Assembly: GCA_022567655.1 (NCBI GenBank)
Contig: JADFGO010000015.1
Location: 1-32,306 of the forward strand
Reading direction: 5' to 3'
Length of the DNA stretch: 32,306 nt
Source: Candidatus Neomarinimicrobiota bacterium
GTDB taxonomy: Bacteria; Fidelibacterota; SORT01
Shown: piece by piece, positions 1-32,306 of the stretch
How positions within the stretch are numbered: the stretch's first letter is position 1
Layout: every line of letters starts with the position of its first letter
Position numbers and translations under genes: made by a program
Notes under the pieces: generated by a model
The model's database searches: none
What the model was told of the DNA's origin: nothing
Seen by the model: the letters and a program-made list of their open reading frames with translations, nothing else

Positions 1-268
1 GCAGATATAATTCATACTTTAGAAATATTATTTAATTCTATAAGTGGGTCGTGAGATTGGGTGAGGTAACAATTTAACCTAAATGCCTTTATATGAATAA
101 AGTCGTGTCATAATGATAAAAAATCTGTTCTTATTAACATAAAACGCAATTACTCAATCTTACATACACATTTTATTTATGATTTCTGTTATAAAGAGAA
201 AATTGATACTAAAAGTCATTCCACAGATTCACTGATAGCTACAAAGAAGTAGTAATAAAAGACTTACA
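1..268. other. AT-rich leader, no gene seen
   Basis: This stretch is strongly AT-rich and I find no convincing coding frame or hairpin terminator. It probably holds the promoter of the Cys/His repeat gene that follows, but I could not pick a -35/-10 pair with confidence, and no clear Shine-Dalgarno precedes the ATG at 269. Confidence 0.4.
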
Positions 269-844
269 ATGACTAATTATGCAAAGACCACATTTCGACA
301 TCTCGAAAAAAAACTTGTTTGTACCTTATTCGGCCATCAAGTTGATAACCATAGGTTTGCCCAGGCGAGTGATAATGTAAAACAGTGCCCCTGTGGTGTT
401 GAGTTTCTTCATCAGGATAGTTCAGAGACACGGGTTCGGCATACGATCTCGTGCTTCTTGATCCATCATAGCTATATAAAGATGAGCACTCGCAATGGCC
501 ATAATGAATATGTCTGTATACAATGTGGTCATCCATTATTGTTTGAAATCGGAAGCGATCCATATTCGAAGAATGGAGGGCACTTTGACAAGAAGGCTCG
601 CTACCTCTGTAATCTATTTGGTCATAAAGTACACACTGTGACCAAGAGGAACAGCTACACTGAATATGCCTGCTTCTGTGGGCATTCTTTTCTCAAGCAA
701 GAGAAATCCCTTAGCAAAGTCACACACCCACTGATATGCCTGTTCGCGGGACACTTCATTCACTTTGAAGCCCGTAGGAATGGCTATGCTGAATTCGTTT
801 GCCGGAACTGTGGTCATACATTCTGTTTCGTGGATAAGAATTAA
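269..844 (+). CDS. Four-unit Cys/His (zinc-ribbon-like) repeat protein, DUF1660-like units
   Basis: A 191-residue soluble protein with no signal peptide. It is made almost entirely of four copies of a unit of about 45 residues: Cys-x4-His, then a spacer often containing an RN-x-Y-x-E-Y/F motif, then a Cys pair followed by Gly-His. The ligand sets are C18/H23/C40/C42, C62/H67/C83/C86, C114/H119/C135/C137 and C157/H162/C178/C181. Units 1 and 3 have CxC while units 2 and 4 have CxxC, so the gene may have grown by duplication of a two-unit block. The unit resembles the short DUF1660-type proteins of phages, which I recall as single-unit; that match is from memory. Each unit probably binds one zinc ion. 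The stop overlaps the next start (TAATG), so the two genes are probably co-translated. Function unknown; nucleic-acid or protein binding is possible. Confidence 0.7.
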   Translation: MTNYAKTTFRHLEKKLVCTLFGHQVDNHRFAQASDNVKQCPCGVEFLHQDSSETRVRHTISCFLIHHSYIKMSTRNGHNEYVCIQCGHPLLFEIGSDPYSKNGGHFDKKARYLCNLFGHKVHTVTKRNSYTEYACFCGHSFLKQEKSLSKVTHPLICLFAGHFIHFEARRNGYAEFVCRNCGHTFCFVDKN

Positions 845-1380
845 TGGTCAATGATCTACTGCGATTTATTCCTTTAGCCGTTTTATCAAATACCGTTTTT
901 CCTCTGACGTTTGATCCAATACTGCTCTTCTATGCGGCTCCATATCCTCTCGGTACTGCTTGGATTTTTGCAGTATTAGGTAGCATTAGTGCGGCTTTTG
1001 GAGGGATAATTGACATAAAACTGCTAAGATCTCTGAGCAACCGAGTTCCAATTACTACTAAGTTTGTTATCCCTGACGTGACACACTTCAGATTCTATAT
1101 TTGGATTGTTTTGTTTGCTCTTTCGCCCATACCATTTACTTTCATCCGGGTGGCCATGCTCTGGAGCAAGCCCGATCCAGTGCTCTATGGTCTTTCAGTG
1201 GGAATTGGTAGGTTACCACGTTACCTGCTTACAATATACCTTTGGCAGAGTCTCACTCTTCCAGTCTGGGTCAGTGGTGCTCTATTGCCATCTGCCTTGG
1301 TGTTAGGTCTTTGGCAGTATTGGTTTAGAAAACGCTCATCCGGGACCTCTTCAAAAGCATTGAGTGAGACAGTAAAGTGA
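844..1380 (+). CDS. Small integral membrane protein, VTT/DedA-like
   Basis: A 178-residue hydrophobic protein with about four to five membrane segments. Features that recall VTT (SNARE-associated, DedA/YqaA-like) proteins are an early PYPLGTAW segment, a glycine-rich helix (GSISAAFGGIIDI), and a later GIGRLPRY motif before another membrane span. Members of that superfamily are thought to move lipids or undecaprenyl-phosphate across membranes, but this is a short and divergent version and no substrate can be assigned. The ATG overlaps the stop of the preceding Cys/His repeat gene in a TAATG junction, so the pair forms a small operon. Composition is AT-rich like its neighbour and unlike the core genes beyond 1570, consistent with an accessory origin. 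It could instead be an unrelated membrane protein. Confidence 0.55.
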   Translation: MVNDLLRFIPLAVLSNTVFPLTFDPILLFYAAPYPLGTAWIFAVLGSISAAFGGIIDIKLLRSLSNRVPITTKFVIPDVTHFRFYIWIVLFALSPIPFTFIRVAMLWSKPDPVLYGLSVGIGRLPRYLLTIYLWQSLTLPVWVSGALLPSALVLGLWQYWFRKRSSGTSSKALSETVK

Positions 1381-1460
1381 AGCATTTTCTTGTTAATTAC
1401 TCTGTCTCGAATATGCTATTTTTGTTCATTGCTTATTTATTCTTCAAATGGATGCCTGAA

Positions 1461-1564
1461 ATGAAAAAACTCATAAGTATATATGTATCTCTGTTTCTGG
1501 TATTCTCAACCGACTCCAAGCAAGCGATTTCGTCCAGACGAGGAAGATGGTGTTGTTGAAGTAA
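1461..1564 (+). pseudogene. Scrap of a T9SS-secreted protein gene: signal-peptide-like start plus last codons of the sorting tail
   Basis: From ATG 1461 a frame encodes a signal-peptide-like start (MKKLISIYVSLFLVFST). From about 1515 the DNA carries, in a different frame, the last 15 codons of a type IX secretion C-terminal sorting tail, ending DFVQTRKMVLLK and stop TAA at 1562-1564. The mature part of the protein is absent and the two pieces are out of frame, so this is a remnant, perhaps of an internal deletion. It is also possible that the hydrophobic start belonged to a different gene: a frame with GTG 1377, overlapping the previous stop, reads through it and ends at 1559. The tail is a near-identical inverted copy of 14387-14432. 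It lies only 7 bp from the stop of the convergent yjbQ. Confidence 0.6.
1515..1560 (+). repeat. 46-bp inverted repeat, left copy (T9SS tail coding DNA)
   Basis: These 46 bases match the reverse complement of 14387-14432 with one mismatch (position 1524, A here, G in the other copy read in the same sense). Both encode the end of the same T9SS sorting tail. The copies point at each other and bracket about 12.8 kb. Confidence 0.9.
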
Positions 1565-1571
1565 GCAGCGC

Positions 1572-1970
1572 TCACTTCCCCACCACCTGAACGATCACGC
1601 GTCTGTTGCGCGGGCCGTCGAATTCGCAAAGGAATATCGACTGCCACGTACCGAGAGTGAGCCTGCCTTCTTCCACAGGAATCTGGACGGATGAGCCGAA
1701 AAGGGAGGTTTTTATGTGCGCGGCGGAATTTCCTTCCGAGTGAGTGTATCCATCCTGCATCGGAACCATCTTATTTATCTCCATGAGAATATCTTTCGCG
1801 ACGTTCGGGTCGGCGCCCTCGTTTATCGTTATTCCCGCCGTAGTGTGGGGGACGTAAACTGTGCATACGCCGTTTTTGACTTCAGTCCGTTGTAGTTCGT
1901 TTTGAACCTGGCTCGTGACGTTGACGAATTCGGTCGAAGAGCGGGTGTTTACTGAGAATTGAGATGGCAT
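1572..1970 (-). CDS. yjbQ: YjbQ family protein (UPF0047)
   Basis: A 132-residue protein with the full UPF0047/YjbQ signature: VPHTTAGITINEGADPNV near residues 40-57 (H42 and E51 conserved) and the HSEGNSAAHIKTSLFGSS block in the second half, ending with the usual RRVIVQVVGK-type strand. The length is typical of the family. E. coli YjbQ has thiamin-phosphate synthase side activity and many members are annotated as secondary thiamine-phosphate synthase, but the physiological role is unsettled. The ATG at 1970 follows a TGAGGT Shine-Dalgarno that overlaps the stop of the upstream gene, 7 bases away. It is the last gene of a six-gene minus-strand operon. Its stop lies 7 bases from the T9SS-tail remnant, so there is no room for a normal terminator. 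Confidence 0.93.
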   Translation of the reverse strand: MPSQFSVNTRSSTEFVNVTSQVQNELQRTEVKNGVCTVYVPHTTAGITINEGADPNVAKDILMEINKMVPMQDGYTHSEGNSAAHIKTSLFGSSVQIPVEEGRLTLGTWQSIFLCEFDGPRNRRVIVQVVGK

Positions 1971-1977
1971 TCTGACC

Positions 1978-3237
1978 TCATGTTTTTTGCGGTTTCTTTC
2001 TGGCAGCGGGGAATAATATATTGTTCAACAGCAGCCGGTAGCCGGGTGAATTCGGGTGCAGCTCGAGATTTGTCGGCGGGTCGTTAACGTGATGCCGCGC
2101 GTCCTCCGGATCGTGCCCCCCGAGAAAAGTGTAAGTCCCTCTTCCGAAATTTCCGTGCATGTACTTGACTTCATCTGCCGATTCAACCTCTCCCATGATA
2201 ACGACATGGTCTTTTATAAGGTGTTTCCGGAATGAGGTCGTTTGTCCCATAAACCCTTTTATGACCCCTACATGGTTTTGAGTGAGCATAGACGGCACAG
2301 GATCGTGCTTTGCCGAAAACTCGAAGAGTGAAAAATAATCCGTTTCCGCGAGACGCGGATTCGCGCCGCTTGACGGCACGGCGTCGATGTCCGAAAACTC
2401 ATAGATCATCGGGTCCTTTACAAGTTTGAAATCCTTAAACGCCAACGTTTTAGAGTAGTCGAGCTTTTTATCCGCATCCGGATCGACCGGAGTCATATCG
2501 AACGGCACGCCGACAATATCTACTCCTTCAGCCGCTAACGCTATGTCATAGCTGTCTGTTGCCGAACACATCGCAAATAGAAAGCCACCGCTGCCTACAT
2601 ATTCCTTTATCACGCGCGCTACGGCTTTTTTCTGCTCTGATACGCTCGGATAGCCGAGGCTGGCTGCCATCTCTTCGTACTGAATCTGCTGCCGGATATA
2701 CCATGGCGCGCTGTGGTACGAGGAGTAAAACTTGCCGTACTGCCCGGTGAAATCTTCATGGTGCAGGTGAAGCCAATCGTACCGGGAGAGGTTCCCTCTC
2801 AGGACTTCCGGGTCCCATAATTTGTCGTAATTGATTTCGGCATACGTAAGGGCTAACGTGACGGCGTCGTCCCACGGTTGAGTGTTGGAGGGTGTATATA
2901 CCGCTATGCGCGGCACCTTTTCGAGCAGAATAACTTCCATGTTGTTGGCTTCTATCTCTGCGTACACGTCGATAATTCGGCTTGACGCAACTGTCTCGGA
3001 GCTTACTCCGCGTATCCTGCATTCCCGCGCGATCTTATCTGAATAGTCTATCAGGAAAGAACCGCCGCGGTAATTCAGCAGCCACTCGACTTCCAAGTCC
3101 GCTTCCAATATCCAAAAGGCGATGCCGTATGCTTTAAGGTGATTGGTCTGTGTTAAATCCATAGGTATGAGAAGTTTTTGCCCCTGAAGAAGGTTGAGAT
3201 TGAACAGAAAAAATATAATGGTAAGGAGATGTTTCAA
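1978..3237 (-). CDS. Secreted protein of the family often annotated 'asparagine synthetase B' (GATase-like, function unknown)
   Basis: A 419-residue protein read from a TTG at 3237, the first start that gives a clean signal peptide (LKHLLTIIFFLFNLNLLQGQ); a longer frame has its ATG deep inside the upstream gene. The TTG lies one base after the upstream stop. Family landmarks are LLIPMDLTQTNHLKAYG, EWLLNYRGGSFL, YDWLHLHHEDFTGQYGKFY, GGFLFAMCSATDSYDIALA, GGHDPEDARHHV and HPNSPGYRL near the C-terminus. From memory this family is widespread in Bacteroidota and frequently named asparagine synthetase B. That name is not supported here: there is no N-terminal nucleophile cysteine domain, no ATP-pyrophosphatase domain, and the protein is exported. 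A strand followed by a cysteine (FAMCSA, about residue 222) suggests a class-I glutamine-amidotransferase-like fold. A related motif occurs in the DUF4159 protein of the same operon. Confidence 0.85.
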   Translation of the reverse strand: MKHLLTIIFFLFNLNLLQGQKLLIPMDLTQTNHLKAYGIAFWILEADLEVEWLLNYRGGSFLIDYSDKIARECRIRGVSSETVASSRIIDVYAEIEANNMEVILLEKVPRIAVYTPSNTQPWDDAVTLALTYAEINYDKLWDPEVLRGNLSRYDWLHLHHEDFTGQYGKFYSSYHSAPWYIRQQIQYEEMAASLGYPSVSEQKKAVARVIKEYVGSGGFLFAMCSATDSYDIALAAEGVDIVGVPFDMTPVDPDADKKLDYSKTLAFKDFKLVKDPMIYEFSDIDAVPSSGANPRLAETDYFSLFEFSAKHDPVPSMLTQNHVGVIKGFMGQTTSFRKHLIKDHVVIMGEVESADEVKYMHGNFGRGTYTFLGGHDPEDARHHVNDPPTNLELHPNSPGYRLLLNNILFPAARKKPQKT

Positions 3238-3238
3238 T

Positions 3239-5125
3239 CTAATTGACCTTATTTGAATCTGCAATTTCCCGCAGCTTTTTTCTCGCTCTTTCCGAGTACA
3301 GGCTTCTCGGGTGTTCGATAAGGAGTTTTTCGTAATAATACACCGCAGCTGCCCGGTCTTGCAGTCCGACCTCACTGACCTCAGCCGCCGCCACGAGAGC
3401 TTTGTCATTCAGATCAGATTCGGGAAAAATCTCCAAAAAGCGGTCGAAAGTCTCTTTGGATTCTCGATATCTTCCCATTTTCGCCGACAGTTCTCCCGCC
3501 ATGAAGAGGGCGTCGTCCGAGAAGGGGGAGTCCGGGTGTTCGTCGGTCAAGGACAAAAAAGCGGAGCGCGCCTCAGAATGTTTCCTGCGGTATGAGAGGA
3601 GATCCGCCTTTGCGTACATTTTCAATTCTTCCATCGCCGATGCGGTTGTATGGCTTTTTGCGATCTGTATCAGTATGCTCAGCTCGAGCACATCATTCAT
3701 GAGCTTGTCCTCAAAATCGATTTCAAAGATCAATTCGTTCAGATGATATAAGGCGCTGTCGAGCTCACCGCTGAAGTATTCGATCCTGCATGCGGAAAAT
3801 TTAGCGTGCAGGCGGAGCTCTTCGGACCTAGCTCTTTCGGCTAACTGTAAATACGATCCCTTAGCAGTTTCCAGCATGCCCCTTTCAAGAGAGATGTCCG
3901 CTAATCTCATCAGCGCAGGTTCAACGATCTCAGGTTTGCGGGAAGCTTTGAGAGAACTTTCGAAAGCTCTCTCCGCCTCATCGAGATTTTGCAACCGATT
4001 CAAATTTATCTCACCCATTCGGAAGTAAGCCCTGCCCGAAATCGAGCTGTTGGCGTAAGTAGATGCTATGGAGTCATATAGCGCAATCGACTGCGGAATG
4101 GCCGGCGCCTCGTTTATACCTTCTCCAAACCGATTCGGGTGCGCCAGCAGGTAGTCGGAATCGGGATAAGATCGTGCGGTTTCGCTTAATTCAGTCAGCT
4201 CTGCGAGAAGAAAATAAACCTGAGGGTAAAGACGACTTTCGGGTTTTAAAGTCATGAAGCGATAAGCGGCTTCGATTCCGATTTTATAATGCTTTTCCCG
4301 TTTCAGGGTTTGTATAAAGTCGAAAAGAACCCAGCCATCCGATTCGGAATTTTGCTCGAGAACGACGTAACCCTCGAAAGATTCTCTTAAATTGCCGCTT
4401 CGATAGTGATAATCAGCGACGAGCTGCCTGAGGTTTGCGTTATCGGGCGATTCGGCAAGTCCTTTTTCAAGCCGGGAAAGTACCAACCGGACGGTGGCGC
4501 TGTCGCCGCTGAACCTTGAGAGCTGTTTTCGCACGTAGTTATAATTTTTTGAATCAAAACTAAGAAACTTCACATATTCTTCCGTAGCCTTGAGGTAGTT
4601 AAGGCGGGCGGCATAGAAATTAGCCAGATCACGAGTGACCGGAGCCGGATTCTCCATGTTATTCTGAGCATCTACGTAAATGTCCACAGTCTCATCGAAA
4701 AACCGATTGCTCTGTAAGACTAAAGCAACGGTTCGGCGCAGTGAATAATTTTCCGGATGAGTATCAGTCAGTCTGCGGACAATTGACATACCCTTTTCGA
4801 CCTCTCCTGATTTCAGGTAGGCATCCACCATTTCCGCTTCGATCCGCCAGTTTGCCGGATGACGTTCGAGCGCCCTGTTCAGAATCTCTAATATCTTATC
4901 GTACCTGTTAAGACGGGAGTAGATGTCTTTCAGCGAGTTGCTGAACGGAATATTATCCGGGTTATTGCGAGCCAGTCTTTCGAGTATTTCCGCCGCTTCT
5001 TCTAATTTGCCGGCTCGTTGATATGCCTTTGCCCTTTTGAAAAGCATCTCGTTTTCTATCACCTGTGCGTCTAAGGTGTTCAGGAGAGAAATAAACAGAA
5101 CGACTAAAGTGCAAAAAACTCTCAT
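3239..5125 (-). CDS. Periplasmic TPR-repeat protein
   Basis: A 628-residue protein with an N-terminal signal peptide (MRVFCTLVVLFISLLNTLDA, cut before the Q) followed by tetratricopeptide repeats along its whole length. Clear repeat cores include AKAYQRAGKLEEAAEILERL near residue 33, ILNRALERHPANWRIEAEMV, and MGRYRESKETFDRFLEIFPE near the C-terminus. TPR arrays are scaffolds for protein-protein contact. The start overlaps the stop of the DUF4175 gene by four bases (ATGA), and the next gene starts one base after its stop, so it is translationally coupled on both sides. It is probably an assembly partner of the DUF4175 protein in the periplasm. No catalytic motif is visible. Confidence 0.88.
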   Translation of the reverse strand: MRVFCTLVVLFISLLNTLDAQVIENEMLFKRAKAYQRAGKLEEAAEILERLARNNPDNIPFSNSLKDIYSRLNRYDKILEILNRALERHPANWRIEAEMVDAYLKSGEVEKGMSIVRRLTDTHPENYSLRRTVALVLQSNRFFDETVDIYVDAQNNMENPAPVTRDLANFYAARLNYLKATEEYVKFLSFDSKNYNYVRKQLSRFSGDSATVRLVLSRLEKGLAESPDNANLRQLVADYHYRSGNLRESFEGYVVLEQNSESDGWVLFDFIQTLKREKHYKIGIEAAYRFMTLKPESRLYPQVYFLLAELTELSETARSYPDSDYLLAHPNRFGEGINEAPAIPQSIALYDSIASTYANSSISGRAYFRMGEINLNRLQNLDEAERAFESSLKASRKPEIVEPALMRLADISLERGMLETAKGSYLQLAERARSEELRLHAKFSACRIEYFSGELDSALYHLNELIFEIDFEDKLMNDVLELSILIQIAKSHTTASAMEELKMYAKADLLSYRRKHSEARSAFLSLTDEHPDSPFSDDALFMAGELSAKMGRYRESKETFDRFLEIFPESDLNDKALVAAAEVSEVGLQDRAAAVYYYEKLLIEHPRSLYSERARKKLREIADSNKVN

Positions 5126-8100
5126 CCGGAGTCATCTACCCCGGATTTTGTTTCGTTAATCCTGAGAGAGTTAAAATAATTCCTTATAAGTTCCTGATAG
5201 TCCCTCGCGTACCCTTCTCTCAGGGCGTTAATGAGCTCGCGGTTGAGTAGTTCGCCGCGTTCCCCCAAATCTTCGGGAAGACCCTGTGGACCGAGCCGGG
5301 TTATGTCAACAGCGCCTTTTGACTTCCGTTTGTTGCTTTTCTCTCTTTCTCTCATAGATTTTTGGGAATCGAGCATGCGGGAAAGAATCCGTTGCTGTCT
5401 CTGGATTGTATTCCGCGAGAATCGCCGGTTTTTAAGCTCGTTTACCACCTGTTCCATATCATCTACAATTGCGTCGAGCCTTCCGGGAGCGTCGCTTTTC
5501 CCAGCCATCTCCTTCATCATTTTTTCGAGGGATCTCTGAAGCTGTTCCTGCCGTGCTGCGAGCCTCCGCATTGCGTCGCGTATTCCTCTCGCACCGGGAT
5601 TTGAGCCCGGAAGCAAGTTCAGGGATTCGTTATTGATCCCTCCCTGCGCACTGGCCATCTGCTGAAGCTGCCGCATATACTGTTCAAATCCTGTTCCGGA
5701 GCCGGAGGCGGATAGTTGAGACATCGCCCCGCGGAGCGAAAGAATTGTTTCGTTCAATCCTCCAAGAGCTATCTGCTGCGATCGAGTGCTCTTTCTGATG
5801 TTGCGTTCCGAGAGATTCCTGACGGCATCGGACATTGCGCCGGAGGTCTTGCCTATCGAACGGGCGATTGACGGATTGATCCCGAACGTTTTCTTCGATA
5901 AGTCCACGAGGTCTTCCACCATTCCGCCGAGATCGCGCCTGAACTGTTCCTGCTTGCTTGCGATCTTGTCGATCTCAGGGCTGTTACTTTTCAGTCCTTC
6001 GCTGTTTTCTCCCAATTCTTCCTGATTTTTTGAAAGCTGAATCGCTTTTCTTATTATCTTCTGAAATCCGGCTAATACTTCCTCTAATTGTTTCCGGCGC
6101 ATTTCTTCCTTGAGGGCGGTCAGCTTACTGAGCATCGCTTCCATTTCGGATTGAGCCGATTCGGCGTATTTATTCGAGGCGGAGAGATCGCCCTGATCCA
6201 TCGACTGTTGAGCCTCCTGAACTGATTCCGGCAGCTCCCCGCTTTCCATCTCCGACCTTAACCCGGAAATTTTAGAGGTGGGCATTTCGGGATAAGGTTC
6301 GGTAAGTCCTTCCAATTTTTTCATCTCGTTTGCCAGCTTCGAAAGTTCATCGGAGACGTTTTTTTCCTCTTTGGAGAGCTCTTTGAGATCAGCGACGTCC
6401 TCTTTCCGAAGAGACTGAGTTTGATCCGTTATCTTTTGCTGCGCCTTAACCAGTTCGTTCATCCGTTTCAATATTTCGTCCATTTTCTGCTCAGCCTGCA
6501 CCCGGCGGAATATTTCGAGAGTCCGCTCGAGTTCTCTGGCGAAGCGATCCTGAGAGATCATGAACTCCTGTAATGCCATTGCTATATCTTCTTCACGCAG
6601 CGAAGACATAGCGTCGCGCAGCCGTTCCATTGCTTCTAATAGTTCAGGCGAAGCCAATTCCTGAAATAGATTCTGAAGTTCGAGGTACATCTCGAGAGTT
6701 TCGGATGTGAAGAGCTGGTTCTCTTCTCCTTCCTTGATGATCTCGTCGAGTTTTTCGGTAATTGATTTTATCTTCTCTTCTAGCTCTTTTTGACGCTGTA
6801 AAGTCTCATCGATCTTTTGTTTTTTGCTCCAATTCAGTTCCGGGTTTTTCTTGAGCTCTTCACTGATCTCGACCATAGCTTGCCGGATTTCTTTTGCTTC
6901 ATCGAGAACATCTTCCGCTATCACATGCGCTTCATAGGTGTTATCTTCAAGCCGTTGGTAGAGTTCAGCCATAGTAGGGAAGCGGGCACGATAGGTACGG
7001 CTCTTTGCGTATTTCGGTCCGGAGTACATGTCATTGTCGTAAGAGAACGCAAAATATTCGACAACGTCTCTGGGTACAAGTTCAAAAAGGGAGAGATCGA
7101 ACATATACGGTAATTCCAAACTGTTTTTTTTGAGCCGGGGCAGTGAAATCGGTATCGTCTTAAAGGAAGAATCCGGTGAAAAATCGTTAAGGATACGGAA
7201 AGCGATACCGGCAGAGCTTATACCAAAATCATCATCTATACGAATCCTGAGGGGTATGAGCATCGACGCATTCAGATCATAAGTATCTTCCTGTTCGAGG
7301 ATAGATATGACCGGATAGGCATCACGCAGCGCTACGAGGTTGAATTGAACAGGGTCGAGATTGCTCACTCCCTGAGTGTCCCTAAGCGAGAAATAAAAAT
7401 TATCGCTTTCTGAAATTACGAATCTTCCGTGCGCTCTATTGCCCTCTGTTTTCAGCGAAACAGGTTCAATAGTGCTGAACGTAATCTCCGCGAAGGCGAG
7501 GCGTTTGTTCGATTCGATTGTCACTGAAGCCCCGGTTCCTGCGAGTGCGCTTATTTCGCTGATGTTGCCTTCCGCTATCTGAGTTTGAAGACCGGAGTAT
7601 TCGGGATAATCGAGACGTATCAAAAGTTTTTGAACGGTCGGGCGTTCGATGACCGTGACCGTATAATTTTCAGATTTATAGCTGCCCCAGGATTTAAGGA
7701 TATTCGGCTCTGCGGCTGTGAATCTGTAACTGAAGCTTGCGCTTACGGCGGGATAGGATAAATGCATCTTGTATGACGAATCTGCCTCGATTTTGAATGA
7801 TTCCGCTATTCCGTTTTCGGTTATCTCTACTTTCCAATCATGAGGAATTGATGTTCCGGACGCAAGCGCCGTAAGGTTCACACTGTCACCTTTAACCACT
7901 TCAACGTCTCCGGGTTGAACGTCCAACCTGAAGGGGACAGGATGCGAAAATTCCTTGTTTGGCATTGCAAGCCTGAAAGCTGCCTCTCGCAGCGTGCCCG
8001 GGGAGATGAAAAATATCATTCCGGCTGTCAACACTGCGGTTATAAATCCTATTTTAGATCTTTTTCCCCGGTTTTTATCTATATAATCTCCCGTTTTTAT

Positions 8101-8523
8101 CTGAGAGACCGAGCTGCTGATTTCACTTATGGACATTTCAATAAGTTCAGGTGAGTAATTTTTATCATCGGGTAAGCGTATCAATTGAAGAGCGTTTAAC
8201 AGTTTATCCTTTATCGTAGGGTCGCCTTTTCCTATTGTTCGGGCGATCTCCTCGTCCGAGTAATCCGGATTCTGTCCCGATTTGGCTTTTCTGAACTTCA
8301 ACAGTGTAATAAGCGCCGACAGAACTACACCGACGAGAAAACCAATTGAAATAAACCAGCGCAACGCATCTCCGAACCGGAATACACCCTCTAAAAATAT
8401 GAGCAGGAGCGCCGAGGTAATAAAGAGGCTCCCGTAAAAAAACAGTGAGAGCTTGAAACGGCTGAACGCCAATTTATCCCTCAACTGACGGATTTTTTCG
8501 GTTATGAGATATTTTTCTTTCAT
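5122..8523 (-). CDS. DUF4175 family membrane-anchored coiled-coil protein
   Basis: An 1133-residue protein. Two membrane spans lie near residues 25-48 and 54-77, and a third near 157-175. A beta-rich, Ig-like extracytoplasmic region follows (about 190-510; for example VEVVKGDSVNLTALASG). Then comes a long Glu/Lys/Met/Gln-rich coiled coil (about 525-1080) and a short C-terminus. This architecture matches the DUF4175 family, large uncharacterised proteins of Bacteroidota and relatives often found near DUF4159, DUF58, MoxR and BatA-type genes. Here only DUF4159 is present beside it. The start lies 4 bases after the DUF4159 stop, and the stop overlaps the TPR gene by 4 bases. I infer a scaffold spanning the inner membrane and periplasm; no enzymatic motif is visible. 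Confidence 0.85.
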   Translation of the reverse strand: MKEKYLITEKIRQLRDKLAFSRFKLSLFFYGSLFITSALLLIFLEGVFRFGDALRWFISIGFLVGVVLSALITLLKFRKAKSGQNPDYSDEEIARTIGKGDPTIKDKLLNALQLIRLPDDKNYSPELIEMSISEISSSVSQIKTGDYIDKNRGKRSKIGFITAVLTAGMIFFISPGTLREAAFRLAMPNKEFSHPVPFRLDVQPGDVEVVKGDSVNLTALASGTSIPHDWKVEITENGIAESFKIEADSSYKMHLSYPAVSASFSYRFTAAEPNILKSWGSYKSENYTVTVIERPTVQKLLIRLDYPEYSGLQTQIAEGNISEISALAGTGASVTIESNKRLAFAEITFSTIEPVSLKTEGNRAHGRFVISESDNFYFSLRDTQGVSNLDPVQFNLVALRDAYPVISILEQEDTYDLNASMLIPLRIRIDDDFGISSAGIAFRILNDFSPDSSFKTIPISLPRLKKNSLELPYMFDLSLFELVPRDVVEYFAFSYDNDMYSGPKYAKSRTYRARFPTMAELYQRLEDNTYEAHVIAEDVLDEAKEIRQAMVEISEELKKNPELNWSKKQKIDETLQRQKELEEKIKSITEKLDEIIKEGEENQLFTSETLEMYLELQNLFQELASPELLEAMERLRDAMSSLREEDIAMALQEFMISQDRFARELERTLEIFRRVQAEQKMDEILKRMNELVKAQQKITDQTQSLRKEDVADLKELSKEEKNVSDELSKLANEMKKLEGLTEPYPEMPTSKISGLRSEMESGELPESVQEAQQSMDQGDLSASNKYAESAQSEMEAMLSKLTALKEEMRRKQLEEVLAGFQKIIRKAIQLSKNQEELGENSEGLKSNSPEIDKIASKQEQFRRDLGGMVEDLVDLSKKTFGINPSIARSIGKTSGAMSDAVRNLSERNIRKSTRSQQIALGGLNETILSLRGAMSQLSASGSGTGFEQYMRQLQQMASAQGGINNESLNLLPGSNPGARGIRDAMRRLAARQEQLQRSLEKMMKEMAGKSDAPGRLDAIVDDMEQVVNELKNRRFSRNTIQRQQRILSRMLDSQKSMREREKSNKRKSKGAVDITRLGPQGLPEDLGERGELLNRELINALREGYARDYQELIRNYFNSLRINETKSGVDDSG

Positions 8524-8527
8524 CGTT

Positions 8528-9202
8528 TCAATGTGTCAATGCCCAGACTATTACATTGGTGCCCATCTTCAACGCTGCTCTGCGGCGCTCTGCGCTGTCT
8601 CCGTGCACCGATTCGTCCTCCCATCCGTCTCCGAGATCACTTTCATAGCTATAAAAGAGTACGAGTCTTCCGTTATGAAAGATTCCAAATGCCTGGGCGG
8701 GGTTCCCGTCGTGTTCGTGAATTTTCGGCAATCCGTTCTTCATAGAGAAATGGATGCTGAATATTCCGTGAGAGAACGGCAGCTCAAGAAGCTCCTTGTC
8801 GGGAAAAACTTTCTTCATCTCCCGTCTGAAGGATTTGTCCATACCGTAATTATCATCGGCAAATAGAAATCCACCGGACGTGAGATACTCCCTGAGTCTG
8901 ACGGCATCGGATTCGGAAAAATTTATATTGCCGTGTCCAGTCATGTATAATACAGGATATCTAAACACGTCTTCGTCCTGAATTTTAACCCGTGCTTCCT
9001 TTTTTGCGGTTTTGATGGACGTATTCTCACGGATGTAGCTCAGCAGGTTCGGGAGGCTGCTCGGGTCGGAATACCAGTCGCCTCCGCCGCTGTATTGGAG
9101 TCGCGCAATTGTGAATTCACCCGGATCAGCCGGATTCATGGATATTAATTTTAGAATTAACCATAGTCCGGTTATCAGTTGTGAGTAGGCTAAACCGACC
9201 AT
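8528..9202 (-). CDS. DUF4159 domain protein
   Basis: A 224-residue protein starting at ATG 9202, two bases past the upstream stop. A longer frame to 9232 would run into the upstream gene and adds no signal. The start MVGLAYSQLITGLWLILKLI gives a signal anchor, followed by the DUF4159 domain: FTIARLQYSGGGDWYSDPSS, YPVLYMTGHGNINFS, LREYLTSGGFLFADDNYG (about 104-120) and GRLVLFYSYESDLGDGWED. DUF4159 has a flavodoxin/GATase-like fold according to family descriptions I recall. In Bacteroidota and other phyla it occurs with DUF4175 and batA-like aerotolerance genes. The LFADDNYG stretch replaces the place where a nucleophile cysteine would sit, so it is probably not a glutaminase. Its GGFLFA motif is echoed in the secreted protein at 1978-3237. 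Confidence 0.88.
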   Translation of the reverse strand: MVGLAYSQLITGLWLILKLISMNPADPGEFTIARLQYSGGGDWYSDPSSLPNLLSYIRENTSIKTAKKEARVKIQDEDVFRYPVLYMTGHGNINFSESDAVRLREYLTSGGFLFADDNYGMDKSFRREMKKVFPDKELLELPFSHGIFSIHFSMKNGLPKIHEHDGNPAQAFGIFHNGRLVLFYSYESDLGDGWEDESVHGDSAERRRAALKMGTNVIVWALTH

Positions 9203-9203
9203 T

Positions 9204-9704
9204 TTAAAAGTAATAAAACCCGATAACGACAACCATCGCGGCTGCCGTAACTGTCTTCATCGTTTTACCGCCTAACGCTCCAATGAAGGCTCCAATGCCC
9301 GCAAGCAATGACCTGTCGAAATTGCGGGAGAGAAAATATTCTCCGATGAACGCTCCCCCGAACGCCCCGGCAAATGCGCCGATTAGAGTCCCGACGATCG
9401 GCAAGATCATAGTACCCCAAATAGCTCCGACAATTCCACCGATTATCGCACCGGCTACTGATAATCTTGAGCCGCCGAATCTTTTCGTCATAAATCCGGA
9501 GAGGGCGAATTCAAGAACTTCGAGCAGGACGGCAATTCCGAACAAAACAATAATCAACAAGAGACTGATGAGTTCAAAGTCCGTTAAAACGGCGAATAAA
9601 AGAGCTGCGGAAGCTATTATGAACGTACCCGGAAGCCCCATAGGAGTAATGATGACTCCGGCTAATAATACTATCCAAAGCACGGTTCCGGTAAGAATTT
9701 CCAA
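9204..9704 (-). CDS. DUF456 family membrane protein
   Basis: A 166-residue, very hydrophobic, Gly/Ala-rich protein. It has paired membrane hairpins (GVIITPMGLPGTFIIASAAL, LLIIVLFGIAVLLEVLEFAL) and long glycine-zipper stretches (AGAIIGGIVGAIWGTMILPI, GTLIGAFAGAFGGAFIGEY). This arrangement, with the PMGLPGTF motif, is diagnostic of DUF456. The start is a TTG at 9704; an in-frame TGA lies two codons upstream, so no longer form exists. It is first in the six-gene operon, with a candidate sigma-70-type promoter at 9741-9769. Function unknown; glycine-zipper proteins of this sort usually oligomerise in the membrane. Confidence 0.85.
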   Translation of the reverse strand: MEILTGTVLWIVLLAGVIITPMGLPGTFIIASAALLFAVLTDFELISLLLIIVLFGIAVLLEVLEFALSGFMTKRFGGSRLSVAGAIIGGIVGAIWGTMILPIVGTLIGAFAGAFGGAFIGEYFLSRNFDRSLLAGIGAFIGALGGKTMKTVTAAAMVVVIGFYYF

Positions 9705-9740
9705 ATATCACTCTTTTTTCAGCATGGTTGCCATAATTCC

Positions 9741-9769
9741 AAGATATTCACCCTATTAGATTAAATCAA
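9741..9769 (-). promoter_or_regulatory. Candidate promoter of the DUF456-DUF4159-DUF4175-TPR-yjbQ operon
   Basis: Read on the minus strand there is TTGATT (9769-9764), a 17-base spacer, and TATCTT (9746-9741), about 37 bases before the TTG start at 9704. It is the best sigma-70-like pair in this divergent gap. The equivalent plus-strand promoter for the gene at 9860 is not clear. Confidence 0.4.
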
Positions 9770-9859
9770 GTGAAGCCGGATAAAAGTTGAATTTTGTGTG
9801 TTAGAGATTGAAATTAAAGGAGATAGGGCTTTAACCTTTATATAGGATATTGATTACCA

Positions 9860-11551
9860 ATGGGACTTGGAAACAAAATATATCTCTTTTTCCTGTTGAC
9901 GGTGTTAATTCAGCCGGAAAGTTCAACAGCACAATTCCTGGGTTTCAAAAAGAATGAATACCAGACACCTTTCAGCCTGACGGTTTTCGATTTTAAAGCG
10001 GGTATCGAGCAGTTTAATCATAAGTCGATTGAAACTTTAATGGGTGTAAGCACCACGAGGCTGGCTTCCGTATATACGCTTGATTTCGCGAAGTTCAACT
10101 TCACCAGATATTTCTGGAAACAGAGTATGGTTGATTTGCAGACGGGATTCTCGGTTAGTTACCTTTTATCGATTCAGTTCAAAACACTTCCTGCCGCAAA
10201 TCAACCTGCGAATAACTTCATAGGTACCGCGGCGCTTTCACCAAGAGTGTTAGAATATAATCTGAACGAAACGTTCAACTATTCTGTGGGAAGCAGACTG
10301 CTGCTTTATGGGCAGATATCGTACGGATACGCACAGGTGGACGTCATCAGGAGCGAAGAGGGTTCATCTTACCTCAAAGGTACGGCTAATCCCTTAGGAA
10401 TCGGCGTGGGAGTCCAGATATTGCTCAGAAGCCACGAATCTTCAAGAGTAGGTTTAGGATTTGAATTCAAATTCACGGATTTGAGAGTAAAGAACCTGGA
10501 CGACCCGGAAGGAATCTATCCGTTCAATGAGATAGACCTCTCTCATTTCGGAGCCACGGTAACGCTCGGTATGATATTCGGGGGTCGAAAGACAGAGGGG
10601 GACAGAGCGGAAAAATTATACAAAGCGGGAAAATACATAGATGCCCGCGCGGAGTATACCAAGTTTCTCAGGCTCCATCCGGGCCATGCGAGAGCGGGGC
10701 GCGCCCGCCGTCAGATCACCGAATCCGACAGGCAAATTCCGGGCGAAATGTACGCCGCCGCATCGGTTGCTCAGGCAGAAGGGAATCATGATCAAGCGCT
10801 CGCACTCTATGACAGGATCAACCGCCTGAACACATGGGATTTCAACCTTTCGAGGGAAGTCTCTCTGCGGCAAAAGGAAATTGCCCGGATTTATTTCGAG
10901 AACGGGTTGAAAAGTCATGTCGATTGGGACTTTCCTGGTTCCGAGAGATGGTTTATCCGGACGGAACTGATTGACAGCAGTTTGAGCGAGGCGGTGAGGA
11001 TCGCCAAATCCGAGATGTTCCTCACAAAAGCGAAGCGGATGATAGAGGAGGAAAAGATAAGGGGCGCGGAGAGCTTGTTGAACCGGCTTGTGGAGATGAA
11101 TCCCGACCTGAGGCATGAGGCTGAAATTGTGTACAGCAAGATTGCGCGGATACTTTTTGAGGAAGGGATTGAAGCGTTAAACAGAAACGCTTATATCTAC
11201 GCGAAAGATTCGTTCGAGCGTTCGGTAAAATATAATAAAGACCTTAGGAAAAAGGCGGATTTTCAGATTGCGTTTGTGGAGGAAGCGATAGCGCAGGAGA
11301 AGATCAGCGAGGCAAAGAAAAAACACGCCGAAGTAGTGGCGCAGAATAAAAGACATTTAGCCGACAGGCTGATAGCAGGGGTCGACAAGGACCGTGTTCT
11401 GAGGCTGTGGGGCATGCCTGCCTATAAATATTACGTCACGGACGGTCCGGTTAATTACGAGCTCTGGGTTTACCAATCGACGAGAAGCCAATATTATTAT
11501 CTATATTTCTCGGAAGACAGGCTGCACAGCTGGGAAACAGCTGCGTTCTAA
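9860..11551 (+). CDS. Outer-membrane-type protein: beta-rich domain + TPR + BamE-like C-terminus
   Basis: A 563-residue protein with a signal peptide (MGLGNKIYLFFLLTVLIQPE..., ending near STAQ). Residues of about 25-250 alternate polar and hydrophobic strands typical of an outer-membrane beta domain (for example RLLLYGQISYGYAQVDV, GLGFEFKFTDLRV). About 255-495 are TPR-like helical repeats (AEKLYKAGKYIDARAEYTKF, MYAAASVAQAEGNHDQALAL). The last 60 residues (IAGVDKDRVLRLWGMPAYKY ... YELWVYQSTRSQYYYLYF) resemble the SmpA/BamE-type motif: a turn, 'WG.P', then a strand with aromatic residues and 'W' near the end. It stands alone on the plus strand between two minus-strand groups and converges on the permease gene four bases beyond its stop. 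Exact role unknown; envelope assembly is a guess. Confidence 0.6.
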   Translation: MGLGNKIYLFFLLTVLIQPESSTAQFLGFKKNEYQTPFSLTVFDFKAGIEQFNHKSIETLMGVSTTRLASVYTLDFAKFNFTRYFWKQSMVDLQTGFSVSYLLSIQFKTLPAANQPANNFIGTAALSPRVLEYNLNETFNYSVGSRLLLYGQISYGYAQVDVIRSEEGSSYLKGTANPLGIGVGVQILLRSHESSRVGLGFEFKFTDLRVKNLDDPEGIYPFNEIDLSHFGATVTLGMIFGGRKTEGDRAEKLYKAGKYIDARAEYTKFLRLHPGHARAGRARRQITESDRQIPGEMYAAASVAQAEGNHDQALALYDRINRLNTWDFNLSREVSLRQKEIARIYFENGLKSHVDWDFPGSERWFIRTELIDSSLSEAVRIAKSEMFLTKAKRMIEEEKIRGAESLLNRLVEMNPDLRHEAEIVYSKIARILFEEGIEALNRNAYIYAKDSFERSVKYNKDLRKKADFQIAFVEEAIAQEKISEAKKKHAEVVAQNKRHLADRLIAGVDKDRVLRLWGMPAYKYYVTDGPVNYELWVYQSTRSQYYYLYFSEDRLHSWETAAF

Positions 11552-11555
11552 GGGT

Positions 11556-12611
11556 TTAGACGAAACGGTAGCTTTTAAGTCCTTTAACTAATTCTTCTCC
11601 GATAACCTTTATTATACTCGTCAGCGGAATGGCGAATATCAACCCGGTTAAACCGAGCAAACTTCCACCGACAAGAACTACCAGCATAACCACGAGTGGA
11701 TGAAGATCAACAGCGTTTGACACCACTACCGGAGTTATCAATACGTTATCTATCAACTGTACGATTGCGAAGAGGGCAGCTATCTTGACAATTATCATAA
11801 GACTTTCCGGGTTGCTCATGAGCGCAACTATAATAGCCACGGTTGCGCCGATCAGGGGTCCCATATATGGAATCATATTTGTCAGACCTGCGATTATGCC
11901 GACAAAGTAAAAGAAAGGAATACCGAGCATATAAAGACCGATAGAACTCAATATGGCAACGATAAGTCCGTCCAACAGCACACCGCGAATATAACTACCG
12001 AGTTGATTTTCAATTCTGTAAACCATTACGAGGGACATTTCGAAAAACCTGTTAGGTACGATTCCGATAAGAGTTTTCTTTATCGTCCGCTGGTCTTTGA
12101 GGAGAAAGAATGTCATAAACAGTACTATTAATAAAGAAGTGAAAACCGATACAAAACCGAGCACTACTCCAACCCCCTTTGAAAGCGTGGAGGAGAGGTA
12201 GCCCCCCATTTTTTCAGTTATCATCCGAGTATCGAGCATTGGGAACCGGGATTTGATAAAATTACTGATATTTTGGAAGACCTTTTCGGGTCCCTGCTGT
12301 GTTATGGTTTCCTGCAGCGATTTTGCTTCTTTTGTAATGGGTGGAATGATAAAATTAAGCGCTATTCCAACTACAACAAACCCGATAAGAAACACGATGA
12401 TTATTGAGAATGCACGCGGAATTCCCTTGCTCTCCAAATTGTTCACAAGCGGTACTAACAGCGAATAAAGTAAGAGCGAGATGAGAAAGAGAATCAGAAT
12501 ATCTTCCACCCGGGGAAGAAAATAAAAGAGCGCTATTATTATTCCGATGGTGACCATCAGGCGGGTGATATACCTGAAGACCGATTGCTGTGCGGCTGAA
12601 CGTCCGGTCAT
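11556..12611 (-). CDS. AI-2E family transporter / PerM-type permease
   Basis: A 351-residue polytopic protein with about eight membrane spans and the AI-2E_transport (PF01594) pattern: a pair of N-terminal helices (GIIIALFYFLPRVEDILILF, YSLLVPLVNNLESKGIPRAF), a central amphipathic stretch, then GIIAGLTNMIPYMGPLIGAT and DNVLITPVVVSNAVDLHPLV, and a final LLGLTGLIFAIPLTSIIKVI span. Those last three motifs are diagnostic. Members include AI-2 exporters and sodium/proton antiporters, so the substrate is open. The start overlaps the stop of the cyclic-nucleotide-binding gene by four bases, implying coupled translation and possibly a shared signal response. Confidence 0.9.
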   Translation of the reverse strand: MTGRSAAQQSVFRYITRLMVTIGIIIALFYFLPRVEDILILFLISLLLYSLLVPLVNNLESKGIPRAFSIIIVFLIGFVVVGIALNFIIPPITKEAKSLQETITQQGPEKVFQNISNFIKSRFPMLDTRMITEKMGGYLSSTLSKGVGVVLGFVSVFTSLLIVLFMTFFLLKDQRTIKKTLIGIVPNRFFEMSLVMVYRIENQLGSYIRGVLLDGLIVAILSSIGLYMLGIPFFYFVGIIAGLTNMIPYMGPLIGATVAIIVALMSNPESLMIIVKIAALFAIVQLIDNVLITPVVVSNAVDLHPLVVMLVVLVGGSLLGLTGLIFAIPLTSIIKVIGEELVKGLKSYRFV

Positions 12612-13150
12612 GCCGTGGATTCGGAAGAATTTTCTTCAAACGCAGCCAATTGCTCGCGCAGCTCCTGCGCATTGGCGTTTGAATGCCTCAGTCTCTCGCT
12701 GACCACACGAGCCAGATTTACTATGATCTTCACTGCGAGTTTCGGGCGCCGGTCGACGAGTTCATACAGGTCCGTGCGGTAGAAACCGAGTATCATCGAA
12801 TCGCTCAAACTGATGGCAGTGGCTGTTCTCGGAGATTCGTCAAGCAGTGCTATCTCGCCGAAGAAATCGCCGTCTTCGAGTGTGGCGAGCGTTTGTCCGT
12901 GGTTGCCGCCGTAGTTCTTGACGATGGAGACCTTACCATCCATAATGATGTACATACCGCCGCCGGGGTCTTTCTCACGGAATATTTCTTCATCGGTCGC
13001 GTAAGAACGTTTATGGATAAGTTTTTCAACCGCGGTAATCTCTTTGGGTGAAAGGTTTTCGAATATAGGAACCTTCCGGATAGCATGCGCTTCCTCTGAT
13101 TCACTTCTCCGGTTCCTGAATATGTTACTCCAAACTGAATCGTTGCCCAT
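12608..13150 (-). CDS. Cyclic-nucleotide-binding domain protein
   Basis: A 180-residue protein consisting of one cNMP-binding domain (about residues 28-150) with a short helical tail. The phosphate-binding cassette is intact (FGEIALLDESPRTATA, near 100-115), preceded by the beta-roll hallmark GGGMYIIMDGKVSIV and followed by a helix ending LARVVSERLRHSNANAQELR. No helix-turn-helix follows, so it is unlikely to be a CRP-like DNA binder; it may be a regulatory subunit. Its stop overlaps the start of the AI-2E/PerM permease by four bases, so gating or regulating that permease is a natural inference. A GGAGG lies 12 bases before the ATG, longer than ideal. Confidence 0.9.
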   Translation of the reverse strand: MGNDSVWSNIFRNRRSESEEAHAIRKVPIFENLSPKEITAVEKLIHKRSYATDEEIFREKDPGGGMYIIMDGKVSIVKNYGGNHGQTLATLEDGDFFGEIALLDESPRTATAISLSDSMILGFYRTDLYELVDRRPKLAVKIIVNLARVVSERLRHSNANAQELREQLAAFEENSSESTA

Positions 13151-13289
13151 TCTGTGCGAGCCTCCAAATAAGAAGATAATATATTAGTGAGTGCGGTCAG
13201 TTATGTCAAGCGAAAATGGGAGGGGGAGAGGAAGGCGGTTTAGATTACCGGGGCGTATGATTATTCGGAAAAACCTGTTTTTCGTGGCG

Positions 13290-13307
13290 GTCGGGGCAAG
13301 CCCCGAC
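13290..13307. repeat. Perfect GC-rich hairpin beyond the hydrolase gene
   Basis: GTCGGGG and CCCCGAC form a perfect stem of at least seven pairs around a four-base loop, seven bases beyond the stop of the alpha/beta hydrolase gene (13314). No T-run follows on the minus strand (the next bases are CGCCACG), so it is a weak terminator at best and more likely a REP-like dispersed palindrome. Confidence 0.55.
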
Positions 13308-13313
13308 TCGCAC

Positions 13314-14195
13314 TTAATTCAAAACTCCAGCTCTTATAAGGAATGGTCTAACCTCGTTCCAGAACAGGCTCCAATCATCGATAAGGTCGTTATGTCCTCT
13401 TTCGTATGTGATCAGTTCTCCGTTAAGCGATGCCGCTAAAAGTTTCTCGCTGTGTTTATAGGGTATGATCCTGTCTCTACTGCCGTGAACGAACAAAACC
13501 GGATTGTCGTATGATTTAATGATATTGAGGTTATCGAACTTATCCCTCGCGAGAAAACCGGGAAGGTAATAATCCGAAGCCAGAGAACTTACGTTTCTGA
13601 ACGGCGACATCAAAATCATCGCTGCCGAAGGACGAGCGTCCGCAAGAGCGCAGATGACGCCGCTTCCGATTGACCTGCCGAAAAGCACTATCCGCGCAGC
13701 GTCAACTTCCGGTTTACTTACCAGTGAATCATACGCAGTGATAAATGTCTCGGTCAGACTCGCCTCGTCCGGCGTTCCTTCCGAGCGTCCGTAACCCGGA
13801 TACTCAACAAGCAGCACGCACATACCCATTTCTCTGATCTCCTGCACGATCGGGAGCCAGTGGTCGATCAGTTCCGCGTTGCCGTGCGCTATAATCATCG
13901 CGGGAGCGGGCAGCTGCTTTGAACTGTCCGACGGTAGAAGATACCACGCTTCGGTCCGTCCCGACTCCGTTTTGAGCCAGATGCGTTCAAGACCCGGCAC
14001 ACTTTCGGAGATGTCCGGCGGTGTACGAATAACATGGCGCGGATAGATAATGCTTCGCTGCATGAAGAAATAATAACCGGAATACACAGCGTAAAACAGA
14101 GTTCCGAAGGCAAGCATACGCAAGGATATTTTTAAAAGGTTTTCCAATGTTTTCCGTTCCGGATTGAATTTAAGAGAGTGGAAGCTGTTTATCAA
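13314..14195 (-). CDS. Membrane-anchored alpha/beta hydrolase (ABHD13/BEM46-like)
   Basis: A protein of up to 293 residues with one N-terminal membrane anchor (LAFGTLFYAVYSGYYFFMQ, about 28-46) and a complete alpha/beta hydrolase fold: oxyanion-loop HGNAELIDHW, VEYPGYGRSEG, nucleophile elbow GRSIGSG (Ser near 175), acid in HGSRDRIIPY, and catalytic His in RGHNDLID. This is the ABHD13/BEM46-like pattern; such enzymes act on esters or thioesters, but the substrate cannot be read from sequence. The longest frame begins at TTG 14195, where I see no good Shine-Dalgarno. Starts at an internal TTG near 14147 or the ATG at 14117, just before the anchor, are real alternatives. It is transcribed alone. 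Confidence 0.88.
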   Translation of the reverse strand: MINSFHSLKFNPERKTLENLLKISLRMLAFGTLFYAVYSGYYFFMQRSIIYPRHVIRTPPDISESVPGLERIWLKTESGRTEAWYLLPSDSSKQLPAPAMIIAHGNAELIDHWLPIVQEIREMGMCVLLVEYPGYGRSEGTPDEASLTETFITAYDSLVSKPEVDAARIVLFGRSIGSGVICALADARPSAAMILMSPFRNVSSLASDYYLPGFLARDKFDNLNIIKSYDNPVLFVHGSRDRIIPYKHSEKLLAASLNGELITYERGHNDLIDDWSLFWNEVRPFLIRAGVLN

Positions 14196-14272
14196 GTTGA
14201 TTGGTTATTGCTAAAACAGCTGCCCAGCTCCCATCAGAATTTTTTCGGTTGCTTAACCATATGCAAAAGCTG

Positions 14273-14299
14273 GATTGGATATAAAGGGGCACTAATATA
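14273..14299 (+). repeat. Diverged direct repeat, copy 1
   Basis: These 27 bases (core GATTGG-n-TATAAA-n-GG-n-CAC) match 15919-15945 at 22 of 27 positions in the same orientation. The two copies sit near the two ends of the AT-rich gap that holds the lipoprotein gene. They may be element ends or a shared promoter-type sequence. Confidence 0.4.
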
Positions 14300-14382
14300 G
14301 CCAAGAATAGGTGAAAACAGTGATATTGGCGCGAAATTAGTACGGTTTTGAGTCCAATTTTAAAATTTATGATGTAGTGAGA

Positions 14383-14510
14383 CTATTTCAACAACACCAT
14401 CTTCCTCGTCTGGACGAAATCGCCTGCTTGGAGGCGGTACATGTAAACACCGCTTGCGACTTCCATTCCGAACTTGTCTGTGCCGTTCAATGTTTTGGAA
14501 TAGTATCCCC
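14383..14510 (-). pseudogene. T9SS (Por) C-terminal sorting tail remnant
   Basis: On the minus strand this stretch encodes a textbook type IX secretion sorting tail of about 41 codons: GYYSKTLNGTDKFG, then MEVASGVYMYRLQAGDF, then VQTRKMVLLK and stop TAG at 14385-14383. The NGTD.......SGVY.YRL...G.....KMVLLK pattern is the Por_Secre_tail type A domain, which directs outer-membrane translocation and anchoring in FCB bacteria. Upstream of about 14510 the frame loses the usual domain and there is no start, signal peptide or cargo, so this is the 3' end of a lost or moved gene. The last 46 bases form an inverted repeat with 1515-1560. The short plus-strand frame over it is only its antisense. Confidence 0.75.
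14387..14432 (-). repeat. 46-bp inverted repeat, right copy (T9SS tail coding DNA)
   Basis: Partner of 1515-1560; 45 of 46 bases are identical in reverse complement. See the finding on the bracketed 12.8-kb block. Confidence 0.9.
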
Positions 14511-14562
14511 TATATCTACTGCAATCATTATGTTCTTGTTCGTTGTGTTATTTCCAGTTTAA

Positions 14563-15588
14563 TCAATTAGGTTCAAACCAATTAGGTTCAAACAAAAAAT
14601 CGATCCAGAATTGAAAATTTCCTTCTAAAAATGAATGATTTTCAATACCAATTATATATGGCGTTGGTCCAAAGTCAATTATTACTAAATAATTTCCTAA
14701 GGTATTTTCTTCTATTAAAGGGAAATTAGTGAAATATTCATTTATAAAATCAATGTCCAGGTAGGTGTCAGGAAGAATATTGCCATCCGAAAAATGAATA
14801 ATTGTATTATCGTGATGCCAAATATACAGTTCCATTTGATATTCTATTGGCACATTCCCAACATTAGTAATATGAAAATATTCAAATGTGTCTGGGTTCA
14901 AAAAACTAACAGTACCCGTCTGCGAAATATCATCCATCTCGTAGCCTCGCAGGAAAGGTGACTCAAATAGTGATTTATCAGCGAGAGTTGGTTTAATTAT
15001 GACTCCCATTTTCGTACCGCCAACATCATAATCATCTAGCACTTCTATAGTATCACCATCGGTTATATAGTGGTATGTGATGATGAGTGTGTCCATAAAA
15101 GCACCAACGCTCATCTCAAGTAAGGTGCCTACTCCCTCAATTGGTATAACGTGTTCCTTGATGATGTTTACAATCGGTAAAGCTGATAGTTCAGCCCCTT
15201 GAGTACTGGCCGGTATAAGCCCAATGGTTTCAGGATAAATATATAAGTCCTGAGCGTTGAAATGTATGTCAAAAACATCCTGGTTCCCAACATTCATGAG
15301 CACATATTGTAAGGTACGTGTGGCTTTTAACTCACCATAGTAAATATCTACGGCTGCAGCTTTAGCAAGAACCGTAAGCATTTCAGATTTCGGCAGCCAT
15401 TGTTGGCCGTTTTCATCTGTTATGACCTTTGATAAGTCGTTAGTGTTCAGAGGCACTAACCGAAGTTGCCCCACAGCTTCATCTGTTTTCTCTTCTGGAT
15501 CAACTGAACTGTTATCGCAACCAACTATCACTATTACAGCCAATAGGGCGATTAACCAGAATTGAAATAACCAGACATATTTTGACAT
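14563..15588 (-). CDS. Putative lipoprotein of unknown function
   Basis: A 341-residue protein with a lipoprotein signal: a positively charged start, a hydrophobic stretch and a lipobox IVGC (Cys near residue 24), followed by an acidic linker (SSVDPEEKTDEAVG). ATG 15588 has an excellent Shine-Dalgarno (GGAGG, 5 bases away). The mature part is acidic, rich in Ile, Asp, Tyr and Asn, and probably all-beta, with two related-looking stretches: TLQYVLMNVGNQDVFDIHF, and EYFHITNVGNVPIEYQMELY. Both have a 'NVGN' turn as in Ig-like or CARDB-type domains. The last codons are a 15-base tandem duplication (14566-14595, one mismatch) giving FEPN twice. I recognise no family. Low GC and isolation between two remnants suggest an accessory or transferred gene. 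Confidence 0.75.
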   Translation of the reverse strand: MSKYVWLFQFWLIALLAVIVIVGCDNSSVDPEEKTDEAVGQLRLVPLNTNDLSKVITDENGQQWLPKSEMLTVLAKAAAVDIYYGELKATRTLQYVLMNVGNQDVFDIHFNAQDLYIYPETIGLIPASTQGAELSALPIVNIIKEHVIPIEGVGTLLEMSVGAFMDTLIITYHYITDGDTIEVLDDYDVGGTKMGVIIKPTLADKSLFESPFLRGYEMDDISQTGTVSFLNPDTFEYFHITNVGNVPIEYQMELYIWHHDNTIIHFSDGNILPDTYLDIDFINEYFTNFPLIEENTLGNYLVIIDFGPTPYIIGIENHSFLEGNFQFWIDFLFEPNWFEPN

Positions 15589-15676
15589 GATATCCTCCGC
15601 TCCGCTAAGTTACTATTGGATCTATCCACATGCAAATTATTTTTAATATTACTCAATATGAGATATTCAAAATCTG

Positions 15677-15698
15677 TCGGGGTGGCGAGATTCGAATC
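15677..15698 (-). other. tRNA-3'-end-like fragment, possible attachment-site scar
   Basis: Read on the minus strand, GATTCGAATCTCGCCACCCC followed by GA looks like the T-loop (TTCGAAT), the 3' half of a T-stem and an acceptor strand with A discriminator, close to the 3' end of tRNA-Pro-type genes (5' end CGGGGTG). The 5' T-stem half does not pair (CTGGA against CTCGC), and no D-arm or anticodon arm precedes it. It is therefore not a tRNA gene but a fragment, as left when an element integrates into a tRNA 3' end. Confidence 0.35.
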
Positions 15699-15918
15699 CA
15701 GCAGAGTTGCACTTTTGGAAATAAGGGGTATTTTAGTCCTAAGATTTAGAGTGGGAGGAACTCTAAGAACCTAAATTCCAGTGTTTCATAAGGTCGTTTC
15801 TTAACCCGCCGGTTGTGCCGCTCCCGGGTCGCCAGGAGTGACTAATAGGTGGGTATTTGAGAGTGCTGAGAATAGTGGATTTCAGGGGATATGATCAAAT
15901 TTTCATTTCATGGTTCAA

Positions 15919-15945
15919 GATTGGCTATAAAAGGACACATATATA
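15919..15945 (+). repeat. Diverged direct repeat, copy 2
   Basis: Matches 14273-14299 at 22 of 27 positions. It lies about 145 bases upstream of the EnvC-like gene start, so it could also be part of that gene's promoter region. Confidence 0.4.
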
Positions 15946-16090
15946 TCCAGTTTCGCATATTCGCTCCAACAGATTTAATCGGGCTGGTAAATGGGGGGGG
16001 AATCACAATGTTGATCCGGAATAAACAAACGTAATTGCCTAATTTCGATTGAAACTCATATGCCGTGCGGTTATCTTCGGAGGGATGGCA

Positions 16091-17317
16091 ATGATCATAT
16101 ATTATGCTTCGAGGTTATCTCTTCATCTACTCCTTCTCGTTTTGGTCGTGTGGGTAGGAATCTCCTCCGCTCAAAGCCCCACAGACATCAAGGAGAAGAT
16201 TTACGACAGGGGGGAGGAGCTGGAAGGCTTGAGGACCACGATAAACGATCTCAAGAAGGAACTCGTCCGGAAGGAGACGACGGAGATCGACTTTCTGAGG
16301 CAGATACGGAACCTGAACAAACAGATCGATTTCACCAACCGCCTGCTCGCCCGGCTCGATCAGGAGATATTGGTCAGAGACAAGGGAGTTTCAGTCGCCC
16401 GGGAAGAAGTGGAAATTTCAAGGGATAATCTCGTCAAACTCAAGGACAGGTTCGCAAAACGCGCCGTCAAGATGTATAAGGCGGGGACTTACAGCGATTT
16501 CGAGCTGCTGCTGACCTCCGCGAGCGTCAGTCAATTCTTTTACCGGATGAAGTACATCAAGATAATCAACGACTATGACCGGAAATTGTACGCCTCGATC
16601 AACACGGCGATAGACATTCTGAAGGAGAAAGAACGGCTGCTTCTGCGCGGGATAGAAGAACGGGAGGTGGTTGTATCCGAGAAAAAATCAGAAAAACGAT
16701 CGCTCTCGAAGAACCGTGTAGTGAGGAGGGGGTTACTCAAAAAAGTCAGGCAGGATCAGGGAGCGCTCAAGAAACTCGTAAAAGAGAAAGAAGAAGCCGC
16801 TAAACAGGTGGAATCTATAATCATCGCTCTTGAGGAGGAGAGGAAACGTTTGGAGGAGTTGGCAAGACGGCGCAAGGTGCCTATCGAGGAACTCGCTATC
16901 GACGCGAATTTCGCGAGTCATAAAGGGAGGCTTATCTGGCCTGTGGTCGGCAAGGTGACTGCGCGATTCGGGAAGAGGAGGCATCCGAAGCTGAAAACTA
17001 TCACGGAGAATTCCGGTATCGACATAGCCGCGAAGGAAGGCGCGGAAGTGGTCTCCGTACTGACCGGAAGGATAACGAGCATCACCTGGATCCGGGGGTT
17101 CGGAAACACGGTGATCATAGACCACGGCAGCGGGTATTACACCGTCTACACCCATCTCGGCGAGGTGTACGTTACTCCGGATGAAACGGTGGCGAGCGGA
17201 CACAGAATCGCGACGGTAGGTGAGACCGATTCGATCGACAATTCCGCTTTTCACTTCGAAATATGGTATAACCGCCAGAAACAGGACCCCATGAAATGGC
17301 TGAAGAGGGCGCTCTAA
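16091..17317 (+). CDS. EnvC-like murein hydrolase activator (degenerate M23/LytM domain)
   Basis: A 408-residue protein. ATG 16091 is chosen because GGAGGG ends 6 bases before it and a clean signal peptide follows (IIYYASRLSLHLLLLVLVVW, cut near SSAQ); a TTG at 16049 would lengthen it by 14 residues. After the signal comes a long charged coiled coil (about 25-270), with helices such as EGLRTTINDLKKELVRKE, and a C-terminal LytM/M23 domain starting GRLIWPVVGKVTARFGKR. Active M23 enzymes use H...D and HxH zinc ligands. Here the first His is Asn (ENSGIDIA) and the first His of HxH is Ala (SAFHFEIW). This matches the EnvC group, which activates cell-separation amidases rather than cutting peptidoglycan. 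It is followed two bases later by holB. Confidence 0.88.
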   Translation: MIIYYASRLSLHLLLLVLVVWVGISSAQSPTDIKEKIYDRGEELEGLRTTINDLKKELVRKETTEIDFLRQIRNLNKQIDFTNRLLARLDQEILVRDKGVSVAREEVEISRDNLVKLKDRFAKRAVKMYKAGTYSDFELLLTSASVSQFFYRMKYIKIINDYDRKLYASINTAIDILKEKERLLLRGIEEREVVVSEKKSEKRSLSKNRVVRRGLLKKVRQDQGALKKLVKEKEEAAKQVESIIIALEEERKRLEELARRRKVPIEELAIDANFASHKGRLIWPVVGKVTARFGKRRHPKLKTITENSGIDIAAKEGAEVVSVLTGRITSITWIRGFGNTVIIDHGSGYYTVYTHLGEVYVTPDETVASGHRIATVGETDSIDNSAFHFEIWYNRQKQDPMKWLKRAL

Positions 17318-17319
17318 AG

Positions 17320-18390
17320 ATGGCGTTCGACAGGCTTATCGGGCAGGAACAGTGGTCGGAACTACTTCTTCGGGCCTGGAAGAACGACAGGCTCGCACAT
17401 GCGCTGCTGATATCGGGAGCTCCCGGTTCCGGAAAGGAAACGCTTGCGCTGGAAATGGCGAAAATATTGAACTGTACCGAAGAAGAATACGGTTCGTGCG
17501 GAAACTGTTCCGCCTGTAAACGCATCGAAAAATTGGAACATCCTAACCTGCAGTTTATCTTCCCGCTTCCGGGCGGGACGAGAGATATCGACGACCCGCT
17601 TGCCGGGCTGAACAAAGATACATTAGAGTTCATCCAGAGCGAAATCGCGAGGAAAGCTGCGAACCCGTACTACAGAATAGAAATACCGGGCGCTAATGTT
17701 GTGAGGATCGACAGCATCCGGAGCATAAGGAAAAATGCGTATCTCAAAAGCGCCGAACCGGGCAAAAAGGTGGTGATAGTCTCCCGCGCGGAAAAGATGA
17801 ACAACGAAGCCGCCAACTCGTTCCTTAAGCTGTTGGAAGAACCTCCGCCGGACACCTATCTGTTTCTTACCACATCGAAACCGGATTCGTTGGTTTCGAC
17901 TATCCGCTCCCGATGCCAGGAGATCAAGTTGAACAGATTGGAGAGGAGCAAAGTCATTGAATCGATTCTGTCAGCCGGAGCTGCAGCTAAGCGGGCGGAA
18001 GAGTTAGCGGAATTGGTGGATGGTGATATCGGGAGAGCGCTTAAATTGATGGAAAAGGGAGAATATGATGAGAGAGTGGAGATCGCCGAAGAGATCATCG
18101 GAGTCATCAGTAACGGAGCGGCGAAGGATATCTCTTCATTAAACCGAAAAATTTCCATGCTGTCAAAAGAGGGGAAAGAAAAACTAACCGATATTCTCAA
18201 CATCACACTGCACAAACTGATCGATGATGGTGTGCCCGGGATTATGAGATCGAAAGTAGCCATGCCGTTTGACAAAGCGATTGATTTGATCGGACGAAAT
18301 ATTTATATTCCCATGATCTTCACTACTTTAGTGTATGAGACGAGGTATCTGTTGAGGTCAAAATCGATAAAATCGGAGCGAAACAGCTAA
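17320..18390 (+). CDS. holB: DNA polymerase III subunit delta' (clamp-loader)
   Basis: A 356-residue AAA+ protein of the clamp-loader type. The N-terminus has AFDRLIGQEQW, Walker A GAPGSGKE (33-40), a zinc module with Cys at 52, 60, 63 and 66 (CGNCSACKRIEKLEHPN), then VRIDSIRSIRKNAYLKSAEPG, the helicase-like EKMNNEAANSFLKLLEEPP and sensor-1 region TTSKPDSLVSTIRSRCQEI with the SRC motif. These identify delta'. ATG 17320, two bases after the EnvC-like stop, is preferred over ATG 17296, which would overlap that gene by 22 bases and adds eight residues before the conserved MAFDRLIGQ. The next gene follows after two bases. The holB-PSP1 pair is a common arrangement. Confidence 0.93.
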   Translation: MAFDRLIGQEQWSELLLRAWKNDRLAHALLISGAPGSGKETLALEMAKILNCTEEEYGSCGNCSACKRIEKLEHPNLQFIFPLPGGTRDIDDPLAGLNKDTLEFIQSEIARKAANPYYRIEIPGANVVRIDSIRSIRKNAYLKSAEPGKKVVIVSRAEKMNNEAANSFLKLLEEPPPDTYLFLTTSKPDSLVSTIRSRCQEIKLNRLERSKVIESILSAGAAAKRAEELAELVDGDIGRALKLMEKGEYDERVEIAEEIIGVISNGAAKDISSLNRKISMLSKEGKEKLTDILNITLHKLIDDGVPGIMRSKVAMPFDKAIDLIGRNIYIPMIFTTLVYETRYLLRSKSIKSERNS

Positions 18391-18392
18391 GA

Positions 18393-19208
18393 TTGGATAA
18401 CGTTATCAGTTTGAAATTTAAAGGTTCCCGGAGGGAGTACTATCAGAACTTTCTTGAACTTCCGTTTGAAATAGGCGATTATGCCGTGGTTGAGGTGGAA
18501 AACGGCGAAGACATGGGTGTGATCACGCAAAGAAACCTGAGCGTGGCTGAAGCGCTCGTCAAGAAAGAACGCCGGATATTAAGAAAGGGGAGCACTAATG
18601 ATCTGCGGCAGCTAAATGAGAATCAAAAAAAGGAAGCCGATGCCTTTGTTTTTGCGTTGACAAAAGTTGAAAAACGCAGGCTTGAAATGAAGCTGACCGA
18701 CGTTGAATACCAGATGGATAGAAAAAAGGTGACTTTTTACTTCACCGCGGATAACCGGATAGATTTCAGGGAACTGGTCAAAGATCTCGCTGCCGAATAT
18801 AAAACCCGTATTGAACTCCGCCAGATAGGACCGAGAGATGAGGCGAAAAGACATGACGGCTGCGGAGTTTGCGGTTTGACACTATGCTGCTCAACATGGA
18901 TGTCGGGCTTCGAGCCGATCAATACACAGATGGCAAAGGAGCAGGACCTGCCGATAAACCCGTCGCGGTTGGCGGGAGTCTGCGGCAGGCTTAAATGCTG
19001 CCTCCGTTTCGAACATGATTTTTATAGCGAAGCTATGAATTATTTCCCGAAAGTCGGGACGAAGATTCGTATAGACAAGGGTGAGATTGAAGTAGCGAAG
19101 CTCGACATCTTCCGTGAACTCGTGTACATAAGATATCCCACGGAAGAATGGGAGGCTGTAAAACTCACCGATTTTAATTCCAGGTATGACGTAACAGCGT
19201 CCAACTGA
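18393..19208 (+). CDS. ricT: PSP1-domain protein, YaaT/RicT-like
   Basis: A 271-residue protein starting with TTG 18393 (no ATG precedes the conserved start), two bases after holB. It contains the PSP1 C-terminal domain, including VTFYFTADNRIDFRELVKDL and the marker block RIELRQIGPRDEAK. The Cys-rich segment follows: DGCGVCGLTLCCSTWMSGF, then LAGVCGRLKCCLRFE. Bacillus RicT (YaaT) works with RicA and RicF in a complex carrying Fe-S clusters that promotes RNase Y processing and phosphorelay output; the cysteines here fit cluster binding. No RicA or RicF gene is in the window. In Bacteroidota this gene sits beside holB, as it does here. The symbol is by family resemblance only. Confidence 0.85.
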   Translation: MDNVISLKFKGSRREYYQNFLELPFEIGDYAVVEVENGEDMGVITQRNLSVAEALVKKERRILRKGSTNDLRQLNENQKKEADAFVFALTKVEKRRLEMKLTDVEYQMDRKKVTFYFTADNRIDFRELVKDLAAEYKTRIELRQIGPRDEAKRHDGCGVCGLTLCCSTWMSGFEPINTQMAKEQDLPINPSRLAGVCGRLKCCLRFEHDFYSEAMNYFPKVGTKIRIDKGEIEVAKLDIFRELVYIRYPTEEWEAVKLTDFNSRYDVTASN

Positions 19209-19212
19209 TCTA

Positions 19213-21246
19213 ATGGGAGATTTCAAGCGGACTTTAGTCACCTCTGCTCTACCGTACGCTAACGGTCCACTCCATATAGGTCAAATCGCCGGCGCTTATC
19301 TCCCGGGCGATATATTCGTACGCTACAGCCGACTGAAAGGCGACGAGATTATCTATATCTGCGGGACCGATGAATACGGCGTACCGATCACTATTTCAGC
19401 TGAGAAATCAGGCACGACTCCGCAGGCGGTTGTCGATCACTATTATCCGTTGATTAAAAAAAGTTTTGAGGATTTCGGGATAAGTTTCGATAATTTCTCC
19501 CGCACTTCTTTACCGGTACACACGGAAACGGCGCAGGATTTTTTCACAAAATTCATGGAAAAAGGTTACCTGATAAAACGCGAGTCCGAGCAATGGTTCG
19601 ATACGGAAAAAAAGATGTTCCTGCCGGACAGGTACGTAACCGGAACTTGCCCGCAGTGCGGCAGCGATGACGCCAAAGGAGATCAGTGTGAAGTGTGCGG
19701 GAAATGGTATGACTCCATTGAGTTGAAAAACCCTGTGAGTCAGCTCAGCGGTAAAACACCGGAGCTCAGGAAAACGTGGCATTGGTATATGAAATTCGGT
19801 GATTTTCAGGAGAGATTGAAAGAGTTTATTGAAGCTCACAGCCACTGGAAAGCAAATGTTATCAACTATTGTAGGGGCTGGCTCGAAGAAGGATTGGAAG
19901 AGAGAGCCGTGACGCGGGATCTCGATTGGGGCATTCCGGTTCCTCTTGATGACGCAGAGGGCAAGAAGATTTACGTCTGGTTTGAAGCGGTATTAGGCTA
20001 CATATCCTCGACGAAAGAATGGGCGCAGAAACAGGGCGATCCCGGGTTGTGGGAAAAGTATTGGAAAAGTGATGATACCCGCCTGATCCATTTTATCGGG
20101 AAAGATAATATCTATTTCCATGCCCTCATGTTTCCCGCCATGCTGATGGGTTATGGAGGATATGTGTTAGAGGATAACATTCCCGCGAACGAATTCCTGA
20201 ATCTCAAAGGGAGCAAACTCTCCACGAGTAAAAATCATGCGGTATGGCTGCATGAATATCTTCAAAATTTCCCTCCTGATCCATTAAGGTACGCGCTCGC
20301 CGCCAACGCACCCGAGGGAAAAGATTCGGATTTTACCTGGGCTGAATTCCAATCCAAAAACAATAACGAACTCGCCGACATATTAGGGAATTTCGTTCAC
20401 CGGACGGTTACATTCGTCCACAAATATTTCGAAGGAAAAGTCCCTCCTTCTTCGGAACTAAGCGAAAGCGATAAAAAACTTATTTTACAATTGAAGGAAT
20501 CTACGCAAATAGTAGGGGAAGCCTACGGAGAATTCAGGGTAAAAGACGCCGTTAAGGGGTGGATGAACCTTGCGAGGTCGGGGAATAAATACTTCAATGA
20601 AAACGAGCCCTGGGTGACGTTAAAAAGCGATCCGGAACGGTGCAGCACCGCGATAAATCATTCGGTCCAGACTATAAAAACTCTTGCAGTGCTGGCGTCG
20701 CCCGTCCTTCCCTTCACCTCCGAAAAGATATGGTCATTGTTGAATCTCGACATGGAGATCAGCTGGAGCGAAGCGGGACATGTTGATATTGACGCCGGGC
20801 ACAAACTGAACGAACCAACCGTATTGTTCCCGAAAATTGAGGATGAGCAAATAGAAGCAGAGGAGTCTAAATTGAGTGATGAGAACAGTTCCGGCGGAGA
20901 AACCGGAAGTTCAGGAACCGATAATTTGATAACTGTCGAGACGGTAAAAAGTCTGGGACTCAAGATAGCCACGGTGACTGAGGCAGAAAGAATCGCCGGT
21001 ACAGATAAACTTTTGAAATTGATAGTCTCCCTCGGTGATGAGAAAAGACAGATAGTTGCAGGCGTGGCTGCCGACTACGAACCGGAGGATATTAAGGGGA
21101 AAAGGATCGTCGTCGTAACGAATCTGAAGCCGGCCACCATACGCGGAGAAAAATCGGAAGGGATGCTGCTCGCTGCGGAGTCGGATAAGGGCTTCAGCCT
21201 ACTGACAGTTGAGGGCGAACTTCCGGACGGCGCATCTATTAGCTGA
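19213..21246 (+). CDS. metG: Methionine--tRNA ligase with C-terminal tRNA-binding domain
   Basis: A 677-residue class I tRNA synthetase. It has the HIGH motif as HIGQ (about 21-24), a CP domain with one zinc knuckle (CPQCGSDD ... CEVCGKWY, four Cys near 144-160), the signature-loop variant KLSTSKN (near 336) followed by HAVWLHEYLQNFPPDPLRY, and an anticodon-binding helical domain. After an acidic Ser-rich linker (about 555-570) comes an EMAPII-like tRNA-binding OB fold (VKSLGLKIATVTEAERI ... NLKPATIRGEKSEGMLLAAE). It charges tRNA-Met. The KLSTS/KISTS loop is the form I associate with Bacteroidota and archaeal-type MetG rather than KMSKS. It starts with ATG 19213, four bases after the ricT-like stop. 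Confidence 0.96.
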   Translation: MGDFKRTLVTSALPYANGPLHIGQIAGAYLPGDIFVRYSRLKGDEIIYICGTDEYGVPITISAEKSGTTPQAVVDHYYPLIKKSFEDFGISFDNFSRTSLPVHTETAQDFFTKFMEKGYLIKRESEQWFDTEKKMFLPDRYVTGTCPQCGSDDAKGDQCEVCGKWYDSIELKNPVSQLSGKTPELRKTWHWYMKFGDFQERLKEFIEAHSHWKANVINYCRGWLEEGLEERAVTRDLDWGIPVPLDDAEGKKIYVWFEAVLGYISSTKEWAQKQGDPGLWEKYWKSDDTRLIHFIGKDNIYFHALMFPAMLMGYGGYVLEDNIPANEFLNLKGSKLSTSKNHAVWLHEYLQNFPPDPLRYALAANAPEGKDSDFTWAEFQSKNNNELADILGNFVHRTVTFVHKYFEGKVPPSSELSESDKKLILQLKESTQIVGEAYGEFRVKDAVKGWMNLARSGNKYFNENEPWVTLKSDPERCSTAINHSVQTIKTLAVLASPVLPFTSEKIWSLLNLDMEISWSEAGHVDIDAGHKLNEPTVLFPKIEDEQIEAEESKLSDENSSGGETGSSGTDNLITVETVKSLGLKIATVTEAERIAGTDKLLKLIVSLGDEKRQIVAGVAADYEPEDIKGKRIVVVTNLKPATIRGEKSEGMLLAAESDKGFSLLTVEGELPDGASIS

Positions 21247-21264
21247 CCTCGTCCTGAGCAATTG

Positions 21265-22035
21265 ATGCTGATAGATTCCCATATACATTTAGACTCCGAA
21301 GTTTATTCTGACGATCTGCCGGAGATTTTAATCAAGGCAGATCAATCGGGTGTACGGAAAATGATCACGCCGGGAACGTCATTGGAATCCAGCGCCAAGT
21401 GCATTCGAATCGCACAGGAAAATGACGGAATTTACGCTGCCGTAGGAGTACACCCGCATGACGCTGATAACGCGGCTGATGATTTTGTAAAGCGGTTGGA
21501 AGAGATGAGCAGCGATGAAACTGTCGTGGCGATAGGTGAGATCGGGCTCGACTTTTTCAAAAACTATTCTTCAGACGAATCGCAGATTAAGGTTTTCAAG
21601 GCTCAGTTGGAGCTCGCTGAAAAGTTGAATTTACCGGTTATTATTCACAATCGTGATTCAGACGCTGAAATGGAAAAATGCTTGACCGAGAACCGTAATA
21701 TCAGGGGGGTTGTTCACTGCTATACCGGCGGGATCGATTTTGCCGAGAAACTTTTGTCAATGGGGTACTATCTCGGATTTACAGGCATCATCACGTTTGG
21801 AAATGAAGAATTAATCGAGGTTGTCAAGATGATCCCAAAAGACCGACTGTTGATCGAGACCGACGGACCGTACATGACACCTGTTCCTCACAGAGGTAAA
21901 AGAAACGAACCCGCCTATCTGAAATACATAGCGGAGAAAATTGCTCAAATCAAGAATATGTCGATTGATGAGTTGTCCGAAACCAGTTCCGAAAATTGCT
22001 TTAACCTGTTCGAGGGTCTTCGAAATGGCGGCTAA
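21265..22035 (+). CDS. tatD: TatD family metal-dependent hydrolase/DNase
   Basis: A 256-residue protein with all TatD metal ligands: DSHIHLD at the N-terminus, the bridging glutamate in VAIGEIGLDFFKNYS, IIHNRDSDAEM, VHCYTGGIDFAEK, and IETDGPYMTPVPHRGK. Family members are Mg-dependent 3'-5' exonucleases or D-aminoacyl-type hydrolases with TIM-barrel folds, implicated in DNA repair. ATG 21265 is preferred over the TTG one codon upstream. It lies 18 bases after metG, a common neighbour, and its last 11 bases overlap the rsmA start, implying translational coupling. Confidence 0.94.
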   Translation: MLIDSHIHLDSEVYSDDLPEILIKADQSGVRKMITPGTSLESSAKCIRIAQENDGIYAAVGVHPHDADNAADDFVKRLEEMSSDETVVAIGEIGLDFFKNYSSDESQIKVFKAQLELAEKLNLPVIIHNRDSDAEMEKCLTENRNIRGVVHCYTGGIDFAEKLLSMGYYLGFTGIITFGNEELIEVVKMIPKDRLLIETDGPYMTPVPHRGKRNEPAYLKYIAEKIAQIKNMSIDELSETSSENCFNLFEGLRNGG

Positions 22036-22858
22036 CAGAAGATTTCGGCATAAAAAGAGCCTCGGTCAGAATTTTATGATGGACCGGAATATTGCCCGTA
22101 AGTTGGTTGAAAGCGTCGGGGTTACGAAGGATGACATAATTTTAGAGGTCGGACCCGGAACGGGAATTTTAACGGAGGAGCTCCTGAAACGCGCGAAACA
22201 TGTCAGTTCGGTTGAAATTGATGAGAGATTAGTGGAAATCTTGAACGAAAGGTTTGCCTCAGCAAAGAATTACGAAAATATACACCATGATTTTTTGACG
22301 TTTGATATTTCAGACCTGTCAAAGCGGCAGAAGAGCAAGATAAAGATCATAGGAAATATTCCGTATCATATTACCAGCCAAATTCTGATCCATATTTTCG
22401 AACATTACAGGGTAGTGGAGAACTTGACCGCGACAGTCCAGAAAGAAGTGGCAGAGCGTATCTTGAGTCCACCCGGCAGTAAGACTTACGGTATATTGTC
22501 GGTCTATTCCGCGATTTTTTCCACACCGGTAAAGCTGTTCAATATATCGAGGGGAGCGTTTAATCCGAGACCGAAAGTTGAATCGACCGCGTTCAGGTTG
22601 AACTTTAAAGAAAAGATAGCTGTTAAACCTGAAGACGTAAAATTGTTAATGCAGGTCATCAGAACCAGCTTCGGTAAGAGGCGAAAAATGCTGCGGAACA
22701 GTTTAAAAGATATCGGTGACTGTATTTCGTTTCTTGAAGAGAAAGGGTTTGATCTATCGCTCAGACCCGAATCGCTTCACATCGGGGAGTTTATTGATCT
22801 TTCAGCTGCCATCAAGGAGTGGATTAACGGCGAAAGCGCCCGACTTGTGAAACAATGA
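22025..22858 (+). CDS. rsmA: 16S rRNA (adenine1518/1519-N6)-dimethyltransferase
   Basis: A 277-residue KsgA/RsmA. The start MAANRRFRHKKSLGQNFM is characteristic, so ATG 22025 is chosen; a longer frame from 21941 only reads through the tatD coding region out of frame. Motifs are the SAM-binding LEVGPGTGILTEEL, SSVEIDERLVEIL, the catalytic NIPYHITSQIL (motif IV), VQKEVAERI, and the C-terminal RNA-binding helices with RTSFGKRRKMLRNSL. It dimethylates two adenines in the 16S helix 45 loop during ribosome maturation. Its first 11 bases overlap tatD. Confidence 0.96.
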   Translation: MAANRRFRHKKSLGQNFMMDRNIARKLVESVGVTKDDIILEVGPGTGILTEELLKRAKHVSSVEIDERLVEILNERFASAKNYENIHHDFLTFDISDLSKRQKSKIKIIGNIPYHITSQILIHIFEHYRVVENLTATVQKEVAERILSPPGSKTYGILSVYSAIFSTPVKLFNISRGAFNPRPKVESTAFRLNFKEKIAVKPEDVKLLMQVIRTSFGKRRKMLRNSLKDIGDCISFLEEKGFDLSLRPESLHIGEFIDLSAAIKEWINGESARLVKQ

Positions 22859-22919
22859 GGAAGCGAAAGCGTATCTATTAAGAAAGTGGAGAAGAACTCA
22901 TGAATGTTAGGAGCAATCA

Positions 22920-24086
22920 ATGGTAATCGTAAGATCGATCTTCGGACTTCTGCTAATCCTCGCCCTGTCAACAGAGGATGCTGCCGCCGGAGGGAAATTC
23001 ATGCTTGAATCTGATCTAAAAAACAATGAAGAGATTCAGACGTTCATGATCTCGTACAATAGGGTCGAAGGATTATTTTTGGGCTTAGGAATACCAAAAG
23101 AATATAATGACTATTACGGTTTGGGAAACAATTTGACTTTTTACGGATCGATCGGATATGGTTTGTCCAACGATAAAATAAGGTATCGTGCCGGTCTAAC
23201 TCGAAAATTTTTTGGGAAGAACAGTTTGGAGTTAGGGATCGAGTCTTTTGATCTGACTCATACGGAAGACCTGTGGATAATATCCCGGGACGAAAATACA
23301 ATAGACGCTCTATTTTTTCACGAAGACTATCATGACTTTTACCGAAGCTGGGGAAGCGCGATTTACGGGAAGCAGAAGCTCGGCAAAATTTTAGTAATCG
23401 AAGCGGGCTACAGGCTGGAAAACCAGGAGAATATGAAAGTAGAAAAGGACTGGTCTCTCTTCCGACAGGGAGAAGATTTCAGGGACAACCCCTTGATTCA
23501 GGAGGGAGAGTATAAAAATACGTATCTGTCCGTTGAATTGGGGAATTCGCGAAAACTAAAGAATTGGTCTGCCTCGCTGGATGTGGAGTGGAACAGTGAT
23601 CTTATTTCAGATAATATGCCTGATTATGAAAGATATATAATCAGTTTGAGCAAGTATCAGCGACTCGGAAGAAATGACGAAGTGAATTTCCGTGTACGAT
23701 ACGGGACAACTTTCGGAACGGTACCGGATCAAAAGAAATTCGACCTTGGAGGCATCGGTACGTTACGGGGATATGGATACAAAGAATTTCAAAATGGCGA
23801 AAAAATGGTTTTGATCAATACCGAGTATATCACCGATGGAGATGCAATTACGGGATTGGAATTTCTACCTATATTCAATGATTTTGAAGTCGCATTTTTC
23901 GCCGATGCCGGAATTGTATGGAACGGAGCGCGCGACTTGCCGAACAGTTCGGAATTAAAGAGAAATATTGGTATCGGACTCCAGTCCGATGATGGAGATT
24001 TCAGGATCAATTTCGCGAAACCTTTAGACGGACCAAAGGACGAGAGGGAGATAGTTATTACATTCAGGATAAATCATATGTTTTAA
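22920..24086 (+). CDS. Omp85-type outer-membrane beta-barrel without POTRA domains
   Basis: A 388-residue protein with a signal peptide (IVRSIFGLLLILALSTEDAA, cut near AAAGG) and a pure beta-barrel pattern thereafter. About residues 277-290 read GGIGTLRGYGYKEF, the loop-6 'RGY' motif of Omp85 (BamA/TamA) barrels. It is followed by INTEY, FFADAGIVWNG, RNIGIGLQSDDGDFRINFAK, and a final strand ending in the aromatic signal ITFRINHMF. BamA would have about five POTRA domains before the barrel; here the barrel starts directly after the signal, so partner or substrate binding must differ. ATG 22920 has AGGAG 6 bases upstream. It lies 61 bases after rsmA and is followed by an intrinsic terminator. 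Confidence 0.8.
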   Translation: MVIVRSIFGLLLILALSTEDAAAGGKFMLESDLKNNEEIQTFMISYNRVEGLFLGLGIPKEYNDYYGLGNNLTFYGSIGYGLSNDKIRYRAGLTRKFFGKNSLELGIESFDLTHTEDLWIISRDENTIDALFFHEDYHDFYRSWGSAIYGKQKLGKILVIEAGYRLENQENMKVEKDWSLFRQGEDFRDNPLIQEGEYKNTYLSVELGNSRKLKNWSASLDVEWNSDLISDNMPDYERYIISLSKYQRLGRNDEVNFRVRYGTTFGTVPDQKKFDLGGIGTLRGYGYKEFQNGEKMVLINTEYITDGDAITGLEFLPIFNDFEVAFFADAGIVWNGARDLPNSSELKRNIGIGLQSDDGDFRINFAKPLDGPKDEREIVITFRINHMF

Positions 24087-24123
24087 ATTACCCGATAGAA
24101 ATTTTATAATCGTTTTGTAGTCC

Positions 24124-24151
24124 GGGCGGAGCTTTCAGGCTCCGTTTTTTT
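24124..24151 (+). terminator. Intrinsic terminator after the Omp85-type gene
   Basis: CGGAGC (24127-24132) pairs with GCTCCG (24139-24144) around a six-base loop, followed by seven T. It lies 40 bases after the stop at 24086 and would end transcripts from the EnvC-to-Omp85 gene run. Confidence 0.88.
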
Positions 24152-24192
24152 GTCCGAAAAATAAGGAGGTTGTGCGAAAAAAAGTAGAAACC

Positions 24193-24304
24193 GTCATTCC
24201 GAAGGAGTCCGGCAGCTGCCGGACGACTGAAGGAATCTCATAAGCATCTGTATTACAGTAAGTTACGAGATTGCTTCTCTCGCCTGCGGCGGGATCGCAA
24301 TGAC
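24193..24304. repeat. Dispersed palindromic repeat (GTCATTCC...GCAATGAC type)
   Basis: This 112-base stretch opens with GTCATTCCGAAGGAGTCC and closes with GGGATCGCAATGAC, so the ends are short inverted repeats (GTCATT/AATGAC). Inside are a CCGGCAGCTGCCGG palindrome and GAATCTCATAAG ... TTACGAGATTGCTTC. Sequences of this type recur as non-coding dispersed repeats in many unrelated bacteria. It carries no gene and may be a MITE or REP-like unit inserted between the terminator and the mltG promoter. Confidence 0.65.
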
Positions 24305-24367
24305 AGTTTTTTCAGGTCTTTTCATGTTTTCACCTAGCCTCTAAGTTTAAACGGTAAGACAAATGGA

Positions 24368-24396
24368 TTGACTTGAGTAAGTGAAAATTCTAAATT
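24368..24396 (+). promoter_or_regulatory. Promoter candidate for mltG-uvrD-TPR operon
   Basis: TTGACT (24368-24373), 17 bases, then TAAATT (24391-24396), fits sigma-70. The same site reads TAAATTTG (24391-24398) with TTG 20 bases upstream, which fits the Bacteroidota consensus TTTG-N19-21-TAnnTTTG apart from one base in the upstream box. It lies 35 bases before the GTG start of mltG. Confidence 0.6.
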
Positions 24397-24430
24397 TGTT
24401 TCTGTCGTTCTCAGGAAGCGGAACTATAAG

Positions 24431-25477
24431 GTGAAAAAGAATTCTAATCTAAACATTTCTTTGACAGCGTTAAGTGGAGTCGCTATACTTACATTCATAT
24501 TATTCTATTTAGTAGTATTAACCGGGATCAAGTTGCCTTCCGGAGAAGATGATATCAGAAATCTGAATATACCGCTGGGTTCCAATTTGAGTCAGGTGGC
24601 GGATAGTCTTGTGTCGATCGGAGTTGTACACTCAAAAAGAGAAGTCACCACCGCCGGTAAAATGCTGGGCGCGGAAAAGCTGATTAAAGCCGGCAGATAT
24701 AGAATCAAACCGGGTGCGAGGTTATATGAAATTTTTAATATGATAACTTCCGGGGCGGTTGAACCTATTGTTGTAACGATAAGAGAGGGTTGGAACTCCC
24801 GGTCGATTGCAAACGAGCTTTCAGAAAAATTAGATATCGACGTAACCCGTTTTCTATTCTTATTATCGGATTCGGTTTTCATAGCGGAAATAGGGCTTGC
24901 CACACACCATCTTGAAGGCTATCTCTTTCCCGAAACATACCACTTTTCATATGAAATGACAGAAGCGGCGATGATAAAATGGATGGTAGCGCTTTTTTCG
25001 GAAAAGATCGGAGAAGAAGAAAGAACACAAGCACGCGAGATGAATATGACTCTGAATGAGGTGATAACTCTCGCCTCGATAATCGAGGGGGAAGCAGTAC
25101 ACGATTCCGAACGCCCCCTTGTTTCGTCGGTCTACCATAACCGGATCAAAAAGAACATGAGGCTTCAGGCTGACCCCACAATTCAATTTCTGCTTTCCGA
25201 CGGACCCCGCAGATTAACGAGCAAGGACTTATTCATTAAATCGCCGTACAATACCTACCGGCACAGCGGATTGCCGCCGGGTCCGATCGGCAGTCCCGGT
25301 TTAGCCTCAATCAGGGCAGCGTTTTGGCCTGAAAAAACAGATTACATATACTTCGTGGCGACGGGCGACGGCTATCATACCTTTTCGGAAACTCTTGAAC
25401 AGCATAACGAAGCAAAAAAGAGACTCAGACGTTTAAGGAAAGAATACGACAGGGAAAAGCTGGAGAGTACTCGCTGA
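24431..25477 (+). CDS. mltG: Endolytic murein transglycosylase MltG (YceG-like)
   Basis: A 348-residue inner-membrane protein read from GTG 24431. It has one N-terminal membrane span (LTALSGVAILTFILFYLVVL, about residues 11-30), a LysM-like subdomain (LGSNLSQVADSLVSIGV), and the YceG domain: VTIREGWNSRSIANEL, HHLEGYLFPETYHF, TLASIIEGEAVHDSERPLVS (catalytic Glu in the ASIIEGE stretch), VYHNRIKKNMRLQADPTIQF, SPYNTYRHSGLPPGPIGSPG and a C-terminal YFVATGDGYHTFSETL. MltG cuts nascent glycan strands and sets their length. It is first of three tightly packed genes; the stop overlaps the helicase start by one base (TGATG). Confidence 0.95.
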   Translation: MKKNSNLNISLTALSGVAILTFILFYLVVLTGIKLPSGEDDIRNLNIPLGSNLSQVADSLVSIGVVHSKREVTTAGKMLGAEKLIKAGRYRIKPGARLYEIFNMITSGAVEPIVVTIREGWNSRSIANELSEKLDIDVTRFLFLLSDSVFIAEIGLATHHLEGYLFPETYHFSYEMTEAAMIKWMVALFSEKIGEEERTQAREMNMTLNEVITLASIIEGEAVHDSERPLVSSVYHNRIKKNMRLQADPTIQFLLSDGPRRLTSKDLFIKSPYNTYRHSGLPPGPIGSPGLASIRAAFWPEKTDYIYFVATGDGYHTFSETLEQHNEAKKRLRRLRKEYDREKLESTR

Positions 25478-27657
25478 TGAAACTGAATCTCGAAAGCGCA
25501 TTAAATCCTGTACAATTAGAAGCGGCAAAGACAGTCGACGGTCCTATCCTTATCCTCGCCGGCGCCGGCAGCGGTAAGACAAGGGTGATTACTCACCGGA
25601 TAGCGTTTCTCGTAAAGGAGGCTTCGATTGATCCGGGCAACATTCTCGCGGTAACTTTTACGAATAAGGCAGCTAGGGAAATGAAGGAGAGAGCTTCAAA
25701 GCTCTTGGGAAGAACCGCTGACCATGTTCAAATCGGAACTTTCCATTCTACCTGTGCGAGAATATTGAGGCATGAGAGTAAATATCTGGGATTACCGAAG
25801 AATTTCAGCATTTATGACAGCGCCGACCAATTATCGGTTATTAAAGAGATCATGGAGGACTTAAAGTTTGACGGTAACGGATACAAACCGAGACAATTCA
25901 GATCGGTAATCAGCCGTACAAAGAACAGTATGTTAGGTCCCCGGGATTTACTGAAAAAAGGCGGATATTTCAATGAAATTTCGGCGGAGATAATGGAGGA
26001 GTATGCTTTAGCTCTTAAACGTGCGGATGCTCTGGATTTTGATGATCTATTGCTCAAACCTTTAGAACTATTCAGAAAATTCGAAGATATGAAAGATAAA
26101 TACACTGATAAGTACAAGTATCTTCTTGTCGACGAATTTCAGGACACCAACCGGGCGCAATTCGAGCTGCTGCTCTATTTAGCCGGAGATAATAAAAACC
26201 TTTGCGTCGTAGGAGACGATGACCAGTCGATCTACGGATGGCGCGGCGCGGACATAACCAACATATTAAGCTTCGAGAAGTATTTTCCCGGTACTAAAGT
26301 TTACAAGTTGGAGCAGAATTACCGATCAACAAAGTGTATATTGGATGCGGCTCATGACGTTGTTCAAAATAACAAGAATAGAACTCCAAAGCGCCTCTGG
26401 ACAGAATCTGAGAAGGGGAGCAGCGTTACTCTCATAAAAGCCTCCGACGACAGGAACGAGGCTGATCAAATATTAACGCTCATGCAGAAAGAAATTTTTC
26501 ATTCAAAACGGACTTTTCAAGATTTTGCTATTCTTTACCGTACGAACGCCCAGAGCCGGATATTAGAAGATTCTTTCCGCAGAGAAGGGATCGCTTATAT
26601 GATCGTCGGCGGTGTTAAATTTTACGAACGCAAGGAGATTAAAGACTATTTAAGTTACCTCAGACTTATTACGAACGTGAATGACACGATAAGTCTCAAA
26701 AGAGTAATTAATTATCCCCCGAGAGGAATTGGAGCGGTAACCTTATTGAAGGTTAAGGAATTTGCGTTAGACAGAAAATTACTATTCTGGGAAGCGCTCG
26801 ACAGTTTAGACGAGATTGAAATCGGTCAGAGGCAAAAGAAGGGCTTATCCGAATTTAAACATCTGATAAAAAAATATACCGATCTGAGTAAGGAGCTCCC
26901 TTTAGAGGAGCTTGTCCGGGTGTTGGATGATGAGTTGGGCATAAGAAAATTGCTCAAAGAAGAGGACAGCGAAGAGTCTATGCAGAGGGAAGCCAACATA
27001 CGGGAGCTGTTCAACAGTATCTCCGAATACTGTGAGGCGGAGCCTGATGCAGACCTGGATGGTTTCCTGGAAAACGTGGCGCTCGTTACGGATATAGACA
27101 GCTGGGACGACAAAGCTAATGCGGTTACTTTGATGACTCTTCACGCCGCCAAGGGATTGGAATTCCCGGTAATATTTATAGCCGGATGCGAAGACGGGCT
27201 GCTTCCGTTGATCAGGGAGTCAGATGAAAATCCGGAGGTTGAAGACATCGAAGAGGAAAGGAGGCTCTTCTACGTCGGCATGACGCGGGCGAAGGAGAAG
27301 CTCTATCTCTCCTGCGCTGCGGTAAGAAGGACATACGGAAATTTCACCTGGACCAGGCAATCTCCGTTTCTATCCGAAATAAATGAAGAGCATCTGGATG
27401 TAATCGAGACTGAGCGATCCGGAACAGGTGAAACAGCATCTAACGTCTCACGTGTTCGAAGAGGTAAAAAATTGAAGAAACAGAAGGGAAAGAGCGAGTT
27501 GGCTGCCGGTGCAATCGTATCTCATAAGTTGTTCGGCAGAGGGAAGGTGCTTGAAGTAACTCCCGATCATGGAGATATAAAGCTCGTAGTCGATTTCGGA
27601 GATGCCGGAATAAAAAAACTGTTAGCCGGATATGCCAAGTTAGAACTAATTTCCTGA
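25477..27657 (+). CDS. UvrD/PcrA-type SF1A 3'-5' DNA helicase
   Basis: A 726-residue helicase with all SF1A motifs in order: Q-motif LNPVQLEAA, Walker A GAGSGKT, TFTNKAAREMKER (Ia), GTFHSTCARILRHE, Walker B VDEFQDTN, GDDDQSIYGWRGAD (III), QNYRST (IV), VTLMTLHAAKGLEFPVIFIA (V) and RRLFYVGMTRAKEKL (VI). A basic linker and a small C-terminal domain (IVSHKLFGRGKVLEV ... VDFGDAGIKKLL) match the PcrA/UvrD tail that binds RNA polymerase. Such enzymes unwind DNA in mismatch and nucleotide excision repair and clear recombinase filaments. The family cannot be split between PcrA, UvrD and Rep by eye, so no symbol is given. It starts on the mltG stop. Confidence 0.95.
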   Translation: MKLNLESALNPVQLEAAKTVDGPILILAGAGSGKTRVITHRIAFLVKEASIDPGNILAVTFTNKAAREMKERASKLLGRTADHVQIGTFHSTCARILRHESKYLGLPKNFSIYDSADQLSVIKEIMEDLKFDGNGYKPRQFRSVISRTKNSMLGPRDLLKKGGYFNEISAEIMEEYALALKRADALDFDDLLLKPLELFRKFEDMKDKYTDKYKYLLVDEFQDTNRAQFELLLYLAGDNKNLCVVGDDDQSIYGWRGADITNILSFEKYFPGTKVYKLEQNYRSTKCILDAAHDVVQNNKNRTPKRLWTESEKGSSVTLIKASDDRNEADQILTLMQKEIFHSKRTFQDFAILYRTNAQSRILEDSFRREGIAYMIVGGVKFYERKEIKDYLSYLRLITNVNDTISLKRVINYPPRGIGAVTLLKVKEFALDRKLLFWEALDSLDEIEIGQRQKKGLSEFKHLIKKYTDLSKELPLEELVRVLDDELGIRKLLKEEDSEESMQREANIRELFNSISEYCEAEPDADLDGFLENVALVTDIDSWDDKANAVTLMTLHAAKGLEFPVIFIAGCEDGLLPLIRESDENPEVEDIEEERRLFYVGMTRAKEKLYLSCAAVRRTYGNFTWTRQSPFLSEINEEHLDVIETERSGTGETASNVSRVRRGKKLKKQKGKSELAAGAIVSHKLFGRGKVLEVTPDHGDIKLVVDFGDAGIKKLLAGYAKLELIS

Positions 27658-27669
27658 TTCGGGACTCCG

Positions 27670-30600
27670 TTGAATAGTAAGATCATAACAGGTTTACTCT
27701 CGCTTCTTATCGTTTTTAACGGGAATCTGTTCGCCCAGCAAGACAAAGAGAGTGACGCATTCACTTTCGCTTCCAAATTATATAATGATAGACTTTATGA
27801 CGTTGCCATCGCTCAATTGGAGCAGCTGCTTGAAGAATTCCCTTCATCGCGGTTCCGGTTGGAGACGCTGGAACTATTGGGGAATTCGTATTTTAATCTC
27901 CGAAATTACGCCGATTCGAGAAGGGTATATCTTCAGCTCGAAAAAGAGTATCACGGAGCGCAAAAAGCTGAGGAAGCGCTCATGTTGGCGGCAAAGTCGA
28001 GTGAAGAGCTGAACGACTACATTTCAGCTGCGGTTACGTTTAAAAAATTAACGTCGTACTATCCCAACAGCAGCAACGTAGAATCGGCATATCTGGCGAG
28101 CGGTTATAACTATCTTCTCGGAGGTATGGATAACTTAACCGAGTCGATTCTACTTGAACTCATAGAAGTTAAGGGCGAGAGTGAGGAAGCCCTGACCGCT
28201 CTCACGATTCTTGCGGGAATTTATGAAAAGAGCGGGAGAAACGAGGATGCCCTGCAAAAATTAGAAGCTGCTGAATCGCATAGGCATGCGAAGAATCACT
28301 TACCTCTCATCCTGCACTCAAAGGGCAGGATTCAGATGAAGTTCTCGGAAGTCGAAAGCGCCGGAAAATCATTGATAAAGCTGTCGAAACTATCTTTAAA
28401 AGATAAGGAAGTCCAAAAAGGCCTGATACTTTTAGGGGATATAGACCTCTCGAACGGGAAATATAAATCCGCCTATAACCGGTTCAAATCGGTAGAGAAA
28501 AGGGCTGATGCGAAGATTAAAAACAACGCTCTCATTAAGATGGGAGACGCTAAGCTGTTACTCGGTGAACATGGTGAAGCACTGAAACTATATAATAAGA
28601 TAGAAATTTCCGGATTGACTCCTGTGGAGATGAAAATGTATTACTTCAGGCGGGCATATGCCGCCGAGTCCACAGGCGATATTGTTAATGCCGTTGCCGA
28701 TTACGATAGGGTACTAAGCGAAAGATATCCGGACACGCTCGGCGTTGCGACGGAATCAAGGAAAAGAGCGGTCGCTCTTTCTCTCAGAATGTCTGATACG
28801 GAGGCAGCGGTTTCCTACTGCACAGCATACCTTGAAATGTATCCGGAAGGTAAAGAGAGGGCATATTTCGCCTTTCGAGCGGGGGAGCTCTACCGTAATA
28901 ATTTGAACGAAACGGAAAAGGCGGTCCCGTATTTCAAGCTCGTTGCCGATAATTACGGTGACAATCAGTTTGTGGACGATGCTTTGTATGAACTCGCAAG
29001 GAGCTATTTCGATTTGGGATTGACTCGTGAGTCAACCGATGAACTAAAAAAAATTGCGGAGTTGTACCCCGGAAGCAGTCAGTCCGATGAATCCGAGCGG
29101 CTTTTACGGTATATCGATATTTTTGTCGATAAAGAGAGCGAACTCGGTTTCGAAAGGCTCGCGGAACTTATGGGGGGTCTAATCACCGATAAATCGAGGG
29201 ATGAGCTTACTATAGAGCTTGCCTCGATATATCAGAATGAGATGAAAGATTTTAAGCGGGCGGCGGAGCTTTTGAAAAAGATGATAAGCTCCGAACTTTC
29301 AGGAACTCACAAATCTACCGCATTGTTTATGCTTGGTGATATTAACCTGAAATTAGCGTTCGAGGCGGAATATCGAAACGATCATGAGATGAAAAAGTTT
29401 TATCAACAGCAAGCCCGTTCGTTTTTGACGGAGCTTCAGAGCAAATTCCCTAACAGCGAAAACGCTTCGGCGGCGACATATCATCTGACGATGATATCAA
29501 ACGGTTCGAAAGAACAGAAGCTGCGGAGACTCGAATCGTTTCTGAACTCTTTCCCCGAATCGGGCTTTATAGACAAAGCCTTGATGTCTATCGGAGAATC
29601 ATATAAGGGGAAGGGAAGATTATTAAAATCCCGGAAGCTGTTCGAAAGGGTTCTCAAGGAATATCCAAGAAGCAGGGAATCGGAAAAAGCCTCCTTTGAG
29701 ATCGCCCTGTTAAGCCAGCGGGATGGCTCGGAAGAAAGGAAGAGGCTCGACCTCGATTCATATATCAGAAGGTATCCCGGTGGAAAATATATTGTCAGGG
29801 CGAAATATCTGCTCGGGAACTCACACATGAGGTCAGGCAACCAGAGTGAGGCAATGGATTTATATTCAGACATCGTTCAGAATTATTATTACTCGGAGTA
29901 CGTGGACAGCGTCAGCTCCAAACTCGGAATGGTTTACTTTGAAGCGGGCGAATACGAACTTGCCCTCGAAGAGTTTCTTTCCTCCGGAAGTGATGAATCG
30001 TGGTTCTCAAAAACCTTCGTTCCCTATAGAATACCTTCAAACCGCGAGGAGATATATTTTGCGGCTCTGTCGGCGGAAAAGTCAGGCAATCTGAAGATGG
30101 CTAAATCTTTCTACCGCAGGTATCTGCAGCGTGGAACCGATACGGCAAACGCTCCGCAAGCCGCTTTTGCTCTTTTGTCCATATACGAAGGGGAAGGAGG
30201 CACACAAAAAACAAAACCGCTCTTGAGAACTCTTCTGATTGACAGTTGGTCCGGAGCCGTAGCCGGTAAGTTCCATGAAATGTTAGCGGACATATATTTT
30301 GGTGAAATGGATTACCCGCTTGCGAGAAGCGAGTATGAAATGGCGAAAAACCTTCTACCGAAAAAAGAACATAAAAGGTTTATTTTGAAAATTCTCACCT
30401 GTTATTTCCGCGAAGAAAAATTTCAGGATGCGGAGCGAGTAGAGGCAGCGTTCAAAAAAGAGTATCTGAGCAGCGCCACAGCCGACGAGCGCGCTTTGAT
30501 GTTATATGAAAGAGGAATGTACCTGAGCAAAAAAGAGCTGCTGCCGGCTGCGAAAAGGCATTTCAAGGAGATAACGAAAATTTTTCCGAAAAGCGGTTAC

Positions 30601-31335
30601 GGGGCGGCGGCGGGTTACGAGTTGAGCCTGATAGAAATAGCCGAAAATAAAAAACAGGACGCCCTCAGCCGTTTAAGCAAGTTGGTTGATGAATATCCCG
30701 ATGACGTGATAATCCCGCAAATTCAGTTCACGATAGGGAAACTCTTTCGTTCTGTTCAGCAGTACAACGATGCGATAGAGTATCTCAAAAAAACGATCGA
30801 CCACCCGGGTTCGGAAGGATTGAGGGAGACGGCATACACCGAACTCATCAGGAGCTACGAGGAATCGGGACTGCTCGAACCTGCGCTCACGACAGCCTTG
30901 TTATACATAGAGAAATATTCTGATTCGGAGAATGCTTTCGACGTGAAGATGAAAATCGGCAGCCTTTTGATGAACGTGGGCGATTATGAGAAGGCCGTGA
31001 AACATTGGGAAAACCTGCTGCCTTATGCCGATACCGAAACCAGTTCGGAGATACTCTTCTGGACGGGGGAGAGCTATTTCAACCAGGGCGAATACTCACG
31101 CGCCATAACAGAATATCTGAAAGTCTCATATCTCGGCGCGCCGACGAAATTAGACTGGTCGGCCTCCGCATGGTGGAAGGCGGGAAACGCCTACGAGGAA
31201 TTGGGGGATTACGAGAAATCGGCGCTGATGTATGACAGGATCATAGAGGAAAAGGGCGCCGTCAGCGACTTCGGAAGATACGCCCGGCAGCGCATTGAAT
31301 CGCTCAGGCTCGCCGGAAAAATAGAGGGGGGGTAG
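27670..31335 (+). CDS. Large periplasmic TPR protein
   Basis: A 1221-residue protein from TTG 27670, the only start that leaves an intact signal peptide (NSKIITGLLSLLIVFNGNLF, cut near AQ). The rest is a near-continuous array of TPR units, with BamD/YbgF-like spacing of about 36-40 residues and frequent 'YP' or 'FP' turns: QLEQLLEEFPSSRFRLETLE, LKKIAELYPGSSQSDESERL, FERVLKEYPRSRESEKASFE, AITEYLKVSYLGAPTKLDWS. No enzyme motif is visible. It sits 12 bases after the helicase gene, in the mltG operon; the functional link to cell-wall work or envelope assembly is inferred from exported TPR proteins in general. It is unusually long for this class. Confidence 0.88.
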   Translation: MNSKIITGLLSLLIVFNGNLFAQQDKESDAFTFASKLYNDRLYDVAIAQLEQLLEEFPSSRFRLETLELLGNSYFNLRNYADSRRVYLQLEKEYHGAQKAEEALMLAAKSSEELNDYISAAVTFKKLTSYYPNSSNVESAYLASGYNYLLGGMDNLTESILLELIEVKGESEEALTALTILAGIYEKSGRNEDALQKLEAAESHRHAKNHLPLILHSKGRIQMKFSEVESAGKSLIKLSKLSLKDKEVQKGLILLGDIDLSNGKYKSAYNRFKSVEKRADAKIKNNALIKMGDAKLLLGEHGEALKLYNKIEISGLTPVEMKMYYFRRAYAAESTGDIVNAVADYDRVLSERYPDTLGVATESRKRAVALSLRMSDTEAAVSYCTAYLEMYPEGKERAYFAFRAGELYRNNLNETEKAVPYFKLVADNYGDNQFVDDALYELARSYFDLGLTRESTDELKKIAELYPGSSQSDESERLLRYIDIFVDKESELGFERLAELMGGLITDKSRDELTIELASIYQNEMKDFKRAAELLKKMISSELSGTHKSTALFMLGDINLKLAFEAEYRNDHEMKKFYQQQARSFLTELQSKFPNSENASAATYHLTMISNGSKEQKLRRLESFLNSFPESGFIDKALMSIGESYKGKGRLLKSRKLFERVLKEYPRSRESEKASFEIALLSQRDGSEERKRLDLDSYIRRYPGGKYIVRAKYLLGNSHMRSGNQSEAMDLYSDIVQNYYYSEYVDSVSSKLGMVYFEAGEYELALEEFLSSGSDESWFSKTFVPYRIPSNREEIYFAALSAEKSGNLKMAKSFYRRYLQRGTDTANAPQAAFALLSIYEGEGGTQKTKPLLRTLLIDSWSGAVAGKFHEMLADIYFGEMDYPLARSEYEMAKNLLPKKEHKRFILKILTCYFREEKFQDAERVEAAFKKEYLSSATADERALMLYERGMYLSKKELLPAAKRHFKEITKIFPKSGYGAAAGYELSLIEIAENKKQDALSRLSKLVDEYPDDVIIPQIQFTIGKLFRSVQQYNDAIEYLKKTIDHPGSEGLRETAYTELIRSYEESGLLEPALTTALLYIEKYSDSENAFDVKMKIGSLLMNVGDYEKAVKHWENLLPYADTETSSEILFWTGESYFNQGEYSRAITEYLKVSYLGAPTKLDWSASAWWKAGNAYEELGDYEKSALMYDRIIEEKGAVSDFGRYARQRIESLRLAGKIEGG

Positions 31336-31561
31336 GCTATCGAAGATCGTCAGATTTTACTTGCGCACTCATCAAGTCAAATGACAAAAATATATACGCA
31401 CCCTAATTTTAAGTTAGCTTTGGATTATGTAAATAGGTTACTATCCTATTTCAAAGATTAGACTTAATTTTATCGATTATTGAGTTGCTCAATCAATAGA
31501 TTTGACATATCTTTACTCCGTATAGAAATACACTCTCCACGTTTTTTATTTGGTAATAAAT
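31336..31561. other. AT-rich intergenic gap
   Basis: GC falls sharply just after the TPR stop. I see no terminator hairpin with a T-run and no coding frame here; it probably contains the promoter of the small membrane protein gene. Confidence 0.4.
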
Positions 31562-31861
31562 ATGAATTATGTGAAAATCGTTCTCGCTACTTTAATTTCT
31601 CTAGCATTGTTGTTCGTAAGTCTAAGCTCTGATTATCAATGGGTTCATGATAACAAATCACTTATAATTTCTTTCATAATATTGGGCTCGATTATTTTTG
31701 CGATTATTGAAGCAAGACTATATCACTTGAAATCTAAATTTGATTCGCGAACTTTGGGACCTAAAGGGCAGATCATGATTCAGGCCTCAATCGAGGAACT
31801 TAAGAAAGAACTAAAACGTTTGATTTCTGAAATGTTACCTGTAACAAGTAAAGAAAGCTAA
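31562..31861 (+). CDS. Small two-span membrane protein, probably the N-terminal part of a split membrane-TPR gene
   Basis: A 99-residue product from ATG 31562 (a TTG four codons upstream is possible). Two membrane spans (YVKIVLATLISLALLFVSLS and LIISFIILGSIIFAIIEARL) are joined by a short loop, followed by a helical tail (QASIEELKKELKRLISEMLP) that ends at the TAA 31859-31861. No family recognised. A TPR-coding frame offset by +1 is open from 31845 and has no start of its own near the beginning of its homology, so the two are likely one protein interrupted by a frameshift. AT-rich, unlike the core genes to its left. Confidence 0.6.
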   Translation: MNYVKIVLATLISLALLFVSLSSDYQWVHDNKSLIISFIILGSIIFAIIEARLYHLKSKFDSRTLGPKGQIMIQASIEELKKELKRLISEMLPVTSKES

Positions 31862-32306
31862 AAGGGCTAGTAAATATTTTAAACAAGGAAGGAGTGATTA
31901 CAACAACTTTGACTTTAGGAGTGCTGTAAAAAACTTTAATAATTCGATTGAGTCTATTGCTACGATGTCTGGTTACATTAATTTAGGAAATTCTTATTTC
32001 TCGATGTCAGAATTGAATGAAGCTCATGAGGCGTACGGTTTAGGTCATAAAATTGCCAAAGAAAAATTGAATAAAAATTTCATAGCAAAATTTTTAAGTG
32101 GATTGGGTATTGTTGCCTTTAGCGAAGGTCGTCTTGAGGAAGCTCGGGTGTCATTCGAATCAGCCCTCGAGGAACAAGGTAATATCAAAGATACGTTTGG
32201 TGAAGGGTTAACTCTTAATAATCTTGGATTACTGTTATTTCAAAAAAACGATTTTCCATCGTCCATTGAGTATTTTGAAGAAAGTATTAAAAGGTCTGAT
32301 CAAGCG
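31845..32306 (+). pseudogene. TPR-repeat coding region, frameshifted from upstream gene and cut by window end
   Basis: From 31845 a frame ≡0 mod 3 (the preceding gene is ≡2) stays open to the last base. It reads KAKRASKYFKQGRSDYNNFD, then FRSAVKNFNNSIESIATMSG, then several TPR units such as GRLEEARVSFESALEEQ and NDFPSSIEYFEESIKRS. The first in-frame ATG (31965) falls after the first helices of the first TPR, and no GTG or TTG precedes it, so the natural N-terminus is probably the membrane protein upstream. A +1 shift in the stretch 31845-31861 would join them. It could be a real mutation, a sequencing indel, or programmed frameshifting. The C-terminus lies outside the window. Confidence 0.6.

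Follow-up and report, generated by a model that had tools for sequence, protein, structure and literature searches.

Introduction

Small proteins of phages and prophages, such as those of the Lactococcus phages TP901-1 and bIL309, make up the DUF1660 family (PF07874; phrog_2670), which is of unknown function; among the papers searched, none mentions DUF1660 or PF07874. A second family of interest here is that of the VTT/DedA membrane proteins (PF09335). A role in moving lipids is ascribed to DedA proteins, and one of the COG1238 type has been reported in indium resistance (PMC10127716); a transporter function has been proposed for PF09335 proteins (PMC7818093).

Here, we describe a pair of overlapping genes that recalls these two families. 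It lies at the beginning of a 32,306-nucleotide stretch of DNA from a Candidatus Neomarinimicrobiota bacterium (GenBank assembly GCA_022567655.1, contig JADFGO010000015.1), referred to below as the window. Its first base is also the first of contig 15 in a 2.14 Mb bin (96.6% complete, 3.85% contaminated). The features of the locus are as follows.

269-844, + strand: tandem Cys/His ORF, 191 residues, ATG to TAA, pI 9.0, no predicted transmembrane segment
320-397, + strand: unit 1 core, type A, residues 18-43, C-x4-H ... CPCG
452-529, + strand: unit 2 core, type B, residues 62-87, C-x4-H ... CIQCG
608-682, + strand: unit 3 core, type A, residues 114-138, C-x4-H ... CFCG
737-814, + strand: unit 4 core, type B, residues 157-182, C-x4-H ... 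CRNCG
842-846, + strand: TAATG stop/start overlap (stop 842-844, start 844-846), read directly from the sequence
844-1380, + strand: membrane-protein ORF, 178 residues, GRAVY 0.76, with a weak collinear VTT/DedA-like match
1514-1564, + strand: C-terminal type IX secretion tail, remnant of 17 codons (LQASDFVQTRKMVLLK stop), out of frame with the preceding ORF

A four-unit Cys/His repeat

The protein encoded at 269-844 carries four copies of a consensus unit, C-x4-H-x15/16-C-x1/2-C-G (CTLFGH...CPCG, CFLIHH...CIQCG, CNLFGH...CFCG and CLFAGH...CRNCG in units 1 to 4, respectively). It contains 13 cysteines (positions 18, 40, 42, 62, 83, 86, 114, 135, 137, 157, 178, 181 and 186) and 17 histidines in its 191 residues. 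With the search pattern C-x4-H-x(8-30)-C-x(1-2)-C-G, 20,000 residue shuffles gave no unit (19,803), one unit (196) or two units (1), compared with the four observed, which confirms the fourfold repeat proposed in an earlier note on this DNA. The alternation described there is likewise present: the second cysteine pair is CxC in units 1 and 3 (CPC and CFC) and CxxC in units 2 and 4 (CIQC and CRNC).

The spacing from histidine to the second cysteine pair is 16, 15, 15 and 15 residues in units 1 to 4, whereas successive units are separated by 19, 27 and 19 residues; the unit boundaries first proposed are therefore the natural ones. An alternative pairing of the CxxC of one unit with the C-x4-H of the next is rejected, the spacing being constant within units and not between them. 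Units 2-4 also have in common a non-ligand motif, RN[GS][YH]xE[YF]xC. Four of the six unit pairs align with Z scores of 8.9-11.2; unit 1 is the most divergent and aligns with units 2 and 4 no better than shuffled sequences do (Z of 0.7 and 1.6).

Two ligand pairs per module, as in zinc ribbons, are found in all four units (C-x4-H plus C-x1/2-C). Each block of one type A and one type B unit would thus hold two Cys3His zinc-ribbon-like modules, giving four putative zinc sites in total. The constant spacing of the ligands and their common sequence context point to four small ribbons with zinc in a probably structural role. With so many paired cysteines, in an organism that has type IX tails, the protein could instead be a secreted repeat protein held together by disulphides. 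We consider this highly improbable: no hydrophobic signal-like segment is seen, the histidine of C-x4-H is retained in four units out of four, and both CxC and CxxC-G are motifs characteristic of zinc knuckles.

The AF2 model of block 2 (units 3 and 4), for which block 1 was the sole other row of the alignment, has a mean pLDDT of 53 and a pTM of 0.43; an alignment including phage rows was not used because these rows split units 3 and 4. Unit 4 is modelled with a short helix (50-55) and three strands (60-66, 69-74 and 80-84) at a pLDDT of about 66-70. Foldseek found no match to this model at E <= 0.001 in the PDB or BFVD; several small phage proteins in BFVD have probabilities of 0.8-0.99, but with E values of 0.07 and worse. 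In the VIA fold comparison all Z scores were below 4 (none reached 5), and no zinc-ribbon family was prominent.

Origin of the repeat

The two halves of the protein align end to end, linker included, with 38% identity (local score 140, Z of 19.3, the top score among 500 shuffles being 58), and the linker from unit A to unit B is of equal length in both halves (19 residues). Identity between the halves at codon positions 1, 2 and 3 is 41/84, 52/84 and 29/84 (0.49, 0.62 and 0.35), and different codons are used at 19 of the 32 residues that are identical between them; the similarity has thus been maintained at the protein level. Maximum likelihood on the unit quartet prefers the 13|24 grouping (RELL 0.74), with 12|34 and 14|23 not rejected. 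Together, the equal linkers, the identity of the halves and the preferred grouping support the duplication of a two-unit block suggested earlier, and from these comparisons a duplicated AB block is the likely, although not proven, origin of the ORF. It should be noted that selection on the Cys/His ligands was judged from the internal repeat alone, no relatives of the ORF having been found. The further suggestion that CxC and CxxC mark two types of site finds no support here: CxC also occurs (as CECG) in L026, a single-unit phage protein, so the spacing may simply vary.

Resemblance to DUF1660 phage proteins

No family in Pfam or NCBIfam reaches its curated cut-off with this protein. The Pfam DUF1660 profile scores 21.2 bits (E of 4.4e-4) compared with a gathering cut-off of 21.4; taken singly, unit 1 scores 20.3 bits and unit 3 scores 16.9, and units 2 and 4 are not listed. 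The phrog_2670 profile matches with an E value of 5.4e-6, and profile-profile comparison of the units with phage DUF1660-like proteins gives a probability of 94% (E of 1e-7). It is CxLFGH, in units 1 and 3, that carries this signal. When a four-unit profile was run against 28,229 viral frames, 103 of the 192 hits bore CxLFGHKW (best E of 1.4e-4, against 0.079 in reversed frames), an enrichment that is in part built in because units 1 and 3 have LFGH in common with the labelling pattern. When the profile was limited to units 2 and 4, nine DUF1660-labelled frames appeared among 52 hits, one of them in the top 20, and a profile of the second halves of the units returned one among 40. The CxLFGHKW core, which is our own search pattern and not an independent definition of DUF1660, is not found at the N-terminus: units 1 and 3 have CTLFGHQV and CNLFGHKV, and units 2 and 4 have CFLIHHSY and CLFAGHFI. 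The resemblance to DUF1660 pointed out in the earlier note is one of motif, stemming from CxLFGH in units 1 and 3; the protein as a whole stays just below the Pfam cut-off, and neither units 2 and 4 nor the second halves single out DUF1660.

As a separate observation, the top match of the profile of units 2 and 4 is an open frame of a phage locus (L101, from about 9580 onward) with a long CxxCG...FCSxxC zinc-knuckle array, followed by a C-terminus that is presumably nuclease-like.

At least 120 viral loci carry CxLFGHKW. Among the matches listed, the motif occurs in 104 open frames, with lengths of 37-102 residues in those shown in full; by the strict pattern 101 of the 104 have one unit, three have none and none has two, so that the single-unit form given for DUF1660 proteins in the earlier note is borne out among these matches. 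The present protein, with its 191 residues and four units, does not have the form of a short single-unit phage or prophage protein. By the sequence tests made it is not a member of DUF1660, although it may act as a tandem array of DUF1660-type units would.

The overlapping membrane-protein gene

The TAATG overlap with the next gene, also noted earlier, is confirmed and suggests translational coupling of the two ORFs. The sole Pfam match of ORF 844-1380 is VTT (PF09335), over nearly the full domain but with 10.3 bits (E of 1) against a cut-off of 33.9; the reversed sequence and three shuffled sequences had no Pfam match whatever. A profile built from VTT proteins of relatives aligns collinearly over 122 columns, with an hhalign probability of 0.7% and one of six shuffles nearly as high. 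With a three-sequence VTT profile, one in 2000 shuffles scored above the real sequence. AF2 gave a poor model of this ORF alone (pLDDT of 53). We treat a VTT/DedA identity, of the COG1238/YqaA-like type, as a lead.

This partner raises the question of whether the first protein handles metal. Its cysteine and histidine sets could hold exchangeable metal as a buffer or sensor, either passing it to a coupled metal- or lipid-moving membrane protein or regulating that protein. We keep this explanation because of the DedA indium-resistance report and the lipid-moving and PF09335 transporter proposals (PMC10127716 and PMC7818093). The abundance of cysteine and histidine and the TAATG overlap with a partner that has a weak collinear VTT match also speak for it. 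However, the regular ribbon-like spacing and the shared RN[GS][YH]xE[YF]xC motif look like folded structural sites, and the VTT match of the partner is far under the cut-off; we judge metal buffering or sensing to be improbable.

Genomic setting

The GC3 values of the two ORFs (0.44 and 0.39) are low within the range of 17 other window ORFs (0.33-0.67), but low GC is not exclusive to the pair, ORF 14563-15588 having a GC3 of 0.33. The rest of the contig looks like ordinary chromosome. Pfam recognised no phage gene among the 23 window ORFs scanned, there is no tRNA within the window, and promoter and terminator scans of positions 1-1600 remained at shuffle level.

Downstream of the pair, the tail remnant at 1514-1564 ties its 3' side to this genome. 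Type IX tail codons recur in about 20 places of the genome (for example loci L130-L135 and L255-L273), and a fuller copy at about 14383-14490 on the minus strand matches TIGR04183 with 20.9 bits (cut-off 23). The repeat at 1509-1565 and its copy near the second AT-rich ORF resembled attC sites, as in an integron cassette, an idea that was dropped because the copies read as type IX secretion tail codons.

The position of the pair also raises the possibility of a contig-end artefact, in which roughly the first 1500 bases would be foreign DNA or wrongly assembled. The start at the first base of the contig, the contamination of the bin, the lower GC and the lack of relatives in the phylum would all agree with such an artefact, and the assembly could have made a false join exactly at a tail repeat. 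Yet the 3' side runs into a tail remnant, a type of sequence present about 20 times in this genome, neither ORF is interrupted, and the repeat shows conservation at the protein level; an artefact seems to us quite improbable.

Some further features of the tails were observed. Several copies are short remnants preceded by unrelated sequence, as if shuffled or left behind. A type IX tail lies some 70 bases past the stop of ORF 14563-15588 (minus strand, 341 residues, GC of 37%), which has no Pfam or NCBIfam match. A palindrome, GGGACGCAGATCTGCGTCCC, occurs at 21 sites in this genome at two mismatches or fewer and at none in six relatives, and lies inside some of the tail copies (among L268, L271, L267 and L273). 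In L268 it appears by eye to be in frame (LEVMGRRSASPTFVQARKMVLLK stop), similar to the palindromic elements carried by Rickettsia genes.

Distribution

Among 245 genomes of the phylum, the unit profile matched the genome of origin alone, with four matches, all in ORF 269-844. The whole protein was found in one of 61 genomes and ORF 844-1380 in one of the 245, in each case the genome of origin. At the limits applied, no tandem relative turned up among genome contigs or viral contigs, nor among phages and plasmids, where the searches gave chance-level rows (E of 0.2-9). The collection scans rely on short exact peptide matches and thus reach close relatives only. A tandem scan of viral contigs matched at least 120 stretches, with both halves of the pattern in one frame at 11 of the 119 loci examined and, by the scan patterns, two units in one frame at none of them; further tandem patterns returned nothing from viral contigs, all of these patterns, including that of the first scan, being narrow.

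These results also weigh on a phage origin, in which single DUF1660-type units would have been acquired and then amplified fourfold in the bacterial chromosome. The DUF1660, phrog_2670 and profile-profile E values favour it, as do the CxC variant of L026 and the presence of AT-rich singletons at a contig end. Such an origin nevertheless seems unlikely, with the signal confined to the CxLFGH of units 1 and 3, so few DUF1660 frames among the hits of units 2 and 4, no Pfam-recognised phage gene among the scanned ORFs and no tandem form in the viral contigs by these narrow scans.

Discussion

The explanation that we prefer, tentatively and with slightly less than even confidence, is that ORF 269-844 encodes a soluble, basic scaffold of tandem zinc ribbons, built of two AB blocks, which acts with its membrane partner and was perhaps acquired laterally. 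The four modules would jointly form a multivalent surface that binds nucleic acid or protein; the charge of the protein (+9.9 at pH 7) fits the binding of nucleic acid or of acidic partners. Because its gene overlaps that of a membrane protein, the scaffold may act at the membrane: it would be produced in step with a small VTT/DedA-like protein, probably being tethered to it or regulating it. The pair as a whole may have entered this lineage by lateral transfer. A bolder proposal, to which we give little credence, would make the protein the first of an undescribed family of alternating CxC/CxxC zinc-ribbon arrays, which would act in the cytosol to regulate, or as a lid on, a divergent transporter of the DedA type that moves lipid or metal and belongs to the same operon.

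Compared with known systems, the protein is ordinary in kind, unusual and new in its arrangement, and a singleton in the searches made. Its weak Pfam matches are mostly to zinc-ribbon families, and its best PDB sequence match is a small zinc finger protein (E of 0.04). With Zn_Ribbon_TF, Zn_ribbon_8 and IS256_N_4Cys (NF048018), all below cut-off, it has in common a CxxCG knuckle amid aromatic residues; the last of these scores 25.1 bits over three stretches (cut-off 27), but its best stretch (residues 95-115) lies off the units, in the linker before unit 3, and includes one cysteine. The membrane partner shares with VTT/DedA the PIP and GR..RY segments and a single domain of about 170 residues, and differs from it by its low score. 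With DUF1660/phrog_2670, the tandem protein shares CxLFGH, a C-x4-H followed by CxxC(G) and, in one phage protein, the CxC variant. The phage frames have one unit, whereas here there are four, three of them with RN[GS][YH]xE in the second half, on a bacterial contig and with a sub-threshold score. If the units are nonetheless DUF1660-like, the protein would be a tandem form of this small phage family, and the overlap with a membrane-protein gene would offer a hint to the function of DUF1660.

What the first reader, a model, noticed from the sequence alone, without database searches (positions are those of the whole stretch)
1515..14432. Inverted T9SS sorting-tail copies bracket a 12.8-kb core block
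46 bases at 1515-1560 and 14387-14432 are reverse complements with one mismatch. Both encode the last 15 codons of a type IX secretion sorting tail (DFVQTRKMVLLK), but neither is attached to a complete gene. The left copy abuts the yjbQ stop (8 bases from repeat end to the start of its stop codon), and composition changes at both ends: core-like inside, AT-rich outside. T9SS tails are multi-copy and can be nearly identical within a genome. I infer that they act as recombination substrates, so that inversion or insertion here has scrambled secreted-protein genes and flanked the core block. That would make sorting tails a source of chromosome plasticity, a role I have not seen described for them.
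Basis: partly seen in the sequence, partly recalled or inferred. Interest (0 to 1): 0.7.

Follow-up and report, generated by a model that had tools for sequence, protein, structure and literature searches.

The report
Secretion-tail ends bordering swapped gene cassettes
In a family of uncultured marine bacteria (Neomarinimicrobiota), the end of a common 'secrete me' gene tag also occurs by itself as a short repeat that marks the edges of small gene packages traded between genomes; the two copies in this window are edges of two such inserted packages, not the ends of an inverted block.

Summary
The repeat is real: 55 nt, 95% complementary, at 1509-1563(+) and 14384-14438(-). The inversion reading fails. 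Gene order from yjbQ through the CRP-like gene and M23 peptidase to 31.3 kb is collinear in two related genera, and yjbQ's neighbour in all four relatives is greA. In this genome greA lies on contig C20, beside more tails. So each tail sits at the edge of a separate insertion: one between greA and yjbQ, one between the CRP-like gene and M23.

The repeat is one of about 36 DNA-level copies in the genome; 28 lie outside any T9SS domain. In four same-family genomes, orphan tails form co-directional arrays, mostly one accessory gene per interval. Flanks up to 98% identical over about 580 bp switch at the tail. One clean 1.34-kb cassette indel is bounded by tails. Tails therefore do behave as seams for gene exchange, but as direct-repeat cassette boundaries.

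It is not an integron: no IntI above cut-off, no attC boxes, no attC-like fold. The crossover point is unresolved (p = 0.69). I favour homologous recombination between tails; a dedicated recombinase is not excluded. I found no earlier description in the papers searched.

The parts
1509..1564 (+). Left orphan T9SS tail end (36-nt core 1529-1564, reads FVQTRKMVLLK-stop); 3' boundary of the left cassette, next to yjbQ
   Evidence: no T9SS ORF upstream (34-aa frame)
269..844 (+). ORF of 191 aa, cysteine/histidine-rich repeats, in the left cassette
   Evidence: no above-cutoff Pfam match
844..1380 (+). ORF of 178 aa, probable membrane protein, in the left cassette; stop lies 129 nt before the tail homology
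   Evidence: no Pfam match
1572..1970 (-). yjbQ (UPF0047): first conserved chromosomal gene after the left insertion; its neighbour in four relatives is greA
13221..16180 (.). Right insertion between the CRP-like gene and the M23 peptidase, absent from G001 and G003; approximate ends (the M23 gene of this genome starts at 16049 or 16088 within the poorly aligned margin)
14383..14510 (-). Right orphan T9SS tail (about 40 codons; 36-nt core 14383-14418), 3' boundary of the lipoprotein cassette
   Evidence: TIGR04183 18.5 bits, below the cut-off of 23
14563..15588 (-). ORF of 341 aa, probable lipoprotein by its N-terminus (IVGC), in the right cassette; stop lies 52 nt before the tail
   Evidence: no Pfam match
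13314..14195 (-). Alpha/beta hydrolase gene following the right tail, located elsewhere in relatives
13284..13316 (.). Dispersed hairpin repeat at the edge of the right insertion
   Evidence: Sequence; variants seen
15689..15954 (.). Dispersed noncoding repeat upstream of the lipoprotein gene
   Evidence: 78% to G004:C21:6986-7185; short matches in other islands

Best explanation
The two sequences are orphan copies of the last codons of a T9SS sorting tail that now serve as the 3' boundary of exchangeable gene cassettes. SHOWN: copies are numerous in this genome and its family; most are not attached to a T9SS gene; they sit just after accessory genes, all on one strand per contig (the window contig is the only exception); flanks are decoupled at the tail between genomes; a tail-bounded cassette indel exists; both window copies sit at insertions relative to relatives. 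INFERRED: a non-T9SS gene becomes fused to a tail fragment by an illegitimate deletion or insertion (hence the graded 5' edge). The 36-60 bp tail, nearly identical across genera, then lets the gene-plus-tail unit be gained, lost or swapped by recombination between direct tail copies, most likely homologous recombination. In the window the left cassette (ORFs 269-844 and 844-1380, tail core 1529-1564) is the last unit of an array between greA and yjbQ; the right cassette (lipoprotein ORF 14563-15588, tail core 14383-14418, minus strand) lies in a 2.9-kb insertion that also carries a relocated hydrolase gene.
For: Census: 36 DNA-level matches in the own genome at E<=0.0025, 28 of them outside any above-cutoff TIGR04183 domain. 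Codon usage gives 10^-5.3 for one tail to have these 11 codons, so the copies share DNA ancestry. Arrays: G004:C21 has about 17 same-strand tails in 30 kb with roughly one ORF per interval, tail usually 15-110 nt after the ORF stop. Strand: 21 of 22 contigs with two or more tails have all tails on one strand; interval ORFs total 13,012 aa on the tail's strand and 1,640 aa opposite. Decoupling: 69 pairs share the 5' flank, 56 the 3' flank, 4 both, e.g. G000:C54:13080 vs G003:C3:73018, 95.6% over 517 bp on one side only, while yjbQ-region DNA is about 76% identical between these genera. Indel: G004:C4 geneA-tail-geneB-tail-downstream vs G002:C40 geneA-tail-downstream. Alignment ends fall near tails on both sides in 16 of 199 cases against 1.9% of sequence. 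Synteny at the window.
Against: Most alignment ends between genomes (about 92%) are not at tails, and the far end of a shared cassette is often not at a tail, so other breakpoints matter too. Many of the 69 five-prime pairs are ordinary homology between T9SS C-terminal domains; with strict cut-offs, by my reading of the list, about 17 decoupled and 3 coupled pairs remain. Some shared 3' flanks are dispersed repeats that also occur away from tails (16 of 24 hits). The crossover could not be mapped inside the tail (p = 0.69). No exchange has been observed directly, and all genomes are drafts. My tail pattern requires a stop codon, so stop-codon conservation in that set is partly ascertainment.
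Confidence: 0.55

Rival explanations
1. Orphan tails are only debris: T9SS genes decay, and the last codons happen to survive next to unrelated genes. No exchange uses them.
For: Graded 5' edge (0 to 33 or more nt of tail homology); truncated and mutated copies around palindromes in this genome; 22 T9SS domains in the genome as a source.
Against: Debris does not explain near-identical DNA across genera, strict co-orientation, one gene per interval, 5' and 3' flanks shared separately between genomes, or the tail-bounded indel.
Confidence: 0.2
2. A dedicated site-specific system: an unidentified recombinase uses the roughly 36-nt tail end as its site, so cassettes insert behind T9SS genes while restoring the last codons.
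For: Sharp 3' edge at the stop codon; integron-like layout of gene then site; gene A of G002:C40 and G004:C4 identical through TTCGT and then switching to another tail version.
Against: The own genome (96.6% complete) has only two XerC/XerD-type proteins among matches to the integron-integrase profile. The ~360-aa recombinase beside arrays in G002-G004 sits at tRNA-Leu, with a duplicated tRNA 3' end in G004, so it is an island integrase. Crossover is not at a fixed position.
Confidence: 0.15
3. One reading: inversion or insertion between the two inverted copies flanked and relocated the 12.8-kb core block.
For: Inverted orientation of the two copies.
Against: The block is collinear with its right-hand neighbours in G001 and G003, and on the left the ancestral neighbour greA points to an insertion, not an inversion.
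Confidence: 0.04
4. A classical integron or an integrase-less cluster of attC sites (CALIN), with tail sequence lying inside attC by coincidence.
For: Co-oriented single-gene cassettes with a repeat just after each gene.
Against: No TIGR02249 hit above cut-off in five genomes; GTTRRRY in 0 of 59 sites; RYYYAAC 6 observed vs 6.5 expected; fold z-scores -0.6 and -1.0.
Confidence: 0.03
5. Assembly artefact: chimeric joins at short repeats.
For: All genomes are draft; short repeats can mislead assemblers.
Against: Repeat units (36-60 nt) are shorter than usual reads; the same junction types appear in separately titled single-cell and metagenome assemblies, and whole cassettes are shared at 93-98%.
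Confidence: 0.03

Closest known systems
Integrons and CALIN (IntI, attI, attC)
   Same: Co-oriented arrays of small accessory genes, each followed by a repeat, with cassettes shared between genomes in different order.
   Different: Site is a protein-coding T9SS tail end; no IntI above cut-off; no R'/R'' boxes; no attC-like fold. Definition taken from PMC9024848.
Orphan module arrays of Rhs/CDI polymorphic toxins (own knowledge)
   Same: A conserved coding stretch is reused as a homology seam, and orphan pieces carrying that stretch lie next to complete genes.
   Different: There the shared stretch lies upstream of variable C-terminal ends; here it is the 3' end of the gene, and most cassettes are unrelated accessory genes.
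Integrative elements that target and restore gene 3' ends, e.g. tRNA genes
   Same: Repeat equals the 3' end of a gene; insertion can leave the target gene intact. A tRNA-Leu island with its integrase carries tail-ended genes in G004.
   Different: The tail repeats are far more numerous and sit between single genes; the island's own duplicated end is the tRNA end, not the tail.
T9SS C-terminal sorting domain, TIGR04183 (Por_Secre_tail)
   Same: The repeat encodes its last codons; 22 above-cutoff domains in the genome.
   Different: Orphan copies lack the rest of the domain and a secreted protein.

Membership tests
Integron / CALIN | Integron integrase IntI with its extra domain | tested here: not met
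   TIGR02249 in G000-G004: best 86 bits against a cut-off of 265.
Integron / CALIN | attC R' (GTTRRRY) and R'' (RYYYAAC) boxes | tested here: not met
   0 of 59 orphan sites have GTTRRRY at the 3' end; RYYYAAC 6 vs 6.5 in shuffles.
Integron / CALIN | Conserved single-strand secondary structure of the site | tested here: not met
   Consensus site folded as DNA: z = -0.63 and -0.97 on the two strands. No attC covariance model was available, so a longer site was not tested.
Integron / CALIN | Array of co-oriented, mostly single-gene cassettes each followed by a site | tested here: met
T9SS substrate gene | Complete C-terminal sorting domain fused to a secreted protein | tested here: not met
   Left copy: 34-aa frame. 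Right copy: 54-aa frame, TIGR04183 18.5 bits against a cut-off of 23.
tRNA-targeting genomic island (host of some arrays, not of the window) | Integrase next to a tRNA gene and a direct repeat of the tRNA 3' end | tested here: met
   G004:C4: tRNA-Leu, 360-aa tyrosine recombinase, second 28-nt tRNA end (2 mismatches) about 12.7 kb away. No such structure was found for the window insertions.
Homologous-recombination seam between dispersed repeats | Flanks exchanged at the repeat, crossover position variable within it | tested here: inconclusive
   Decoupling is clear; the distribution of differences inside the tail does not separate crossover zones (p = 0.69).

The most novel reading that the evidence does not exclude
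A cassette system unlike integrons, with a dedicated but unidentified recombinase whose site is the coding 3' end of a secretion-signal gene, so that inserting a cassette behind a T9SS gene restores the sorting tail and does not damage the host gene.
Probability: 0.15. Interest if true: 0.85.

Novelty: new variant of a known kind. Interest (0 to 1): 0.62.

Why it matters
If right, a protein-sorting signal doubles as the physical seam of an accessory gene pool in an uncultured marine phylum: cassettes with GYD-like, DUF4242-like, ferredoxin, cupin-like, YceI-like and lipoprotein genes are found in different genera at up to about 95-98% identity while core genes sit near 70%. It would be an integron-like way of stocking genes without an integron, and it gives a ready test of whether short coding repeats alone can drive it.

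Tried and rejected
Inversion of the 12.8-kb block: rejected by collinearity. Classical integron: no IntI, attC boxes or fold. The ~360-aa tyrosine recombinase as the cassette enzyme: in three of its four places it sits at tRNA-Leu, and it is absent from G000 and G001. Mapping the crossover inside the tail: not significant. A known structured RNA in the common post-tail leader: only a tRNA reached an Rfam gathering score. The repeat on viral contigs: no match. Literature on Marinimicrobia integrons, T9SS with integron, and T9SS tail shuffling: nothing relevant in the held library.

Full report
WHAT IS THERE. The window is the whole contig C15 (32,306 b) of a 2.14-Mb, 150-contig draft genome, 96.6% complete. 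The inverted repeat is real (55 nt, 95%) and far beyond chance (E = 1.9e-18 over the genome). Both copies read ...DFVQTRKMVLLK-stop, the end of a T9SS sorting tail, and neither belongs to a secreted-protein gene.

THE INVERSION READING FAILS. Window 1572-31336 is collinear with G001:C15 and G003:C10. The only large extra piece inside it is 13221-16180, between the CRP-like gene and the M23 peptidase, which are direct neighbours in both relatives. The hydrolase at 13314-14195 lies elsewhere in relatives at 79-82% identity. On the left, the gene next to yjbQ is greA in G001, G002, G003 and G004 (named from its sequence, not by profile search). In this genome greA is on contig C20, ending near base 3010, followed by a 22-nt tail remnant, accessory genes and a full tail at C20:175-210, the tails pointing the way greA does. 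The simplest reading, inferred because the gap between contigs is unread, is that an array entered between greA and yjbQ and that the window's left tail is its last boundary. The two tails thus mark two independent insertions and face each other by accident of their target sites.

A DISPERSED FAMILY OF ORPHAN TAILS. A sequence model built from 50 copies finds 36 matches at E<=0.0025 in the own genome, 28 outside any above-cutoff TIGR04183 domain. A few of the 28 may be truncated or decayed genes (for example C130:34 at a contig end and C105:4471). The exact codon string has probability about 10^-5.3 under this genome's codon usage, so near-identity in several genera is DNA kinship, not convergence. 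In other families of the phylum, tails with the same amino acids are mostly attached to longer T9SS frames (about 14 of 19 inspected), although genome G131 also has a few orphans.

ARRAYS. In same-family genomes orphan tails form arrays: G004:C21 has about 17 in 30 kb, all on one strand, usually one ORF per interval and the tail 15-110 nt behind the ORF. Of 22 contigs with two or more tails, 21 have all tails on one strand; the exception is the window. Genes in the intervals look like accessory genes, named from sequence resemblance and not confirmed by profile search: GYD-like, DUF4242-like, SnoaL-like, cupin-like, YceI-like, ferredoxin, cyclopropane-fatty-acid-synthase-like, lipoproteins. 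In the window, the two left ORFs and the right lipoprotein have no above-cutoff Pfam match.

TAILS ARE SEAMS. Comparing flanks of 86 tails, 69 pairs share the 5' side, 56 share the 3' side and only 4 share both. Many 5' pairs reflect T9SS domain homology, but well-conserved cases remain: G000:C54:13080 vs G003:C3:73018 (95.6% over 517 bp), G001:C9:71391 vs G004:C21:13863 (93.5% over 480 bp), G003:C3:74428 vs G004:C21:18291 (93% over 569 bp), each with unrelated sequence on the other side. As contrast, the greA region is collinear at 95.8% over 7.5 kb between G003 and G004. Alignment ends between genomes lie within 60 bp of a tail on both sides in 16 of 199 cases, against 1.9% of the sequence; most ends are elsewhere. 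The cleanest event is G004:C4 (geneA-tail-geneB-tail-downstream) against G002:C40 (geneA-tail-downstream): a 1.34-kb unit bounded by tails. Gene A is identical in both through ...GATTTCGT, and in G002 then continues with a tail version close to that of gene B. In front of the matching downstream region, G003:C37 carries three different cassettes.

MECHANISM. Integron membership fails on tested features (definitions from PMC9024848). The tyrosine recombinase near some arrays is an island integrase at tRNA-Leu; in G004 a second copy of the tRNA 3' end lies about 12.7 kb away. The 5' edge of orphans is graded and the 3' edge sharp at the stop codon, as expected if homology simply ends with the gene. 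Differences inside the tail do not reveal a fixed crossover (p = 0.69). I therefore favour recombination between short homologous tails, after occasional illegitimate fusion of a gene to a tail fragment, over a dedicated enzyme. This is inference; no exchange has been observed.

NOVELTY. Homology seams and cassette arrays are known kinds of thing; a T9SS sorting tail in that role is, as far as the searched library shows, undescribed. The library lacks most subscription papers. I rate it a new variant of a known kind.

Noticed in passing
G003:C18:12428, G002:C44:16990, G000:C53:7331, G000:C62:547 and 1371, G000:C75:6928: Palindromes sit at the same codon boundary of the tail (LQAG | FVQT), as GPPAGG or MGRRSASPT; in the first two they are in frame inside otherwise intact T9SS genes. 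Reminiscent of Rickettsia palindromic elements.
   Followed up: partly
own genome, e.g. C2:26758, C38:16714, C75:6980, C102:1335: Palindrome GGGACGCAGATCTGCGTCCC occurs at about 21 loci in the genome; 9 of the 19 examined adjoin a recognisable tail.
   Followed up: partly
after tails at G004:C21:13015, 13863, 18291; G003:C3:72215; G000:C54:13786; G000:C20:2798: A common noncoding leader (up to about 440 nt, roughly 70-90% identical, with ...AAGCGAAAAAGCTAAC...) follows many tails; no Rfam match. Its core also occurs away from tails.
   Followed up: partly
window 15689-15954: Dispersed noncoding repeat with relatives in G004:C21:6986-7185 (78%) and short matches in G001-G004 islands; possibly the other edge of such insertions.
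   Followed up: no
window 13284-13316: Hairpin repeat GTGGCGGTCGGGGCAAGCCCCGACTCGCACTTA at the edge of the right insertion; variants with a different stem but a similar end recur in intergenic regions of this genome, including just after greA on C20.
   Followed up: no
window 13314-14195: Alpha/beta hydrolase gene sits in the CRP-M23 insertion here but elsewhere in G001, G002 and G004, at 79-82% DNA identity, higher than neighbouring core genes.
   Followed up: partly
L232 (JADFON010000104.1) 113-148: One exact tail-pattern match in a contig titled candidate division KSB1, near a contig end; transfer or binning error.
   Followed up: no
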